A DNA stretch of 64,000 bases. Origin: Georhizobium profundi. Lineage in GTDB: Bacteria > Pseudomonadota > Alphaproteobacteria > Rhizobiales > Rhizobiaceae. The notes under the pieces were generated by a model, which was given only the letters and a program-made list of their open reading frames with translations, searched no databases and was not told the DNA's origin. The DNA lies in NCBI RefSeq assembly GCF_003952725.1, contig NZ_CP032509.1:124001-188000 (forward strand), read 5' to 3'. This document shows, in pieces, positions 1 to 64,000 of this stretch. A program made the translations under genes and the position numbers. Position 1 is the first letter of the stretch, and every line of letters starts with the position of its first letter.

Positions 1-1
1 G

Positions 2-283
2 CTCGATGCGCAGACCGGCGGAGTCTCTGGCGAAGGCGCCAGCGGCGTCGCCACCGCCGGATTTCTCCCAGGCCGGACGACGGAATATGTGAACTTCCGA
101 ACGGGACCCAGCAACGACGCGGAGACCATCAGCATCGTTCCGGGAGGGACTCAACTGACAGGACAGCCCATCGACGAGTGCGTGCATTTCTGCGCCGTCG
201 AGATCGATGGTCGGCAGGGCTACATCTACAAGGCGTTCATCGACTATGCGGCGCCTTCGGTCGACACCGCGCGCTCCGAATAG
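2..283 (+). CDS. SH3-domain protein, 5'-truncated by window edge
   Basis: The reading frame is open from the first bases of the window to a TAG stop, so only the C-terminal 93 residues are visible. They hold one bacterial SH3 (SH3b) domain, recognisable from the YVNFRTGPS start followed by a glycine-rich turn and a GYIYKAF end. Such domains usually sit in exported proteins and bind peptidoglycan or cell-wall peptides; that is family knowledge and the N-terminal part is not seen. It converges with the L,D-transpeptidase gene across a shared hairpin. A GTG inside the frame at 89 lies within the domain and is unlikely to be the start. Confidence 0.7.
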   Translation, partial: LDAQTGGVSGEGASGVATAGFLPGRTTEYVNFRTGPSNDAETISIVPGGTQLTGQPIDECVHFCAVEIDGRQGYIYKAFIDYAAPSVDTARSE

Positions 284-290
284 AGCGATA

Positions 291-312
291 GCGGCGGACG
301 CGTGTCCGCCGC
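291..312. terminator. Bidirectional hairpin between convergent genes
   Basis: A perfect 9-bp stem (GCGGCGGAC / GTCCGCCGC) with a GCGT loop lies between the stops of the SH3 gene (283) and the transpeptidase gene (322). It is followed by a weakly T-rich stretch. Its position and symmetry suggest a shared terminator; function is inferred. Confidence 0.6.
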
Positions 313-321
313 CTGTTGTGC

Positions 322-966
322 TTACTGAAGCACCACGACCTTTGTGTTGCGGCCAGGCGTCACGCGATCATAGAGATCGATGATGTCCTGGTTGATCAGG
401 CGGATGCAGCCGGACGAGGCCGCGGTGCCGATCGAATCCCACTGCGGCGTGCCGTGCAGGCGGTAGAGCGTGTCCTTGCCGTCCTGATCGAACAGATAAA
501 GTGCTCGTGCACCAAGCGGATTCGTGAGGCCCGGATCCATCCCACCATCGGCATATTCTTCCAGATGCGGCTCGCGTTCGATCATCTCGACAGGCGGATG
601 CCAACGCGGCCAGGCCTGCTTCCAGGCCACATAGGCTTCGCCTTCCCAGGCGAAACCGGCGCGCCCGACGCCGATGCCGTAGCGCACGGCTTCGCCGTTC
701 GGCAGCACGTAATAGAGAAACTTTTCCGGCGTATCGACGACGATGGTGCCCGGCGCATACTCCGTCGGGTAGCGCACGATCTGGCGCGAGAAGCGCGCTT
801 CCAGCCGCTGCATCGGCACGGCCGGGATCGTATAGCCCGCATCGACGATCACGCCGTAATCCGGCGTCAGTTGCGGTGTCGCGGCGATGGGCGGAACGGT
901 GGTGCAGCCGGCCAACGCAAGGGTCGCGGTGGCGGCGGAAGAGATTAGAAACTGGCGGCGGTTCAT
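322..966 (-). CDS. L,D-transpeptidase (YkuD family) lipoprotein
   Basis: The 214-residue protein has a twin-basic N-terminus (MNRRQF), a hydrophobic stretch and a lipobox LALAGC, so it is probably a lipoprotein. The C-terminal YkuD domain carries the catalytic signature: LHGT, then SSGCIRL, in which Cys is the nucleophile. Family members make 3-3 peptidoglycan cross-links or attach proteins to the wall in the periplasm; Rhizobiales genomes encode many. I chose the ATG at 966 because it puts the signal sequence at the N-terminus; the frame is open 34 codons further upstream but that part is arginine-rich and unlike a leader. Confidence 0.85.
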   Translation of the reverse strand: MNRRQFLISSAATATLALAGCTTVPPIAATPQLTPDYGVIVDAGYTIPAVPMQRLEARFSRQIVRYPTEYAPGTIVVDTPEKFLYYVLPNGEAVRYGIGVGRAGFAWEGEAYVAWKQAWPRWHPPVEMIEREPHLEEYADGGMDPGLTNPLGARALYLFDQDGKDTLYRLHGTPQWDSIGTAASSGCIRLINQDIIDLYDRVTPGRNTKVVVLQ

Positions 967-1180
967 TGTGGGATGTGCCTTCGGCGGGGGCGGCCTGCCC
1001 TCGGCATCCGCACTGCGCCCAAACCATATTTTCGCCACCGCAGCGCCACAAGCGGCACGCATGCGCATCGGCGCGATTTAGCGGCGGGATTGTTTTTCAG
1101 CAACAAGTCATGGACTGGCCGCGGGCCGCCACGTGCGTTCTGTTATTGTTCCGAATCGGCCGCCATGGCAAACTGGCAAA

Positions 1181-1678
1181 ATGCCTATCGTTGCCCCCTA
1201 TGCTCAAAACCCTTTGATCGATGGTCGTCAGTCCGATCGCGCCATGATGGTGCGGCGCGGCGTACAGCGGTTGCTCGCGGATCTTCGCTATGCGTCCCTG
1301 CCAGAACTGGCCCTGGCCAGCGGGCGGCGTGCGGATATCGTGGCGCTCACCAGCGGCGGTGAATTCTGGATCGTGGAGATCAAGACGTCGGTGCAGGACT
1401 TCCGTGTCGACCGCAAATGGCCGGACTACAGGCTGCATTGCGACCGGCTGTTCTTCGCCACGCATCCCGGCGTGCCGATCGACATTTTCCCGGAAGAGTG
1501 TGGGCTGATCCTGTCGGACGGCTTCGGCGCACATCTCTTGCGCGAAGCACCGGAGCACAAGCTTTCCGGTGCGACGCGCAAGGCGATGACGTTGAAATTC
1601 GCGCGGGCCGCCGCCGGACGACTTCTCATGGCCGAGTGGGCGACCGGCAACAGCTTTCCGGCGGAAGACGCCGAATAG
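1181..1678 (+). CDS. mmcB: MmcB-type DNA repair protein, putative nuclease
   Basis: This 165-residue protein has a restriction-endonuclease-like core: GRRADIVAL, then the FWIVEIKTS strand in which E-x-K is the usual metal-binding pair, and a KWPDY motif. It matches the alphaproteobacterial MmcB family, linked in Caulobacter to mitomycin C resistance. The ATG at 1181 begins MPIVAPYAQNP, a reasonable N-terminus; a GTG at 1133 in the same frame is less likely. It stands alone, converging with the ActR gene 8 bp away. The nuclease activity is inferred from motif layout. Confidence 0.8.
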   Translation: MPIVAPYAQNPLIDGRQSDRAMMVRRGVQRLLADLRYASLPELALASGRRADIVALTSGGEFWIVEIKTSVQDFRVDRKWPDYRLHCDRLFFATHPGVPIDIFPEECGLILSDGFGAHLLREAPEHKLSGATRKAMTLKFARAAAGRLLMAEWATGNSFPAEDAE

Positions 1679-1686
1679 ACCTACCT

Positions 1687-2247
1687 TCAGCGCGGGGCGC
1701 GTTTTGCGAGAATGCGCTGCAGGGTGCGGCGATGCATGTTCAACCGACGGGCCGTTTCCGACACGTTGCGCTCGCACATCTCGTAGACGCGCTGGATGTG
1801 CTCCCAGCGGACACGGTCGGCCGACATCGGGTTTTCCGGCGGTTCGGCCTTTTCGCCTGGCTTGCGGGTGAGCGCTGCCGCCACCTCGTCGGCATCGGCG
1901 GGTTTGGCGAGATAATCGATCGCACCGAGCTTCACGGCATTGACCGCGGTCGCGATATTGCCGTAGCCCGTCAGAACGATCATGCGGGTATCGGTCCGGC
2001 GCTGGCGGATCGCATCGATGATGTCGAGGCCGTTGCCGTCGCCGAGCCGCATGTCGACCACGGCGTATTTGGGCGGCGCGGCTTTCGCCTTGGCGAGGCC
2101 TTCTGCCACGGATTCAGCCGTCTCCACCACGAAGCCGCGGGTTTCCATGGCGCGCGCCAGGCGTTTCAGAAACGGCGCGTCGTCATCCACCAGCAGCAGG
2201 GAGGGATCCGGGCCGATATCGCCGTCGGCAACATCCTCGTTGATCAT
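1687..2247 (-). CDS. actR: ActR/RegA/PrrA redox response regulator
   Basis: The 186-residue protein has a receiver domain (acidic pocket VDDD, phosphoacceptor in VVDMRLGDG, conserved Lys in LAKPAD) followed by a proline-rich linker and a Fis-type helix-turn-helix at the C-terminus (ARRLNMHRRTLQRIL). This compact arrangement is diagnostic of the RegA/ActR/PrrA family, which controls redox, low-pH, respiration and carbon or nitrogen fixation genes. The cognate kinase gene lies upstream on the same strand with a 40-bp gap, so the two are probably co-transcribed. Confidence 0.93.
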   Translation of the reverse strand: MINEDVADGDIGPDPSLLLVDDDAPFLKRLARAMETRGFVVETAESVAEGLAKAKAAPPKYAVVDMRLGDGNGLDIIDAIRQRRTDTRMIVLTGYGNIATAVNAVKLGAIDYLAKPADADEVAAALTRKPGEKAEPPENPMSADRVRWEHIQRVYEMCERNVSETARRLNMHRRTLQRILAKRAPR

Positions 2248-2287
2248 TCTTCAGGCTCCATTGCGGTACCGGCCGTCCCGCCGGCTT

Positions 2288-3649
2288 CTATCCACTCGTT
2301 ACATATGGGAGTTTCGCGCCCTGCGGCAATCTTTGGGCAGAATTCGCCGCATCCATTGCGCTTCTCGGCCAGCTGAGCCGGATCACGGCCCCCTTCCCAT
2401 CGCCGGCTCCGTTTTCGAAGACGACCGTCGCGCCGGTGCGCTCCAGCAGCGTCTTGGCGATGAAGAGCCCGAGGCCGAGCCCCCCCGCGCGCTTGTCCTT
2501 TCCGCCCGTGCGCCGCGTCACGAACGGCTCGCCGATCTTCACGAGGATCTCCGGCGAAAAACCCGGACCGTCGTCGGAAATCACGATATCCACGCGATCG
2601 CGATCGTAGCGCGCATTCACCCGCACCTTCTCATGGGCGAAATCCACGGCGTTTTCGACGAGGTTGCCGAGACCATAGAGGATGCCGGCATTGCGCAGGC
2701 CGACCGGCTCTTCGTCGGTCACGGCCTCGATCGCCACATCGATCTCGACGCCGAATTCGCGGTGCGGCGCTACCACTTCTTCCAGGAGAGACGAAAGCGG
2801 CAGCTTGCGCATGTGCTCCTCATCATCCGTCGACAGCGTGGTCAGGCGGCGCAGAATGTCCCTGCAACGTTCAGTCTGGGAGCGAAGCAGCTGCAGGTCT
2901 TCACGGTAGCGTTCGTCGAAGCCGAGCGCGCGCTCCATTTCCTTCACCACGACGGAGATGGTGGCGAGCGGCGTGCCCAGTTCATGGGCGGCAGCGGCAG
3001 CGAGGCCATCGAGCGCGAAGAGATGCTGCTCGCGCTGCAACGTCAGTTCGGTCGCCGTCAGCGCGTCCGCAAGTTCGTTGGCTTCCGACGACACGCGGTG
3101 GACGTAGAAGGCAGCGAAAAGCGTCGTCGAGACGATCGCGATCCAGATGCCGGTGATCAGCACCAGATGAGCCTCGTAGATGATGCCCGGGTACCAAGGC
3201 AGCGGCAGGTGAAAGGCCGCCAGCAGCGTAACCGCAGCGATCGTGAGAGCGCCGAGGACCAGCGTCTGTCGGATCGGCTGTGACGCGGTCGAAATGATGA
3301 CAGGCACGCTGATCAGCACCGAGAACGGATTGACGAGACCGCCGGTCATGAAGAGCAGGCCGGAGAGTTGCAACACGTCGAAGCCGAGAACGCCGAGCGC
3401 TGCGGGTGGGCTCAGTCGGTGCGTCGCCGGATAGCGAAACGTCAGGAAGATGTTCAGCCAGGCCGAGGATGCGATGAGGGCAAAACAGAGGAGAACCGGA
3501 AACGGGAACTCCAGGATAAAGGCGACGATCAGCACCGTCAGCGACTGGCCGACGACGGCAAGCCAGCGAAGCCGCGTCAATGTCTGGAGGCGCAGACGAT
3601 AGCGCGAGAAACGATCGCGTCCGCTCAAGGAATTGTCGGCAACCGCCAT
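2288..3649 (-). CDS. actS: ActS/RegB/PrrB redox sensor histidine kinase
   Basis: The 453-residue kinase has about six N-terminal membrane helices and the RegB quinone-binding heptapeptide GGLVNPF. The H-box AAHELGTPL is followed by RCRDIL, containing the redox-active Cys known in RegB, and then the N, G1 and G2 boxes (NLVENAVDFA, DDGPGF, GGLGLGL). It senses the quinone pool and phosphorylates ActR. The ATG at 3649 was chosen because a purine-rich AGAAGGA lies just upstream; an ATG at 3685 is possible. The hrpB gene lies immediately upstream, an arrangement common in Rhizobiales. Confidence 0.93.
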   Translation of the reverse strand: MAVADNSLSGRDRFSRYRLRLQTLTRLRWLAVVGQSLTVLIVAFILEFPFPVLLCFALIASSAWLNIFLTFRYPATHRLSPPAALGVLGFDVLQLSGLLFMTGGLVNPFSVLISVPVIISTASQPIRQTLVLGALTIAAVTLLAAFHLPLPWYPGIIYEAHLVLITGIWIAIVSTTLFAAFYVHRVSSEANELADALTATELTLQREQHLFALDGLAAAAAHELGTPLATISVVVKEMERALGFDERYREDLQLLRSQTERCRDILRRLTTLSTDDEEHMRKLPLSSLLEEVVAPHREFGVEIDVAIEAVTDEEPVGLRNAGILYGLGNLVENAVDFAHEKVRVNARYDRDRVDIVISDDGPGFSPEILVKIGEPFVTRRTGGKDKRAGGLGLGLFIAKTLLERTGATVVFENGAGDGKGAVIRLSWPRSAMDAANSAQRLPQGAKLPYVTSG

Positions 3650-3716
3650 GGTCGAAGCCCGTCCTTCTCGATGTCGTTCTGACATGGCAAAGGCGGCGGG
3701 CGGAGTCCAGCGAAGC

Positions 3717-6188
3717 TCACGAACCGCGCGGTTTTGCCCTGCGCGTCGGTTCAGCCCGGGCGGGATCTTCCGGCCATGGGTGCTTGGCATAGCGCCCGCG
3801 CATATCCGCACGAACATCGGCCCAGGAGCCGGCCCAGAAGCCCGGCAGATCGCGCGTCGTCTGGATCGGTCGGTGCGCAGGCGAGAGCAGTTCCAGCAAT
3901 AGAGGCAGGCGGCCCTGCGCAATCGTCGGATGGGACGCGAGCCCGAAAAGCTCCTGCACCCGCACCGCCAGCACCGGCACGTCGCCATCGTAGCGGATCG
4001 GGATGCGCGAGCCGGTCGGCACGACGAAATGGGTCGGCGCCTCCGCCTCGATCATGCGATGCAGGTCGTAGGGCACAAGCGCCATGAGACCCTCGGTCAG
4101 GCTTCCCGCTGCGATCCGATCGAAGGCCCGCACGCCCGACTGGTACGGCGTGAACCAGATTTCCAGCTTCGCCAGCAGCGCATCGTCGTCGACCGCCGGC
4201 CAAGGGTCCCCGATCGAACGATTGAGGAAGCCGAGGCGTGCGCGCAACTGCCGGCCATTGTCGCTCCAAGGCAGTGCGTCGACGCCGAGCCGGCGCACGC
4301 CGTCTGCCAGCGCTTGCGCGGTTCGCTCATCGGTCGGCACCGGGATCGCGCGCTCTTCCAGCACGATGGCGCCAAGGCGGCGGACGTGGCGGGCCCGCAC
4401 CGATCGACTGTCCGTATCGAACATGCACTCGTCGCCGTCGACGCCGCGCGTCTCGACCAGCGCTTCCACCTCGCCCGGATCGATGGCAGCGGCTGCCTGG
4501 ATGCGCTGGGCACCGGCGCGGCCGGTCAGATCGGCGATCACCAGCCATTCCTCCCCTGCCAGAGGGTCGTGCGGATCGAGCTCGGCGCCGCGGCCATTGG
4601 CCATGAGATAACGGCCACGTCCACCGCGGTTGCGGGCACCACGATCGGGGTAAGCAAGCGCCAGCAGGCCGCCCGTCGAAAGCTTCTGCTCGGTCCCTCC
4701 GGCGCCGTCCAGATTTCTGACGATGCGGCGGGACAGTTCCCGTGCGGCGGATGCGCGCTCTCCCTTCTCGCTGCGCCAACGGCGAAGCCGCTCCGACACA
4801 TCGATGGACGAGCCGCCCAGCCCCTGCTCCGTCAGCAGCACGGCGATGTCGGCTGCATCGAGGCGACTCGAGCGCGGCGCGGAGGCCACCATGGCCGCGA
4901 GGCGGGCGGGAAGCCCGAGCCCGCGGATCGCGCGTCCCATGGCGGTCAGTCCGCCGGCGGGATCGAGGGCGCCCAGTTCCACCAGCAAGGCACGCGCCTC
5001 CTTGAGGGCAGGCGCCGGCGGTGGATCGATGAAAGCGAGCACCGTCGGATCGGGGACGCCCCAGGCGGCGCTGTCAAGGATGAGGCCCGATAGATCGCTC
5101 GACAGAATTTCCGGCGGCGTGAAGGCCGGCAGCGCGGCGGTTTGCTCGGCACGCCAAAGCCTGATCGCAACGCCGGGTTCGGTGCGGCCCGCGCGTCCAG
5201 CGCGCTGATCGGCGGACGCGCGTGACACCCGCACAGTCTCCAGCCGCGTGATCCCCGTTGCCGGTTCGAAATGCGGCAGACGCTGCAGGCCGCTGTCGAT
5301 AACGACGCGCACGCCGTCGATCGTCAGCGATGTTTCGGCAATCGAGGTCGCAAGCACGATCTTCCGCTCGCCAGGTGCTGCCGGCCGTATCGCGCGATCC
5401 TGCGCTTGCCCATCCATCATGCCGAAGAGCGGCGCCAGCACCGTGCCTTGCGGCAGCCGGCCTTCCAGCCGCTCGGCCGTGCGACGGATTTCCGCCTGGC
5501 CGGGCAGAAAAGCGAGGATCGATCCTGTCTCCTCGCCGAGCGCGGCACGGATCGCATCTGCCATGGCATCTTCGATGCGGTCGCCCGCCCGGCGTTCGCG
5601 ATACCGCATCTCCACCGGAAAGGCCCGGCCGGCGCTTTCGATCACCGGCGCATCGATCAAGGCGGAGACGCGGTCGGTATCGAGCGTCGCTGACATGACG
5701 AGCAGGCGCAGATCGTCGCGCAACGCTGCGCGCACATCGAGGGTGAGAGCAAGGGCGAAATCCGCATCGAGCGCGCGCTCGTGGAATTCATCGAAGATGA
5801 CCGCCGCGATCCCTGCGAGTTCTGGATCATCGAGGATCATGCGCACGAAGACGCCTTCGGTCACGACTTCGATGCGCGTCCGCTTCGATATCTTCGTGTC
5901 GAGCCGCATGCGGTAGCCGACCGTATCGCCGACTTCTTCACCAAGCAGATCCGCCATGCGGCGCGCCGCAGCGCGGGCGGCCAGGCGGCGTGGTTCCAAA
6001 AGGATGATCCGACCGTCGCCCCGCCAGGGGGCGTCGAGAAGCCTGAGCGGAACGAGCGTGGTCTTGCCGGCACCCGGAGGTGCGGCGAGGACCGCTGCGC
6101 CTTGCCTATCCAGCGCAGTGGCAAGGTCGTTAAGAACCGCCCCGACCGGCAGAGCACGCGCCGCCGCATCGAATGTGTCGCGGTTCAT
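3717..6188 (-). CDS. hrpB: ATP-dependent helicase HrpB
   Basis: This 823-residue DEAH/RHA-type helicase shows motif I (PPGAGKTTLVPL), motif II (DEFHER), motif III (MSATLD) and motif VI (QRAGRAGR), followed by the HA2 region and the HrpB-specific C-terminal domain. The length matches HrpB. Its cellular substrate is poorly known in the family. The start ATG overlaps the stop of the upstream ABC ATPase by 4 bp, suggesting one transcript. Confidence 0.93.
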   Translation of the reverse strand: MNRDTFDAAARALPVGAVLNDLATALDRQGAAVLAAPPGAGKTTLVPLRLLDAPWRGDGRIILLEPRRLAARAAARRMADLLGEEVGDTVGYRMRLDTKISKRTRIEVVTEGVFVRMILDDPELAGIAAVIFDEFHERALDADFALALTLDVRAALRDDLRLLVMSATLDTDRVSALIDAPVIESAGRAFPVEMRYRERRAGDRIEDAMADAIRAALGEETGSILAFLPGQAEIRRTAERLEGRLPQGTVLAPLFGMMDGQAQDRAIRPAAPGERKIVLATSIAETSLTIDGVRVVIDSGLQRLPHFEPATGITRLETVRVSRASADQRAGRAGRTEPGVAIRLWRAEQTAALPAFTPPEILSSDLSGLILDSAAWGVPDPTVLAFIDPPPAPALKEARALLVELGALDPAGGLTAMGRAIRGLGLPARLAAMVASAPRSSRLDAADIAVLLTEQGLGGSSIDVSERLRRWRSEKGERASAARELSRRIVRNLDGAGGTEQKLSTGGLLALAYPDRGARNRGGRGRYLMANGRGAELDPHDPLAGEEWLVIADLTGRAGAQRIQAAAAIDPGEVEALVETRGVDGDECMFDTDSRSVRARHVRRLGAIVLEERAIPVPTDERTAQALADGVRRLGVDALPWSDNGRQLRARLGFLNRSIGDPWPAVDDDALLAKLEIWFTPYQSGVRAFDRIAAGSLTEGLMALVPYDLHRMIEAEAPTHFVVPTGSRIPIRYDGDVPVLAVRVQELFGLASHPTIAQGRLPLLLELLSPAHRPIQTTRDLPGFWAGSWADVRADMRGRYAKHPWPEDPARAEPTRRAKPRGS

Positions 6189-6841
6189 GGCGCGCCGTTC
6201 ATCTCGAAGACCGCGCCGCCCGCAGCCTCTGCGTCGGCCGCATCATGCGTGACCAGGATGACGGGCAGTTTCGCCGCCCGCGCCTGGTCGAAGACCAGTC
6301 GTCTCGTCTGCGCCCGCAGGCTCATGTCGAGCTTGGCGAAGGGTTCATCCAGCAAGAGCAGGCGGGGGCGCGACAGGAGCACGCGCTGCAGGGCGACACG
6401 CGCCTTTTGCCCGCCCGAAAGCGTATCGGGGTCACGGGGCCCGAAGCCGGCGAGATCGACCTCCGCCAACGCCTTTTCGGCGATCGCGCGGCGATTTGCC
6501 CGACCCTTCACGTCCGGCGGAAGGGCAAAGGCAATGTTGGAGGCAACCGACATGTGCGGGAAGAGGAGCGGGTCCTGGAACAGGATGCCGGCATGGCGGG
6601 CGTCGGCCGGCAGCGCCGTCAGGTCAACGCCATCGACGAGCACCTGTCCTTGCGCATCGAAAATCGGATCGAGAAATCCGCCGATATAGGCAAGCAGCGT
6701 CGATTTGCCGGAGCCGGACGGGCCCATCACCGTCAGCGTCTCGCCCGGCGCCACATGGGCGTCGAGTGCGATCAGCAGGCGGCCGTCGAGACGGATCGCG
6801 ATGTCGCGGAGGCTAAGCCCCGCTCTTTCAGGCTGTGTCAT
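6185..6841 (-). CDS. ABC transporter ATP-binding protein (YnjD/ThiQ-like)
   Basis: The 218-residue ATPase has Walker A GPSGSGKST, signature LSGGQKARVALQR and Walker B LLLLDEP. It is the last gene of a three-gene importer operon: binding protein, double-length permease, ATPase. The binding protein resembles E. coli YnjB, so this is the YnjD equivalent; the closest characterised family is thiamine ThiBPQ. The substrate is not settled by sequence. It overlaps hrpB by 4 bp and is 5 bp from the permease gene. Confidence 0.85.
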   Translation of the reverse strand: MTQPERAGLSLRDIAIRLDGRLLIALDAHVAPGETLTVMGPSGSGKSTLLAYIGGFLDPIFDAQGQVLVDGVDLTALPADARHAGILFQDPLLFPHMSVASNIAFALPPDVKGRANRRAIAEKALAEVDLAGFGPRDPDTLSGGQKARVALQRVLLSRPRLLLLDEPFAKLDMSLRAQTRRLVFDQARAAKLPVILVTHDAADAEAAGGAVFEMNGAP

Positions 6842-6846
6842 TTCGC

Positions 6847-8526
6847 TCAGACGCGCATGGATCGACGACCGCGAAATAGCAGTGCAGGCACGAGCGAGGC
6901 AATCGCGAAGGCGACAAACGGAAGAAGCGTCTGCAGAAAGGCATAGACGCCGATGACCCGCCGGTTACCACCGGATGCAAGCGCCACGGCTTCCGTCGTG
7001 ATGGTGGTCAGCCGCCCCTCGCCGATCAGCACGGTTGGCAGATATTGACCGACGGAGACGGCAAATCCCACCGCCGCGGCCGTCGCGATGGCCCGCGCCA
7101 GCATCGGCAGACGGATGCTGAGAAGCGTCGCAAGGCGCGATCTTCCCAGCCCGGCTGAAACCCGGTCGTAGCGACGATCGAGCGCGCGCCAGGGGTCGGA
7201 CAGCGACAGGAACACGTAAGGGAGCACGAAGATCAGGTGCACGAAAACGAGTGCGGCAAAGCGCTGGTCGGTGCCGCTTGCGACAAACAGGACCTGCAGA
7301 CCGAAGACGAAGGCGATCTGCGGCACCATCAGCGGCATATAGATCGCGAGCAACGCTCGGCTGCCGCCCGTCTTGCCGGTCTCGATTTCACGCTCGAGAC
7401 ATCCGATGGTGAGCAGAAGCGCAATCAGCGTGGAGGCAAGCCCGGCAAGCAACGTGGTCGCCAACGGATCGAGAATGCGCGGCAAGGCGCTCTGCCAGGT
7501 GGAGAGCGACAGAGCTTGTGGCCAAAGGTCCGGAAACTGCCAGAAGGCTGAAACGGACCAGAGAGCCAACAGCGCCACACCGGCGAAGACGATCAGGCCC
7601 GCAATCGCAGTCGCTGTAAGTGACAGGATGCGCACGATCCGGTCGCGGCGAAATCGAAGGCCGCCGTCACAGGCCGCCGTGACCACTGCCGCAACGAAGC
7701 GCTCCAACAGCCACCAGAGCGCAAGCGCCGCGATCGTGACTGATAGCTGCAGCACCGCCCCGGCGGAGGCCAAAAAACGCACCGAGAGATCCGGATCGTT
7801 CATCCATCTCAGCAGCCTGACCGGCAGGGTCGGCGGCAGGTTGGGGCCGAGGATGATCGCCACATCCACGACCGAGGTCGCATAGGCAATGACCGCATAG
7901 ACGGCGAAGCGGATCTGCCGGTAGACGCGCGGCGCAAGCGCATAGGCGAAGCCGGCCACCCGGCCATAGCCCATCGCCGATGTGAGTTGCATGGTCGGTC
8001 GGTGCGGCAGCTGCGGCAGGGCGGCGAGCGTCACCAGAAACAGGAACGGGATTTCCTTCACGATCAGGCCAGCCATCATGGTCAGCCCGAGCGGGTCGTT
8101 GATGATCAGGAGATCGGGTGGCCGATCGATCCCGAAGACCGGCGCCGCCAACCGGATCAGATAGCCCGATGGCGCGATGAGGAAAGCGAACCCGAATGCG
8201 GCGGCCGCATGGGGGATAGCGAGCAGCGGGGACAAGAGATGCTGGACGCGCTGAAACACGCGCGTTTGCGACCAGCCCGCAACGAACAGCATGACGATCC
8301 CGAGCGAGATCGCCGTCGTCGCGAGACCGACGAACAGGCTGAGCCAGGCAGAGCGCCAGATCGCAGGCATGGCGAAAAGCTCGGCGAAATGCTCTGTGGT
8401 GACGGTCGTGCCGCCGAGTGCCGGCAGATAGCCCAAAGCCGGCAACACAGTGCCGACAAGGCCGAAGACGAGCGGCAGGATCAGAATGCCGATCGTCAGC
8501 GGTGGAGCGAGACGCGCGAGCGTCAT
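6847..8526 (-). CDS. ABC transporter permease, fused two-unit type (YnjC/ThiP-like)
   Basis: This 559-residue, highly hydrophobic protein is about twice a normal permease length and appears to hold two binding-protein-dependent inner-membrane units joined head to tail, as in ThiP and YnjC. EAA-type loops appear in both halves, for example around AMGYGRVAGFAYAL and AGLGRSRLATLLSI. It would form the whole membrane channel with two copies of the adjacent ATPase. It lies 83 bp after the binding-protein gene on the same strand. Confidence 0.85.
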   Translation of the reverse strand: MTLARLAPPLTIGILILPLVFGLVGTVLPALGYLPALGGTTVTTEHFAELFAMPAIWRSAWLSLFVGLATTAISLGIVMLFVAGWSQTRVFQRVQHLLSPLLAIPHAAAAFGFAFLIAPSGYLIRLAAPVFGIDRPPDLLIINDPLGLTMMAGLIVKEIPFLFLVTLAALPQLPHRPTMQLTSAMGYGRVAGFAYALAPRVYRQIRFAVYAVIAYATSVVDVAIILGPNLPPTLPVRLLRWMNDPDLSVRFLASAGAVLQLSVTIAALALWWLLERFVAAVVTAACDGGLRFRRDRIVRILSLTATAIAGLIVFAGVALLALWSVSAFWQFPDLWPQALSLSTWQSALPRILDPLATTLLAGLASTLIALLLTIGCLEREIETGKTGGSRALLAIYMPLMVPQIAFVFGLQVLFVASGTDQRFAALVFVHLIFVLPYVFLSLSDPWRALDRRYDRVSAGLGRSRLATLLSIRLPMLARAIATAAAVGFAVSVGQYLPTVLIGEGRLTTITTEAVALASGGNRRVIGVYAFLQTLLPFVAFAIASLVPALLFRGRRSMRV

Positions 8527-8609
8527 CGCCGGACCACAGTCAGATCGGGAGCTGCGCGCTCGTCAGGCCGGGCGGGCCAAGGCGATCTGGCGAGGCGCGG
8601 CTTGGTCAC

Positions 8610-9842
8610 TCAATTGCCGGCGATGTAACGGCGGCGCCACTCGTCTTCGATCCGCTCCATCCAGGATGCGTGGGGCTCATCGATGATCGGTCCGAGTTCA
8701 TCCGGGGCGAGCGTCGCGACACCGAGGTCAAGAGCGTCGAATGCCGCCCGATCGGCGTCGCTGAGCTTCGCCATCGCAAGCACGGTTGGATCGCCCCAAT
8801 AGGCCGGGTCCTGCTTGCGCAGCTGCGCCTCGGGTGAGATCAGGAAATCGGCGACGACAAGCGCACCGGCGGCAGCGGAGGAATTGTACGGCACGGCCAC
8901 GAAGTGGGTATTGCCGAGCGTGCCTTCCGGGAAGGTGAAAGAGCGCACCGTATCCGGCAGCTCACCGGCAGCAATGGCAGCCGACGCTTCGGCCGGGTTG
9001 AACGCGAAGATGATGTCGAGCTCGCCGTCGGCGAGCTTCTGCTTCATGTCCGGATAGTTCTGCGGAAAGGCCGCAGCGGAGCGCCAGGCAACGCTGTGAA
9101 GCTCGTCCAGATAAGCAAAGAGCGGGGCGACATCCGCCTCGAAGGTTTCGGGATCGACTGGCCGCTGCAGCTTCTCGCGATCGTCGATAACTTCGCTCAG
9201 CACCTGCTTCAGGAAGGACGAACCGATGAAGTCCGGCGGAGCAGGATAGGAGAAGCGGCCGGGATTTGCCTTTGCCCAGGCGAGCAGGCTTTCCGCATCC
9301 TGAGGAAGATCGGCAGCATCCGTGCGCGCTTCATCGTAGAAGAAGACGAGCTTCGCGCCGCCCCAGGGGCTCTGCAGGCCTTCCGTCGGCACGGTGAAAT
9401 CCGTCAGAATCGAAGGCTGGTTTTCGAAATCCACATACTGCCAGTTCGGCAGATCCTGCGCCCAGCCCGGCGAGAGAAGCAGGTCCTGCTCCTTCATCGC
9501 GACGAAGTTCTCGCCATTGATCCAGATAAGGTCGACAGAGCCGCCTTCGTTGCGACCGGCGGTGCGCTCGGCGACGACGCGCGCGACGGCATTGGCCGTG
9601 TCGTCCAGCTTCACGTGCACGACAGCGATGTCGAAGCGGGCATTTACTTCGCCAGACACCCATTCGAGATAGGCATTGATGTTTTCCGAACCGCCCCAGG
9701 CGTTGAAATAGACCGTCTGGCCGCGCGCTTCTTCCAGCACGGCATCCCAGTTCGTCGGGTCGATGTCAGCGGCGTGGAGGGAAGAAGACAGCGACAGACC
9801 GACCGCTGCGGCGAGTAGAATTCGTTTCAGCCCCATCGGCAT
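8610..9842 (-). CDS. ABC transporter substrate-binding protein (YnjB-like)
   Basis: The 410-residue protein has a typical Sec signal (hydrophobic core, then SSLHA before ADIDP). The mature part begins like YnjB, with VYFNAWGGSENIN, then DLIWINGENFVAMKE. It is the periplasmic receptor for the downstream permease and ATPase. E. coli YnjB has no firmly known ligand; thiamine or a related compound is a guess from homology to ThiB. Two in-frame ATGs (9842 and 9836) are possible. Confidence 0.85.
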   Translation of the reverse strand: MPMGLKRILLAAAVGLSLSSSLHAADIDPTNWDAVLEEARGQTVYFNAWGGSENINAYLEWVSGEVNARFDIAVVHVKLDDTANAVARVVAERTAGRNEGGSVDLIWINGENFVAMKEQDLLLSPGWAQDLPNWQYVDFENQPSILTDFTVPTEGLQSPWGGAKLVFFYDEARTDAADLPQDAESLLAWAKANPGRFSYPAPPDFIGSSFLKQVLSEVIDDREKLQRPVDPETFEADVAPLFAYLDELHSVAWRSAAAFPQNYPDMKQKLADGELDIIFAFNPAEASAAIAAGELPDTVRSFTFPEGTLGNTHFVAVPYNSSAAAGALVVADFLISPEAQLRKQDPAYWGDPTVLAMAKLSDADRAAFDALDLGVATLAPDELGPIIDEPHASWMERIEDEWRRRYIAGN

Positions 9843-9955
9843 GTACCCTCCGGTTGATGACGGACGAACTTAAAGCGAGGGCAACCGGCGTCAATGCACG
9901 ACGCGACACGCCCCAACACGACTTCGTGTGGACCGCAGGGCGGAAAGGCTCTGGC

Positions 9956-10609
9956 CTAGTCCCGCGCTGCGCGCAGCATGGCAGCCCGCAGTTCTTCGAT
10001 GCCGACCCCTTTTTCGGAAGAGGTCGCGAGCACTTCCGGAAAGGCCGCGGGATGCTTGGCGATCTTGGCGAGCGTTTCGGAGATCAGCCGCGGCACGCCG
10101 GCGGCCTTGATCTTGTCGGTCTTGGTCAGAACGAGCTGGTAGGACACGGCCGCCTTGTCGAGCAGATCCAGCACTTCCTCGTCGTTTGGCTTGATGCCGT
10201 GGCGGGCATCGATCAGTACGTAGACGCGCTTCAGCGTCGCGCGGCCACGGAGATAGTCGAAGACGAGCTTCGTCCACTGGTCGACCTGTTCCTTCGGCGC
10301 CTGGGCATAGCCGTAGCCCGGCATGTCGACCAGGGCCAGCGGCGGCAGATCGTCGGCCGCGCCCGAATAGCCGTCCGGGACGAAATAGTTAAGCTCTTGG
10401 GTGCGGCCTGGCGTGTTGGAAGTGCGCGCCAGGCCCTTCTGGATCAGAAGCGCGTTGATCAGCGACGACTTGCCGACATTGGAACGGCCGGCGAAGGCGA
10501 TTTCCGGTGGGCCCTCTGGCGGCAGGAACTTCATGGCCGGCACGCCGCGGATGAATATCCACGGCTTCAGGAAGAGATTGGTGTCGACGAGCGTGCTTTC
10601 GGCAGTCAC
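9956..10609 (-). CDS. engB: Ribosome-biogenesis GTPase YihA/YsxC/EngB
   Basis: The 217-residue GTPase has G1 [11 protein letters not shown]3 DMPGYG and G4 TKTDK, in the order and spacing of the EngB family, which helps assemble the large ribosomal subunit. It lies after yidC in the rpmH-rnpA-yidC-engB gene order typical of Rhizobiales. A strong terminator between yidC and engB means engB transcription may partly depend on its own promoter. Confidence 0.95.
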
Positions 10610-10642
10610 AGGCTTTTCCTTTCGCGCGCCGCGTCGAAAAAG

Positions 10643-10668
10643 GAGAACCCCGGATGGCCGGGGTTCTC
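10643..10668 (-). terminator. Rho-independent terminator after yidC
   Basis: A perfect 11-bp stem (GAGAACCCCGG / CCGGGGTTCTC) with a 4-nt loop is followed, in the minus-strand direction, by a run of five T. It sits 14 bp after the yidC stop, so it most likely ends the rpmH-rnpA-yidC transcript. Confidence 0.85.
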
Positions 10669-10681
10669 GATGGTCGAAAAT

Positions 10682-12493
10682 TTATTCGGCGGGCTTCGGC
10701 TTGCGGCGGAAGAGGCCGCGCAGATTGTCCCACAATTCGATCTTCACACCCTGGCGCTTCATGATGAAGCCCTGCTGGAGGATCGAAAGCGTGTTGTTCC
10801 AGGCCCAGTAGATGACGAGACCAGCCGGGAAGGTTGCCAGCATGAAGGTGAAGACCACCGGCATCCAGTTGAAGATCATCTGCTGCGTCGGATCCGGCGG
10901 GGTCGGGTTCATGCGCATCTGCAGGAACATCGTGACGCCCATGATCAGCGGCCAGACGCCGATGAGCAGGAATGCCGGCACATCGTAAGGCAGGAGGCCG
11001 AAGAGGTTGAAGATCGACGTCGGATCGGGCGCGGACAGATCCTGGATCCAGCCGAAGAACGGCGCATGGCGCATTTCGATCGTGACGTAGATGACCTTGT
11101 AGAGCGCGAAGAACACCGGGATCTGCAGGAGCACCGGCCAGCAACCGGCGATCGGATTGATCTTCTCGGTCTTGTAGAGCTCCATCATGGCCTGTTGCAT
11201 GGCCATGCGGTCGTCGCCGTGCTTCTTCTTGATCTCCTCCATCTTCGGCTGAACCTTCTTCATGTTCGCCATGGAGACGTAGCTCTTGTTGGCGAGCGGG
11301 AAGAAGACGAGCTTGATCAGCACGGTGGTGATCAGGATCGAGACACCGAAATTGCCAAGGAGGCGGTAGAAGAAGTCGAGAAGGTAGAAAAGCGGCTTGG
11401 TGATGAAATAGAACCAGCCCCAGTCGATCATCAGGTCGAAGCTCGGGATCTGGAACTGATCCTGGTAGCCGTCGATGATCGGCACCTGCTTGGCACCGGC
11501 AAACACCTTGTTCGCAACTTCCACCGTGCCATCGGCCGGGATTGTCAGGGCGTCGGCGCGGAAATCGGTCTGATAACGGGCACGGCCTTCGCCGAAATAG
11601 GCAAAGCGCGAGACGAAGGGGTTCGCCTGATCCGGGATGAGCGCGGTTGCCCAGTACTTGTCGGTGATCCCCATCCAGCCGGCGGACGCCTGCTCGACGG
11701 AAATGATGCCATCTTCCTCGACGTCCGAATAGTCGATTTCGCGCAGGCCGGCATCGCCGAAAAAGCCGAGAAGGCCTTCGTGCAGAACGAAGATCGATGG
11801 CGTGGTCGGCTTGGAGAACCGGGTCGAACGTCCATAGGAGGCGAGTGATACGGTTTCACCGCTGGTATTGGAGACCGTATCGTCGACCTGGAACATGAAG
11901 TCGTCGTCGACGGAGATCGTGCGGGTGAAGACGAGACCCTGGCCGTTGTCGAAGGTCAGCGTGACGGGCGTCTGCGGCGTCAGTTCGGCGCCCGCCTCGG
12001 CTTCCCAGACGGTGTCGGCACCCGGAACGGGACCCGCCGCTTCACTGCCGACATAGCCAAGCTCGACGAAGTAACCGGTTTCGATTGCGGCAGGAGACAA
12101 AAGCGTGATGATCGGGCTGTCGTCATCGACGGTCTCGCGATAGCCCTTCAGGCGCAGATCGTCGAAGCGCGCGCCGGTCAGGTTGATCGAGCCGGTGAGC
12201 GACGGCGTGTCGATGGCAACGCGTTCACTCGCGGCGATCGCGGCATCGCGGTTGACTGCGGTGACTTCGAGACCACCTGCCCCACCAGGCAAGGCTGCGT
12301 CCGGCGCTTGACCAGCGGCAGGTGCAGGCACACCTTCGACGCCTGGGCTCGGGTCGCGCGTCACGGCTTCCTGCTGCTGGCCGGTGGCCTGCCGTTCGGC
12401 CTCGATGCGCGGGTTGATATAGAAGAACTGCCAAACGATCAGCACAAGCACGGAAAGCGCTATTGCGATGAAGTAATTGCGGTTGTTTTGCAT
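10682..12493 (-). CDS. yidC: Membrane protein insertase YidC
   Basis: The 603-residue protein has the Gram-negative YidC layout: an N-terminal membrane helix (MQNNRNYFIAIALSV), a large periplasmic beta-sandwich domain with a low-complexity linker near residues 35-65, and five C-terminal helices with the conserved cytoplasmic loop (KKVQPKMEEIKKKHGDD). It inserts and folds inner-membrane proteins alone or with SecYEG. The ATG at 12493 was chosen over an upstream in-frame one because it gives the canonical N-terminus. Confidence 0.96.
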   Translation of the reverse strand: MQNNRNYFIAIALSVLVLIVWQFFYINPRIEAERQATGQQQEAVTRDPSPGVEGVPAPAAGQAPDAALPGGAGGLEVTAVNRDAAIAASERVAIDTPSLTGSINLTGARFDDLRLKGYRETVDDDSPIITLLSPAAIETGYFVELGYVGSEAAGPVPGADTVWEAEAGAELTPQTPVTLTFDNGQGLVFTRTISVDDDFMFQVDDTVSNTSGETVSLASYGRSTRFSKPTTPSIFVLHEGLLGFFGDAGLREIDYSDVEEDGIISVEQASAGWMGITDKYWATALIPDQANPFVSRFAYFGEGRARYQTDFRADALTIPADGTVEVANKVFAGAKQVPIIDGYQDQFQIPSFDLMIDWGWFYFITKPLFYLLDFFYRLLGNFGVSILITTVLIKLVFFPLANKSYVSMANMKKVQPKMEEIKKKHGDDRMAMQQAMMELYKTEKINPIAGCWPVLLQIPVFFALYKVIYVTIEMRHAPFFGWIQDLSAPDPTSIFNLFGLLPYDVPAFLLIGVWPLIMGVTMFLQMRMNPTPPDPTQQMIFNWMPVVFTFMLATFPAGLVIYWAWNNTLSILQQGFIMKRQGVKIELWDNLRGLFRRKPKPAE

Positions 12494-12575
12494 CCTGCTT
12501 TCCTGGATTTCCGCCGTGGGCGCGGCTTGATCGAGCCGCTGCCGCACCGCCGTCGAAGCGGCGTTTGCGCTGACC

Positions 12576-12962
12576 CTACGTGTCCTTGACCGAACCTGTT
12601 TTCGGCCGGCTCTGGGAGCGCGGCCCTTCGATGCGTTCTTTGATGGCTGCCGTCAAGCGACAAAAGGGCGCAGAGAGCATGTCGCGGCGGCCTACCAGCA
12701 CATAGTCGACCCCAGGCTTCATCGCTGCGGCTCCCGAGAGCCTCACTGCTTCGCGCAAACGGCGCTTCATGCGGTTGCGCTCAACCGCGTTGCCCTGGCG
12801 CTTCGTCAGTGTGAAGCCCACGCGCGGCGGCTCATCATCTCCACGAGACCTCGTCTCGAGAAGGAAGAACGGGCCCTTGTGTTTTTGCCCGGTCTTCATG
12901 GCGACGAAATCGGCACGGCGTTTCAACCGTTGCGGATTTCCTTTCGGCTTGTCGTCGAGCAT
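12576..12962 (-). CDS. rnpA: Ribonuclease P protein component
   Basis: The 128-residue basic protein carries the RnpA signature GNAVERNRMKRRLREAVR and a preceding RVGFTLTKR strand. It binds the catalytic RNA of RNase P to mature tRNA 5' ends. It lies between rpmH and yidC, the standard bacterial order. The length is usual for alphaproteobacteria. Confidence 0.95.
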   Translation of the reverse strand: MLDDKPKGNPQRLKRRADFVAMKTGQKHKGPFFLLETRSRGDDEPPRVGFTLTKRQGNAVERNRMKRRLREAVRLSGAAAMKPGVDYVLVGRRDMLSAPFCRLTAAIKERIEGPRSQSRPKTGSVKDT

Positions 12963-13000
12963 GTGCCAGCCTTTTCAATCAAAAGCGGGCAACAGGCCGA

Positions 13001-13138
13001 TCAAGCCGACAGACGCTTGCGGCCGCGTGCGCGACGTGCTGCGAGTACCTTGCGGCCACCTGCGGTGGCCATGCGTGCGCGGAAGCCGTGACGGCGCTTG
13101 CGCACGAGTTTGGAAGGCTGAAATGTACGCTTTGTCAT
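13001..13138 (-). CDS. rpmH: 50S ribosomal protein L34
   Basis: This 45-codon gene reads [19 protein letters not shown] and continues with the [17 protein letters not shown] tail that defines L34. It begins the rpmH-rnpA-yidC operon and lies 38 bp before rnpA. A likely promoter is 127 bp upstream. Confidence 0.97.
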
Positions 13139-13264
13139 TTATTTAGATACCGCGGGGTGCGGCCCTTCTTGGTCTGTCGAAACAGAAGCGTTGCGATGGA
13201 TCATCCGTCTCGCGGCACGTTCAGCTCCCTTGGGAGCGCCCCGACCGAGCACGAATGTGGCCGG

Positions 13265-13294
13265 CTTATAGGCAAGAAGGGCCCTCAAAGTCAA
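13265..13294 (-). promoter_or_regulatory. Probable sigma70-type promoter for rpmH operon
   Basis: On the minus strand a TTGACT -35 hexamer (13289-13294) and a TATAAG -10 hexamer (13265-13270) are separated by 18 bp, about 127 bp upstream of the rpmH start. The match and position suggest the main promoter of the ribosomal-protein operon; it has not been mapped. Confidence 0.6.
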
Positions 13295-13528
13295 TCTCGC
13301 CCGGGCTTTGCCGCGGTGACCGGACACGCCCCCATCACGCAGACGTTTGGCAAAGCGAGCGCATGTCATTGGCCTCTGCGCTCTTTTCGCTGTAGCCCGA
13401 TGATGGTCATACCCGCTAAAGGATCGCCTCACGTGAAGCAGCACAGCCCCTATCCGACCGCCAATTCGGCTTTCGATGCCGAAGGGCAGGACGCGCAAGG
13501 TCGTGAAGGACATGGATCGGAGCGGCGC

Positions 13529-14248
13529 ATGACCGGACGGGCTCTCAGCCGCTTTCTGCCAGCGGTCGCCATCCTCGGCTGTCTGGCGCTCGGCTACGCA
13601 TTCGGGCTCCAGGACTATCTGTCGCTAAACGCGCTTGCCGATCATCGCGACCAGTTGCAGGGCTTCGTCGCAGCCAACTTCCTTCTTGCCGCCGCAGCTT
13701 ATCTCGGCGTCTACGCGCTGGCGGTGGCGGTCGCGTTCCCCGCGGCATCGGTTCTCACCGTTTTCGGCGGCTTTCTTTTCGGCTGGCTGGCCGGGGGCGC
13801 CTTGACGGCAGTTGCCGCGACCACGGGTGCGACGCTGCTGTTCCTCGCCGCCCGGAGCACGCTCGGCCCGACCTTGCGCGATCGCGCGGGCGGAAGCCTC
13901 GCGCGTTTTGCCGATGGCTTTCGCAAGGATGCCTTTTCCTATCTGCTGATCCTGAGGCTCGCGCCGATCTTCCCCTTCTTCCTGGTCAACATCGCCCCGG
14001 CCTTCTTCGGCGTCAGCACCCGGACCTTCGTGATGGCGACACTGATCGGCATCCTGCCGGGCACTTTCGCCTATTCCTATCTCGGCTCCGGCCTCGACAG
14101 CGTGCTCGTTGCGGCGAGCGAAGCCGGCACGACGCTGTCGCTCGGCGATCTCGTCACGCCGCAGATCACGCTGGCCTTCGCGGCCCTGGCAGCCGTTGCC
14201 GCCATTCCGCTGATCGTCAAACGCGTGACCCGCCACACCAAGACCTGA
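13529..14248 (+). CDS. TVP38/TMEM64 (VTT/DedA-type) membrane protein
   Basis: The 239-residue protein has about five to six membrane helices and the VTT-domain pattern: VAFPAASVLTVFGGFLFGW, then a re-entrant RLAPIFPFFLVNIAPA segment and GILPGTFAYSYLGSGL. VTT proteins are related to DedA lipid or undecaprenyl-phosphate translocases. The ATG at 13529 has a GGAG about 7 bp upstream; the frame is open further back with other possible starts. It lies 77 bp before a mercuric-reductase-like flavoprotein, a pairing often seen and sometimes fused in bacteria. Confidence 0.8.
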   Translation: MTGRALSRFLPAVAILGCLALGYAFGLQDYLSLNALADHRDQLQGFVAANFLLAAAAYLGVYALAVAVAFPAASVLTVFGGFLFGWLAGGALTAVAATTGATLLFLAARSTLGPTLRDRAGGSLARFADGFRKDAFSYLLILRLAPIFPFFLVNIAPAFFGVSTRTFVMATLIGILPGTFAYSYLGSGLDSVLVAASEAGTTLSLGDLVTPQITLAFAALAAVAAIPLIVKRVTRHTKT

Positions 14249-14325
14249 AGCGTCGCATGCGTTTCCGGCCCTTCGCGCAAAGCCGAGACTGATCTAGAGA
14301 TGCGCAAGCGGATGAAGGAAACATC

Positions 14326-15774
14326 ATGACGTCCAAGACTGCAGAGAGCGCCGTTCTGAAACCCGACATCTGCGTCATCGGGGGAGGCTCGGGCGGCCTG
14401 ACGGTTGCCGCCGCTGCCGCCTCCTTCGGCGTTTCGGTCGTTCTCATCGAAAAGGGCAAGATGGGTGGCGACTGCCTGAACTATGGCTGCGTTCCCTCCA
14501 AAGCGCTGATCGCTGCGGCCAAACATGCCGAAGCCATCCGCGAGGCGCCGCATTTCGGTGTTTTCGCCGGCGAGCCCGAGATCGACTTCGCCAGGGTCAA
14601 CGCCCACATTCACGAGGTGATCGGGGCGATCGCGCCGAATGATTCCGTCGAGCGCTTTCGGGCGCTGGGCGTCAACGTCATCCAGGCGGAAGCGCGGTTC
14701 ACCGATGCCCGAACCGTGGTGGCCGGCGACCAGACGATCCGCGCCCGGCGCTTCGTGCTTGCCACGGGTTCGAAACCGCGCGTGCCGGACATCTCCGGTC
14801 TCTCGGACGTCGACTATCTCACCAATGAGACGCTGTTTTCGCTGACCACCCGGCCGGAGCATCTGATCGTTATCGGTGGTGGGCCGATCGGCGTCGAGAT
14901 GGCGCAGGCCCATCGTCGCCTCGGCTGCGCCGTCACCATTCTCGAAATGGGCACGCTGCTCAGCAAGGAGGATCCCGAACTTGCCCGGATCGTTACGCGC
15001 CGTCTCGAAGCGGATGGCATCGCCGTGCTCGAAAACATCGAAATTCTGAGGGCGAGCAAGGGCGGTGACGGATCCGTTTCGATTGCCTACCGGATAGATG
15101 GCAAAGAGACCTCTGTTACGGCAAGTCACCTGCTCGTCGCGGTGGGACGCGCCGCTCAGGTCGACAATCTCGGCCTGAAGGAAGCCGGCATCACATTCGA
15201 TCAACGCGGCATCAAGGTCGGCAGCGGGCTCAAGACGAGCAACAGCCGCGTCTTCGCAATCGGCGATGCGGTGGCGGGCGGCCTGCAATTCACCCATGTG
15301 GCGAACTACCATGCGGGCCTCGTCCTGCAGCAAATCCTCTTCCGCGTGCCGGCCAAGGAGAACCGCTCGGTGATACCGCGCGTCACCTTCACGGACCCGG
15401 AGCTGGCCCAGATCGGCCTGACGGAGGAAGAGGCGCGCAAGGCCGGCCACACCATCACGATCCAGCGCTGGCCCTACGCGCAAAACGATCGCGCCGAAGC
15501 GGAGCGCCGCACGGGCGGCGAGATCAAGATCGTGGCGGGAAAGCGCGGGGTGATCCTCGGCGTCGGCATCGTCGGCCACGGCGCCGGCGAGATGATCAAT
15601 CTCTATGCGCTCGCTCTGTCGAAGAAGATGACGCTCAACGATCTGCGCGGTTTCATTGCGCCCTATCCGACCATGAGCGAGATAGGAAAACGTGCGGCGA
15701 TCTCCTATTATGCACCGATGACGCGCAAGCCTTTCGTGCGCAAGCTCCTGGCCTTTCTGCGTCGCTTCGGCTGA
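14326..15774 (+). CDS. Mercuric-reductase-like FAD/NAD(P) disulfide oxidoreductase
   Basis: The 482-residue flavoprotein has the dinucleotide fold at the N-terminus (CVIGGGSGG), the redox pair in GGDCLNYGCVPSK (Cys50 and Cys55), a second NAD-binding motif (VIGGGPIGVEMA) and the C-terminal dimerisation domain (VTFTDPELAQIG). It lacks the C-terminal vicinal cysteines of true MerA and is in a chromosomal context with a TVP38 protein, so it is probably a general thiol or quinone reductase rather than mercury resistance. The true MerA of this window is far away at 36-37.5 kb. Confidence 0.85.
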   Translation: MTSKTAESAVLKPDICVIGGGSGGLTVAAAAASFGVSVVLIEKGKMGGDCLNYGCVPSKALIAAAKHAEAIREAPHFGVFAGEPEIDFARVNAHIHEVIGAIAPNDSVERFRALGVNVIQAEARFTDARTVVAGDQTIRARRFVLATGSKPRVPDISGLSDVDYLTNETLFSLTTRPEHLIVIGGGPIGVEMAQAHRRLGCAVTILEMGTLLSKEDPELARIVTRRLEADGIAVLENIEILRASKGGDGSVSIAYRIDGKETSVTASHLLVAVGRAAQVDNLGLKEAGITFDQRGIKVGSGLKTSNSRVFAIGDAVAGGLQFTHVANYHAGLVLQQILFRVPAKENRSVIPRVTFTDPELAQIGLTEEEARKAGHTITIQRWPYAQNDRAEAERRTGGEIKIVAGKRGVILGVGIVGHGAGEMINLYALALSKKMTLNDLRGFIAPYPTMSEIGKRAAISYYAPMTRKPFVRKLLAFLRRFG

Positions 15775-15820
15775 TGGTTCGGGCTGCTGCTGCGCGGGGA
15801 ACGGTGCATATGGATAGGAC

Positions 15821-17377
15821 ATGAGCGAAGCGGATATCCCGCCCCCTGACGTCACGCCGCCCGGCCGCGTTTCAGCGAAGGAAGAGGCGCGGACACCTGG
15901 TGGGGACGATGAGATCCGGCTCGGCCGGGGGCTCTCCAGCAAGCTCCTCTTCCTGACGATCCTTTTCGTGATGATCGCCGAAGTGCTGATCTTCGTCCCT
16001 TCCGTCTCGAACATGCGGCTGCGCTGGTTGTCCGACAAGCTCGCGACGGCTGCCTCCGCCAGCATCGTCGTCGAAGGCTTCGACGAGATGGACCTTCCCC
16101 AGCCGGTCCAGACCGACACCCTGATGAGCACCGGCACCAAGGCCATCGCGCTCCGGCGTGCAGGCTCCTCGCGCCTGATCGCCAGCACGCAGGTGCCGCC
16201 GACCGTCGACATGCAATATGATCTCTCCGATGTCGGGCCGCTGACAGCTATCGGCGATGCCATCGGAACGCTCGTCCATGGCAGCGACCGGATCATCCGT
16301 GTCTTCGGCCCGGTTGCCGGCGATCCGGGCACGATGATCGAGATCGTGATGGAAGAACGGCCGCTGAAGACGGCGATGCTGGTTTATGCCCGGAACGTCC
16401 TCATCCTGTCGCTCGTCATCTCCTTCATCACTGCGGGCTTCGTGTTCTTTGCCATCAATGCGCTTCTGATCCGGCCGATCCGGCGCATGACGGCAAACAT
16501 GCAGGCCTTTGCCGAGGCACCGGACGAGCCCGCGCGCGTGATCCGCCCCAGCACGCGCGATGACGAGCTCGGCCAGGCCGAACGCCACCTCGCCTCCATG
16601 CAGCAGGAACTGCAGCACACGCTGAAGGAGCAGAAGAACCTCGCCGATCTCGGCCTCGCCGTCTCCAAGATCAACCACGACATGCGCAACATCCTCGCCT
16701 CCGCGCAGCTCATCTCGGACCGCCTCGCCGGCGTCGACGACCCGATCGTGCAGCGTTTTGCGCCAAAGCTTCTGCGCACCATCGACCGTGCCGTCTCCTA
16801 TTCGAACGAGGTGCTCGCCTATGGCCGCGCGCGCGAAGCGACGCCGAAGCGGCGCTGGCTGGATCTGAAGCGGCTGATCGAGGACGTGCGCGACATCACC
16901 GCCGTTGACCCCGCCTTCGAGATCGATTTCGTGATCGACATGCCCGACGGGCTCGAGGTGGAAGCCGACAGCGAGCAGCTCTTCCGCGTCATCCACAACC
17001 TCTCCCGCAACTCGGTCGAGGCGCTGAAGAGCCTCGAAGGCGACGCGGCGCTCGTGAAGCGCATCCGCGTGGCCGCCAGGCGCGAAGGCAGCGTGGTGAC
17101 TATCATGGTCGAAGACACCGGCCCCGGCATGCCGGCCGGCGCACGGGCCAATCTCTTCAAGGCGTTTCGCGGATCGACCCGGCCCGGCGGCACGGGTCTT
17201 GGCCTTACCATCGCGCGTGAGCTCGTGCTTGCCCATGGCGGCGACCTGAAGCTGGTGGAAAGCAACAGCCCCGGCACGATCTTCGCCATCGTTCTGCCCG
17301 ACCAGCCCCTGCCGATCGCAGCTTTTCGCAACCGCCCGAAGCACCGGCTCGACCAGGATCGCCAACAGATCCCCTGA
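15821..17377 (+). CDS. Sensor histidine kinase with HAMP domain
   Basis: The 518-residue protein has two membrane helices (near residues 42-62 and 192-215) around a periplasmic sensor segment, then a HAMP region, an H-box with KINHDMRN, an N-box NLSRNSVEAL, a G1 box DTGPGMP and a G2 box GGTGLGL. No response-regulator gene is adjacent, so its partner is elsewhere. It is the last backbone gene before the tRNA-Arg and the ICE. The signal sensed is not readable from sequence. Confidence 0.85.
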   Translation: MSEADIPPPDVTPPGRVSAKEEARTPGGDDEIRLGRGLSSKLLFLTILFVMIAEVLIFVPSVSNMRLRWLSDKLATAASASIVVEGFDEMDLPQPVQTDTLMSTGTKAIALRRAGSSRLIASTQVPPTVDMQYDLSDVGPLTAIGDAIGTLVHGSDRIIRVFGPVAGDPGTMIEIVMEERPLKTAMLVYARNVLILSLVISFITAGFVFFAINALLIRPIRRMTANMQAFAEAPDEPARVIRPSTRDDELGQAERHLASMQQELQHTLKEQKNLADLGLAVSKINHDMRNILASAQLISDRLAGVDDPIVQRFAPKLLRTIDRAVSYSNEVLAYGRAREATPKRRWLDLKRLIEDVRDITAVDPAFEIDFVIDMPDGLEVEADSEQLFRVIHNLSRNSVEALKSLEGDAALVKRIRVAARREGSVVTIMVEDTGPGMPAGARANLFKAFRGSTRPGGTGLGLTIARELVLAHGGDLKLVESNSPGTIFAIVLPDQPLPIAAFRNRPKHRLDQDRQQIP

Positions 17378-17589
17378 TCGTCGCCTGGCCATCCCGTGCA
17401 ACGCATGAGCATGCGGCTGCGCTGGCCGTAGCTCCATGGACCCAGCAGCGCTTGATCTGCAGGCCGCACGACGTGCTCATAAAGAACAGTTCGACCTCAT
17501 CCAATTTTTTCCCGAACCGCGCTTGCATTCCCCCCGGCTACGTTTTAGGTAAGCGCCGTCGCGGTCGATCCACCGGATCCACCGCCAAC

Positions 17590-17666
17590 GCGCCCGTAGC
17601 TCAGCTGGATAGAGCACCAGACTACGAATCTGGGGGTCAGAGGTTCGAATCCTTTCGGGCGCGCCA
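17590..17666 (+). tRNA. tRNA-Arg (ACG)
   Basis: A complete cloverleaf can be drawn: acceptor stem GCGCCCG / CGGGCGC, D-arm, anticodon stem CCAGA / TCTGG around the loop CTACGAA with anticodon ACG at 17624-17626, T-arm GAGGTTCGAATCC, and an encoded CCA end. ICE-type genes begin right after its 3' end, so it is the probable integration site; I found no second copy of its 3' end inside the window. Confidence 0.96.
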
Positions 17667-17954
17667 TTTAACCCACTGAAATCACTTCATTTTCTGCCTT
17701 CAGCGCGATAGCTCCCCAGCATAAAAATCCATTTTAGTCTGGGTTTTAGTCTGGGGTTTTTGTTGCAGATAGACGCGGAATGTCGGCATCGGCAGCATGT
17801 GATTCCCACTTTTTGATAGCTGGTGGGGCGAATTTGATGATGGTCTCGGGGGGAAAGCCTTCCCCCTGGCCGGCACTTCGTTGCCGGCGCACCCCCTTCT
17901 GCGGGGAGACCCCGCAACGCCCCCCTAGAGTGAGAGGCAGGCCGGGTTTGCCGT
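17667..17954. other. ICE left-end non-coding region with tandem repeats
   Basis: About 290 bp without a convincing gene separates the tRNA from the first ICE leader. It contains a perfect 12-bp tandem repeat (TTTTAGTCTGGG at 17732-17743 and 17744-17755) that could be arm-type sites for an integrase. A 32-codon minus-strand frame (17798 to 17700) crosses the repeat and could be a remnant integrase end or chance. A GC hairpin (GCGGGG / CCCCGC) lies near 17901-17914. Confidence 0.4.
17732..17755. repeat. Two tandem 12-bp repeats beside the tRNA
   Basis: TTTTAGTCTGGG occurs twice without a gap, 66 bp from the tRNA 3' end. Position next to a presumed att site suggests recombinase or excisionase arm-binding sites; no functional evidence. 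Confidence 0.5.
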
Positions 17955-17993
17955 GACGGGCTGGGATCGGGAGAGAGGCTCCCGAGGCCCGTC
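17955..17993 (+). promoter_or_regulatory. Structured 5' leader A, before ardC
   Basis: A two-tier hairpin: outer stem GACGGGC / GCCCGTC, inner stem CGGGAG / CTCCCG with loop AGAGG, ending 15 bp before the ardC start. The whole block from about 17,930 aligns well with the leader before the parB-like gene (leader B), including the loop and the flanking sequence down to the ATGG start. The conservation between two unlinked genes implies a shared regulatory RNA or protein-binding element. Confidence 0.55.
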
Positions 17994-18007
17994 GCGGAGT
18001 AATCCCG

Positions 18008-18970
18008 ATGGCCAGACATGACCGCAGCGCTCGCGCCGGCTCGGACCGGACGAGCCTTTACGACGACATCACCGACAAGATCATCGCCGAACTGGAGGCG
18101 GGCCGCGTGCCCTGGGTGCAGCCTTGGGGCACCCCCGAGGCCGACGCGCTCCTCGGCCTGCCGAAGAACGCCGTCACCGGCCGGCAATATTCCGGCATCA
18201 ACATCCTTCTTCTCTGGGGCGCCGTGGTCGAGCGCGGCTTCCCCGGCCAGGGCTGGCTCACCTTCCGCCAGGCGCTCTCGCTCGGCGGCAATGTTCGCAA
18301 GGGCGAGCACGGCACCACGGTCGTCTACGCCGACCGCTTCATCCCCGACGAGGAAAAGAAGCGCGCGCAGGAAACCGGCGAGGAAGCCCACGCGATTCCC
18401 TTCCTGAAGCGCTTCACCGTGTTCAACACCGTGCAATGCGAGAACCTTCCCGAAGACGTCACCGTCGCCGCACCGCCTCCGCCGCCCGGCCAGATCGAGC
18501 CCACCGTCGAGGCGCTCATCAAGGCCACCAGCATCGACTTCCGCATCGGCGGCGACAAGGCATTCTATATGCCGGCCCCCGACTATGTGGTCGTGCCGCC
18601 CCCGGCCGCCTTCTTCGAGCCGATCAACTGGCACCGCACGGCCCTGCACGAGCTGTCGCACGCCAGCGGCCATCACTCGCGCCTCGCTCGCGATCTCGGC
18701 GGCTCCTTCGGCTCGAAGAAGTATTTCGTCGAGGAATGCGTCGCCGAGCTTTCGAGCGCCTTCTGTTGCGCGGCGCTGGGCATCAGGCCCACCGTGCGCC
18801 ATGCCGACTATATCGGCGCGTGGATCGACACGATGCGCGAGGACAACCGCGCCATCTTCCGCGCCGCGTCGCAGGCCAGCAAGGCGGCCGACTGGCTTCT
18901 CTCCTTCCTGCCGGCCGACGAGCAGCCCGCCGTCGATGCCGCCTCCTCGATCGACAGGAGGGCGGCATGA
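18008..18970 (+). CDS. ardC: ArdC-family antirestriction protein
   Basis: The 320-residue protein has an N-terminal ssDNA-binding DUF1738/ArdC domain (residues about 14-140, with TGRQYSGINILLLW and GWLTFRQA) and a C-terminal zincin-like metallopeptidase domain with HELSH at residues 214-218. ArdC proteins protect incoming single-stranded plasmid or ICE DNA from the recipient's restriction enzymes. It is the first gene at the ICE left end and is preceded by structured leader A. The downstream gene starts at an ATGA overlap, so they are coupled. Confidence 0.9.
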   Translation: MARHDRSARAGSDRTSLYDDITDKIIAELEAGRVPWVQPWGTPEADALLGLPKNAVTGRQYSGINILLLWGAVVERGFPGQGWLTFRQALSLGGNVRKGEHGTTVVYADRFIPDEEKKRAQETGEEAHAIPFLKRFTVFNTVQCENLPEDVTVAAPPPPPGQIEPTVEALIKATSIDFRIGGDKAFYMPAPDYVVVPPPAAFFEPINWHRTALHELSHASGHHSRLARDLGGSFGSKKYFVEECVAELSSAFCCAALGIRPTVRHADYIGAWIDTMREDNRAIFRAASQASKAADWLLSFLPADEQPAVDAASSIDRRAA

Positions 18971-19308
18971 TGACCTACGCGCAATTGCGCACCGCGCTCG
19001 CTCGGATGGAGGAGAGCCTGGCTGAGACCCGGCACAACCTCGCCCTTGTCGAGCGCCGGCTTTGCGACGGCGCGGAAGCCGAGACCATCAGGCGGCGCCC
19101 GAAGTCGCGCTGGTATCATCGCCGGATGAGCCGCTGGACCGGAGCCGACGAGGCCGAATACCGGCGCATCCTCGATCGTACGTCCAAAGCCGCGCAGGCC
19201 GAGCTTGAGCGGCTTCGCCGCAAGGTCGAGCGGCAGAACGGCGCGATTTTAGCGCTGCGCTGCAAATACCGCATCAACGACGAACGGCCCCGGCAGTACG
19301 CCTTGTGA
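18967..19308 (+). CDS. Small basic coiled-coil protein, unknown
   Basis: The 113-residue protein starts in a 4-bp ATGA overlap with ardC. It has a first helical region (residues 5-30, LRTALARMEESLAETRHNLA) and a second, longer helix rich in Arg, Lys and Glu near residues 63-95, with a basic arginine cluster between them. No enzyme motif is visible. Tight coupling with ardC suggests a helper role, but I do not recognise the family. Confidence 0.7.
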   Translation: MMTYAQLRTALARMEESLAETRHNLALVERRLCDGAEAETIRRRPKSRWYHRRMSRWTGADEAEYRRILDRTSKAAQAELERLRRKVERQNGAILALRCKYRINDERPRQYAL

Positions 19309-19322
19309 CCGTTCCGGCCGAT

Positions 19323-19350
19323 GGCTGCGCCGGTGTGTGCCGGCGCAGCC
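19323..19350 (+). terminator. Strong hairpin before leader B
   Basis: A perfect 11-bp stem (GGCTGCGCCGG / CCGGCGCAGCC) with a TGTGTG loop lies 14 bp after the preceding stop. There is no T-run, so it may be a processing or attenuation structure as much as a terminator. Confidence 0.5.
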
Positions 19351-19379
19351 GAGAGGAAGAGAGGTGCCGGGGTTTCCGT

Positions 19380-19419
19380 GACGGGTTGGAAGCGGAGAGA
19401 GAGGCTCTCCGCGCCCGTC
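19380..19419 (+). promoter_or_regulatory. Structured 5' leader B, before the parB-like gene
   Basis: Outer stem GACGGG / CCCGTC, inner 8-bp stem GCGGAGAG / CTCTCCGC and loop AGAGG, identical to the loop of leader A. Base changes between A and B keep the inner pairing (CGGGAG/CTCCCG versus GGAGAG/CTCTCC), a covariation-like sign of selected RNA structure. It ends 14 bp before the ATG. Confidence 0.55.
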
Positions 19420-19433
19420 GTGGAGAAACCACG

Positions 19434-21587
19434 ATGGCAAGAGCTGCCAGGAAGAAGTCCGCCGCCGTCCCAATGATCGTGTTCTCGCGGGCGCGCGATA
19501 TTCCGTTCAACCGGATCAGGCTGTCGGACAGCAATGTCCGCGAGGTCGACGTCGAGGCCGGCCTGGACGAACTCACCTTCGACATCGACCGCCGCGAGGA
19601 CCTCGTGCAGGGTCTCAATGTCCGTGCCATCCTCGACGCGGACGGCAACGAGACCGGCGATTTCGAGACGCCGGCGGGCGGGCGCCGCTACAGGTCGATC
19701 GCCCGGCTCGTGAAGGCGGGGCGTTTCCCCGAGGACGGGCTCGTTCCCTGCATCGTCAAGAAGGCCGACGCCAAGACCTCGGCCGTGGACGACTCGCTCG
19801 CAGAGAACGTGCTGCGGCTGGCGCTGCATCCCCTCGATCAGTTCCGCGCCTTCAAGCGCATGGTCGACGGCGGCATGTCCGAGGCGGAGGTCGCCACCGC
19901 CTACTTCACCACCGAGCGCTATGTCGCGCAGCGCCTCGCGCTCGCCAAGGTCTCGCCGAAGCTGCTGGAGGTCTATGCCGAGAACGGCATGACGCTGGCG
20001 CTGCTGGAGACCTTCACCGCGAATCCCGATCATGCCCGTCAGGAGCAGGTCTGGGATGCCGTGAGGCAGTCGCACTACCGCGAACCCTGGCACGTCCGCC
20101 AGATGCTCACCGAGACCAGCGTTCCCGCGTCCGACAAGCGCGCCATGTTCATCGGCCTCGACGCCTATGTCGCGGCCGGCGGCCCGGTGCTGCCCCGCTA
20201 CCTGTTCGACGAGGAGGATGGCGGCTGGCTCGACGACGTGCCTCTGCTCGACAGGCTGGTTGCGGACAAGCTCAGGACCGTCGCCGACGAGGTGGCCTCC
20301 GAGGGCTGGAAGTGGATCGCCGTCAGCCTCGACCTCCCGCTCGGCCACGAGCGGGGCCTTCGCGTGCTCGCCGGCACCTTGCCCGAACTCACGCGGAAGG
20401 AGCGCAAGCAGCGCGAGGCGCTGCGCGACGAGTACGACGCCCTGATGGCCGAGCATGACGGCTGCGACGAGCTGCCCGACGAGATCCACCAGCGGCTCAG
20501 CGAGATCGAGGCGGCGCTTGACGCCTTCGAGAACCGCCCGGCCATCTATGACCCGGCCGAGATCGCCGGCGCCGGCGCCTTCATCTCGGTCGATTCCGAT
20601 GGCGATCTTGTCGTCGAACGCGGCTATGTCCGGCCCGAGGACGAGCCGGCCGCGGCCGTCGACGGCGAAGCGCCGGAGGCCGTAGGCGCCGACGGCGACG
20701 GCACGGAGGAGCCGCGAGTCATGCGGACCGTCATCACCATCGGCGGCGAGCCTGCCGAGCCGGAGGAGGACGAGGAAGACGTCATCCGTCCCCTGTCGGA
20801 AAGGCTGGTGGCCGAGCTGACGGCGCATCGCACGCTCGCCCTGCGCGACGCCGTGGGCGCCAACCCGCAGGTCGCGCTCACGGCGCTGCTGCACAAGCTG
20901 GTGCGCGACACGTTCGGGCGCTCCACCACCGGCGCCGCGGTCGGGGCTTCCGTCCGCGAGGTCTATTTCCGCGAGCAGGGTCCGGACCTCAAGGACAGCC
21001 CCTATGCGCAGTCGGTCAAGGAGCGGCACGACGGCTGGAAGGCGGACCTTCCGTCCGACGACGACGCGCTCTGGGACTGGCTCGCCGCGCTCGACGAGGC
21101 CAGCCGCCTGGCGCTGCTCGCCCATTGCGTGAGCTACGGCGTCAACGCGCTCTACGAGCGGCCGAACCCGATCAGCGCCAGCGGCATCTCGCAGCACGGT
21201 CTCGACCTTCGCATGGCCGAGGCCGACCGGCTCGCCCGCACCACCGGCCTCGACATGATCGAGGCGGGCTTCCGGCCCACGGTCGAAAACTATCTCGGCC
21301 GCGTTCCGAAGACCCGCATCCTCGAAGCCGTCCGCGAGGGCGCCGGCGATCGCGCGGCCGACCTGATCGCCCATCTGAAGAAGGGCGACATGGCCGAGGA
21401 AGCCGAACGGCTGCTCGCTGAAACCGGCTGGCTGCCCGAGCCGCTGCGGCCGCTCGACGCCGAGCCGGAGCTTGAGGCGGGCACGGAGGGCGATGGCGAG
21501 GCGCTTCCCGCCTTCCTCGCCGGTGATGAGGAGGAGGCGGTCGGCAGCGTTGAGGGCGATCCCGAGCATCTGGTCGCCGCCGAATAG
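19434..21587 (+). CDS. Large ParB/RepB/Spo0J-type nuclease-domain protein
   Basis: The 717-residue protein opens with a ParB N-terminal domain (SDSNVRE near residue 22, ETPAGGRRYRSI near 80, DDSLAENVLR near 118), followed by a helix-turn-helix region (SEAEVATAYFTTERYVAQRLALAKVSP). The rest is a long acidic C-terminal part typical of ICE- and plasmid-borne ParB-like proteins. No parA is adjacent, so a role other than classical partitioning (DNA binding or nuclease action in the recipient) is possible. It is preceded by leader B and starts at MARAARKK, at an ATG in an ACGATGG context like that of ardC. Confidence 0.85.
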   Translation: MARAARKKSAAVPMIVFSRARDIPFNRIRLSDSNVREVDVEAGLDELTFDIDRREDLVQGLNVRAILDADGNETGDFETPAGGRRYRSIARLVKAGRFPEDGLVPCIVKKADAKTSAVDDSLAENVLRLALHPLDQFRAFKRMVDGGMSEAEVATAYFTTERYVAQRLALAKVSPKLLEVYAENGMTLALLETFTANPDHARQEQVWDAVRQSHYREPWHVRQMLTETSVPASDKRAMFIGLDAYVAAGGPVLPRYLFDEEDGGWLDDVPLLDRLVADKLRTVADEVASEGWKWIAVSLDLPLGHERGLRVLAGTLPELTRKERKQREALRDEYDALMAEHDGCDELPDEIHQRLSEIEAALDAFENRPAIYDPAEIAGAGAFISVDSDGDLVVERGYVRPEDEPAAAVDGEAPEAVGADGDGTEEPRVMRTVITIGGEPAEPEEDEEDVIRPLSERLVAELTAHRTLALRDAVGANPQVALTALLHKLVRDTFGRSTTGAAVGASVREVYFREQGPDLKDSPYAQSVKERHDGWKADLPSDDDALWDWLAALDEASRLALLAHCVSYGVNALYERPNPISASGISQHGLDLRMAEADRLARTTGLDMIEAGFRPTVENYLGRVPKTRILEAVREGAGDRAADLIAHLKKGDMAEEAERLLAETGWLPEPLRPLDAEPELEAGTEGDGEALPAFLAGDEEEAVGSVEGDPEHLVAAE

Positions 21588-21629
21588 TCGCGGAGCGGCT
21601 CCGGCCGCTCCCTTCCATCCCTTCACTCT

Positions 21630-21652
21630 CGGCCCGGCCATGCGCCGGGCCG
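21630..21652 (+). terminator. Hairpin of intergenic module 1
   Basis: A 9-bp stem (CGGCCCGGC / GCCGGGCCG) lies after the parB-like gene and is followed by TTATCGTTTCAGGAG, which supplies the ribosome binding site of the next gene. The same hairpin-plus-CGTTTCAGGAG module recurs near 22,160. It may end or attenuate transcripts. Confidence 0.5.
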
Positions 21653-21673
21653 TTATCGTTTCAGGAGATCGAC

Positions 21674-21934
21674 ATGGCGATTCCCGACCATGCACGCACC
21701 AACTTCAAGACGCTGCTGAGAGCGGCTGGCGATGGCAACCTCGCCCTGATGGAGTGCCAGGACGCCGCGACCGGCAACCTGCGCTACGTCATCTGCGCGG
21801 TCGGCCGCGACGGCGGCGATTACGTCTTCACGCCGTTCGGCCATCTGGCCGATGGCGATCCCTACGACGCCTATCTTCCGCCGGACCCGGACGATCCGTC
21901 CGGCTTCCTGGCGCCCGACGACGGAGGCCGGTGA
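21674..21934 (+). CDS. Small ICE protein, DUF6117-like
   Basis: The 86-residue protein reads MAIPDHARTNFKTLLRAA and contains RYVICAVGRDGGDYVFTPFGHLA, a pattern I associate with DUF6117 proteins of Rhizobiales ICEs; the family name is from memory. It is acidic at the C-terminus and has no signal or membrane segment. A strong AGGAG lies 8 bp upstream. The next gene overlaps its stop. Function unknown. Confidence 0.75.
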   Translation: MAIPDHARTNFKTLLRAAGDGNLALMECQDAATGNLRYVICAVGRDGGDYVFTPFGHLADGDPYDAYLPPDPDDPSGFLAPDDGGR

Positions 21935-22131
21935 TGCTGCACACGCTCTATCCCAATCTCGGCGTCACCCCGCTCGATACGGACCGGGCCGTGCTCCGGG
22001 CGGCGGTAAGATTTCTGTCGCCGGAAGTCCGCGCCGATCCGTGCCGGCGGCTGCTCCGCAGGATCTTCTACTGCGCGATGCTTCGCCGCCACGCGGAGAT
22101 CCAGCGTGGCTTCATGCGAACCCGCCACTGA
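21934..22131 (+). CDS. Small basic protein, unknown
   Basis: The 65-residue product begins at an ATG overlapping the previous stop (TGATG), indicating translational coupling. It has a hydrophobic, arginine-rich C-terminal half (RRLLRRIFYCAMLRRH). No family recognised. The coupling and the hairpin module right after it make it a plausible gene. Confidence 0.55.
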   Translation: MLHTLYPNLGVTPLDTDRAVLRAAVRFLSPEVRADPCRRLLRRIFYCAMLRRHAEIQRGFMRTRH

Positions 22132-22159
22132 CGTCGTTCCCTCCCTTTCTCCCAACCTC

Positions 22160-22185
22160 GCCCGGCCTCTTGCCGGGCATTTTTC
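22160..22185 (+). terminator. Terminator of intergenic module 2
   Basis: A 7-bp GC stem (GCCCGGC / GCCGGGC) followed by ATTTTTC is a good intrinsic terminator. It is followed by CGTTTCAGGAG, repeating module 1 near 21,630. Confidence 0.7.
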
Positions 22186-22201
22186 GTTTCAGGAGGCTTC
22201 C

Positions 22202-22615
22202 ATGCCCACCTTCACCATCGAGACCGCGCATGACGTGCCGGTCTACCGTCTTCGCAGCTACGAGGCCGATACCGTCGACAAGGCATGCCGGCTGGCGGTG
22301 GACGACGGCGATTGGTCGATCCGCAAGATTTCTCACGACACCCCCGGCGAAACCTTCGTCAGCGGCATCTGGGAAGGAACCGGCGCTCCCCACTCGGCCC
22401 GCAGCCTTCCGGTTCCCTCGCAATATGGCGACACCATGCGCCGGAAGGCCCGGCATTTCGAGGTGCTGCTCGGCCTTCTCAAGATGTTCGCCGCCGCCGA
22501 TCCGGCAGCGCCTGAACTCGCGCTCTGGCGGCAACGTGCGGTGTCCGCAATCGCCAAGGCCGAAGCGATGATGGCCGCCGCCCGCGATCCCAAGGGGAGC
22601 GACCGCCATGCCTGA
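22202..22615 (+). CDS. Conserved ICE hypothetical protein
   Basis: The 137-residue protein begins MPTFTIETAHDVPVYR behind an AGGAGG ribosome binding site. It looks globular and mixed alpha/beta, with a helical, alanine-rich C-terminus. The stop overlaps the start of the next gene by 8 bp. I do not recognise a functional domain. Confidence 0.7.
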   Translation: MPTFTIETAHDVPVYRLRSYEADTVDKACRLAVDDGDWSIRKISHDTPGETFVSGIWEGTGAPHSARSLPVPSQYGDTMRRKARHFEVLLGLLKMFAAADPAAPELALWRQRAVSAIAKAEAMMAAARDPKGSDRHA

Positions 22616-23252
22616 GATCGTCGAAACCACCGTCTACCGCCTCGGTGAGCTGTCCGCGGACGCGAAGGACAGGGCGCGTGCATGGTATCGCGAAGGCGCG
22701 TTCGACCATGACTTGCACGAGTTCATCTTCGATGATTTCGAGCGTGTCTGCGAGATTCTCGGCGTGCGGCTCCGGACCCGCACCGTTCCGCTCTATGGCG
22801 GCGGCACCCGTCAGAAGCCGTGCATCTACTTCTCCGGCTTCTGGAGCCAGGGCGACGGTGCTTGTTTCGAGGGAAGCTACAGCCACGCCAGGGGCGCACC
22901 GCGAAAAATCCGCGACCATGCTCCCAAGGATGGCGAGCTTCACCGGATCGCCGACGCGCTCCAGGCGATCCAGCGCCGCAACTTCTACCAGCTCCATGCC
23001 GGCGTCAGCCATCGCGGCCGCTACTGCCACGAATACTGCATGGTCATATCGGTGGAACGCGACAGTCCTATCTATCAGGACATGACCGCCGACGCCGAGG
23101 ACGCCGTGACGGAGGCGCTGCGCGATCTCGCACGCTGGTTCTACCGCCAGCTTGAGCGTGAATACGAGTTTCTGTTGTCGGACGAGGTGGTCGACGAGGC
23201 CATTGCCGCGAACGAATACACCTTCACCTCATCTGGCCGCCGCTTCGGCTGA
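22608..23252 (+). CDS. Conserved ICE hypothetical, sometimes labelled antitoxin
   Basis: The 214-residue protein begins with VYRLGELSADAKDRARAWYREG, a helix seen in several phage and plasmid proteins, followed by a cysteine/aromatic-rich core. Homologues in Rhizobiales ICEs carry the label 'antitoxin of toxin-antitoxin stability system' in my memory, but no toxin partner is visible and I see no antitoxin DNA-binding fold, so I leave the function open. It overlaps the upstream gene. Confidence 0.65.
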   Translation: MPEIVETTVYRLGELSADAKDRARAWYREGAFDHDLHEFIFDDFERVCEILGVRLRTRTVPLYGGGTRQKPCIYFSGFWSQGDGACFEGSYSHARGAPRKIRDHAPKDGELHRIADALQAIQRRNFYQLHAGVSHRGRYCHEYCMVISVERDSPIYQDMTADAEDAVTEALRDLARWFYRQLEREYEFLLSDEVVDEAIAANEYTFTSSGRRFG

Positions 23253-23316
23253 TCCGCTTCCGGCAGATCGCGCGGGCGCTTGCCGGTCCCGGTGGTCCGA
23301 GAGCGAGAGGAAGGCC

Positions 23317-23368
23317 GGGACGGGTTCGAGCCGGTGCGGTCGAGAGAGAGCGCCGGTCGGCTCGTCCC
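23317..23368 (+). promoter_or_regulatory. Structured 5' leader C, before the methylase/helicase gene
   Basis: A long hairpin with stems GGGAC/GTCCC, GAGCC/GGCTC and GGTGC/GCGCC and a GAGAGAGA loop lies 27 bp before the start codon. It shares the GAGAGGAAGGCCGGG upstream segment and purine-rich loop with leaders A and B but is more diverged. Confidence 0.45.
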
Positions 23369-23394
23369 GTTCCCGCTCTCCTTGAGGCTCCCAT

Positions 23395-26300
23395 ATGAAC
23401 ATGATGCCCGCTACCGTGGCCGCCAACGCTGCCGCGCCGATCCCGCTCGCCTCCGAGCCCGGCACCGCCGCCGCCATCCTCGCGGCCGCGCAGCTCCTTC
23501 TCCCCCATCTCGAACGCGGCCAGCGCATCGACGCTCCGGCGCTGCGCCACGCGATGGAAACCGCCTTCGGCGGCTCCGACGCGGCGGGCGCATGGAACTG
23601 GAAGACCGCCTACGAAGCCTGCGAGGCGGCCACGGTGCTGTTCCTGCGCAAGTTCGGCAAGGCGCTGCTCCGCAAGAGCGGCTCTCCCGCTGCGAGCCTG
23701 CCGCTGCTGGAACGCATCGCGGCGCTGATGCTGACCCACACGCGCCGCTCCGAGGAGGTGCAATCCTTCCAGCAGTTCTCGACCCCGATCCCGCTCGGCC
23801 TGGTCGCGGCCACCGCCGCCGCGATCACGCCGGCCGACCGCGTGCTGGAGCCCTCGGCCGGCACCGGCCTGCTCGCCATCCTGGCCGAGATCGCCGGGGG
23901 CACGCTCGTCCTCAACGAGCTGGCCGAGACCCGCGCCTCGCTCCTCTCCTCCCTCTTTCCGGCCCTGTCCGTCACGCGCTTCGATGCGGCCCAGATCGAC
24001 GACCACCTCGACCTGGCCGTGACGCCGACCGTGGTGCTGATGAACCCGCCATTCTCGGTCATGGCGCATGTCGAGACCCGCATGGCGGACGCGGCATTCC
24101 GCCATGTCGCCTCTGCGCTGGCGCGCCTCGCTCCCGGCGGCCGCCTTGTCACCATCACCGGCGCCAACTTCGCACCCGACGCACCCGAATGGGCTTCCGC
24201 CTACGCCCGTCTGCAGGAACGCGGCCGTGTCGTATTCACGGCCGCCATCGACGGCGCCGTCTATGCCAAGCACGGCACGACGTTCCCGACGCGGCTGACC
24301 GTCATCGACAAGCAGCCGGCCGACGATCCCACAGTCTTTCCCGCGTCGCTCGGCATCGCGCCCGACGCGGATGCGCTGATGGGCTGGGTTGCCGAGCATG
24401 TGCCGGCCCGCCTGCCGGTCGATCCCGCCGTCGCGGTTCCGGTCGCCGCCACGCCCGCGCCCCGCACCGTGCGCGGCTATCTCGCCCGCTCCGCAAAGGC
24501 CGCGCCGAGGAAGCCCCTAGCCGAGCCGGAAGGCGTTGACCTCAGCTACGAGATCATCGACCGCCAGGATGCCGGGAGCGCCGGCATCACCGATTCCATC
24601 TATGAGGAATACGCGCTCCAGTCGATCCGCATCCCCGGCGCGCAGCCTCATCCGACCAAGCTGGTGCAGTCGGCGGCGATGGCGTCCGTCGCGCCGCCGA
24701 AGCCGAGCTACCGGCCGCGCCTGCCGGCCAACATCCGCGACCTCCTGTCGGATGCCCAGCTCGAAACCCTGATCTATGCCGGCGAGGCCCATTCCGATTA
24801 TCTCGCCGGCGCGTGGACGGTCGATGAGACCTTCGACGTCGTGACGGCCGCTGCCGACGACGCGAGTGGTTCCGTCCGCTTCCGGCGCGGCTTCATGATC
24901 GGTGACGGCACCGGCGTCGGCAAGGGCCGCGAATCCGCGAGCATCATCCTCGACAACTGGATGAGAGGCCGCCGCAAGGCGCTGTGGATCTCGAAGTCGG
25001 ACAAGCTGCTCGAAGACGCGCAACGGGATTGGTCGGCGCTCGGCATGGAGCGCCTGCTGATTACGCCGCAGTCGCGCTTCCCGCAGGGCAAGCCGATCAC
25101 GCTGCCGGAAGGCATCCTGTTCACCACCTACGCCACGCTCAGGACCGACGAGCGCGGCGAGAAGGCGTCGCGCGTCCAGCAGATCGTGGACTGGCTCGGC
25201 GCCGACTGGGATGGCGTCGTCATCTTCGACGAATGCCACGCGCTTCAGAACGCCGTCGGCGGCAAGGGCGAGCGGGGCGATGCCGCTCCGTCGCAGCAGG
25301 GCCGCGCCGGGCTTCGTCTCCAGCATGCGCTTCCCGACGCCCGCGTCGTCTATGTCTCGGCGACCGGCGCCACCACGGTTCACAATTTGGCCTATGCGCA
25401 GAGGTTGGGCTTGTGGGGCGGCGAGGACTTCCCGTTCTCGACGCGGGCCGAGTTCGTCGAGGCGATTGAGGCCGGCGGTGTTGCGGCGATGGAGGTGCTG
25501 GCCCGCGACCTGCGCGCGCTCGGCCTCTACACCGCGCGCTCGCTCTCCTTCGACGGCGTGGAATACGAGCTGGTCGAGCACGAGCTAACGCCCGAGCAGA
25601 CCCGCATCTACGACGCCTATGCCGGGGCGTTCGCCATCATCCACAACAACCTCGACGCCGCCATGCAGGCCGCCAACATCATCGGCGGAGGCGAAGGCGG
25701 CTCCGGCACGCTGAACAAGCAGGCAAAGTCCGCCGCGCGCTCCGCATTCGAGTCGGCCAAGCAGCGCTTCTTCGGCCATCTGCTCACCAGCATGAAGACG
25801 CCCACCCTGATCCGCTCGATCGAGCGCGATCTGGAGGCGGGCCATGCCTCCGTGGTGCAGATCGTCTCGACCGGCGAGGCGCTGATGGAGCGCAGGCTGG
25901 CGGAGCTTCCCACGGAGGAATGGAACGACGTCCGCGTTGACATAACGCCTCGCGAGTATGTCCTGGACTACCTTCGCCATTCTTTCCCGGTGCAGCTCTA
26001 CGAGCCCTTCACCGACTCGGAGGGCAGGCTGTCGTCGCGGCCCGTCACGCGCGACGGCCAGCCGGTCGAGAGCCGCGAGGCCGTCGCCCGCCGGGATACG
26101 CTGATCGCGAAGCTGGCGAGCCTGCCGCCCGTTCCCGGCGCGCTCGACCAGATCGTCCAGCGCTTCGGCACCGACATCGTGGCCGAAGTCACCGGCCGGT
26201 CGCGCCGCATCGTCCGCAGGACGAGCAATGGCGGCCACGATCGGCTCGTCGTCGAGACCCGCGCCGGCTCGGCCAATCTCGCGGAGACCGCCGCCTTCAT

Positions 26301-27750
26301 GGACGACCAGAGGCGGGTTCTGGTCTTCTCGGACGCGGGCGGAACGGGCCGCAGCTACCACGCCGAACTGTCGGCGCGGAACACACGGCTGCGCGTCCAC
26401 TATCTCCTCGAACCCGGCTGGAAGGCCGACGCCGCCATCCAGGGGCTCGGCCGCACGCACCGGACCAATCAGGCGCAGCCGCCCCTGTTCCGGCCGATCG
26501 CCACCAACGTCAAGGCCGAGAAGCGGTTTCTCAGCACGATCGCGCGCCGGCTCGACACGCTGGGCGCGATCACGCGCGGCCAGCGGCAGACCGGCGGTCA
26601 GGGCCTGTTCCGCCCGGAGGACAATCTGGAATCGCATTATGCCCGCGACGCGCTGCGCCAGCTCTACATGCTGATCGTGCGCGGCAAGGTCGAGGGCTGC
26701 TCGCTGGGGAAGTTCGAGGCGTCGACCGGCCTAAAGCTGATGGATTCGACCGGCATCAAGGACGAGTTGCCGCCGATCACCACCTTCCTCAACCGGCTGC
26801 TCGCGCTCACCATCGAGATGCAAGGCATCATCTTCACCGCCTTCGAGGGGTTGCTGAACGCGCGGATCGAAGGCGCCATCGCGTCGGGCAGCTACGATGC
26901 CGGCCTGGAGACGCTGAGCGCCGAGAGCTTCGTCGTCACCGGAAGGGAGACGATCTACACGCATCCCGGCACCGGCGCCGAGACCCGGCTTCTCACCATC
27001 TCCGAGCGCAAGCGCAACCGGCCGGTCACGCTCGATGCCGCGCTCGACCATCTCCTTGACCCGCGCGCGAAGCTGCTGGTCAACGAACGCTCCGGCCGCG
27101 CCGCGGTGCGGGTCCATGCGCCGTCCGTGATGACCGACGATGGCGATGTCCAGTATCGCGTCCGGCTGATCCGGCCGATGGAGGCTCACACCATCCCGTT
27201 CGGTGCGATGGTCGGAAGCCATTGGGTCGAGGCGGACCGAGACGCCTTCGCATCGGTCTGGCAGGCAGAGGTGGCGGAGGTGCCGGAGTTCTCGGATTCC
27301 ACCATCCACATCGTCACCGGCCTGCTGCTGCCGATCTGGCGACGCCTGCCCAACGAGTCCTCGCGCGTCTACCGGCTTCAGACCGATGACGGCGAGCGCA
27401 TCATCGGCCGCAGGGTCTCGCCGGCATGGGCGGCGAACGCGGTGACGACCGGATCGGTCTCGCTCTCTGCCGACGAGGCGTTCGCGGCGCTGATGGAGGG
27501 GAGGACCATCATCGACCTCGACGATGGGCTCCAGCTTCGCCGCGTCCGCGTCATGGGCGCCCACCGCATCGAGCTGTCGGGCTTCACCGACACGATGCGC
27601 GAGCGTCTCTCGGCCTACGGCTTGTTCCACGAGATCATCTCGTGGAAACTACGCATGTTCGTTCCCACCGACGCGAGCGGGGTCGCGGTGCTGGCGAGGC
27701 TGCTCGACCGATGGTCGGTCGAGCGCTTCAGCGAACGGGAGGCCGCATAA
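23395..27750 (+). CDS. Methylase plus strawberry-notch helicase fusion protein
   Basis: The 1,451-residue protein has an N-terminal SAM-dependent methyltransferase (SAGTG near residue 160, NPPF at 217-220) and a strawberry-notch (SNO) SF2 helicase: Walker A GDGTGVGKG at 503-511, DECH at 612-615, and GLGRTHRTNQAQ at about 1017 in the C-terminal helicase lobe. Such fusions are core genes of rhizobial ICEs and large plasmids; their work may be modifying or remodelling the element's DNA, but no experimental role is known to me. Leader C precedes it, and the Toprim gene starts in its stop codon (TAATG). Confidence 0.9.
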   Translation: MNMMPATVAANAAAPIPLASEPGTAAAILAAAQLLLPHLERGQRIDAPALRHAMETAFGGSDAAGAWNWKTAYEACEAATVLFLRKFGKALLRKSGSPAASLPLLERIAALMLTHTRRSEEVQSFQQFSTPIPLGLVAATAAAITPADRVLEPSAGTGLLAILAEIAGGTLVLNELAETRASLLSSLFPALSVTRFDAAQIDDHLDLAVTPTVVLMNPPFSVMAHVETRMADAAFRHVASALARLAPGGRLVTITGANFAPDAPEWASAYARLQERGRVVFTAAIDGAVYAKHGTTFPTRLTVIDKQPADDPTVFPASLGIAPDADALMGWVAEHVPARLPVDPAVAVPVAATPAPRTVRGYLARSAKAAPRKPLAEPEGVDLSYEIIDRQDAGSAGITDSIYEEYALQSIRIPGAQPHPTKLVQSAAMASVAPPKPSYRPRLPANIRDLLSDAQLETLIYAGEAHSDYLAGAWTVDETFDVVTAAADDASGSVRFRRGFMIGDGTGVGKGRESASIILDNWMRGRRKALWISKSDKLLEDAQRDWSALGMERLLITPQSRFPQGKPITLPEGILFTTYATLRTDERGEKASRVQQIVDWLGADWDGVVIFDECHALQNAVGGKGERGDAAPSQQGRAGLRLQHALPDARVVYVSATGATTVHNLAYAQRLGLWGGEDFPFSTRAEFVEAIEAGGVAAMEVLARDLRALGLYTARSLSFDGVEYELVEHELTPEQTRIYDAYAGAFAIIHNNLDAAMQAANIIGGGEGGSGTLNKQAKSAARSAFESAKQRFFGHLLTSMKTPTLIRSIERDLEAGHASVVQIVSTGEALMERRLAELPTEEWNDVRVDITPREYVLDYLRHSFPVQLYEPFTDSEGRLSSRPVTRDGQPVESREAVARRDTLIAKLASLPPVPGALDQIVQRFGTDIVAEVTGRSRRIVRRTSNGGHDRLVVETRAGSANLAETAAFMDDQRRVLVFSDAGGTGRSYHAELSARNTRLRVHYLLEPGWKADAAIQGLGRTHRTNQAQPPLFRPIATNVKAEKRFLSTIARRLDTLGAITRGQRQTGGQGLFRPEDNLESHYARDALRQLYMLIVRGKVEGCSLGKFEASTGLKLMDSTGIKDELPPITTFLNRLLALTIEMQGIIFTAFEGLLNARIEGAIASGSYDAGLETLSAESFVVTGRETIYTHPGTGAETRLLTISERKRNRPVTLDAALDHLLDPRAKLLVNERSGRAAVRVHAPSVMTDDGDVQYRVRLIRPMEAHTIPFGAMVGSHWVEADRDAFASVWQAEVAEVPEFSDSTIHIVTGLLLPIWRRLPNESSRVYRLQTDDGERIIGRRVSPAWAANAVTTGSVSLSADEAFAALMEGRTIIDLDDGLQLRRVRVMGAHRIELSGFTDTMRERLSAYGLFHEIISWKLRMFVPTDASGVAVLARLLDRWSVERFSEREAA

Positions 27751-28790
27751 TGCCCCGTCTCGACGCTTCCGAGCTTGCCCGCCGTCTCGGCCTCCATGCC
27801 GAGGCGGCTTGCCGCCACTATCTGTCCAACGGACGACGCCAGGGCAATTACTGGCTGGTCGGGGACGCCCGGAACCTGCCCGGCCGCTCCACCTTCGTCC
27901 GGCTGCGCAGCTCGGCCAAGGGACCGCCCGGCCACTGGACCGATGCCGCCACCGGCGAGCATGGCGACATGCTCGATATTGTCCGCGAAAGCCTCGGCCT
28001 CGTCGACTTCAAGGACATAGCCGACGAGGCGCGACGCTTCCTCAGCCTGCCTCATCCCGAACCGGACACCGGAACGGCGGCCGGGAAGGCGAGCCGGCGC
28101 GCATCCGGCTCGCCCGAAGCGGCACGGCGCCTGTTCGGCATATCGAAGCCGATCCGCGGCACGCTCGCGCAAACCTATTTGCGCCGGCGCGGCATCACGG
28201 ACCTCTCCGGCATCTCCAGCCTACGGTTCCATCCGCGCTGCTATTACCGGCCTGACGAGCACAGCCCGAGAAAGACCTTGCCGGCGTTGATCGCCGCCGT
28301 CACCGACCTTGACGGCCGGCTTACCGGGGCGCATCGCACCTGGCTCGCGCCGGACGGATCGGGGAAGGCTGCCGTCGACACGCCGAGGCGGGCGATGGGC
28401 GACCTGCTCGGCCACGGCATCCGCTTCGGCGCGTCGGACGATGTGCTGGCGGCCGGCGAAGGCATCGAGACGGTGCTGTCGCCCCGCATGGTCCTGCCCA
28501 TGATGCCGATGCTGGCGGCGACCTCGGCCGCCCATCTCGCCGCGATCCTGTTCCCGGCGACGCTGCGCAGGCTCTACATCCTGCGCGACCGCGATCCGGC
28601 CGGCGACGGTGCGCGGGACCGTCTGGTCGAGCGGGCGGCGAGCGCCGGGATCGAGGCGATCGTGCTGTCGCCACGGCTCGAGGACTTCAACGAGGATCTG
28701 CGGCTCCACGGCCCGGAGGCCCTTCGGGCGCAGATGCGGCCTCAGCTCGTCCATGAGGACGCCAGCCGCTTCATGGCCCTGGCGGCATAG
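27750..28790 (+). CDS. Toprim-domain protein (ICE primase-like)
   Basis: The 346-residue protein has an N-terminal primase-like region with a CHC2-type fold remnant (residues 15-90, KGPPGHWTDAATGEHGDMLDIV) and a C-terminal Toprim domain: AAGEGIETVLS provides the catalytic Glu and YILRDRDPAGD the DxD pair. Such proteins often prime DNA entering a recipient. The start overlaps the helicase stop by one base, so the two are translated together. Confidence 0.85.
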   Translation: MPRLDASELARRLGLHAEAACRHYLSNGRRQGNYWLVGDARNLPGRSTFVRLRSSAKGPPGHWTDAATGEHGDMLDIVRESLGLVDFKDIADEARRFLSLPHPEPDTGTAAGKASRRASGSPEAARRLFGISKPIRGTLAQTYLRRRGITDLSGISSLRFHPRCYYRPDEHSPRKTLPALIAAVTDLDGRLTGAHRTWLAPDGSGKAAVDTPRRAMGDLLGHGIRFGASDDVLAAGEGIETVLSPRMVLPMMPMLAATSAAHLAAILFPATLRRLYILRDRDPAGDGARDRLVERAASAGIEAIVLSPRLEDFNEDLRLHGPEALRAQMRPQLVHEDASRFMALAA

Positions 28791-29110
28791 TCGGGATCGG
28801 GGATGGAGCAGGCGGCGCGGCCGCCGTCCCCGGTTCGCTTCCGCGCGGCTCCCGCGATCGTCGGCAGAGACCGCCACCCGGCCTTCCCAGAGGGCGATCG
28901 AGCCCACAAACGGCCCGGACAAGCAATGGCGGCGCTCCGGCTATCGTCCGCCGGCGGGGCGAGCCCCGCCTTTGCATCGCGAAACAAGATTGCCGGGCTT
29001 AGCCATCAAGGCCCTCGCGAGCGAGGGCTGCCAGTCCGGGCCGCCCGTGGGCTTCCGACGCCATGAAGGCCGCGAGGGTCGCGGTCGGACCGACGAAGGA
29101 GACCACGCAG
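28791..29110. other. Intergenic region with GC hairpin, no gene
   Basis: This 320-bp gap has no convincing coding frame. It holds a perfect hairpin (GGCGGGGC / GCCCCGCC, 28953-28970) followed by CTTTGC, compatible with an intrinsic terminator for the helicase-Toprim transcript. The part from 29,000 to 29,110 is the leader of the DUF2493 gene; a second in-frame ATG at 29063 is possible but the sequence there is not protein-like. Confidence 0.5.
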
Positions 29111-30052
29111 ATGGGAAGCGAACACGAAGACGGCTTCGAGCCGCAGCACGCCTCATCCCCAACCGACCGCCTGCTCACCGAACTCCAGCTCTATGGCTGG
29201 CGCCCCTTCGAGGACGAGCCCGGTCCGAGGCCGCTGCCCGAGGGCAGCACGGTGGCCGGAGCCATCGCAGACATCTTCGACGCCCTCATCGCCACGCTTG
29301 GCGACACCCGCCTCGAACCCGATCTCGACGACCTGCTCTGGTCGACCGTCAATCTCTTCCACCGCGCCGTCCAGCGGATCGAGCGCACGCTGGACGACAA
29401 CGAGCAGTCCCAGCGCCGCCTCCAGCGGGAACAGGACGGCACCGAGATCAAGGCGGTCGAGCTGGAGCGCCTTACGGCCGAGGGCCAGACCATGATCGAG
29501 CGGCGCGACGCCTTCGAGCTGATGCGCGACCAGGCCGCCGAACACTACGAGCGCCACACCGGCTCAAGCTGGCGGCCGCGTTCCGGCTCGATGGTCAACC
29601 ACCGCAACCTGACCTCGGCGCTGGTCGACAGCCGCGACTTCATCTCCGCCCGCCGCAGGGCGGACGCCGAGGTGCTGATCCCGGCAGGCCCGAGGATCGC
29701 GGTCTCCGGCGCCAACACCTTCAACGACCACGCTCTCATCTGGGGCGTGCTCGACAAGGTTCACGCCAAGTATCCGCAGATGGTCCTCCTGCATGGCGGC
29801 GCCAGGACCGGCACCGACCTGATCGCCGACAAGTGGGCGGCGAACCGCAAGGTGCCGACCGTTCCGTTCCCGCCCGACTTCGCCAAGTATCCGGCGAAGC
29901 AGGCGCCCTTCAAGCGCAACGACACCGTGCTCGAAACGCTTCCGATCGGCGTCATCGTCTTTCCCGGCGGCGGCATCCAGGGCAACCTTGCCGACAAGGC
30001 GAGGAAGCTCGGCATCAACGTCTACGATTTCCGCGATCGGGGTGGCGCTTAG
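29111..30052 (+). CDS. DUF2493 / SLOG-fold (YspA-like) protein
   Basis: The 313-residue protein has a helical N-terminal half (residues 30-170, coiled-coil near 95-140) and a C-terminal DUF2493 domain with a Rossmann-like SLOG signature: RIAVSGANTF, then HGGARTGTDLIADKWA, and VFPGGGIQGN. SLOG proteins bind nucleotide ligands and some act in conflict or defence systems, so it may sense nucleotides, but its role in ICEs is unknown. Start MGSEHED follows AAGGAGA by about 12 bp. Confidence 0.8.
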   Translation: MGSEHEDGFEPQHASSPTDRLLTELQLYGWRPFEDEPGPRPLPEGSTVAGAIADIFDALIATLGDTRLEPDLDDLLWSTVNLFHRAVQRIERTLDDNEQSQRRLQREQDGTEIKAVELERLTAEGQTMIERRDAFELMRDQAAEHYERHTGSSWRPRSGSMVNHRNLTSALVDSRDFISARRRADAEVLIPAGPRIAVSGANTFNDHALIWGVLDKVHAKYPQMVLLHGGARTGTDLIADKWAANRKVPTVPFPPDFAKYPAKQAPFKRNDTVLETLPIGVIVFPGGGIQGNLADKARKLGINVYDFRDRGGA

Positions 30053-30191
30053 GCGCCGCCGCTTGACGATCGCCAGCAAAAGGAGTCAAATCCGTGCATC
30101 CTCGCAGCACCGGCATAGAAGCAAAGTCGCAGGCGGAGCGTATCGTCGGACAGCCTGTCGTGATCCTTGGACCGATCATCCGGAGGCTTCC

Positions 30192-30608
30192 ATGACCCTC
30201 ATCCTGCTTGCCGTCTCGCTGTCGATCGCGCTCACCATGATCGCATGGCACTTCGCGGTCTACGCCCTCCCGTTCATGGTCGGGCTTGCCGCGTTCCGCT
30301 ACGTCCATGCGGTCGATGCGGGGATTGCCATGTCCATCGTCGCCGCGCTCGGCGCTGCCGGCCTTTCCGTTCTGGTCGCCGCCGCCGTCCTCGCCTTCGT
30401 GCGGGCACCCCTCCTGCGTCTTCCCGTCCTCGTGCTATTCGCCGCGCCCGCCGCCCTGGCAGGCTATGCGGTGGTGCATGGCGTCGCGCAGAACGTCATC
30501 GAGTCGACGGTTGCGCTAAATCTTCTATGCGGCACCGGCGGCCTGTTCGTCGGCATCGCCGCGCTGTTGAACATCAGCGCCCACGCCGCCGCCTTCACGC
30601 CGCGCTGA
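30192..30608 (+). CDS. Small polytopic membrane protein
   Basis: The 138-residue product is almost entirely hydrophobic, with about four membrane helices (residues 2-28, 37-68, 72-98, 108-130). The start has a GGAGG 9 bp upstream. The family is unrecognised. It is the last plus-strand gene before the oppositely oriented HEPN-like gene, and its C-terminus lies about 90 bp from that gene's stop. Confidence 0.65.
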   Translation: MTLILLAVSLSIALTMIAWHFAVYALPFMVGLAAFRYVHAVDAGIAMSIVAALGAAGLSVLVAAAVLAFVRAPLLRLPVLVLFAAPAALAGYAVVHGVAQNVIESTVALNLLCGTGGLFVGIAALLNISAHAAAFTPR

Positions 30609-30701
30609 AGCCTTCTATCGCCCCTCCGGGCGGACTTGATCAGATCGCTGCCGGGAAATGGTTCACATGGTCGACGCCGATGGGTCACGCGAGCCCGACA
30701 C

Positions 30702-32126
30702 TCACGTTTCCAAAGAACGGAGCAGTTCTTCCCGATTCAACTCAGCCTTCTCGTCAATCAGATCAAGATACCGCTCCACCGCCTTGGCAACGCTTAGCCG
30801 AATGTGCCCGAGGTCATCCCACGAGATCGTCCCATTCGGATGGCCGAGACTGTGCAGATACTCGTCTCTCAACGTGTAACCGCGCTCCAGCCAGTCCGCT
30901 TCGTTGTCGTCATCAACGAGACGTCTGTATCTGCGCTTCATCTTCTCGCGGCCGCGATGTTCCCTGAGCATCAAGGTCGCCTCGATACAGCTTATGTTCA
31001 CAACGATCTCGTCGATCCCTTCTTCCGAGAGAGCTTTGACGAAGAAGTGCTTAGTCAGCGGATGTAAGATCGCTCTCTCTGTGCCTCGCTTTGCAAGCAC
31101 CTTTTGAAGCAACCGCCATCGCTGTTCGAGTGTGTCGAGTTGTTGTCGGCCAAGCTCGAAAGACTCCGACCGATCGGGAACTTCGATCTCCTCGTCCGGA
31201 TGACCGATGAGGGTCCAGGTCATAGCCGCCGCGTCGGGCGCGCGCGGCGCGTCAGCGAACGGATCGTCGGAGAACGAATAGACCCAGGGAACGTCAAACG
31301 GTTCCCACGAGCCGTCAATCGACTCCTTGCTAAGACACAAAAGCAGCACAAATAGCGCGTCCTCCACAGGCGACGGAAACGTCGGCTCGAACACTGGAAC
31401 CTTGCCGATCTCATCCCATCGCTTGTGAAGCACGCCAAGCCAAGTGCGTTCCCATAGCGCACCAGCCGGCTCGGACTCGCTCGTGACAAGCCAATAGAAC
31501 CCATCCAATCTTTCGACGGGAAATTGCTGCCAACGGCCGAAGCGTTTTAGCGCATCATGCCGCACGCGCCGACCGAGTTCCCCGCGTCTGAGAAGGGCGA
31601 TCTCGTTCGTCCCGAAACGCACATTCTCGACGCTTTGGTGCGGCCGCTGACTTGAATCGTCCAGATCGAGGCGATCGAGGGGCGCGTAATGGAATCGCGT
31701 CACTTCCTCGACCAAGAAAGCGCGATGCAGCTTCCGTGCTGTGTCATCGGCAGTTTGCAGGCTGCCTGAATGCCAAGGTGCCTCATTCCAGCGGAAGAAG
31801 TTTTCGAGTGCCGTCCGCAGTTCCTTTCGCGATGAATCACCGGAAGGACGTTTCGAGAGCCGAGAACCGCTCATGTCGGGATAGATCAAAGCGCAATTGC
31901 TCTCAAGCAACCGAAATGCTGCCGAGCTATAAGCTTCTTCCTCCGTTCGGCATGCCGCACGCCAAAGGTCGGCGACAGCCAGCCGTATCGCTTCAGGTGC
32001 CTCCTCTGTTTCCTTACCCAAGGTCGTTCCCTCCAGCCACGCCATCATCGCACTTTCCGATGAAATCAAAAATGGCCAATCGGCGATGCAAGTGGCCGCT
32101 CCCATGACAAAGGGCCTCGACGGCAT
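30702..32126 (-). CDS. Putative HEPN (Apea-like) ribonuclease, possible defence gene
   Basis: The 474-residue protein has an unassigned N-terminal region and a helical C-terminal domain ending in YTLRDEYLH, where R420 and H425 form the R-x4-H motif of HEPN RNases; the following helices resemble Apea-like HEPN proteins. HEPN proteins are RNases of toxin-antitoxin, abortive-infection and CRISPR systems. The ATG at 32126 was chosen because GGAGAG lies 8 bp upstream. The gene is opposite in orientation to all neighbouring ICE genes and is less GC-rich, as expected of an acquired cargo gene. No antitoxin is adjacent. The assignment rests on a short motif and gene context. Confidence 0.5.
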   Translation of the reverse strand: MPSRPFVMGAATCIADWPFLISSESAMMAWLEGTTLGKETEEAPEAIRLAVADLWRAACRTEEEAYSSAAFRLLESNCALIYPDMSGSRLSKRPSGDSSRKELRTALENFFRWNEAPWHSGSLQTADDTARKLHRAFLVEEVTRFHYAPLDRLDLDDSSQRPHQSVENVRFGTNEIALLRRGELGRRVRHDALKRFGRWQQFPVERLDGFYWLVTSESEPAGALWERTWLGVLHKRWDEIGKVPVFEPTFPSPVEDALFVLLLCLSKESIDGSWEPFDVPWVYSFSDDPFADAPRAPDAAAMTWTLIGHPDEEIEVPDRSESFELGRQQLDTLEQRWRLLQKVLAKRGTERAILHPLTKHFFVKALSEEGIDEIVVNISCIEATLMLREHRGREKMKRRYRRLVDDDNEADWLERGYTLRDEYLHSLGHPNGTISWDDLGHIRLSVAKAVERYLDLIDEKAELNREELLRSLET

Positions 32127-32743
32127 CTCCACCAGCTCTCCGAACCTCGCCCATGACGGGCTGGCCGCCGGTATCCGCTCCGTCTTCGCATCGCCGTCTC
32201 CGCATCTAGCCGGCGCGGGACGTCCCAATCAGCGTGATCGCGTCTTTGGTGCTCTCGACGCCTTCCCGGTCGGCCCACCGTGGCGTGGCAGCGCGGCGAG
32301 CCGGAGCCATGCTTCATCCCTTCAGGCGCGCACGAGCCGTCACCGTTGCCCCGGAGATGGTAACGGCGCCATTCGCCCGGACGCCGGTGCCGGCGCTGTT
32401 CCTCATCAGCAATCCGAGATCGGCATGCGCTTGAGACAGGCGCGGCGATCGCGCTGTTTCCCGAGATGGCGCGGGTAAGAGGCCACGACCGATGGCCGGG
32501 CCGGCAAGGAGGAAGGTTCTGCGGTTTCTCCGTGATGCGTTCGCGGAAGGACATGCCCTCCGACTGACTGATCCCCTACGGCCGAGCGGTTTCCGCCCTC
32601 AACCCCCGCGGCTCCGGACCGTGTTGGCGCGAAGCGCCTGCCCGCCCCACTCCGGGCCTTAAGGGTTGCTGTCGGCTCCCGGCGACCGTGGCCGGGTCTC
32701 GTCGGAGGGACGGTCCCTCCGATTGAAGCAACGGAGAACTACC
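32127..32743. other. Gap with possible degraded gene ends and ssb leader
   Basis: No intact gene is convincing here. On the minus strand short frames read like broken gene ends (for example RNSAGTGVRANGAVTISGA then a stop near 32,311), suggesting remnants left when the HEPN gene was acquired. The part before ssb contains a hairpin with a 9-bp stem (CGGAGGGAC / GTCCCTCCG, 32703-32721) 22 bp before the ssb start, which could act in control of ssb. Confidence 0.4.
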
Positions 32744-33145
32744 ATGCAGAACATCGTCATTCTTGCCGGCAACATCGGTCAGGACCCCGAGGGCCGCACC
32801 ACCATCAACAACACCCGCATCGTCCACTTCACCCTAGCCACCTCGCGCCCCCGCTACGCGGAAGGCAAGGTTCTGCGGGACAAGGACGGCTACCGGGTCC
32901 AGGAGACCGAATGGCACCGCATCACCTGCTTCAACGGCCTCGGCAAGACGGTCGAGCAGCATTGCCAGAAGGGCATGAAGGTGCTGGTCCGGGGCCGCAT
33001 CCACTACACGAAGTGGACCGACCGGGAAGGCGTCGAGCGCTACAGCACGGAGATCATCGCCGAGACGGTGGACTTCCTGAGCTGGCCGAAGCGGGAGGAC
33101 GACAGCCGCGGCGCCAACGATCCCGACGACGAGATCCCGTTCTGA
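32744..33145 (+). CDS. ssb: Single-stranded DNA-binding protein
   Basis: The 133-residue protein has the OB-fold of bacterial SSB (LAGNIGQDPEGR, TEWHRITCFN, VLVRGRIHYTKW) and the acidic tip DDEIPF that recruits partner proteins. ICE-borne copies coat single-stranded DNA during transfer or rolling-circle replication. It is shorter than chromosomal SSB because the linker is short. A strong terminator follows. Confidence 0.92.
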   Translation: MQNIVILAGNIGQDPEGRTTINNTRIVHFTLATSRPRYAEGKVLRDKDGYRVQETEWHRITCFNGLGKTVEQHCQKGMKVLVRGRIHYTKWTDREGVERYSTEIIAETVDFLSWPKREDDSRGANDPDDEIPF

Positions 33146-33160
33146 AAGGAGGTGTCGAGA

Positions 33161-33184
33161 GCCCGGCGGCGAAAGCCGCCGGGC
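33161..33184 (+). terminator. Rho-independent terminator after ssb
   Basis: A perfect 10-bp stem (GCCCGGCGGC / GCCGCCGGGC) with a GAAA tetraloop and a CTTCTT tail lies 15 bp after the ssb stop. Confidence 0.8.
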
Positions 33185-33604
33185 CTTCTTCATGTTCGCG
33201 GCCAGAAACTTCGCGACCCGGCTTCGAGCCTTCCCGCAACGCTCACTCGACGTCTCGCCCTGTCTGGGCCGAGCATATCCGCCGCCGATCCTCTGCCAGG
33301 TGGCGGGCAGGCATCGACGGCGTGCCACCCGCGCGCACGCCCGAGCGTGGCATTGACGCGAGGCCGAACCTACCGGCGCATCCGGGCGAGGACGTGCAGC
33401 TCCGTGGGGAGGAATGCCACCCCGCTCTTTGAGGCTTACCTTCGTTCCAGTCGCGGCCTTCCACGATCAACCCCAAGGGGTCGGACTATGCACGGCATGC
33501 CGCCGCCGGAGGCTTCGCCCCGGCGGTGATCGCGGCCGCGGCCGAAACCCATCGGGCGCCTGTCGAGCGGGGATGGCCCCCGCTCCAGATCAGGAGCCGC
33601 AGCA
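33185..33604. other. Gap between ssb terminator and split small gene
   Basis: No gene is supported in this 420-bp stretch. It includes GC-rich paired segments (around 33,500-33,525, GCCGCCGGAGG with CCCCGGCGGT) and a GGAG 8 bp before the ATG at 33605, so its distal part is probably the leader of the small gene interrupted by the mer element. Confidence 0.4.
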
Positions 33605-33701
33605 ATGTCCCTTCCAGACGCACAAGCCTTCGCCTTCAGCCTCGCCGCCACCCTGCTGGTCACGATCGTCATCTTTCGCGCCGGCGACGGCACGGTCGGC
33701 G
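33605..33701 (+). pseudogene. 5' half of a small membrane-protein gene split by the mer element
   Basis: From the ATG at 33605 the frame encodes MSLPDAQAFAFSLAATLLV and continues to IFRAGDGTVG, including one membrane helix, before running into the mer element. The matching 3' half lies at 43409-43479. Joining position 33701 to 43409 gives an unbroken 55-residue frame, so the two halves were once one gene. The present frame runs 14 codons into the element before a stop. Confidence 0.8.
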
Positions 33702-33728
33702 TTTATCTGAACAGTCAAGCTGTCTCAC
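33702..33728. repeat. Left terminal inverted repeat of the mer element
   Basis: Read inward to outward, this 27-bp end is GTGAGACAG, 9 variable bases, then TCAGATAAA next to the core. It pairs with the right end at equal spacing (8 of 9 identical in the outer part). The merR stop lies inside it. Confidence 0.75.
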
Positions 33729-34165
33729 TGGCATTTCGCTGAGCTCGCCGGCTCCCGGAACAGCGTCTCGATCAGCGGACATTCCCGCCGATTGCCTTCT
33801 GTGCATTGGGCCACCACGTCCTTCAGCACTCGCTCCATGCGTTTCAGGTCGGCGATCTTTTCACGCACGTCGTCGAGATGCGCGGCGGCAACGGCGCTTG
33901 CCTCGGCGCAGGGCTGGTCGCGCTCGTCGACGAGGCGCAGCAGTTCACGGACTTCATCGAGGGAGAAGCCGAGCTCGCGCGCCCGCAAGACGAAGCGAAG
34001 CCGTCGCTCGTGGGTGCTGTCGTAGCTGCGATAGCCGCTCGCCGTGCGCGGCGGCTCCGGCAGGAGGCCGACCTTCTCGTAATAGCGGACCGTCTCCAGA
34101 TTGCACCCTGTGCGCTGTGCGAGTTCGGCGCGCTTGAGGCCTTTCACGCCAGCGTGATCGCGCAT
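33725..34165 (-). CDS. merR: Mercury-responsive regulator MerR
   Basis: The 146-residue protein has an N-terminal MerR helix-turn-helix (LAQRTGCNLETVRYYEKVGL), a long dimerisation helix, and the three Hg(II)-binding cysteines in the usual contexts (QPC, AQC and REC), so it should sense Hg(II) rather than another metal. It is divergent from merT across the operator at 34179-34209. The GTG or ATG question does not arise: ATG at 34165 gives MRDHAGVKG. Confidence 0.93.
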   Translation of the reverse strand: MRDHAGVKGLKRAELAQRTGCNLETVRYYEKVGLLPEPPRTASGYRSYDSTHERRLRFVLRARELGFSLDEVRELLRLVDERDQPCAEASAVAAAHLDDVREKIADLKRMERVLKDVVAQCTEGNRRECPLIETLFREPASSAKCQ

Positions 34166-34178
34166 CCAAAAATACCCC

Positions 34179-34209
34179 TTGACCCTGTAGTTGCTACAGA
34201 CCGCACATT
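34179..34209 (+). promoter_or_regulatory. mer operator-promoter
   Basis: TTGACC (34179-34184) and a weak -10 CACATT (34204-34209) are separated by 19 bp, the over-long spacer of MerR-controlled promoters. The spacer holds the perfect dyad CTGTAG-TTG-CTACAG (34185-34199), the MerR binding site. MerR-Hg(II) would untwist this spacer to activate merTPF-merBA. Confidence 0.85.
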
Positions 34210-34250
34210 AGCGCCTGGATAGGTTTTCGACAAGAAGAGCGAGGTCGAAC

Positions 34251-34676
34251 ATGAATGCATCCCGACACGGACCAGCAGACGTTGCACCGACTGCGGCAAA
34301 CCTGACGACGCCAGAGCGAAGCGAGGCCGGGCGACAGCGCCTGGTCGCCGTCGGCGGCATACTCGGCGCCATCGCCGCCTCGTCCTGTTGCATCATTCCG
34401 CTCGTCCTGTTCAGCCTCGGCATCGGCGGCGCCTGGATCGGCAATCTGACGGCGCTTGCGCCCTACAAGCCACTGTTTGTCGCCGCAACGGCGGGCATGC
34501 TCGGCTACGGCTTCTACCTTGTCTACTGGAAGCCGCGACAGGCCTGTGCCGATGGGGCTGCCTGCACGCGCGCCGTCCCCAGCCGCCTCGTTCAGATCGC
34601 GCTCTGGTTCGCGACCGTACTCGTCGCCGCTGCTTTCGCCTTCGACTACGTCGCGCCGCTGCTGCTTTCCGCCTGA
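34251..34676 (+). CDS. merT: Mercuric transporter MerT
   Basis: The 141-residue protein has three membrane helices; the first contains the vicinal cysteine pair in SSCCIIPL, and the cytoplasmic loop carries a second cysteine pair (QACADGAACTR). It moves Hg(II) from MerP into the cytoplasm. It is first in the merTPF-merBA operon, with an unusually long 30-residue N-terminus before the first helix. Confidence 0.92.
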   Translation: MNASRHGPADVAPTAANLTTPERSEAGRQRLVAVGGILGAIAASSCCIIPLVLFSLGIGGAWIGNLTALAPYKPLFVAATAGMLGYGFYLVYWKPRQACADGAACTRAVPSRLVQIALWFATVLVAAAFAFDYVAPLLLSA

Positions 34677-34696
34677 CACCAAGAGGAGACTACCCC

Positions 34697-34990
34697 ATGA
34701 GGAAGAGTTTGAGCGCTTTCACTTTGATCGCGTCGGTGATGACTGCGCCTGCCGCCTTCGCCGCCGAACGCACTGTGACGTTTGCCGTCGACAACATGAC
34801 CTGCGCCTCGTGCCCCTACATCGTGAAGACCACGATGGCGGCAATCCCCGGTGTCGCGAAGGTGACCGTCTCCTTCGAGGCGAAGTCCGCGACCGTGACC
34901 TTCGACGACGCTAAGACGAGCACCGATGCCATCGCAGCCGCCAGCATGAATGCTGGTTATCCGGCCCACCCGACGCAGCAAGGCAGCTAG
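34697..34990 (+). CDS. merP: Periplasmic mercury-binding protein MerP
   Basis: The 97-residue protein has a signal peptide ending in AFA before AERTV and one heavy-metal-associated domain with the NMTCASC motif, whose two cysteines hold Hg(II). It hands mercury to MerT or MerF. GAGGAG lies about 10 bp upstream. It lies 20 bp after merT and abuts merF directly. Confidence 0.93.
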   Translation: MRKSLSAFTLIASVMTAPAAFAAERTVTFAVDNMTCASCPYIVKTTMAAIPGVAKVTVSFEAKSATVTFDDAKTSTDAIAAASMNAGYPAHPTQQGS

Positions 34991-35239
34991 ATGACTGATC
35001 GCGCCGTAATCCGCGCAGGTGCCGTTGGCGCCGTCCTCGCCGCGATCTGCTGCGCGGCGCCGCTCCTCGCCGTCGGCCTGTCTCTGGCGGGTCTTGGCAC
35101 GTGGCTGACAGGTGTGGGTGCAGTGGTGCTTCCCCTGATCGTCGCGGGCTTCGGCTTCGGCGCGTGGGGGCCCCATCATCGCCGGGCAAGAGCCACGGCC
35201 TATGAGACGAAGATTCGCAAGGAAGGCGTGAAGCCATGA
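34991..35239 (+). CDS. merF: MerF-type mercury transporter
   Basis: The 82-residue protein has two membrane helices, the first with the vicinal pair ICCAAPLLAV. This is the MerF layout, an alternative Hg(II) transporter. Its start abuts the merP stop, and its own stop overlaps the start of merBA by 4 bp. Confidence 0.85.
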   Translation: MTDRAVIRAGAVGAVLAAICCAAPLLAVGLSLAGLGTWLTGVGAVVLPLIVAGFGFGAWGPHHRRARATAYETKIRKEGVKP

Positions 35240-37473
35240 ACGATTGCTGTGCAACCTCCTCCCGGGACAACCCGGCCGTTTCTCAGCCCGCGACACTGGC
35301 GAGCTTTGCCGTTCGACCGGGCGTAACGTTTCCGGATTGGTCGGCGGTCACGTCGCCTGTGGTCAAGAACGCTCTGCAGGCGATGGTCGGGTCCGACCAC
35401 GTGCTCAATCGCTGGAGCGGTTACGATCCCGCCACCGACAGGGTGCGTGTTGCGTTGCTCCGACTCTACGCCGACCACGGGGGTGCCCCGACCATAAGCG
35501 CGCTTGCGGAGCGTACAAAACTCAGTGAGATGGTCATCCGGCCACTGCTCGACGAGCTCCGCCGGCGCGACCTCGTCGTTCTCGATGGCGAGCTGATCGT
35601 CGGCGCCTATCCGTTCAGCGATCATAACACCGGCCATCGGGTCACTCTGGACGGACGCACGCTGAATGCAATGTGCGCGGTCGACGCGCTGGGCATCGGT
35701 GCCATGACCGATCGCGACACCGCGATCGCCTCGCCCTGCGGCCATTGCGGCGCACTGATCCGGATCACCACGCAGGACCGAGGGCGGGCACTCGCCGACG
35801 TCGAGCCACAGTCGGCCGTCATGTGGCAGAGCGTCCGTTATGAAGGCGGCTGCGCCGCGAGCTCGCTCTGCGCGACGACCGCTTTTTTCTGCTCGGACGA
35901 GCATCTTTCCGCCTGGCGCGACGAACGTTCCACCGACGAGCCAGGTTTCCGGCTGTCGATCGAGGAAGGACTGGAAGCCGGCCGTGCTCTGTTCGGGCCG
36001 AGCCTCGCTGGTCTCGATGTGGCGTCGAAGAGCCTGGTGGTCGCCAACCGACCCTTGCGCACAAACGGTCGCAATGGAGGCGCTTACGATCTCGTCGTCA
36101 TCGGCGCCGGCTCGGCCGGCTTCTCGGCCTCGATCACGGCCGCCGATCAGGGCGCACAGGTGGCGCTCATCGGCAGTGGCACCATCGGCGGCACCTGCGT
36201 CAATGTCGGCTGCGTGCCGTCGAAGACCCTGATCCGCGCGGCCGAGACGCTTCATAACGCTCGCGTGGCGGCACGTTTTGCCGGCATTACTGCTGAAGCC
36301 GAACTGACAGACTGGCGCGGAACCGTTCGTCAGAAGGACACGCTCGTGTCTGGGCTGCGCCAGGCCAAATACGCGGACCTGCTCCCCGCGTACAATGGTA
36401 TCGCCTATCGCGACGGGCCGGCTCGCCTCCTCGACGGCGGTGTCGAAGTTGACGGCGCGCGTATTGCCGCTGGCAAGATCATTATCGCAACCGGCGCGCG
36501 GCCGGCAGTTCCTGCTATTCCTGGCCTCGAGACCGTACCGTATCTCACCAGTACGACGGCGCTCGACCTCGAGGAACTGCCGCGATCGCTGCTGGTGATC
36601 GGCGGCGGTTATATCGGCGCGGAGCTCGCCCAGATGTTCGCCCGTGCCGGCGTCAAGGTGACCCTCGTCTGCCGGTCCCGACTGCTCCCCGAGGCCGAGC
36701 CCGAGATCGGCGCGGCGCTCACGGGGTATTTCGAGGATGAAGGCATCACCGTTATCTCCGGCATCGCTTACCGCGCGATCCGCAAAACCGAGGGCCGAGC
36801 GTCACTGACCGTCACGCGTGACGGTCACGATGTCCAGATCGACGCCGATCAGGTGCTGATCACCACGGGCCGCACGCCCAACATCGAAGGCCTTGGGCTG
36901 GCCGAGCACGGGATCACCGTCTCGGCGAAGGGCGGCATCGTGGTCGACGACCGCATGCGCACGACCAAGGCTGGCGTCTATGCCGCCGGCGACGTCACCG
37001 GCCGCGACCAGTTCGTCTACATGGCCGCCTATGGCGCCAAGCTCGCCGCCAAGAACGCCCTCAATGGCGACAGCCTGCGCTACGATAACAGCGCCATGCC
37101 CGCTATCGTCTTCACCGATCCGCAGGTCGCAAGCGTAGGTCTCACCGAGGCGGCGGCGCGTGCGGCCGGGCATGAGATCCGCGTTTCGACGATCGGTCTC
37201 GATCAGGTGCCGCGCGCACTCGCCGCCCGCGACACTCGTGGGCTTATCAAGCTCGTGGCCGATGCTGCTGGCGGTCGTTTGCTCGGCGCCCACATCCTCG
37301 CGCCGGAAGGTGCCGACAGCATTCAGACCGCGGCTCTCGCGATCCGCCAGGGTCTCACCGTCGATGACCTCGCGGACACGATCTTTCCTTACCTCACCAC
37401 GGTCGAGGGGCTGAAGCTCGCAGCACTTTCGTTCGGCAAGGACATCGCCAAACTCTCCTGCTGCGCCGGGTGA
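35236..37473 (+). CDS. merBA: Fused organomercurial lyase-mercuric reductase (MerB-MerA)
   Basis: The 745-residue protein joins two enzymes. Residues about 40-270 form a MerB lyase domain: Cys147 and Asp150 in AMCAVDAL correspond to MerB Cys96/Asp99, and Cys212 is the probable second catalytic Cys. Residues about 283-745 are MerA: VIGAGSAG for FAD, the redox pair Cys321 and Cys326 in GTCVNVGCVPSK, and the C-terminal vicinal cysteines in LSCCAG. The NmerA metal-binding domain is absent, its place taken by MerB. The fusion would cleave R-Hg and reduce the released Hg(II) in one molecule. Fusions of this kind have been noted in some genomes, as I recall, but remain rare. Confidence 0.92.
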   Translation: MNDCCATSSRDNPAVSQPATLASFAVRPGVTFPDWSAVTSPVVKNALQAMVGSDHVLNRWSGYDPATDRVRVALLRLYADHGGAPTISALAERTKLSEMVIRPLLDELRRRDLVVLDGELIVGAYPFSDHNTGHRVTLDGRTLNAMCAVDALGIGAMTDRDTAIASPCGHCGALIRITTQDRGRALADVEPQSAVMWQSVRYEGGCAASSLCATTAFFCSDEHLSAWRDERSTDEPGFRLSIEEGLEAGRALFGPSLAGLDVASKSLVVANRPLRTNGRNGGAYDLVVIGAGSAGFSASITAADQGAQVALIGSGTIGGTCVNVGCVPSKTLIRAAETLHNARVAARFAGITAEAELTDWRGTVRQKDTLVSGLRQAKYADLLPAYNGIAYRDGPARLLDGGVEVDGARIAAGKIIIATGARPAVPAIPGLETVPYLTSTTALDLEELPRSLLVIGGGYIGAELAQMFARAGVKVTLVCRSRLLPEAEPEIGAALTGYFEDEGITVISGIAYRAIRKTEGRASLTVTRDGHDVQIDADQVLITTGRTPNIEGLGLAEHGITVSAKGGIVVDDRMRTTKAGVYAAGDVTGRDQFVYMAAYGAKLAAKNALNGDSLRYDNSAMPAIVFTDPQVASVGLTEAAARAAGHEIRVSTIGLDQVPRALAARDTRGLIKLVADAAGGRLLGAHILAPEGADSIQTAALAIRQGLTVDDLADTIFPYLTTVEGLKLAALSFGKDIAKLSCCAG

Positions 37474-37485
37474 GCACAATCGGCG

Positions 37486-37860
37486 TCAAGGGCGTTTCCT
37501 GCCGATGATCGGTATGACGTCGGCGGTGCGGTTATCGCGCCGCCGTTCCATAAGCTGGCACAGCGCGCGGACTTGACGATGCTGGGCGAGCACGGTTTCG
37601 ACGGCGCGCCGCTCCTGTTCGGCCCGGGCCGTCCCCGCCGGCCGATCCGTCGCGTTGCGCCGGGCTCTCGACTCGGCAACTGCATGGCGGAAGGCTTCCA
37701 GCACCTCGGAAGCGCGGTTCGCGGTCGCGCGACTGACACCTGCCTCGATGGCCAGATTCACAACCGTCAGCCTGCCATCAGCCACGCGGGGGCACCCATA
37801 AAGGAGGCGCGCCATCGCCTCACGAAGCGCCTGTTCCGTGGCTGCACTGACCGGCTTCAT
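37486..37860 (-). CDS. TnpC-like small recombination accessory protein
   Basis: The 124-residue protein is close in size to Tn554 TnpC (about 125 residues) and, like it, is the last gene after the recombinases. It begins MKPVSAATEQALREAM, contains a helix-turn-helix-like segment (NLAIEAGVSRATANRA), and ends in basic residues. Its start overlaps the upstream recombinase stop by 4 bp (ATGA). It probably orients or stabilises the recombination complex; that is inferred from the Tn554 parallel. Confidence 0.7.
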   Translation of the reverse strand: MKPVSAATEQALREAMARLLYGCPRVADGRLTVVNLAIEAGVSRATANRASEVLEAFRHAVAESRARRNATDRPAGTARAEQERRAVETVLAQHRQVRALCQLMERRRDNRTADVIPIIGRKRP

Positions 37861-40001
37861 GATGTGCGTTCCTTCAACGGCGCGATGAGCCTGCGTTTTC
37901 TGTCGTTGTCCAGGCGCAGCGCTTCGCGTTGCAGCGGGGAGAGACGCTTGTCGGCGAGAAGATCCTCCGCCTGTGCAATGGAGGCTTCCCATGGCGGGAG
38001 ATGTCGCTCGACGAGGCAGGCGTTGGGACATCGGTCGGGCGCGCATCGCGACAGGACCGGCACCGAGGCTGAAGGTTTCTCAGACTCCCGCAGGCAGAGC
38101 GCCGTCAATGGGTCGAAGAAGCAGTCGTTCAGATATCCGACATGCAGCGTGCGCGCCAGATGCGCCAGCATCGCCTTCAGGCGCTTGCGATCGGCCAGTT
38201 GCCCCGGAAGCGGGCCGAGTTCGCGGCCGACCCGCTCCAGTTCCACGCCGACGCGCTTACCGGCGGGTCCGCCTGGACCGTGACCGCGTCGATGGTTTTC
38301 GAAGTAGTCGATGATGTCGTCGAGTTGTCCGAGCGCCAGTTCCTGTTCGACCTCCTGCCTGAAGCCGGATGCGGACGAGCCGGCATAGCCGTTGAACATG
38401 GCCACGGAGGCGTGCTTGTACTGGATTTTGCCGGCGACAACCCCGAAGGGCCGGTTCGCGATGTACCAGGCCAGCGTTCGCCTGAACTGACGGGTGTTGA
38501 AGCGCCAGACGTCTTCTCCCACTCGGGGGATCACAGGACTATCGTCCGCGCCATATCGCTCATCGAGATGTTCTCGGAATTGGTTGATCTTCTTGGCGAT
38601 GAGTATCGGCGTCTCGGCATTGTTCGTCTCGCGGTCGTCAAGGGCAAGCCATAGCCGCTCTGTCCCCGCATTCCGGCGGAATCGTTCCGAAAGACGCTCG
38701 GCAACCCGGATCGCCTGGACGGCGGCCTCGATGGTGATCCATTCGACCTGTTCGCCGCGAGCGCCGCGATCCTTCCAGGTCACGCCCTCGATCGCCAGCC
38801 TTTCTGTTCGCCCGTCCCGGTCGAGATTCCGTTTCAGGCAGCCGGATCGCAGCGACTGCACCTCACCGTCGCGCATGCCCGTCAGATAGCAACACACGAT
38901 ATAGGCGGCCGTCTGCAGGTGCCGTTCTTCCCGCGCCAGGCTGATGGCATCGAAGCGCTCCCGCCACGGTCGCCCCGTGTCGGGATCCGGGGAGATCGGC
39001 GTGTCCATCCCGCCCACCTCGAACCCAAGCTCGTCGACAGCATCATGAACCATCGACAACAGGGCCGGATCTTTGTGGACGGTGGTGAGATGCAGCCCGC
39101 ATTGCATCGTCAGGAGCTTCAGATTGATGACCTCGCCATCAAACCTGCCGCCCCGCGACAATCTGCCGGTCAGCCCCCCGATCGAAAGAGGTCTTTCCCA
39201 GACAGGAATGCCTCTTCCTTCCTCGCGACGCTTGTCGATCCAGGAGGCCAGCATTACCGCGGGCCGCGTGTGGCGGGCGCGCGAGCGTGCTGCGAACCGG
39301 CTGTTCAGTGCATCGGCTTCAGCCCGGGCAGTGAAGATGTCGTCGCAGAGGTGCTCGACATATTTCAAGGCCCATCGCAGCATTGCGCCGATGACCGGCT
39401 CCGGGATGCGCGCGGTCCGGTTTTCCGAACAGCGCGTTCCCTGGCCGGTTGCCCGATAGACCGGTCGGCCGCGCCACGGGGTGAAGGTGATGCCACCGCA
39501 CGTCAGATAGGGCGCCAGGCGATGAAGCTGGACGATGGGCCTGAGGCACACACCCACGCGCCCCGGCGTGATCGGCCGCGCCCGGTGATGGGTCGCGTAT
39601 GCATCGATCAAATCCTGATCGACGTTTGCCAGATCGAGCTTGCCGATCCGCGAGCGCACGAAGTCCAGGAACCGGCGCAGCGTCGCAAGCGCAGTATGGC
39701 CGGAGACTGGCCGCAACCGCGGCTCACCGTCGGCGCGCCGTTCATTCATCCAGGCATAGATGTATTCCTTCGCAAGCAACCGCTCTGCCGCGCAGGGGAT
39801 CACGCCGAAGTCGACCGTTCGAAAGGCCTTTCTGGCCATGTTGAACATCGCCGGCGCCATATCCCAGACATCATCGCCGAACCGCGAGAGCGCCGCTCGG
39901 TCGGTACCATCCCTGAGAGGCATCGAAGCCAAAACGATGTCGTCATCGACCCTGAGGCGTGAGACGGCACGCTCATCGTTCAAAGGAGAGGTAGTGGTCA
40001 T
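37857..40001 (-). CDS. Tyrosine recombinase 3 of the trio
   Basis: The 714-residue protein has an N-terminal DNA-binding region and a C-terminal integrase domain with the catalytic Arg in TGMRDGEV, a second Arg in TRQFRRTLAW, then YKHASVAMFNGYAG supplying His and Tyr. A cysteine-rich tail (CAPDRCPNAC) may be a zinc-binding element. It is unusually long for a tyrosine recombinase. Both ends overlap neighbouring genes by 4 bp. Confidence 0.8.
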   Translation of the reverse strand: MTTTSPLNDERAVSRLRVDDDIVLASMPLRDGTDRAALSRFGDDVWDMAPAMFNMARKAFRTVDFGVIPCAAERLLAKEYIYAWMNERRADGEPRLRPVSGHTALATLRRFLDFVRSRIGKLDLANVDQDLIDAYATHHRARPITPGRVGVCLRPIVQLHRLAPYLTCGGITFTPWRGRPVYRATGQGTRCSENRTARIPEPVIGAMLRWALKYVEHLCDDIFTARAEADALNSRFAARSRARHTRPAVMLASWIDKRREEGRGIPVWERPLSIGGLTGRLSRGGRFDGEVINLKLLTMQCGLHLTTVHKDPALLSMVHDAVDELGFEVGGMDTPISPDPDTGRPWRERFDAISLAREERHLQTAAYIVCCYLTGMRDGEVQSLRSGCLKRNLDRDGRTERLAIEGVTWKDRGARGEQVEWITIEAAVQAIRVAERLSERFRRNAGTERLWLALDDRETNNAETPILIAKKINQFREHLDERYGADDSPVIPRVGEDVWRFNTRQFRRTLAWYIANRPFGVVAGKIQYKHASVAMFNGYAGSSASGFRQEVEQELALGQLDDIIDYFENHRRGHGPGGPAGKRVGVELERVGRELGPLPGQLADRKRLKAMLAHLARTLHVGYLNDCFFDPLTALCLRESEKPSASVPVLSRCAPDRCPNACLVERHLPPWEASIAQAEDLLADKRLSPLQREALRLDNDRKRRLIAPLKERTS

Positions 40002-41809
40002 GAGCCGTAAGCCTCCGGCGGAAGATAGAGCAACCGCGCCGAGGATTCTGCCGCCTCAACCCGTGCGCCTCCGACGACGGAGGACGGGAACATCGGCAGA
40101 ATTTGCTCCGTGATCCTGCGGTATGGCCGATCGAATTTCTCGTTCCAGTCGCCAGAAGGCAACGCCTCCCGCAGCTCGTCCATGAACGCCTGGAACGCGA
40201 TCAGCGCCGGTAGTTTCCGTGCGGTAATGACCGCGTTGGAGCATTCCAGGCACCCCCAGAACGGCGTCGGACAGGCTTCGCCTTCCCGACCGAAAGGGCT
40301 GACGCGGAAGTTGCTGCACGCCGCCAGCCAAAGATCCTGCTCTCCGTCCAGGAGCGGGCCGATCTTTTCCGACGGCACCGGCAGCCCGGTCGCGTCGGCT
40401 GAGGTTCGCAGCCGGGCTTCATCCGCGGGCACAACGATCCAAGGTCGCAGAGCCGGCGCCATCGCGTCGGTCAGTGCCTCGACTATCGTCTGCTCATGCA
40501 GATGCCGAAGGGCGGGGATGTCGGCATAATGGTTGGCCGCCACCGCTACCGTGTGGCCGACGGCAAAGTTCTCCAACTGCCCTCCGGTCCGCTTATACCA
40601 GTCAGCCTTCTGGGTCTTGCGCAGCCTGGAGAGATTGAGCGCCAGCGATTTTCCGGCGTCATCGACGATTCCGTACTTCTCGACAAACGCGGCCACGCAG
40701 GTCCCCAGCTTTTTCGGCGACGACAGGCGCCCCGGCTTCCAGGTGATCCAGAGCTTGCTCGATCCAGTGTGCTGCCGAGCCTTTTCCGTCAGCTTGATCG
40801 CCAGCCGCAGGACGGCTCCGGGCGTCTCCCGTCCGCCATCGCGGACACGCAAGCGCTTCCACTGGGCATGATGCGCGCGCCGCTTTCGATACTCGATCTC
40901 GACATAACCCCGGTTGGGATTGCGCAAGCAGTCAGCCTCAAGCCCACGCAGCGCTTCGATCTCCATGCCGGTCGTCAAGGACAGCCAGACGAGGAAGCCG
41001 ACGACATCGTACCGGGTCAGATGGAAGCCGGCATGCAGTTCCTCGACCGGAGGCGGCTCGAGCCCGCATCTATGAGCGTGGTAGCGCAGATTGTCGAACA
41101 GCGCGCCTTCCCCGGCGACTACTCCCGCCGTCACAATCTGTTCGACCACTAGGTCATAGCGACGGCGCAATTCTGGATCACGGCCTACATCCAGAAGTGG
41201 GGGAGGCAGAGCCTCGCCCGTCGCTATCCGGTCGCGAGCCTCGATGATCTGGCGCATCGCTGCCTGCAGCAACGTCGAGGCAATCCTCCCACTGTAGGCA
41301 TCGCGCGGCTTTGAGACGCCGTGCTCGCCGTGACCGATGTATTTCAGGCGCAACAGTGTTTCGGGCGGAAGCCTTTCAGGATTGAGCTCGGCGGCGACGC
41401 GCAGCACCCCGATCAGAGCACCGAGCACATTGCGCTGATTGGGTCGCTCGCCGCCGTTCTGCTCCAGCCAGTCCTCATAGGCATTGATTACCGCCGGAGT
41501 TAAGTCGTCGAGACGACGAGGTTTTACCGACGCCCCTTCCAGGAACAGCCAGAACCGCCGCAGACGGCGGATAAAGGTGCCTGCGGTTTTCCAGAGTGGT
41601 GCCGGCCCCATCCGGTGGAGATACTCCTGCAGGAATGGCGCAACCTCATGGGTCAGCGCCGTCAGCGGCCAGGAAGACAGATTGACGTCGATCCTCCCGG
41701 CATCTTCCGTCCGAAGGACGAAGACGAGCGGATTTTGCGGATTTTCCTCTTGAGTGTCGAACAATTCGATTCCAACTGGGAAGGTGGCACGACGACCGCG
41801 TTTCATCAC
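39998..41809 (-). CDS. Tyrosine recombinase 2 of the trio, catalytic Arg I missing
   Basis: The 603-residue protein resembles Tn554 TnpB in size. In the catalytic domain the first box reads TTGMEIEALRG, with Glu where the catalytic Arg is expected; the second Arg (SRLRKTQ) and the GHTVAVAANHYAD His/Tyr box are present. Cysteines in ACSNF and CPTPFWGCLECSN suggest a zinc finger near the C-terminus. It may act only with its two partners. Both ends overlap by 4 bp. Confidence 0.75.
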   Translation of the reverse strand: MMKRGRRATFPVGIELFDTQEENPQNPLVFVLRTEDAGRIDVNLSSWPLTALTHEVAPFLQEYLHRMGPAPLWKTAGTFIRRLRRFWLFLEGASVKPRRLDDLTPAVINAYEDWLEQNGGERPNQRNVLGALIGVLRVAAELNPERLPPETLLRLKYIGHGEHGVSKPRDAYSGRIASTLLQAAMRQIIEARDRIATGEALPPPLLDVGRDPELRRRYDLVVEQIVTAGVVAGEGALFDNLRYHAHRCGLEPPPVEELHAGFHLTRYDVVGFLVWLSLTTGMEIEALRGLEADCLRNPNRGYVEIEYRKRRAHHAQWKRLRVRDGGRETPGAVLRLAIKLTEKARQHTGSSKLWITWKPGRLSSPKKLGTCVAAFVEKYGIVDDAGKSLALNLSRLRKTQKADWYKRTGGQLENFAVGHTVAVAANHYADIPALRHLHEQTIVEALTDAMAPALRPWIVVPADEARLRTSADATGLPVPSEKIGPLLDGEQDLWLAACSNFRVSPFGREGEACPTPFWGCLECSNAVITARKLPALIAFQAFMDELREALPSGDWNEKFDRPYRRITEQILPMFPSSVVGGARVEAAESSARLLYLPPEAYGS

Positions 41810-43245
41810 AGGGGTCCACCAGCATTAACGCGCAGTTCCCAGGCCTCGACCGCAGCGTCGATCATTTCCTGGCTTTCTTCCATGCAATCCAGGTAGATGT
41901 GAGTGCTTTCGATGCGGCTATGGCCCAGCAAACGCTGCAACTTCAGAAGAGGATCGCCAATCAAGCGGCGGTACGCCGCGCCGATATGGGATCGGCGTTC
42001 GTCGAGTACCCATCCGATCTGTTCACGCACGAGCAGCGACAGCATATGAACCGCAAAGGTGTGGCGCATCATGTGCGGAGTGACGTCGAGGTCGATCCCG
42101 AACCGCCTGCACCGTACGCTTGCCCTCCGGAAGACCACCTCCCAAGCGGCCGGGGGCATGGGCCGCGCCCCTTCCGCCAGCCAAAGACACAATGGTTCGG
42201 ATGTTTCCGCCCATACCAAGCGGCTGCGTTCGCGCGGCGCCAGCACGTCGACACTGGCTCGAACTGTGTCCTTTTCCAGAAGGAGCCTTCCCCGATCGTG
42301 GCTGACGACACGGATCGGATGTTCGATTGACCTATTGCGCGGTTGCGAAAGGCGCATGAGGACATTGGTCCGTTCCAACGCCGCGTATTCATGCAGACGC
42401 TTCAGCACGCGCTCGGGCAAGCGGATCTCGCGCCCCTTGCTACCCTTGGCAATGGCCGGCGCCAGTCGGAAAGATCGGCTCCTCAATGCACCGACCGGCT
42501 CCGTCCTCGGGAACTCGATCCAGAGCAGACTTGCCGCTTCCTGGAGCCGCAGGCCCGTCGTGACGAGCAATTCGGCGAACAACGCATTGCGCTCGCTGTT
42601 GCGGCCCTGCCAGGTGGGATCCTCGCTCCCGTCTGGAAGACGACCACGCAAGCCGATCTCGCGAAACAGGAGATACCGATCCAGGGAAAGGAACCGGATA
42701 TCGCGTGTCCGTGCGCCGCGCTCGGTGGCAACATTGGCAGCGACCGCTATGGCCCCGCCGCCGTTCGTCCGTCGCCATGATTGCCGATAGGTGAAAGGCG
42801 ATTTGGCGATCATTCCCTCTTCAAGAGCCCATCGGTAAAGCTTGTCGAGCGCTGCTACCGACCGGTTCCAGCTCGCGGCCGAGATGCGCGCCGGAGGAAG
42901 CGCCAGACGTCGCGCCGCATGGAAGGCTGCGACATCGTGCCGATCAGCCGCCCAGAGGGCTCTGTTGTCTCGGCGCTCGGCAAGAAAGCGCATCCAGATC
43001 AGGATATCCCAACCATAGGCGCGCAAGCTGTTGGGCGAACGAACCCCCAACGTGGGGCAAGCTCGAAAGAACCGGTTCAGGTCGTGATCGTAGCTGTCGT
43101 CATCGCCAAGAATGAACGGCATGCCGTCCACGAGGTTCAGCTTCTCGGCGGCTGCGACTTCATCCACCGACAGCCTGTGGACGACGCCATCAACCGTAAC
43201 AGACTGCCGCAGCGTCGAAAGATCCGTGAAGAAGAGCTGGGGCAT
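41806..43245 (-). CDS. Tyrosine recombinase 1 of the trio
   Basis: The 479-residue protein has a SAM-like N-terminal DNA-binding domain and a full catalytic set: GLRLQEAASL (Arg I), HMMRHTFAVH (His-x-x-Arg), and LGHSRIESTHIYLD (His and nucleophile Tyr). As the first gene of the operon it corresponds to Tn554 TnpA. A GAGGAGA ribosome binding site precedes the ATG at 43245, and a 50-bp perfect palindrome lies just upstream. Confidence 0.85.
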   Translation of the reverse strand: MPQLFFTDLSTLRQSVTVDGVVHRLSVDEVAAAEKLNLVDGMPFILGDDDSYDHDLNRFFRACPTLGVRSPNSLRAYGWDILIWMRFLAERRDNRALWAADRHDVAAFHAARRLALPPARISAASWNRSVAALDKLYRWALEEGMIAKSPFTYRQSWRRTNGGGAIAVAANVATERGARTRDIRFLSLDRYLLFREIGLRGRLPDGSEDPTWQGRNSERNALFAELLVTTGLRLQEAASLLWIEFPRTEPVGALRSRSFRLAPAIAKGSKGREIRLPERVLKRLHEYAALERTNVLMRLSQPRNRSIEHPIRVVSHDRGRLLLEKDTVRASVDVLAPRERSRLVWAETSEPLCLWLAEGARPMPPAAWEVVFRRASVRCRRFGIDLDVTPHMMRHTFAVHMLSLLVREQIGWVLDERRSHIGAAYRRLIGDPLLKLQRLLGHSRIESTHIYLDCMEESQEMIDAAVEAWELRVNAGGPL

Positions 43246-43261
43246 CCTGTTCTCCTCGGCC

Positions 43262-43311
43262 GCGATTTTCCCGCCGGGACGGGCTCGAGCCCGTCCCGGC
43301 GGGAAAATCGC
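43262..43311. repeat. 50-bp perfect palindrome upstream of the recombinase operon
   Basis: Positions 43262-43311 are an exact self-complement with centre at 43286/43287 (GGGCTCGAGCCC). It lies 16 bp before the recombinase 1 start codon and 65 bp from the element's right end. No T-run follows on either strand, so it is not a standard terminator. As RNA it would form a 24-bp hairpin just before the ribosome binding site, which may shield the recombinases from read-through. Confidence 0.8.
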
Positions 43312-43376
43312 ATCGCCTCACCTCAAGCGAAGGGGAATGTCGTCAACGTTGATCGTGTGCTGCGAACGTCACAGCG

Positions 43377-43403
43377 GTAAGACAGAACACAGAGTCAGGA
43401 TAA
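43377..43403. repeat. Right terminal inverted repeat of the mer element
   Basis: On the plus strand this end reads GTAAGACAG, 9 variable bases, TCAGGATAA, then the core CGGCG. It mirrors the left end at 33702-33728 with the same spacing. Confidence 0.75.
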
Positions 43404-43408
43404 CGGCG

Positions 43409-43479
43409 CCATGCCCGCCGCCGAATATGACGGCGACGACGAAGCCATCATCCGCGAGATCGACCCGTTCGCCCCTTGA
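43409..43479 (+). pseudogene. 3' half of the small membrane-protein gene split by the mer element
   Basis: Directly after the core the frame reads MPAAEYDGDDEAIIREIDP and stops at TGA 43479. Joined to the 5' half at 33605-33701 it restores a single 55-residue frame. The fragment contains an ATG but is too short to be a gene by itself. Confidence 0.75.
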
Positions 43480-43488
43480 GGGCGAACG

Positions 43489-43704
43489 TCAGGGTCTCGA
43501 CACGCGGATCAGCTCGCAGGGGTCGACGTCGAGCGCGTCCGCCACCTTTCCGAGAATGCTCACGCTCGCCGAAACCTTGCCGCGTTCGATCGAGCCGATA
43601 TAGCGAGCGCTCAGCCCGGAGCGCTCGGCCACTTCTTCTTGCGTCATATCCTTGTCATGGCGCAGCCGACGCATGTTGATCGCCATGACCTCTTTGAGGT
43701 CCAT
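43489..43704 (-). CDS. QseC-like XRE-family repressor
   Basis: The 71-residue protein is a minimal XRE helix-turn-helix (MTQEEVAERSGLSARYIGSIERGK). It is divergent from a DUF2285 gene across tandem dyads, exactly the qseC/qseM arrangement of ICEMlSymR7A in which QseC represses the antiactivator gene qseM and itself, forming an on/off switch for ICE transfer. Identification as QseC rests on this arrangement and size. Confidence 0.8.
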   Translation of the reverse strand: MDLKEVMAINMRRLRHDKDMTQEEVAERSGLSARYIGSIERGKVSASVSILGKVADALDVDPCELIRVSRP

Positions 43705-43724
43705 GACGCATCGGAACCAGAACC

Positions 43725-43753
43725 GGAATTATCGTTCTAGGAATGATCGTTCC
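43725..43753. promoter_or_regulatory. Tandem operators between qseC- and qseM-like genes
   Basis: Two near-identical dyads, GGAATTATCGTTC (43725-43737) and GGAATGATCGTTCC (43740-43753), lie 15 bp apart, 21 bp upstream of the XRE start. They are the natural binding sites for the XRE repressor. A further dyad, CGGAATG-GAAG-CATTCCG (43823-43840), lies 93 bp before the DUF2285 gene and may be a third site or a leader hairpin. Confidence 0.6.
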
Positions 43754-43932
43754 GATTCGGTATGGTCGACCACATGCGCTGAGATCAAGTGCGTCGCAGC
43801 CCGTCGACTTTCTGTCGAATCGCGGAATGGAAGCATTCCGAGAATCTTCGATGCCAGTCGCGGAACTTCTATTGCACCTCAAAGCGATGACGTATTTGTG
43901 AACTACATGCGCGAGGAAGTAAGGACACTACG

Positions 43933-44196
43933 ATGAGCAAATCTCCCTTCAAGGACAGCCCTCCGCTGACCGACAGGGTGAATGCCTATGACGAAGCCAA
44001 CCTCGCAACCTATCTGCGCCTGCTCGACGCTGCCGCCGAGGGCGAGGACTGGCGGGAAGTCGCGAAGATCGTGTTCGGCCTCGACGTCGACGCCGATCCC
44101 GAACGCGCGAAGCGGATGCACGACACCCATCTCGCCCGCGCCCGCTGGATGACCGAGAAGGGCTACAAGCACCTGCTGGAACCGCGCATGCAATGA
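43933..44196 (+). CDS. QseM-like antiactivator (DUF2285)
   Basis: The 87-residue DUF2285 protein contains the family core NLATYLRLLDAAAEGEDWREVAKIVFGLD and LARARWMTEKGYKHLL. In ICEMlSymR7A, QseM binds and blocks TraR and FseA, keeping the ICE integrated in most cells. The position between a qseC-like gene and an fseA-like gene supports the same role. No traR/traI quorum-sensing genes are in the window. AAGGA lies 10 bp upstream. Confidence 0.82.
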   Translation: MSKSPFKDSPPLTDRVNAYDEANLATYLRLLDAAAEGEDWREVAKIVFGLDVDADPERAKRMHDTHLARARWMTEKGYKHLLEPRMQ

Positions 44197-44351
44197 TGGG
44201 CGGCGCATCACCGCATCGCCGACGACAGCGCGACCCCGGATTGCTCGCCACGGTCGAGATTTCCATTCCGATTTTCCATCTTCACGCGAGGTCGACCCCG
44301 CCAATACTCGAATCATCCCGATGGCAAAGACCGGGCGGGGAGGATTTCGTC

Positions 44352-44675
44352 ATGGAGCCGCTGCACGACTGGCGATCACCGCAGTTCGAGGAACATCTGG
44401 GCCGTCTCGACCGGGGCGGCGTGTCGTTCGAGTTTCTTCGTCGCAACCGTGAATACCGGCAGGACTATGCCGAGACGCTGGCAAGGGTGGCCTCCGGCGG
44501 CGCGGACAAGAAGGACGCGATAGCGCTCCTGTCCCGTCGCTGGGGGCTCGCCTTTCCCGGCGGACCCTTCTGCATCGGCGTTGACCGCTCGACCCGTCTG
44601 GCTGCCTCGAATCTTCCCTGCCGTGCTCATTGTCATGGCTGTCCCCGAAGGCTTTGCAGCTTCTTCGCTTCCTGA
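44352..44675 (+). CDS. FseA-like activator, zero-frame part (DUF6499)
   Basis: The 107-codon frame encodes a DUF6499 domain (HDWRSPQFEEHL, FEFLRRNREYRQDY, LLSRRWGLAFP). After that the frame stops resembling a protein and runs on to 44675. The DUF2285 half continues in the +1 frame from 44557, so this gene is read by frameshifting at TTTCCCGG (44553-44560). In ICEMlSymR7A the fused product FseA activates rdfS. Confidence 0.75.
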   Translation: MEPLHDWRSPQFEEHLGRLDRGGVSFEFLRRNREYRQDYAETLARVASGGADKKDAIALLSRRWGLAFPGGPFCIGVDRSTRLAASNLPCRAHCHGCPRRLCSFFAS

Positions 44676-45168
44676 TCCTCGCGCGCTGCCGCTACTGGGC
44701 GAACTGGCCGGCGACGGCCTGCACGCCGTTGCTGAAGACCAGGCCGGGGATCACCGGCTCTGGCTCCAGCATGGTGCTGAACCGGCCAACGCCGGTATCT
44801 TCCTTCCGCTCGACGAGCATTTCTGGTGGCGTCACCGAAATGCCGGCCGCCTGAAGCGCCGGCTGGACAGGAAGCCGGCCGGTCCCTCGCCACGCCAGCA
44901 GCGCCTATCCGCATTCCAGATTCGTCGCGCCGCTCTGATGCTGCGTGCCTGGGACGGCGTGGAATCCGGCGCCTCGCGCCGCGTCATCGCCGCCGTTCTC
45001 ATCAACCGGACCGTCGAGACAATGCGCGCCCTCGACTGGCAGAACGCTCCGGAGCGGCGGCGGCTCGCACGTATCCTCGCGGCCGCGCGCCGGCAGATCG
45101 AGAGCGGCTATCTGCGCTGGCTGGTGCCCCACGCATCGCGTGGTCGGCGCGAAAGCGATCGAGACTGA
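44557..45168 (+). CDS. FseA-like activator, +1-frame part (DUF2285)
   Basis: Reading from CCG at 44557 gives PADPSASALTARPVWLPRIF, the typical DUF2285 opening, then helices through AAVLINRTVETMRALDW to the stop at 45168. It has no convincing start codon of its own (a TTG at 44581 is inside the domain). A +1 shift at TTT or at CCC gives the same joined sequence LAFPADPS, producing a 271-residue DUF6499-DUF2285 protein, expected to activate the rdfS-like gene 141 bp downstream. Confidence 0.75.
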   Translation, partial: PADPSASALTARPVWLPRIFPAVLIVMAVPEGFAASSLPDPRALPLLGELAGDGLHAVAEDQAGDHRLWLQHGAEPANAGIFLPLDEHFWWRHRNAGRLKRRLDRKPAGPSPRQQRLSAFQIRRAALMLRAWDGVESGASRRVIAAVLINRTVETMRALDWQNAPERRRLARILAAARRQIESGYLRWLVPHASRGRRESDRD

Positions 45169-45221
45169 CTCGCCAGCAGACCCACGCGCTCGAAGGGGGG
45201 ACACTTCTCCTAAGACACCCC

Positions 45222-45254
45222 GATTTTTGTCACTCCGCCCAACCGCTGATTTTT
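45222..45254 (+). promoter_or_regulatory. Direct repeats upstream of the rdfS-like gene
   Basis: GATTTTT occurs at 45222-45228 and 45248-45254 (26-bp period) between fseA and rdfS. The paired spacing on one DNA face and the position suggest binding sites for the FseA-like activator; untested. Confidence 0.4.
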
Positions 45255-45309
45255 CGCCATCGTCGCATCTGACTCGCCGTTCTCACGGCGGCCGCGACGG
45301 AGGCCGATC

Positions 45310-45576
45310 ATGGACAATATCACCGACAGCAATTGGCCGCGCTTCGTGCGGACGCCGGAGGCGGCCCGCCTCCTCGATCTCTCGCCCCGCACGCTGGAAA
45401 AGCATCGCTGCGACGGCACCGGGCCGATCTACCACAAGCTCGGCGGCCGCGTGGTCTACGCCGTCGCCGACCTGCAAGCCTGGATCGAGGCGAGCGCACG
45501 TCAATCCACCTCCGAGCCGGCGACGCCGAGCCTGCCCGCGCCGCGCGACACGGGCGCGGCCGACGCGACCCGCTGA
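45310..45576 (+). CDS. RdfS-like excisionase (helix-turn-helix)
   Basis: The 88-residue protein has a MerR/AlpA-type winged helix (TPEAARLLDLSPRTLEKHRCDGTGP, then GGRVVYAVADLQAWIEA). Size, fold and position after an fseA-like gene and before transfer genes match RdfS, the recombination directionality factor of ICEMlSymR7A, which drives IntS to excise the ICE. The cognate integrase is not in this window. Confidence 0.8.
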   Translation: MDNITDSNWPRFVRTPEAARLLDLSPRTLEKHRCDGTGPIYHKLGGRVVYAVADLQAWIEASARQSTSEPATPSLPAPRDTGAADATR

Positions 45577-45583
45577 CCACCGC

Positions 45584-46447
45584 ATGACCGCGCGCCGCAC
45601 ATATCAGGGCCAGCAGCTCGAACTCTTCAGGGCACGCTCCGGCGAGATCGCCGCGCGCGACGCACAAGACCTGATGTCCTGGCCGTTCTTCTCGCTCGGC
45701 AAATCGCGCCGCGTCACGCCGATCGACTTCCGCATGGGCGACGTGTCGATCCGCGTCGAGGCGACGTCCGAGCACGGCATGGCGACCATCTGGGATGCCG
45801 ACGTGCTGATCTGGGCCGCGAGCCAGATCGTCGACGCGCGCGACCGTGGCCTCTCCACCTCGCGCTTCATGGCGTCCACCTCCTACGAGATTCTCACCTT
45901 CATCGGCCGCACCGATTCCGGCTTGAACTACGACAGGCTGAAGGCGGCGCTGGACAGGCTGCAATCGACCACCATCCTCACCTCGATCCGCCAGCCCTCC
46001 GAGCGTCGCCGGCATCGCTTCTCGTGGATCGCCGAGTGGAAGGAGCGGCTCGACGCGCAGGGGCGATCGCTCGGCATCGAGCTGATCCTGCCGGATTGGT
46101 TCTATGCCGGCGTCCTCGACGACGCGCTCGTGCTGACCATAGACCGCGACTATTTCGGGCTGACCGGCGGCCTCGAACGCTGGCTCTACCGGCTCGTGCG
46201 CAAGCATGGCGGCCGGCAGAGCGGTGGCTGGAGCTTCGACGTTCCGCATCTTCATCTGAAGTCCGGCAGCCTGTCGCCGCTCCGGCGCTTCCGCTTTGAG
46301 CTGCGCGCCATCGTCCAGCGCCAGCCGCTTCCCGGCTACCGCCTGGCGCTGGTGGACGATCCCGATGGTCGCCAGCGTCTGACCTTCCAGCCCATCGACG
46401 AGCAGCCCATGCCGCGCCGCCGCAAGCGTGCGGGAGCGACGTCATGA
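45584..46447 (+). CDS. RepA-like replication initiator (RPA family)
   Basis: The 287-residue protein begins MTARRTYQGQQLELF and contains the RPA-family core: MSWPFFSLGKSRR, FMASTSYEILTFIGR, LKAALDRLQSTTI, then DYFGLTGGLERWLYRLVRKHGG. Such initiators, known from alphaproteobacterial plasmids, bind iterons. It lies 8 bp after the rdfS-like gene, so excision and replication functions are likely co-expressed. Three iteron-like repeats follow it directly. It may let the excised ICE replicate. Confidence 0.85.
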   Translation: MTARRTYQGQQLELFRARSGEIAARDAQDLMSWPFFSLGKSRRVTPIDFRMGDVSIRVEATSEHGMATIWDADVLIWAASQIVDARDRGLSTSRFMASTSYEILTFIGRTDSGLNYDRLKAALDRLQSTTILTSIRQPSERRRHRFSWIAEWKERLDAQGRSLGIELILPDWFYAGVLDDALVLTIDRDYFGLTGGLERWLYRLVRKHGGRQSGGWSFDVPHLHLKSGSLSPLRRFRFELRAIVQRQPLPGYRLALVDDPDGRQRLTFQPIDEQPMPRRRKRAGATS

Positions 46448-46506
46448 TCGGAGCCGGGACATCGCTCCACCGCAGCCGTGGAAAGCCTGTGGACGGAACC
46501 GTACTA

Positions 46507-46563
46507 TCGGGAACGCTGATTCCCGTCTTTTCGGGAACGCGAATCCCGTACCATCGGGAACGC
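46507..46563 (+). repeat. Iteron-like repeats, candidate origin
   Basis: TCGGGAACGC occurs three times (46507-46516, 46531-46540, 46554-46563) at 24- and 23-bp steps, about two helical turns, each followed by an inverted TCCCGT. The cluster begins 60 bp after the RepA-like gene, in a 270-bp gap without a credible gene. A small AAGAATCC / GGATTCTT hairpin lies at 46625-46643. Confidence 0.65.
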
Positions 46564-46718
46564 CAACCGCCGGCAAGCGTCGGATTCGACAGGCGGAATC
46601 CGGCCCCTCTAACTTCCCTAACTAAAGAATCCTTCGGATTCTTGCTAACGCGCCCTCCCATTTCACGGAATCGGGGACAACGGCGCCGCAGCCTGATCGG
46701 CATGCGGAGGATCGCGCC

Positions 46719-47462
46719 ATGACGATCCTGACCGGCGATTGCCGCGACCTGATGCCGGCGCACGGCCCGTTCGATCTGATCCTCGCCGATCCGCCCTATG
46801 GCGACACGTCGCTCGCCTGGGACCGGCAGGTCGACGGCTGGTTGCCGCTCGCCCGCGCCTCCCTGAAGCCGTCCGGCTCGCTCTGGGTGTTCGGCTCGCT
46901 GCGTTCGTTCATGACCACCGGAGGAGCGTTCTCGGATGCCGGCCTGACCTATGCGCAAGAGATCGTCTGGGAGAAGCAGAACGGCTCTTCCTTCCACGCG
47001 GATCGCTTTCGCAGGGTCCACGAGCTGGCCGTCCAGTTCCGCCGTGCCGACGTGCCGTGGAGCGCCGTCTACAACGAGGTGCAGACGACTCCGGACGCCA
47101 CGGCCCGCACCGTGCGGCGCAAGAAGCGACCGCCGCATACCGGCCGGATCGACGCCGGCCACTATGTCAGCGAGGACGGCGGCCCGCGCCTGATGCGCTC
47201 CGTGATCTTCCTGCGCAACGCGCATGGTCGCGCCATCCACCCCACTGAAAAGCCCGTCTTCCTCCTCGAAATCCTGATCCGTACGAGCTGCCCGCCTGGC
47301 GGCCTGGTCGGCGATTGGTTCGCGGGCTCCGGTGCTGCGGGCGAAGCCTGCCGGCTGACCGGCCGCCGCTATCTCGGCTGCGAGATCGACGCGGCGATGG
47401 CCGAGCGCGCGCGAGCGCGCATCGCATCCGTGCTGCCCTTCACGGAAGGGACACCAACATGA
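46719..47462 (+). CDS. Orphan DNA methyltransferase (beta-class, DPPY)
   Basis: The 247-residue enzyme has the catalytic motif ADPPYG near residue 23, the HPTEKP motif and the SAM-binding GDWFAGSGAAGEA near the C-terminus, the order of beta-class N6-adenine or N4-cytosine methyltransferases. No endonuclease gene is adjacent, so it probably protects or marks ICE DNA. It overlaps the DUF2840 gene by 4 bp and sits where many related ICEs carry parA, as I recall. Confidence 0.88.
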   Translation: MTILTGDCRDLMPAHGPFDLILADPPYGDTSLAWDRQVDGWLPLARASLKPSGSLWVFGSLRSFMTTGGAFSDAGLTYAQEIVWEKQNGSSFHADRFRRVHELAVQFRRADVPWSAVYNEVQTTPDATARTVRRKKRPPHTGRIDAGHYVSEDGGPRLMRSVIFLRNAHGRAIHPTEKPVFLLEILIRTSCPPGGLVGDWFAGSGAAGEACRLTGRRYLGCEIDAAMAERARARIASVLPFTEGTPT

Positions 47463-47953
47463 CGACAAGCATCCGCAACGCCGGCCTGCCGGCCGACCGC
47501 ACGGTGGTCGAGCTGACCTGGCGCGAGAACCACGTCGAACACTGGATACGCTTCGGCCGCGCCGCCGAGGACCAGCGCCTCGACCGCCATCGCCGTGTCG
47601 TTGTCTTCGCGCCGGGCAGCATCTTCGCCTTCGTCCGCTGGGCCGGCAACGAGCATGGCACGATCATCTCGCGCATCGACATCGTGCGCGCCGTAGCAAG
47701 TGGCGAGCCTTTCCAGACGCTCCCGTTCGTGCGACCGGGCGGCGACATTCTCTTGCGCATCACCGGCTGGCCGAAGGTCGAGGCGGTGCTGAAGGTGGTC
47801 GATGCGATCGAGGCGCTTGGCATCGACCCCGCCGATGTGGCGCCGGATCACTGGCGTCACATCTACAACCGCATCAGCGTCAACGAGCCGTTCCGCGTCT
47901 ATTCCGCCGAGCAGCACCGTGCCTGGCTCCGGCGCCGCGAGGTGACGCGATGA
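47459..47953 (+). CDS. DUF2840 protein of ICE transfer cluster
   Basis: The 164-residue protein contains the DUF2840 features EHWIRFGRAAEDQ, FVRWAGNEHGT and HWRHIYNRISVNEPFRVYSAEQHRAWL. The family is found next to traF in rhizobial ICEs; its function is unknown. It overlaps both neighbours by 4 bp and is thus translated together with the methyltransferase and TraF. Confidence 0.85.
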   Translation: MTTSIRNAGLPADRTVVELTWRENHVEHWIRFGRAAEDQRLDRHRRVVVFAPGSIFAFVRWAGNEHGTIISRIDIVRAVASGEPFQTLPFVRPGGDILLRITGWPKVEAVLKVVDAIEALGIDPADVAPDHWRHIYNRISVNEPFRVYSAEQHRAWLRRREVTR

Positions 47954-48510
47954 TCGCGCGCCGCGTGACGCTCATCACCATGATCGCAGGCGCGGTGCTG
48001 GTCGCGGCTCCGGCATGGCATCGGCCCGATCTGCGCTTCATCTGGAACGCATCGGCCAGCGTGCCGGTCGGCCTCTACCGCATCGTCCCGGCCGACCGCA
48101 TCGAGGTCACGGACCTCGCCGTCGTCATGCCGCCCGACGAGCTGGCGGACTTCCTCGCCGAACGCGGCTACCTGCCGCGCGGCCTGCCGCTCATCAAGCG
48201 CGTGCTGGCACTCGCCGGAACCGAGGTCTGCCGGCACGACAGCACCATCACCGCCTACGGCGCGACCTATGGTGACGCTCGCGCGCTCGACACGCACGGC
48301 CGCCCGCTACCTGTCTGGCAGGGCTGCCGCACGCTCGGCGAAGGCCAAGCCTTCTTCATGAACTGGGACAGCCCGGACAGCTTCGACAGCCGCTATTTCG
48401 GGCCGCTCCCCGTCGCAACCATAGTCGGCCGGGCGGTCCCCGTCTGGACAACCGACGACCCCGATCCGGACGCGGAATCCTTCCGTGAGCCGGTCCCCGA
48501 CGAGCCATGA
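47950..48510 (+). CDS. traF: TraF-type S26 signal peptidase
   Basis: The 186-residue protein has an N-terminal membrane helix and the S26 peptidase layout: SVPVGLYRI with the nucleophilic Ser, then LIKRVLALAGTEV with the catalytic Lys, and a C-terminal SRYFGPLPVATIVGRAVPVW. TraF matures and cyclises conjugative pilin (TrbC). Since trbC is not in the window, its substrate should lie elsewhere. Confidence 0.9.
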   Translation: MIARRVTLITMIAGAVLVAAPAWHRPDLRFIWNASASVPVGLYRIVPADRIEVTDLAVVMPPDELADFLAERGYLPRGLPLIKRVLALAGTEVCRHDSTITAYGATYGDARALDTHGRPLPVWQGCRTLGEGQAFFMNWDSPDSFDSRYFGPLPVATIVGRAVPVWTTDDPDPDAESFREPVPDEP

Positions 48511-48545
48511 CGGCTCGTTCTCCAACCTCGCGAAAGGAACATCGC

Positions 48546-48872
48546 ATGGCCCAGATCGGCACCTTCACCCGCAACGATGATGGCTTCTTTGGCCGCGTCC
48601 GCACGCTCAAGCTCGATGTAGAAGTCGCCATCCTGCCGGCCGAGGAATCGGATGCCGAGAACGCGCCCGAGCATCGCGTCTTCCTCGACGGGCAGGAAGT
48701 CGGCGCGGCCTGGGACCGCACCGGCGACAAGGCCGGAAGCTATCTGTCCCTGACTATAGACGATCCGTCCTTCTTCGAGCCGATCCGCGCGCGCCTGTTC
48801 GAGTCCGACACAAAGAAGGGCGCGTGGAACCTGCTCTGGACGCGCCGGAAGAAGAACGACGGCGAGGCATGA
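48546..48872 (+). CDS. DUF736 protein
   Basis: The 108-residue protein starts MAQIGTFTRNDDGFFGRVRT and includes EHRVFLDGQEVGAAWDR and LLWTRRKK, typical of DUF736 proteins encoded by rhizobial ICEs and plasmids. The fold suggests a small ssDNA- or protein-binding module, but the function is not known. AAAGGAA lies 8 bp upstream. Confidence 0.88.
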   Translation: MAQIGTFTRNDDGFFGRVRTLKLDVEVAILPAEESDAENAPEHRVFLDGQEVGAAWDRTGDKAGSYLSLTIDDPSFFEPIRARLFESDTKKGAWNLLWTRRKKNDGEA

Positions 48873-49154
48873 CCGATCATGCGCTGCCATCGTTCTCGTC
48901 ATCCTTCAAGCTCACTCTCCTTGATCGGTCGAATGCCGGTCACTCCCCTCGACCCGATCGTCCATCGGGCGGCCGTCGCGCGCAGCGGAGGTCAAGGGCG
49001 GCGGCCTGTTTTCCGGGTTTCGGTCATATCGCCCGACGATGCCCGTCCGGAAAATGTCGGCCGCCGGCGAAGCCTCGCCCTTGGCCGCAGCGAGCACGAT
49101 GGCAGGCTTGTCGCGCATCGGGACGGCGGTGCCTGCGCTGCCGTCCCGACCCTC

Positions 49155-49883
49155 ATGACGATGCTGTTCGCATGCGCCATGATCGTCGTCATGGTGGCTC
49201 CTGCGTCGGCCGAGCCGCCGCCCGGCGAACCGCTCCCGGCCACCGTCTCGGCCGCTCCGCGATCCGATCCGTGGGCGCCCCATGTCGCCGCGGCCGCCCG
49301 CCGCTTCGCCATTCCCGAGCGATGGATACGCGCGGTCTTGGCCGTCGAGAGCGTTGGCGATCCCGCCGCGCTCTCGCCAAAGGGCGCCATCGGCCTCATG
49401 CAGGTCATGCCTGCGACATGGGAGGAGCTGCGCGCGAAGCATGGCCTCGGCGCGGACCCCTGGCAGCCGCGCGACAACATCCTCGCCGGCACCGCATATC
49501 TGCGCGCGATGCACGACCGCTATGGCTCGGTCGACGCCATGCTGGCCGCCTACAATGCCGGCCCCGGCCGCTATGACGAGCATCTCGCGAGCGGCCGCGC
49601 GCTGCCGGCCGAGACTGTCGATTACGTCGCGAAAATCGCGCCGATGATCGACGGCACCGCACCGATCACACGCACGGCTGGTTCATCGTCATCGCCGTCA
49701 TGGCGTCGCGCTCCGCTCTTCTTCACGCGCTCCACTGACCGCGATCACGACGATGCGGACGACTCCCTCCCTCTTTCCGGCCGACCTTCCGACGACCCGC
49801 CGATCGTCGATCTGTCGGCGCTCGTGCCACCATCCGACGGTCTGTTCGTGGAACGGCCGGCAAGGGAAGGAGATCGGCGTTGA
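49155..49883 (+). CDS. VirB1-like lytic transglycosylase
   Basis: The protein has a signal peptide (MTMLFACAMIVVMVAPASA) followed by an SLT domain: AVESVGDPAALSPKGAIGLMQVMP holds the catalytic Glu and the GLMQ motif, and YNAGPGRY is conserved. It opens peptidoglycan for the conjugation machine. I chose the start that places the signal peptide at the N-terminus; the frame is open 92 codons further upstream to an ATG at 48879, so a longer form is possible. The C-terminal 80 residues are low-complexity. Confidence 0.82.
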   Translation: MTMLFACAMIVVMVAPASAEPPPGEPLPATVSAAPRSDPWAPHVAAAARRFAIPERWIRAVLAVESVGDPAALSPKGAIGLMQVMPATWEELRAKHGLGADPWQPRDNILAGTAYLRAMHDRYGSVDAMLAAYNAGPGRYDEHLASGRALPAETVDYVAKIAPMIDGTAPITRTAGSSSSPSWRRAPLFFTRSTDRDHDDADDSLPLSGRPSDDPPIVDLSALVPPSDGLFVERPAREGDRR

Positions 49884-50124
49884 AGATCGCATTTCCTCGC
49901 TTCGCGTGGTGCGCAATCGCAGGGATTGCGGTGCGCTGCGGGACAGCGGCACATCAGGCCGAAGGAGGGCGGGATAAAAAGCGGCACATCGCCGCTCGGT
50001 TGGGGTGTTGTTTCGCTTGCGCTTTTCGGGTTTCCGCGCACATCGCGGATCAGGCGCGCGAGGTGCGCGCCAAGATATTCTCCTGCGATTTCCGCGGAAA
50101 CCGCACATCGCACAGGAAGCGGCC
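49884..50124. other. Candidate oriT region upstream of the relaxase gene
   Basis: The 241-bp gap between the transglycosylase and relaxase genes has four copies of GCACATC (49949, 49984, 50038, 50103) and a 12-bp perfect palindrome TTTCCGCGGAAA (50089-50100) 25 bp before the relaxase start. Nick regions of related relaxases commonly lie upstream of their genes, so this is the likeliest oriT in the window. The nick site cannot be named from sequence. Confidence 0.45.
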
Positions 50125-51861
50125 ATGAGCCGGGACGACGACTTCCGCGTCCGGCCGGGCCGCATCCGTTCGAGCCGGGCGCAGCGAGCGAAGCCCTTCG
50201 TCGCCCAGGCGCTCGCCGCCGCGCAGAAGGCAGGCGGCCGTATCTCCCGCTCCGGCAGGATCACCTCCGGCAACGGCTCGCGCTTTGGCCGCGGCCGTGT
50301 TGCGAGCGTGCGCGCCAACCGCCTCATATCCAGCCGCTCGCGCGGCGCCATCATCAAGACACGCGTGGTCCGGCATAGCGCGCGCTCCGCGCCGCTCACC
50401 GCCCACCTCAACTATCTGCGCCGCGACGGCGTGACCCGCGACGGCGAGAAGGCGCGCATGTTCAGCCCGGAGACCGACGACGCCGACGTGAAGGGCTTCG
50501 CCGAACGCTGCGAGGACGACCGGCATCATTTCCGCTTCATCGTCTCCCCGGACGACGCGACGGAAATGTCCGACCTGAAAACCTTCACCCGCGATCTGAT
50601 GGCGAAGATGGAAAAGGACCTCGGCACGAAGCTCGACTGGGTGGCCGTCGATCACTGGAACACCGGGCATCCCCATGTCCACGTCATCCTGCGCGGCCGC
50701 GCCGATGACGGCTATGACCTCGTGATCGCTCGCGATTATATAAAGGAGGGCATGCGCAACCGCGCGCAGGATCTCATCACCCAGGAGCTCGGCCCGCGCA
50801 CCGATCTCGACATCCGCCGCGCGCTGGAGCGGCAGGTCGAGGCCGAGCGCTGGACCCAGCTCGACAGCCAGCTTGCCCGCGACACCAACAAGCATGGGAT
50901 CATCGACGTTGCCCCGTCGCCGGACAGGCAGCCCGACGAGTATGTGACGCTGAAGGTGGGCCGGCTTCGGCACCTCGAACGTCTCGGCCTCGCCGAGACC
51001 ATCGGTCCCGGCCAATGGATCATGGCCGACGACGCCGAAGCCACCTTGCGCGAGCTGGGCGAGCGCGGCGACATCATCAAGCGCATGCACCGTGCGCTCA
51101 CCGAAAGCGGCATAGATCGCGGCCTGACTGGCTACGTATTAGCCGGCGAAGCCGGTCCGGAGCCGGTCCTCGGCCGGCTGGTCGAGCGCGGTCTGGACGA
51201 CGAGCTGCGCGGCACCGCCTATGCCGTGATCGACGGTATCGACGGCCACACCCATCACATCCGCTTCGACGATCTCGACGCGGCCGGCGATTCCGCACCG
51301 GGCTCCGTCGTCGAGCTGCGCCGCTATGAGGATAGCGGTGGCTGGACCCGTACCGCACTCGCCGTCCGCGCCGACCTCTCGATCGAGGCCCAGACCACGG
51401 CGACCGGCTCCACCTGGATCGACCGCCAGCTTATCGCCCGCGATCCCCTCGACACCGGCGGCGGCTTCGGCCTGGAGGTGAAGCAGGCGATGGAGGCCCG
51501 CGCCGATCATCTCGTAGCCGAGGGCCTCGCACGGCGCGAGGGCCAGCGTATCGTCTTCGCCCGCAACCTGCTCGCCACGCTGCGCGAGCGCGAGTTGGAC
51601 GCGCTCGGCCAGAAGCTCGCGGCCGAGACAGGCACGTCCTTCCAGAAGGCGGCCGCAGGCGAATACGTCGCCGGCACCTACCGGCAGCGTTTCGCGCTCG
51701 CCTCCGGCCGCTTCGCCATGATTGACGACGGACTCGGCTTCAAGCTGGTGCCCTGGACCCCATCGGTCGAGAAGCACATCGGCCAGCACATCTCCGGCGT
51801 TGCCCGCTCCAATGGCGGCGTGGATTGGTCGTTCGGACGCAAGCGCGGGCTCGGGCTATGA
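50125..51861 (+). CDS. Relaxase (RlxS/VirD2-like, DUF3363)
   Basis: The 578-residue protein has an arginine-rich N-terminus, a relaxase core with Tyr in NYLRRDGV near residue 95, the metal-binding His cluster in DHWNTGHPHVHV (His177, 182, 184, 186) and a C-terminal DUF3363 domain. It nicks oriT and pilots the strand into the recipient. It matches RlxS of ICEMlSymR7A in place and type. traG follows after 150 bp. Confidence 0.92.
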   Translation: MSRDDDFRVRPGRIRSSRAQRAKPFVAQALAAAQKAGGRISRSGRITSGNGSRFGRGRVASVRANRLISSRSRGAIIKTRVVRHSARSAPLTAHLNYLRRDGVTRDGEKARMFSPETDDADVKGFAERCEDDRHHFRFIVSPDDATEMSDLKTFTRDLMAKMEKDLGTKLDWVAVDHWNTGHPHVHVILRGRADDGYDLVIARDYIKEGMRNRAQDLITQELGPRTDLDIRRALERQVEAERWTQLDSQLARDTNKHGIIDVAPSPDRQPDEYVTLKVGRLRHLERLGLAETIGPGQWIMADDAEATLRELGERGDIIKRMHRALTESGIDRGLTGYVLAGEAGPEPVLGRLVERGLDDELRGTAYAVIDGIDGHTHHIRFDDLDAAGDSAPGSVVELRRYEDSGGWTRTALAVRADLSIEAQTTATGSTWIDRQLIARDPLDTGGGFGLEVKQAMEARADHLVAEGLARREGQRIVFARNLLATLRERELDALGQKLAAETGTSFQKAAAGEYVAGTYRQRFALASGRFAMIDDGLGFKLVPWTPSVEKHIGQHISGVARSNGGVDWSFGRKRGLGL

Positions 51862-52011
51862 GCAACGGCCGCGTTTGTCAGCCGCAACCCGCAAGTATTT
51901 TCCGCACCTTCTACGACCGGCTTCGAGCTGCCCTCAACCCGCCATTGAAACCCGTGTGCAGCGTGTTCTTCTTCGCGCTCTTGGACCGAAACGCGAGGGA
52001 GTTTCGCTGCC

Positions 52012-54069
52012 TTGTCTGCAAGCCGCGTCATGTGGGGCCAGATCGTCGTGGTGTTCTCGATCGTGCTCGTCGCGGTCTGGTCCGCGACGCAATGGACGGC
52101 GTGGCGGCTCGGCTTTCAGGCTCAGCTCGGACAGCCCTGGTTCGAGATTGCCGGCCTGCCGGTCTATCCGCCACCGGCCTTCTTCTGGTGGTGGTATTTC
52201 TACGACGCCTATGCGCCGACCATCTTCTACGGGGGCGCCGGCATCGCAGCTTCCGGCGGGCTGATCGCCATCGCGGCCGCCATCCTCATGTCGATCTATC
52301 GCGCGCGCGAGGCGAAAGACGTCAGAACCTTCGGCTCCGCGCGATGGGCCGAGCGCAAGGAGATCGCGGCCGCCGGCCTACTCGGCGAAGATGGCGTCGT
52401 CCTCGGCAAGCTCGACCGCGATTATCTCCGGCATGACGGTGCCGAGCATGTCCTGTGTTTCGCCCCAACGAGAAGCGGCAAGGGCGTCGGCCTCGTGGTG
52501 CCGACGCTGCTCACTTGGCCGGGCTCCGCCATCGTCCACGACATCAAGGGCGAGAACTGGGATCTGACTGCCGGCCTGCGCTCCTGCTTCGGCCGGGTGC
52601 TCCTGTTCGATCCGACCAATGCGCAGTCTGCCGCCTACAATCCGCTGCTGGAGGTGCGGCGCGGCGAATGGGAAGTGCGCGACGTGCAGAACGTTGCCGA
52701 CGTGCTGGTCGATCCCGAGGGAAGCCTTGAGAAAAGGAACCATTGGGAGAAAACCAGCCACTCGCTGCTCGTCGGTGCGATCCTCCACGTACTCTATGCC
52801 GAGAAGGACAAGACCCTTGCCGGCGTCGCCGCCTTCCTCTCCGATCCACTTCGGCCGATCGAGTCGACGCTGGCTGCCATGATGAACACGCCGCATCTTG
52901 GCGAGAAGGGTCCGCATCCCGTCATCGCAAGTGCCGCCCGTGAGCTGCTCAATAAGTCTGATAACGAGCGCTCCGGCGTTCTCTCCACGGCGATGAGTTT
53001 CCTAGGTCTCTATCGCGATCCCGTTGTTGCCGCCGTCACCGCGCGCTGTGATTGGCGCATCGCCGACATCGTGTCCGGAGAACGCCCGACCACGCTCTAT
53101 CTCGTCGTGCCGCCTTCGGACATATCTCGAACCAAGCCGCTGGTTCGTCTCGTGCTCAACCAGATCGGGCGCCGGCTGACCGAGGAACTGCACGCCAGCG
53201 GCCGCCGCCATCGCCTGTTGCTCATGCTCGACGAGTTCCCCGCGCTAGGCAGGCTCGACTTCTTTGAATCGGCGCTTGCCTTCATGGCCGGCTACGGCAT
53301 CAAGGCGTTCCTGATTGCGCAGAGCCTCAACCAGATCGAAAAGGCATACGGAGCAAACAACTCCATCCTGGACAACTGCCATGTCCGCGTCAGCTTCGCG
53401 ACCAACGACGAGCGCACCGCCAAGCGCGTTTCCGACGCCCTCGGCACCGCCACCGAGATGCGCGCCATGCAGAACTATGCCGGCCACCGTCTCGCGCCGT
53501 GGCTCGGCCATCTCATGATCTCGCGCTCCGAGACCGCCCGGCCGCTGCTTACCGCCGGCGAAGTGATGCAGCTTCCGCCCGACGACGAGATCGTCATGGT
53601 TGCCGGCATCCCGCCGATCCAGGCGAAGAAGGCGCGCTACTATGAGGATACCCGTCTAACGGAGCGCCTCCTTCCCGTTCCCGCGAACCCCCGCGCAGGT
53701 CTTGTCCAGCGGCCGGACGACTGGTCGACGCTGAAGCCGATCGTCGCGCCGATCCCGGAGCAAGCAAATGTCACTTCCGCAAATGGTCTGGCTCCCCACG
53801 CTGCTGCATCGGCTGCGAATCGCGTGGCAAAGCCCCCCACCAATGGCAAACAGGACGACGACCCCGCCAATGCCGGCCTGCGCCGAGAACCGGGCCTTGA
53901 GCCGCACAAGGACATCGCGCCGGAACCGCCGAAGCCGCCCGTCAACGAGTTCGATCCCGATCCTGAAGAACCAGACGGCGAAGCAGCGGCCAACCAGACG
54001 CTCGTCCGCAACATGCGGCAGATGGCGCGGCAGGTTTCGATGGACCCCGGCGACGGCATGGAGCTTTGA
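52012..54069 (+). CDS. traG: Coupling protein TraG (VirD4 family)
   Basis: The 685-residue ATPase has two N-terminal membrane helices, Walker A PTRSGKG at residues 152-158 and Walker B LLMLDEFPALGRL, as in VirD4/TraG coupling proteins that link the relaxosome to the type IV secretion channel. The start is a TTG at 52012 with GAGGGAG upstream; an ATG six codons later is an alternative. The C-terminal 100 residues are proline-rich. The ribbon-helix-helix gene follows 3 bp later. Confidence 0.93.
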   Translation: MSASRVMWGQIVVVFSIVLVAVWSATQWTAWRLGFQAQLGQPWFEIAGLPVYPPPAFFWWWYFYDAYAPTIFYGGAGIAASGGLIAIAAAILMSIYRAREAKDVRTFGSARWAERKEIAAAGLLGEDGVVLGKLDRDYLRHDGAEHVLCFAPTRSGKGVGLVVPTLLTWPGSAIVHDIKGENWDLTAGLRSCFGRVLLFDPTNAQSAAYNPLLEVRRGEWEVRDVQNVADVLVDPEGSLEKRNHWEKTSHSLLVGAILHVLYAEKDKTLAGVAAFLSDPLRPIESTLAAMMNTPHLGEKGPHPVIASAARELLNKSDNERSGVLSTAMSFLGLYRDPVVAAVTARCDWRIADIVSGERPTTLYLVVPPSDISRTKPLVRLVLNQIGRRLTEELHASGRRHRLLLMLDEFPALGRLDFFESALAFMAGYGIKAFLIAQSLNQIEKAYGANNSILDNCHVRVSFATNDERTAKRVSDALGTATEMRAMQNYAGHRLAPWLGHLMISRSETARPLLTAGEVMQLPPDDEIVMVAGIPPIQAKKARYYEDTRLTERLLPVPANPRAGLVQRPDDWSTLKPIVAPIPEQANVTSANGLAPHAAASAANRVAKPPTNGKQDDDPANAGLRREPGLEPHKDIAPEPPKPPVNEFDPDPEEPDGEAAANQTLVRNMRQMARQVSMDPGDGMEL

Positions 54070-54072
54070 GCT

Positions 54073-54489
54073 ATGATTGAGCGACCCGACAAGAAGAAGC
54101 GCCTTTCCGTCTATCTCGATCCGGATCTCATGCGCCGGCTGGCCGACTTCGCCGATCGGCGCCAGCAATCCCGCTCGCTGATAGCCGAGGCGGCAATTGC
54201 CTCCTTCCTGTCACCTGACGCAGATGAGCGGCAGGAGGCCGCTATCGTCAAGCGTCTCGACCGGATCGACCGAAACGTCCAGCGACTTGAACGTGATCTA
54301 AACATCGTGAATGAGGCTTTTGCCATCTTCATCCGCGCTTGGTTGACCTCGATTGCACCGTTGCCTGACGCTGCACAGGTCGCCGCACGCGCGAAGGGCG
54401 GCGAGCGCTACGACAAATTCCTCGAGGCGCTCGGACGGCGCCTAGCTAGGGGGCCAAGTCTGAGGCAGGAGGTGCCAAATGATGGCTGA
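54073..54489 (+). CDS. CopG-type ribbon-helix-helix protein
   Basis: The 138-residue protein has an N-terminal RHH DNA-binding segment (KKRLSVYLDPDLMRRLADFADRR) and a helical C-terminus. In related ICEs this gene lies between traG and the trbB operon and likely regulates them or binds oriT. Here nothing resembling trbB follows; the next gene is lspA on the other strand. This marks the last recognisable ICE core gene. Confidence 0.82.
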   Translation: MIERPDKKKRLSVYLDPDLMRRLADFADRRQQSRSLIAEAAIASFLSPDADERQEAAIVKRLDRIDRNVQRLERDLNIVNEAFAIFIRAWLTSIAPLPDAAQVAARAKGGERYDKFLEALGRRLARGPSLRQEVPNDG

Positions 54490-54598
54490 CCGATACGGAA
54501 TTCCTCTCTGCTTTTGAGGGTCGTTCATACGATTCGTCTTTCACGTCCGCCGTCTGTGGGTGCCTTACGAAGTTGCGTTCGGACCGGTCCTTACATCG

Positions 54599-55090
54599 CT
54601 AGATCAACGACGAAGTGGATCGATGAGAACAGAGGATCAGGATGATGGCTCCACCTACAATTGCCACGTCTGCGATGTTGAACGTCGGCCAGTGCCATGA
54701 GCCGGCATGGAGATCAATGAAATCTGTTACTTTGCCCCGCTGTGCGCGGTCGAACACATTTCCAAGCGCGCCACCGGTCATCAGGCCCAGAGCCGCGGTC
54801 GTAACGACGCGATGGGAGAAGATCATCCAGACCAGCAACACCATTACCAGCGCCACCGTCATCCAGATCACTAGGGTCAATCGGTCTCTCAAAAAATCCG
54901 AGAACAACCCGAAGCTGATGCCCTGATTGTAACTGAGCGTGATGTTCAGAAATGACGTGACGTAGATTACACGAGGCGGCTGCATTACTATTTCCACGAT
55001 CACGGCCTTCGTAAGTTGATCGATCGCGAATGCCGAAAGGATGCAGATAAAGCCAACCAGAATGCGCGTTGTGTTGGTGCCTCGCATCAT
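54599..55090 (-). CDS. lspA: Lipoprotein signal peptidase LspA
   Basis: The 163-residue protein has four membrane helices and the two catalytic aspartates in the GNVFDR and FNIADV motifs of signal peptidase II. The start MMRGTNTTR has GGGAGA 7 bp upstream. It cuts prolipoproteins at the lipobox. An essential copy should exist in the backbone, so this is an extra, mobile copy. Base composition is lower in GC than the neighbouring ICE genes. Confidence 0.92.
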   Translation of the reverse strand: MMRGTNTTRILVGFICILSAFAIDQLTKAVIVEIVMQPPRVIYVTSFLNITLSYNQGISFGLFSDFLRDRLTLVIWMTVALVMVLLVWMIFSHRVVTTAALGLMTGGALGNVFDRAQRGKVTDFIDLHAGSWHWPTFNIADVAIVGGAIILILCSHRSTSSLI

Positions 55091-55296
55091 CGCAGTCTCC
55101 CGTGGTTTGTAGACCACATATCGCTCGCACCTCTAGTTAGCTGAGCTTCAAGGGGGCGGCTGAAGGTGTCTGTGGAAAAACAGTTCTCGGGAGGAGGCGC
55201 GCACTCACGAGAATGTTACGGTGCTGCAATGGACCTTACGGCCTATTGCCGTTAGGCCTTTGGTAACAAAGTTTAACCGATTAAGTGGGGGCTCCG

Positions 55297-55902
55297 ATGG
55301 GGGCATTGTGTTGGTCGCTGGCGACCTTCGCTATCGTGCTGTCAACGCTTGCCTCGACTTCTACGGTCCAAGCGCACCCATCGCCGATGATCACCGGCGG
55401 TTTCACGTCACAACCGATCGGGCACTATGAGTTCTGCAAGCGCAAGCCGGCGGAGTGCTCCATCAGAACACGCGACTTCGGCACGTTGCCGATGTCGGAG
55501 GAACTGCTTGCTCGGCTGGAGCGTCTTACAGTCAAGGTCAATCAGGCGATTAAGCCGAAAAGCGACCTTGAGATATATGGGGTCGACGAGTATTGGACCT
55601 ATCCTGTAGATGCTGGAGATTGCGAGGATTACGCGCTGGCGAAACGTCGCATCCTGCTCAAGGAAGGCGTCTCGACCTCGAATCTCCTTTTGACTGTACT
55701 TCGGCGGCCGAACGGCGAAGGCCATGCTGTACTGACCGTGCGAACGGACATCGGCGACGTGGTCCTGGACAATCTCACCGATGCGGTTCTGAACTGGGAT
55801 GAAACCGAGTATCTCTATCTCAAACGGCAGGCGACAACGCACACAGGCCGGTGGGTCACGATCCGTGAAGGCGATGCTCCCCTTGTAGGATCCCTGCACT
55901 AG
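55297..55902 (+). CDS. Transglutaminase-like cysteine protease (BTLCP family)
   Basis: The 201-residue protein has a signal peptide and the BTLCP catalytic triad: Cys109 in GDCEDYALAK, His143 in GHAVLTV and Asp158 in VVLDNL. Family members (DUF920) are periplasmic proteases, and relatives such as LapG cut adhesins. The ATG at 55297 gives a clean signal peptide; a GTG 12 bp upstream is possible. Its end overlaps the lnt end (convergent) by 4 bp. Confidence 0.88.
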   Translation: MGALCWSLATFAIVLSTLASTSTVQAHPSPMITGGFTSQPIGHYEFCKRKPAECSIRTRDFGTLPMSEELLARLERLTVKVNQAIKPKSDLEIYGVDEYWTYPVDAGDCEDYALAKRRILLKEGVSTSNLLLTVLRRPNGEGHAVLTVRTDIGDVVLDNLTDAVLNWDETEYLYLKRQATTHTGRWVTIREGDAPLVGSLH

Positions 55903-57506
55903 GGATTTGTTTCGCTCTTAATCACTGCGTCACGCCTCCTTCTCCGGCAAAACGCCCCAATGCCGATCACGAGACCGACGACAATCAAAGTCGGCATGTC
56001 ACCAAGTTTGCTGTAGAGCGTACGCTGCGGGGTGGGTCCAGGCAGGGCGGCGTCGAAAGCCCCCTCGACCGCCAACGGCAGCATCTGCTGAATCCGGCCA
56101 TAGCCATCGACGACCGCGCTGATCCCGCTGTTCGCGGCGCGGATCATGGGCAGGCCCGATTCAATCGAGCGGACTCTTGCCGAAAGAAAATGCTGGTAGG
56201 GTCCCGCCGATACGCCGAACCAGGCGTCGTTCGTGACGTTGAGTAGCCATCGCTCCTCATCGACCTTCGGCGACGGGAAAATCGCCTCATAGCAGATCAG
56301 CACTCGAAAGGGCGGTACTGCCGGAAGGGTCATTGGTGAGCTGACCGAACCCGGCACGTAGTCGATATCGCCTGCCGTGAGCTTGCTGATGCCGGGCAAG
56401 CTTTTGAAAGGCGTGAACTCGCCGAACGGCACCAGCCTGATCTTGTCGTAGTCGGCAACGACCTTGCCTGTATGATCGACGGCGAGCAGGCTGTTCAGCA
56501 GCCCCCCAACCTCAGCGGTGTCCCCGGGGACAGCTCGTACCGCGCCGAACAGCAGCAATCCTCCTTCGGGAATGCTCCCAAGTAGGGCTTCAGGCAACCT
56601 GACGACCTCGGAAAAGAGATACGGATAAGCCGTTTCCGGCCATACTACGACGCGTGGCCGCCCGGCAGCGCCCGATGTGCTGAGGTCATGCAGCTTCTGA
56701 AGGTTCCGCGTTGCCGCGTCTGGATCCCATTTTTGATCCTGCGGGATGTTCGGCTGGACGACACGGATTCGGGGACCGGCGCCATCGGCGGTTTCGGCGT
56801 TTGCGAGCCGGACCGCTCCGAAAGCCCAGAAGAACCCTGCCCCGAGCATGGGCACTACGAGCATCGTCACCGCCAGAGCCCATGGTCCGAGACGGTATCG
56901 TTCCGCGAGCGCCAAAGGAACCATGCATAGGGTCGCGGTGACGAAACCAACTCCGTGAACGCCGATCGCCGACATAGGCTGGAGCGTCGCGTCGCTGAAA
57001 CCCCAGACATATCCTGTCAGGTTCCAGGGAAAGCCGGTGAAGAGGACGCCGCGCGCCATTTCGGCAAGGGTCCAGAATCCGGGAAGTATGAGAAAGACGG
57101 TCGGTCCGCGTCCGCCAAGATAGCGCGTTGCCGCGGCTGCGAATGCCGGGAACAGGGCAAGGAAGCCGGAAAGGCCCAGCACTGCCGGCCAGGCGAGTGC
57201 GCCGAACCGATCCGCGTCGACGAAAAAGCTCTCGGATATCCACCGCAGGCCGACTGCGAACTGGCCGATGCCGAAGCCCCAGCCGATCAGGAAGGCGGCA
57301 CACGAGCCACGGGCGTGACGGATGAACAGGGCGAAGGCGGCAAAGCCGACCAATACGAGCGGCAGAACGAAGTACGGAGCAAAAGCAAGGGCCGTGAGCG
57401 CGCCCATCAACGCGCATACCGGGAGCGACACGGCCAATCCCGAGTCCGGATACGTTATCCGGCCAAGGCCGCCTTCTTCCGGTTCGATCGCCCCCCGGTC
57501 CGTCAT
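55899..57506 (-). CDS. lnt: Apolipoprotein N-acyltransferase Lnt
   Basis: The 535-residue protein has about six N-terminal membrane helices and a nitrilase-type periplasmic domain with the catalytic triad in WPETAYPY (Glu), DKIRLVPFGEF (Lys) and LICYEAIFP (Cys). It adds the third acyl chain to lipoproteins. The ATG at 57506 follows the ccdA stop by 5 bp, so they are one operon. Together with lspA two of the three lipoprotein-maturation enzymes are present here. Confidence 0.93.
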   Translation of the reverse strand: MTDRGAIEPEEGGLGRITYPDSGLAVSLPVCALMGALTALAFAPYFVLPLVLVGFAAFALFIRHARGSCAAFLIGWGFGIGQFAVGLRWISESFFVDADRFGALAWPAVLGLSGFLALFPAFAAAATRYLGGRGPTVFLILPGFWTLAEMARGVLFTGFPWNLTGYVWGFSDATLQPMSAIGVHGVGFVTATLCMVPLALAERYRLGPWALAVTMLVVPMLGAGFFWAFGAVRLANAETADGAGPRIRVVQPNIPQDQKWDPDAATRNLQKLHDLSTSGAAGRPRVVVWPETAYPYLFSEVVRLPEALLGSIPEGGLLLFGAVRAVPGDTAEVGGLLNSLLAVDHTGKVVADYDKIRLVPFGEFTPFKSLPGISKLTAGDIDYVPGSVSSPMTLPAVPPFRVLICYEAIFPSPKVDEERWLLNVTNDAWFGVSAGPYQHFLSARVRSIESGLPMIRAANSGISAVVDGYGRIQQMLPLAVEGAFDAALPGPTPQRTLYSKLGDMPTLIVVGLVIGIGAFCRRRRRDAVIKSETNP

Positions 57507-57511
57507 ATCAG

Positions 57512-58240
57512 TCAGCCGATATAGGCAAGTCCTGGAAAGCGCTCCAGAAGCCAGAACGCGATCAGCGTCATGCGGCCGGTCATCATCAGCACGCCCATCG
57601 TGATCATGATCGCGCCGGCGGTAATGTTGAGGACATGGCCGGCGTAGCGCGCCCGTTTCATGAAGCCGGCAACCTTCCCGAACGCGAGCGCGACGACCAG
57701 GAACGGGATACCGAGGCCGAGGCTGTAGGCGGCGAGGAGTACCGCCCCGCTTCCGGACGACACCGCGGTCATCGTCAGAATCGAGCCCAGAACCGGGCCG
57801 ATGCACGGCGTCCAGCCGAAGGCGAAGGCGAGGCCGAGAGTGTAGGCGCCGGCGGGGCCGGATACGGCTTGCGGTCCTTCTACGCGGTAATCCTGCATCA
57901 CGAAGGGAAGCCTGATGAGGCCGGTCATCATCAGGCCGAACAGGACCAGCAGGCCGCCGCCCACGAGGTTGGCTTCGAAGCTGTAGCGAAGCAGCAGGCC
58001 GCCGAGGAACTGCGCGCCCAGCCCGAGAATGACGAAGATCGTCGTGAACCCGGCGATGAAGAACATCGCTGACCAGACGATCCGCAACCGGTCGGCGAGC
58101 TGCGCCGAATGCGGATTCACGCCGCTGGACACGAACGAGAGATACCCCGGCACGAGAGGCAGGACGCAGGGCGAGACGAACGACACCGCGCCGGCCACGA
58201 CTGCCGTTGCGAGACCGACTGCCGAGACGTCGATCGTCAT
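57512..58240 (-). CDS. ccdA: CcdA-type thiol-disulfide membrane transporter
   Basis: The 242-residue protein has six membrane helices with the conserved motifs SFVSPCVLPLVPGYLSFV and FAFGWTPCIGPVLGSI, each with the redox-active Cys before Pro-rich helices, as in CcdA/DsbD-beta. It carries electrons from cytoplasmic thioredoxin to periplasmic thiol proteins, and a DsbA-like protein is encoded nearby at 62.4 kb. ATG 58240 was chosen over an upstream in-frame ATG since MTIDVSAVG leads into the first helix. Confidence 0.92.
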   Translation of the reverse strand: MTIDVSAVGLATAVVAGAVSFVSPCVLPLVPGYLSFVSSGVNPHSAQLADRLRIVWSAMFFIAGFTTIFVILGLGAQFLGGLLLRYSFEANLVGGGLLVLFGLMMTGLIRLPFVMQDYRVEGPQAVSGPAGAYTLGLAFAFGWTPCIGPVLGSILTMTAVSSGSGAVLLAAYSLGLGIPFLVVALAFGKVAGFMKRARYAGHVLNITAGAIMITMGVLMMTGRMTLIAFWLLERFPGLAYIG

Positions 58241-58423
58241 TTCATGTCCTCTTCTTTCGTCGGATTCGGTGTGGACGAACTCAGTGCCCATACATGCTCT
58301 GGCAACATGAGGTTCAAGGCCGGATCGAGGCTTGTCCCGCGTGACATTGCGCCGCGCCGCTCGATCGAGGCCGGGGCGCGGGCATTGAGCCCGCGTTCGT
58401 CGTGCAAGTCTTCTATCTTGCCT

Positions 58424-58929
58424 CTATCGCAGCAGCGTGCGGATCGCGTTGTTGGCCAGTTCGATCACGACGACGAACAGGACGACGACGATCGTCAGCG
58501 TGGCGACCTTTTCTTACTGGAAGGTGCGGACATAGGTTTTGATGTAGAAGCCGATCCCGCCGGCACCGACGAGGCCGAGGATGGGGATTCCCGCAGGTTC
58601 ATCTCGAAGCGGAAAAGCGTGTCGCGCACGATGTCGGGCGCGATCTGTGGCCAGGCGCCAAAACGCCCCCCTGGCCCGCCAGCTAGGCAGAGGTGATCTC
58701 GGCGTCGGCCATTGAACAGCTTTTTCAACGTGCAGACGAACGTCGTCAGTTCCTTCCAGGCGAAGTGGAATACCGACCCCGGTCCCTCGAACTTCCGATA
58801 GGGCTCGTCGGCATTGCCAGCGGCCTCCGGGTAGGCCGTGAGGTCTGCGCGCTCGCCTTCCGTTAGAGCGAGCCGGTATCGGCTGTCGAACCAGTCATCA
58901 CGCTTGCGGGCGTCGGCAGCGAGCGTCAT
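58424..58929 (-). pseudogene. Degraded phosphonate permease gene (phnE remnant)
   Basis: The minus strand shows PhnE-like pieces in several frames: PQIAPDIVRDTLFRFEMNLR, then after a frameshift LGLVGAGGIGFYIKTYVRTF, an internal stop, and VATLTIVVVLFVVVIELA to the end at 58424. The N-terminal part (MTLAADARKRDDW) may be the start with a large internal deletion. Only about 500 bp of the normal 900 remain. It cannot be functional. Confidence 0.7.
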
Positions 58930-59396
58930 GGAAGTAGGGGAGCGGTGAAGCGGTTCCAGAGCCGGGGTGAGCGTGTCGTAGGCGCCGTAGCGCGCGTTTT
59001 GCCGTAACCACGCGTAGGAAAATCGGCAGCAGGCCAACCGCATGCACCCAGCGTGAAAGTTTCAGCTGAATCACTGTGTCGGATCGTCTTCAGTCGCACC
59101 CATATTGATTTAACGCAGTTGCGATTTCAGCAGAATGAAAATGCCGGATGCCGCGCGCGATATTCGGCTGAGTCGTGGCTAGTGACTACCTAGAACTGCT
59201 CACCCCTGCCATTGAGCGCATGGGCGCAAAGCTGTTGTCAATCATTCGTCCCCTCACGTTTATCGAGCCTTGGTCGCACCAAGGGTTACGGTACCCGACA
59301 CGCCACAATGCTGAAGCGGGGGCAGCTCTTTTCGCTATCATCAAAGCAACCTTGCCGACGAGTGAGACCTTACTGCAACCTGCCATGACAAACGCA
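58930..59396. other. Gap without recognisable genes
   Basis: This 467-bp region between the phnE remnant and the mntH promoter has only short frames on both strands with no family resemblance. It may be further decayed DNA. Confidence 0.4.
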
Positions 59397-59446
59397 TTGA
59401 CGACTGTCAGCGATATATCTATCTTGCAATTGAAAATCATTCGCAA
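59397..59446 (+). promoter_or_regulatory. mntH promoter with Fur/Mur-like box
   Basis: TTGACG (59397-59402) and TATCTT (59420-59425) are 17 bp apart. Overlapping the -10 and extending past the likely start point is an inverted repeat TTGC...GCAA (59424-59446) with TTGCAATTG and ATTCGCAA arms, similar to Fur/Mur boxes of Rhizobiales. Binding of Mn- or Fe-loaded Mur/Fur here would repress the transporter. Confidence 0.5.
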
Positions 59447-59457
59447 CAGACAGCCAT

Positions 59458-60828
59458 ATGTCTTCTCCATCCTTGGATTCGGAACCCTCGTTGTCCGTGG
59501 CCGGCCACAATGGCTGGCGTCGCACCAGCCCGACGCCGTCACTCTCCGAAGTCTTTGGCTCGATCGTCGTGCCGCGTGGCAGCACGGTGTTCCGAAGGTT
59601 TCTCGCCTTCGTCGGCCCAGGCTATCTGGTCGCAGTCGGCTATATGGACCCCGGCAACTGGGCGACTTCGCTCGCCGGCGGCGCCAAGTTCGGCTACACG
59701 CTCCTGTTCGTGGCGCTACTGTCCAACGTAATGGCGATCCTGCTGCAATCGCTGTGCGCGCGCCTCGCCATCGCGTCCAGGCGCGACCTAGCGCAGGCCT
59801 GCCGGGATGCCTATCCGTCATGGGTGTCGTGGCCGCTGTGGATTTTCGCGGAGGCCGCGATCATCGCCACCGACCTTGCCGAGGTCATCGGCGTGGCAAT
59901 CGGTCTCAACCTGCTGTTCGGTATCCCGCTCGAAATCGGCGTCTTCATCACCGCCGCCGACGTGTTTCTGATCCTGTGGCTGCAGAACCGCGGCTTCCGT
60001 TGGGTTGAAGCATTTGTCATCACGCTTCTGGCGGTCATAACCGCCTGCTTCTTCGTGCAGATCGCCATGGCCGATCCGGACTGGGCAGGTGTGATCGCAG
60101 GCTTCGCGCCCTCGACCGATATCGTGACCAATCCGGAGATGCTCTACATCGCACTGGGCATCATCGGCGCCACCGTGATGCCCCACAATCTCTACCTCCA
60201 CTCCGGCATCGTGCAGACGCGCAACTGGGAGACGACGCCGGCACGAAGGTTCGAGGCGTTGCGTATGGCGACCTGGGATTCGACCATCGCGCTGATGTTC
60301 GCCCTGACCATCAACGCTTCTATCCTGATCCTCGCTGCGGCAACCTTTCACGCGAGCGGCAACACCGAGATTGTCGAGATCGATCAGGCCCATGCGCTGC
60401 TAGCGCCTCTGCTCGGCGGTTCGCTCGCACCGACGATGTTCGGCATCGCACTGCTGTGCTCCGGCCTAAACGCCACCGTGACCGCCACAATGGCTGGCCA
60501 GATCGTCATGGAAGGCTTCATCAATTTCCGTATCAGTCCAGTGCTGCGCCGGCTCGTCACACGCTCGATCGCGATCGTCCCGGCGGTCATCGTGATTTTG
60601 ATATGGGGGAGTTCAGGCACCGGCCAGTTGCTCATCCTCAGCCAGGTCGTGCTGAGCTTCCAGTTGCCTTTCGCCATCGTGCCGCTGGTCATGTTCACCG
60701 CGAGCAAGGCCAAGATGGGCGACATGGTCGCCCCGCTCTGGCTGACCGCGCTCTGCGCGCTGATCGCCGTCACCATCATCGCGCTCAACATCAACCTGCT
60801 CTGGTCCGTGGCCGTGATAGGATGGTAG
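59458..60828 (+). CDS. mntH: Nramp-type Mn(II)/divalent metal transporter MntH
   Basis: The 456-residue protein has about eleven membrane helices and the Nramp metal-site motifs YMDPGNWAT in helix 1 and [12 protein letters not shown] in helix 6. The pattern matches the proton-coupled MntH. A Fur/Mur-like box overlaps its promoter. It begins 12 bp downstream of the box; the ribosome binding site is weak. Confidence 0.9.
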
Positions 60829-61322
60829 CCGCTTGCGCATTTTGACCGCAGTCAGAGGCACGGACCATCGGAGAATTCACGAGATCTGCGGCCTGGTGAT
60901 ACGTCTCGTCAGGCGACAACCCTGTCGGGCAACAAAAGTCGCCTGGAAAGACCCTGTTGACACCACATGCCGCCCGTAAGGCTGATCATCGGAAAATCTA
61001 CGTACGCAGTGGTGCAGGATGGTCTACCCGAAACCTTCGAAAGTCGCACAATGGGAATTGTAGCGCGTAGTTGCACCCGCGAGTTCTGACCGGTGAGAAT
61101 AGGGCTGAAGCCCCTACCTCATGATTATCGAACAATCGGCCGCGCTCCCAGCCGTTCATGTCGGTCTATAGCGGACAAGCCGACCGATTATCTCTCAAAC
61201 AGACGCCCCGTGTGCAGCGTCTTAACCGATCATCAAGGTTAACAATTCATTTTGCTTCCGAGACCACCTCAGGAGATCGGTCGTTGTCGTCGAAGCAAAG
61301 CCAAGGCTCGGAATCCACTTCC
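60829..61322. other. Gap without recognisable genes
   Basis: About 490 bp between mntH and the cell-wall hydrolase. The last 165 bp are an open extension of the hydrolase frame (ATG at 61158) that is not signal-like. AT content rises near 61,220-61,260, where a promoter could lie; no clear hexamers or operator identified. Confidence 0.35.
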
Positions 61323-62417
61323 ATGGCCCGCCGAGGTCGGATTCTGGCAATCCTGTTTGCAAGCTCGCTGACCTTCGGGTTCGCGTCGCCGACCGCCATC
61401 CAGGACATGCGTTCCGAGCTTGCGACCGGCACTGTTCTCGTACAGCGCAATGGTGTTCGGGGTGAGGATGCATGCTCCCATCTTCGGACGCTCAGACTTG
61501 GGTCGGCTACTGGGGTGGAAACGTTTGCGACCGGGCCGTCCGCGAGCCGGAGCGGCGATTTCTCCGATAACGCCTCAAAGCGAGATCTTCTGCAAAGCCA
61601 GACCTCCGATTCAGGCAAAACGGCAACGCTTTCCGTAACCGCCTCGAAAGGCGTTTTCGATGGAACGAGGCTGGCTGCCATCCTCTTCTCGAGCCGCCTT
61701 GACGCTCCGGAGGGCTTGCGCGGCTTCCTGCCGGAGGCAGCTCCGGGTGTCCGGAACGCAATAACGATCCTTCACCGCGCGGAGACTCACCGGCTTGAGG
61801 GCGTGCCTCCGATCCTGGCGGATCTCGTCAGCAACGACCGTGCCGACGTTCTGGCGACCGCCTACGCTCCGAGCGATCCATACCACGCAACGTCCGCACC
61901 CTTCGATGCGCTGCTTGGCGGTCAGGACGCCGGCGGCCGCTTCGTTCCGCCCATGGCGGAGGGTGACCACCCGTGGATGAGGGTGCCACTTCCAAAGATG
62001 GTGTTCTCCGCCGCCGAGCAGAAGTGCCTCGCGACCGGAATCTATTTCGAGGCGCGCGGCGAGAAATCGAGAGGGCAGGCGGCTGTCGCCCAGGTAATCT
62101 TGAACCGGGTTAGGAACCCGGCTTATCCCGACACCGTCTGCGATGTGGTTTATCAGAATCAGCACATGCTCAACAGATGCCAGTTCTCGTTCGCTTGCGA
62201 CGGAGTCCCTGACGTGATTTCGGATCGCCGGGCCTATCGGCTCGCAAAGGATGTTGCGCTTGCCGTCACCGCGGGTAAGATTTTCCTGCCGGAAGTCGCG
62301 TCGTCGACACATTACAACGCCACCTACGTCCATCCTAAATGGGCTCAGTCGATGGAACGGATGACGCAGATCGGCAAGCACATCTTCTATCGCACGTTCG
62401 GCGGGGGCTGGAGCTAG
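61323..62417 (+). CDS. SleB-type cell wall hydrolase
   Basis: The 364-residue protein has a signal peptide (MARRGRILAILFASSLTFGF) and a C-terminal Hydrolase_2 (SleB) domain: CLATGIYFEARGEKSRGQAA with the catalytic Glu, VILNRVRNPAYPDTVCDVVY and RCQFSFACDG. It cleaves peptidoglycan in the periplasm. Start chosen for the signal peptide; an ATG at 61158 in frame would add 55 residues. The dsbA-like gene follows by 15 bp, so the cysteines in its domain could be its substrate. Confidence 0.82.
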   Translation: MARRGRILAILFASSLTFGFASPTAIQDMRSELATGTVLVQRNGVRGEDACSHLRTLRLGSATGVETFATGPSASRSGDFSDNASKRDLLQSQTSDSGKTATLSVTASKGVFDGTRLAAILFSSRLDAPEGLRGFLPEAAPGVRNAITILHRAETHRLEGVPPILADLVSNDRADVLATAYAPSDPYHATSAPFDALLGGQDAGGRFVPPMAEGDHPWMRVPLPKMVFSAAEQKCLATGIYFEARGEKSRGQAAVAQVILNRVRNPAYPDTVCDVVYQNQHMLNRCQFSFACDGVPDVISDRRAYRLAKDVALAVTAGKIFLPEVASSTHYNATYVHPKWAQSMERMTQIGKHIFYRTFGGGWS

Positions 62418-62432
62418 CGCGGTGAGGAACCG

Positions 62433-63176
62433 ATGAGAATCAAATTGTTGCGTGTTGCGCTGGTCCGAACCTTCGCCATTCTCCTGATGGCGACCCCGGC
62501 GGCGATCGCAGAGACGATTGATCGCTCGGAGGTCGAGAAAATCGTCCGCGAGTACATTCTCGAGAACCCCGAGATAATCAAGGAAGCGTTGCTCGAACTT
62601 GAGAACCGCTCGCAGAAGGCGCAAGAAGAAGCCAGGGCGGAGACGATCCGGGCCGAGCAGGACGTCCTGCTGCGGAGCGCCGCCGATCTCGTCCTCGGCA
62701 ATCCCGATGGCGATGTGACGCTGGTCGAGTTCTTCGACTTCAACTGCGGCTACTGCAAAAGAGCTTTTCCAGACATAAAGGCATTGCTGGCCGAGGATGC
62801 ACAATTGCGTGTCGTCCTGAAGGATTTCCCCATCCTCGGTCCGGGATCCATCGAGGCTGCGAAAGTCGCCCTCGCCGTGAAACGCCTGGGCGACGACGCG
62901 AGCGCGCGCGATTTCCATGCCCGGCTGATGGCCATGCAGGGTCAGGCCAACGCAGGCCGAGCTTTGTCGCTTGTAGAGGAAATGGGTCTTGATCGCGCGC
63001 GTGTCGAGGCAGAGATGGGGTCTCCAGAGATCGAGACGGTCATCGCTTCGAACCTGGCGCTGGCTCAGCTTCTTGGACTGACAGGAACCCCATCGTTCGT
63101 CGTGGGCGAACGAATCGTCGTTGGCGCCGTGGGCAAGGAGCCGCTGGCGGAGGCCGTGCGATCGGTGCGTGAGTGA
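62433..63176 (+). CDS. DsbA-family thiol-disulfide oxidoreductase (ScsC/Com1-like)
   Basis: The 247-residue protein has a signal peptide ending in AIA, an N-terminal helical stalk (residues 30-75, IVREYILENPEIIKEALLEL) and a thioredoxin fold with active site CGYC at 105-108 and a cis-Pro in GTPSFVV. The stalk resembles oligomerising ScsC/Com1-type DsbA proteins. It probably oxidises or isomerises periplasmic thiols, with CcdA as possible electron donor. It converges with the oxidoreductase gene. Confidence 0.88.
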   Translation: MRIKLLRVALVRTFAILLMATPAAIAETIDRSEVEKIVREYILENPEIIKEALLELENRSQKAQEEARAETIRAEQDVLLRSAADLVLGNPDGDVTLVEFFDFNCGYCKRAFPDIKALLAEDAQLRVVLKDFPILGPGSIEAAKVALAVKRLGDDASARDFHARLMAMQGQANAGRALSLVEEMGLDRARVEAEMGSPEIETVIASNLALAQLLGLTGTPSFVVGERIVVGAVGKEPLAEAVRSVRE

Positions 63177-63194
63177 TCGACCGGTCGGCCGCGC

Positions 63195-64000
63195 TCATCC
63201 CCCCCGATCAGCCAGAAGCCTCTGGACGACAAGCTCGGCGTCGGGTCCTGCTCCCATGATCAGCGCCGAAGCCCTGTTTCGCTGCCAGGGTCGCCCGACG
63301 AAATAAAGGCCCTTGACCGGCGAAACCCCGGCTTCGTGGCGGAAGGAACCGTCTTCATTCACGGCAAGAGGAACGTCGAGCCAGGAACTGTCGTCGCGGT
63401 AGCCGACCGTCCAGACGACGGTTCGGACCTCGGCCGAGCTTCCGTCCGAAAACCGCGCTGTCGTCTCGTCTGCATTCACGAGCCGCGGCGCGATCCGTAT
63501 GTCCTTTCTTTTCAGGCTTTCGAGGCTGCGGTCACGGTCGGGGAAGGCGTCGGTTGCCCTGACCCTGCTGCCTAGCAAGGAGTCCGGCGATGCCGTCAAA
63601 GCGCCGGTAAGATGAAGCCACCACCAGATCGACTTTCCCAGAATGCGTTCGGGCAGCAGCTTTCGAGGCTTTCCGGTCGCCAGGATCACCGGTTGAGTTC
63701 TTCTGCACTCGACAGCAATGTCGCGGCCGCTCGCACCATCCCCCACGATCAGCACAGGGCCGTCCGGCAACTGGTTGGCGTTGCGGAAGATGTCGGTCGT
63801 CAAATGGAGCACATCGCTGCCGAACTTCCCGGCGACAGTTGGAATTCTGGGGACCTGGAAGGCGCCAGCCGCCACGATGATCTCGCTCGCTTGCCGCTTT
63901 CCGCCGTCCTCAAATGTCGCCTCGAAACGTCCATCGTCGAGCCTGGAAAGGCGAACAACCCGTCTTCCGGTTTCGACCGGCAGCTTCAGGCGCGACGCAT
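63195..64000 (-). CDS. Flavin-containing monooxygenase-like oxidoreductase, partial
   Basis: Only the C-terminal 267 residues are in the window; the frame continues past 64,000. Features are VIVAAGAFQVPRIP, a NADPH-binding LIVGDGASGRDIAVE and the FVGRPWQR segment, as in CzcO/FMO-like flavoproteins. In metal islands such genes are often called czcO, but the activity is not known. It ends 18 bp from the dsbA-like stop. Confidence 0.82.
   Translation of the reverse strand, partial: ASRLKLPVETGRRVVRLSRLDDGRFEATFEDGGKRQASEIIVAAGAFQVPRIPTVAGKFGSDVLHLTTDIFRNANQLPDGPVLIVGDGASGRDIAVECRRTQPVILATGKPRKLLPERILGKSIWWWLHLTGALTASPDSLLGSRVRATDAFPDRDRSLESLKRKDIRIAPRLVNADETTARFSDGSSAEVRTVVWTVGYRDDSSWLDVPLAVNEDGSFRHEAGVSPVKGLYFVGRPWQRNRASALIMGAGPDAELVVQRLLADRGG

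Follow-up and report, generated by a model that had tools for sequence, protein, structure and literature searches.

The window analysed here, a stretch of 64,000 nucleotides of Georhizobium profundi (contig NZ_CP032509.1), carries an element that is probably a site-specific mer transposon of the GInt type, within the Tn554 group, homing on one place in a small alphaproteobacterial plasmid/ICE gene. Twelve copies were located, all inserted at one position within one small gene, and they represent at least 10 insertions; copies occur in other Alphaproteobacteria with 0-3 differences in 9702 bp. Homing on a plasmid/ICE gene means that the element would travel between hosts on plasmids and ICEs. 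The kind of element is known; new are an alphaproteobacterial branch with plasmid-gene targets, cargo-free members and readable footprints. Here it is tentatively proposed that this branch of GInts may consist of transposons that home on conjugative plasmids and ICEs, with each clade specialised on certain conserved codons in genes of the mobile backbone, an ordered one-strand exchange of the core, a donor that is kept, with or without cargo, and cores that record donor and recipient at each jump. No published description of the mer element was found in open-licence PMC papers.

Element ends and the interrupted gene

The element comprises 9701 bp between two 6-bp cores, giving an insert of 9707 bp when one core is counted (Table 1). 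As claimed in an earlier note on this DNA, the two gene parts on either side join, on reading of the sequence, into an open frame of 55 residues, and both junctions carry CGGCG. An unoccupied relative of the window ICE, from another genus of the same family (G061:C10), is empty exactly there. It matches window positions 17589-33701 over 16113 bp (99.994% identity) and 43404-59561 over 16158 bp (99.981% identity), both without gaps, and the two matches, 32 kb in all, overlap by CGGCG with zero extra sequence between them. A search for the uninterrupted gene also returned intact homologues. With the rejoined site found exactly in the empty ICE and the 12 copies sharing one insertion place, the note's picture of a discrete mobile element with these end points and its own recombinase operon holds.

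The core, taken in that note as 5 bp, is 6 bp long when insertions are compared; its last base is counted as variable because the Pseudochelatococcus copies show C, not T, before TTATC; P. contaminans DSM 28760 has two left and two right junctions. In Paracoccus versutus DSM 582, which carries the element, the two cores differ (CGGCGT/CGGCGC). At the flanks, only this 5-6 bp core is directly repeated. The inverted end repeats (GTRAGACAG, a 9-bp spacer and TCAG) are present in motif and spacing, but statistical support for them from the window alone is weak, as 13/26 positions agree and 1653 of 20,000 random pairs from the element interior reach that figure. Their support comes from recurrence at the ends of relatives, and is partly circular because those ends were chosen by likeness to the motif. 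The far-side core lies 22 nt from the merR stop.

The insertion target is a small gene that soil and water bacteria carry on many of their plasmids and on plasmid-like elements in their chromosomes. Among 385 sampled genomes of the class it was found only 7 times, and three narrower samples gave more. The readable targets of the branch are four genes found on plasmids, encoding the 55-residue protein, an ArdC-like zincin metallopeptidase, a DUF6915 protein and an unnamed protein entered at VTGPDYG or SHRA. The 55-residue protein and pieces of the unnamed one gave zero Pfam matches at 0.01.

Table 1. Features of the mer element and its insertion site (positions in the window)
Feature	Position	Strand	Basis or remarks
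Target gene (55 residues), first part: 32 codons plus one base	33605..33701	+	in-frame joining; intact homologues; empty site
Far-side core CGGCGT, foreign 6-mer, footprint	33697..33702	.	native site is CGGCGC
Far-side terminus TTATCTGAACAGTCAAGCTGTCTCAC, similar in relatives	33703..33728	+	
merR regulator	33725..34165	-	Pfam PF09278/PF13411; NCBIfam TIGR02051 138.2 bits, under cut-off 150.85
merT mercuric transporter	34251..34676	+	PF02411
merP-like mercury-binding protein, HMA domain	34697..34990	+	PF00403; start set per L007 annotation
merF-like transporter	34991..35239	+	NCBIfam NF033565 39.1 bits, under cut-off 50
merBA, fused organomercurial lyase and mercuric reductase, 745 aa	35236..37473	+	PF03243, TIGR02053
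ginD-like small protein, 124 aa	37486..37860	-	profile match to gene 4 of C. metallidurans operon
ginC-like large tyrosine-recombinase-like protein, 714 aa	37857..40001	-	R377, K410, R507, H530, Y539
ginB-like protein, 603 aa	39998..41809	-	E283 in place of the box-I Arg; R397, H419, Y428 kept
ginA-like tyrosine recombinase, 479 aa	41806..43245	-	PF00589, PF02899; R233 K267 H391 R394 H442 Y451
Palindrome, perfect 25+25 bp, loopless, 16 nt before ginA start codon	43262..43311	.	
ginA-side terminus TTATCCTGACTCTGTGTTCTGTCTTAC, read inwards	43377..43403	-	insertions/relatives compared
ginA-side core CGGCGC, native 6-mer	43404..43409	.	empty site and intact targets
Target gene, remainder	43409..43479	+	in-frame joining; empty site

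Recombination operon and cargo

The gin operon occupies one end of the element, with the cargo beyond ginD. The earlier note spoke of three tyrosine recombinases; three recombinase-like proteins are indeed encoded, but the full catalytic set is found in the ginA-like one only. The second gene lacks the box-I arginine and the third keeps it; the operons of P. aeruginosa and C. metallidurans show the same. In the ginC-like protein, one catalytic His is replaced by R504. Compared with Cre, the structural models of the ginC-like (pLDDT 71.5) and ginB-like (pLDDT 74.4) proteins gave Foldseek E values of 1.5e-4 and 3.3e-4, respectively, both with a low TM-score. At 0.001, Pfam returned no match for GinB or GinD, and for GinC one DUF1194 match under the cut-off.

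Other four-gene operons, for which the note had suggested a search, were found with all four gin genes in order at 55 of the 67 loci; 6 loci are incomplete at the ends or fragmentary, and 6 are without a recognised fourth gene. The cargo is optional, as 16 of the 40 mapped elements extend less than 300 bp past the ginD frame.

Core footprints and movement

The native 6-mer was on the ginA side in 8/8 cases (the window, L007, L011, L021, L017, L041, L078 and L015), counting only insertions whose cores are unlike and for which an intact target of 90% likeness or more settles the choice. Outside this tally stand 2 insertions with distant relatives (L042 and L016), which lean the other way, 5 without a decision and 7 (L014, L028, L030, L050, L056, L058 and L065; clades B and D, unlike cores) not set against empty sites. 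L039 is a tie by letters, though its relatives are 92-93% alike, and for L055 and L069 no near relative was available for core comparison. The foreign core of L015 is the ginA-side core of L016; these two copies sit on separate plasmids of one Bosea strain. In genome G532, the ginA-side cores TACCGC and CAGCGC match no intact gene seen, and the far-side cores CGGCGC and TGGCGC are common native ones; a reversed rule fits these cores no worse. The pattern of the 8 cases is that of strand-biased circularizing elements (SEs) and Tn554, in which the native 6-mer is described at the first-integrase end (attL) and the donor 6-mer at the far end (attR) (PMC10214605). The same source, in 2023, listed the movement of GInts as untested and their strand bias as unknown.

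Under this rule, the gin proteins would join both ends into a circle bearing the 6 bases that adjoin the ginA end. Upon insertion, the carried bases would land at the far end and the target's own 6 would stay beside ginA, through a one-strand or ordered exchange such as that proposed for SEs and Tn554, and the donor copy would probably be kept. Transfer from cell to cell would be supplied by the host plasmid or ICE. For the circle joint, the rule makes a clear-cut prediction: the footprints predict that CGGCGC travels, and CGGCG followed by T, as expected in the earlier note, is probably the wrong one of the two. Near-identical natural insertions with readable cores, together with a near-identical empty ICE, make the movement rule testable by comparison.

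A conservative cut-out and paste-in by an integrase-like system, in the manner of ICEs or IMEs, with a heteroduplex joint holding both flanks and a core asymmetry due to repair or chance, is rather unlikely. It would agree with the circles with either core, and the restored empty sites in some strains, described for Pseudomonas GInts (PMC5385486), as well as with the equal cores at both ends of L008, L009, L010, L022 and L024. L042 and L016 also speak for it by leaning opposite to the core rule, with nearest intact targets only 74-80% alike. However, the ginA-side native core in all of the near-target cases, where half would be expected by chance, and the several copies per genome or strain argue against it.

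Relation to known systems and spread of the element

The four-gene layout, regarded in the earlier note as possibly undescribed, had already been published for GInts, whose ginABCD genes are three recombinase-like genes and a small fourth (Bardaji 2017, PMC5385486). The element resembles GInts in its operon of three recombinases and a small gene at one end, in its cargo behind ginD, in a preferred site and in a staggered core of ~6 nt; mercury-resistance cargo is known in P. aeruginosa GInts. Further GInt traits given in that paper are a short AT-rich 3' end and circle excision that needs all four genes. GInt proteins of P. stutzeri DSM 4166 are named in PMC10214605 (GinC WP_014595881.1, GinD WP_043942113.1). 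In contrast, GInts are described with imperfect direct repeats of 10-17 nt (PMC5385486), against 5-6 bp here, and the degenerate recombinase, with the first Arg missing, may be another one: GinC in the 2017 description, compared by description only, against the second gene here. The sites within internal codons of plasmid-borne genes and the cargo-free elements of ~6 kb also differ. Idola 2023 reported no ginC-ginD block in Alphaproteobacteria, whereas Bardaji lists that class.

Like SEs (SE-6945, SE-6283; PMC10214605), the element has four genes, a 6-bp core and the same placing of native and donor 6-mers. That it is an SE proper is nevertheless improbable, even with a shared core rule and a degenerate recombinase as the second gene in both. 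In profile comparison with an Alteromonas operon, taken as SE-like from our own reading of its layout, gene C matched gene 3 (4.5e-26), but A, B and D found no match in genes 1, 2 and 4 (gene 1 being an unannotated frame), which speaks against membership. A, B and C matched, each gene its counterpart, the beta/gamma four-gene operons of both P. aeruginosa and C. metallidurans, and D that of C. metallidurans only. Additionally, SE genes run intA-tfp-intB-srap, and SEs are reported from Gammaproteobacteria only (PMC10214605).

The kinship to Tn554 suggested in the earlier note is borne out. Tn6571 and Tn6488 are described as Tn554-family subfamilies (PMC8865565, PMC10121019). Tn554, compared by description only, is site-specific, carries the donor 6-bp core to the new right end (cited in PMC10214605) and has a small TnpC, but has two recombinase genes against three here; with four genes, the element is not Tn554 proper (tnpA, tnpB and tnpC only). 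The recombinase-trio (RIT) kinship also suggested there does not fit. RITs share the three consecutive recombinase genes, but their proteins have 315-410 aa, all with the catalytic tyrosine, and their terminal repeats 34 bp (PMC10214605 Table 1), against 479/603/714 aa, a fourth gene and other end repeats here.

For the GInt-type element, the nine full flanked copies (L007-L011, L021-L023 and L054) keep the range of differences given above (99.97-100% identical). Spread of a whole plasmid or ICE, with the shared site descending from one insertion, fits the common flanks of L011, L023 and L054, which indicate one occupied backbone in two genera, but is hardly credible as a general explanation, since the other 150-bp flanks are 30-79% alike (ungapped), cores differ among sites and the near-identical ICE is empty. 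Targeting a gene found in common on many conjugative plasmids may have been a route of one mer module into several genera; such an aim would spare essential genes and gain onward transfer.

The far-end pattern was found in the window's own genome alone among 385 genomes of the class, and GinA, among 150 relatives, in that genome and in one weak match. Passages of a paper on Sinorhizobium sp. M14 mention the mercury loci of pSinA and pSinB, and no such element. Both of these plasmids, from one strain, are occupied, and G532 has two insertions alongside two intact target genes.

Boundaries and gene content of the mer element

The 9.7-kb element (mer genes and a recombinase trio), whose ends had been picked from sequence by eye in the earlier note, is borne out as an insertion in the small ICE gene for a 55-residue protein (the target gene) by an unoccupied relative in G061, a genome of another genus of the same family. 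In the G061 ICE, the matches to two stretches of the window overlap by CGGCG and have zero sequence between them, and this relative is the decisive test of the element boundaries. The joining in frame of the target-gene halves, the CGGCG common to both junctions and the bipartite end repeats, all claimed previously, are likewise present in the window sequence. The native six letters in G061 are CGGCGC, the same as the window core on the ginA side.

Features of the element and its surroundings
Feature	Window position	Strand	Remarks
First G061 ICE match	17589-33701		16113 bp, 99.994%, gapless
ssb gene	32666-33145		end 460 bp ahead of target gene
Far-side core	33697-33702		CGGCGT
merR		-	element mer region
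merT, merP, merF-like gene, fused merBA		+	element mer region
Four genes of 124, 714, 603 and 479 aa		-	beyond mer genes
Palindrome	43262-43311		perfect, loop-less, ahead of ginA start
ginA-side core	43404-43409		CGGCGC
Second G061 ICE match	43404-59561		16158 bp, 99.981%, gapless

The ICE stretch of G061 (contig C10, loci L200 and L201) is 99.98-99.99% identical to window 17589-59561 across two genera of one family, so the ICE has moved between them in recent times. As for the neighboring ssb gene, such genes are reported as GInt sites in other bacteria (PMC5385486).

Recombination genes and relation to the Tn554 group

The catalytic set is full in GinA, while gene B is without the box-I arginine and one histidine, and gene C retains R, K, R, H and Y and has another residue in place of one histidine. 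Structure models of the two proteins (pLDDT 74.4 for B, 71.5 for C) both have Cre recombinase as the best solved structure (E 3.3e-4 and 1.5e-4, respectively), with a low TM-score in each case. The A, B and C profiles match, gene for gene, the four-gene operons of P. aeruginosa and C. metallidurans plasmids; the D profile has a match in the C. metallidurans operon only, not in that of P. aeruginosa, and the sole match in an Alteromonas operon, SE-like by layout, is that of its gene 3 to C. The four genes are complete and ordered in 55/67 loci, a count that leaves out one duplicate record (L038).

The architecture of the element is that of a GInt-type member of the Tn554 group and, judged by its footprints, it probably works like one. 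The proposed relation to Tn554 holds in this form, and the GInt layout is a known one. Two features set the element apart from a plain GInt and make it a variant: its flanking direct repeats are shorter than those described for GInt, and its degenerate recombinase is the second gene. Movement would involve excision, circle formation and copy-out of the element.

Copies, sister elements and target genes

With interrupted copies counted, the small target gene is present in 41/200 relatives, in 14/67 and 29/121 genomes of the genera of G533 and G535, respectively, and in only 7/385 genomes spread over the class. Two query variants found it in 226 and 447 PLSDB records, of which 134 and 314 were typed conjugative. 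The element itself is in 5 of 72,556 PLSDB records (B. betae, Aminobacter, the plasmids pSinA and pSinB of one Sinorhizobium strain, and P. versutus). A GinA-alignment scan of 84,980 species genomes gave 60 loci, five of them with GinA identical to that of the window: L020 (Pseudochelatococcus), L021 (Methylobacterium MAG), L022 (Hyphomicrobiales MAG), L023 (P. versutus) and L054 (Falsochrobactrum).

Nine copies with both flanks (L007-L011, L021-L023 and L054) have 0-3 differences from the window in 9702 positions. Ungapped comparison of the 150-bp flanks of these copies gives 30-79% likeness, apart from L011, L023 and L054, which are equal. In the Pseudochelatococcus genome (G532), contigs end at two left and two right junctions and two target genes are intact; the element contig, L020, is taken to be two copies collapsed into one. 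The two G532 sites are 94% (left) and 92% (right) alike, and compare with L011 at 94% and 85-88%. In all, 12 copies are located, representing at least 10 insertions, every one at one place of the small target gene. Falsochrobactrum L054 and Paracoccus L011 and L023 share both 150-bp flanks exactly, with elements differing at single positions, and this sharing suggests, from sequence, that the occupied backbone moved between the two genera.

The element of L024 (GinA 87% identity, 5940 bp) is at the same site and without cargo, with 16 bp from the ginD frame to the far end, and L025 (GinA 86%) has its ginA-side junction in the same small gene and then runs off the contig. Fewer than 300 bp follow the ginD frame in 16/40 elements with both ends mapped. 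In the GinA tree (64 rows), with target labels of relatives assigned by eye from flanks, small-gene users form a single clade (6 rows, 100/100), as do, each separately, users of VTGPDYG|R, in a protein without Pfam match (7 rows, 99/97), and users of LRHHA|AEG of DUF6915 (14 rows, 100/100). In a fourth group, an identical GinA is found at two different sites: ELVA|AE, in an ArdC-like zincin metallopeptidase (PF18818), and SHRA|AE, in the VTGPDYG protein. In eight rows the target is a different one or went unread, and the named targets sit on plasmids in the loci read.

GinA is identical on six contigs of Mesorhizobium sophorae (L061-L066); L064 has its ginA side in the metallopeptidase gene and its far side in the SHRA/VTGPDYG gene, which suggests either that copies have recombined or that the assembly joined them. 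A single cargo-free element takes up nearly the whole of each of the contigs L053, L057, L060 and L068 (6133-6178 bp), a pattern expected of a genome with several copies or with a circle. The clade-D element of L015 and L016, on two plasmids of Bosea sp. AS-1, carries a mer region related to that of the window (83% DNA identity), so mer cargo is found in two clades of the family.

Native cores and the palindrome before ginA

For insertions with unlike 6-mers, flanks minus the core were compared with intact target genes. In clade A, the native 6-mer is that of the ginA side (the core rule) in 4/4: the window (CGGCGC; relative L134, 100/100%), L011 (CGGCGC; Paracoccus relatives, 100/100%), L021 (GAGCGT; L151, 98/92%) and L007 (CGGCGT; L108, 87/97%). 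The two G532 insertions are ambiguous, their far-side cores being common native ones and their ginA-side cores matching no intact gene seen. Five of the 10 clade C insertions have unlike cores: the rule holds exactly for L017 and L078, L041 (ginA side CATGCC, far side CACACG) is nearer the ginA side (nearest relative CATGCG, next CATGCC), L042, with relatives of 74-76%, leans against it, and L069 has no near relative among the intact targets compared. Cores are unlike in four of the five clade D insertions examined. L015 agrees exactly with an Afipia relative (94/91%) and ties with another (92/93%), its far-side core, ATCGCG, being the ginA-side core of L016 on the other Bosea plasmid; L016 leans against the rule (relatives 76-80%); L039 is a tie by letters (relatives 92-93%), its ginA-side core encoding the same residues as theirs; and L055 has no relative among the targets fetched.

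Among the 15 compared, which exclude seven further insertions of clades B and D, the rule holds in 8/8 of the cases that could be decided by relatives at least 90% alike, two with distant relatives lean against it, and five are ambiguous, tied or without a near relative (one-sided sign test, 0.004 for 8/8 and about 0.055 for 8/10). PMC10214605 states the same native/donor core rule for SEs and Tn554, and lists GInt movement as not tested.

The palindrome ahead of ginA may be either a leader hairpin or a hairpin in DNA. The window and 10 of the 24 other leaders examined (L013, L014, L024, L026-L030, L032 and L033) have a loop-less palindrome, perfect or nearly so, 16-22 nt ahead of the ginA start, with 20-26 bp per arm and no more than one mismatch; the remaining 14 have stems of 7-12 bp only. 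In L026 and L027, its letters are wholly unlike those of the window and the symmetry is retained.
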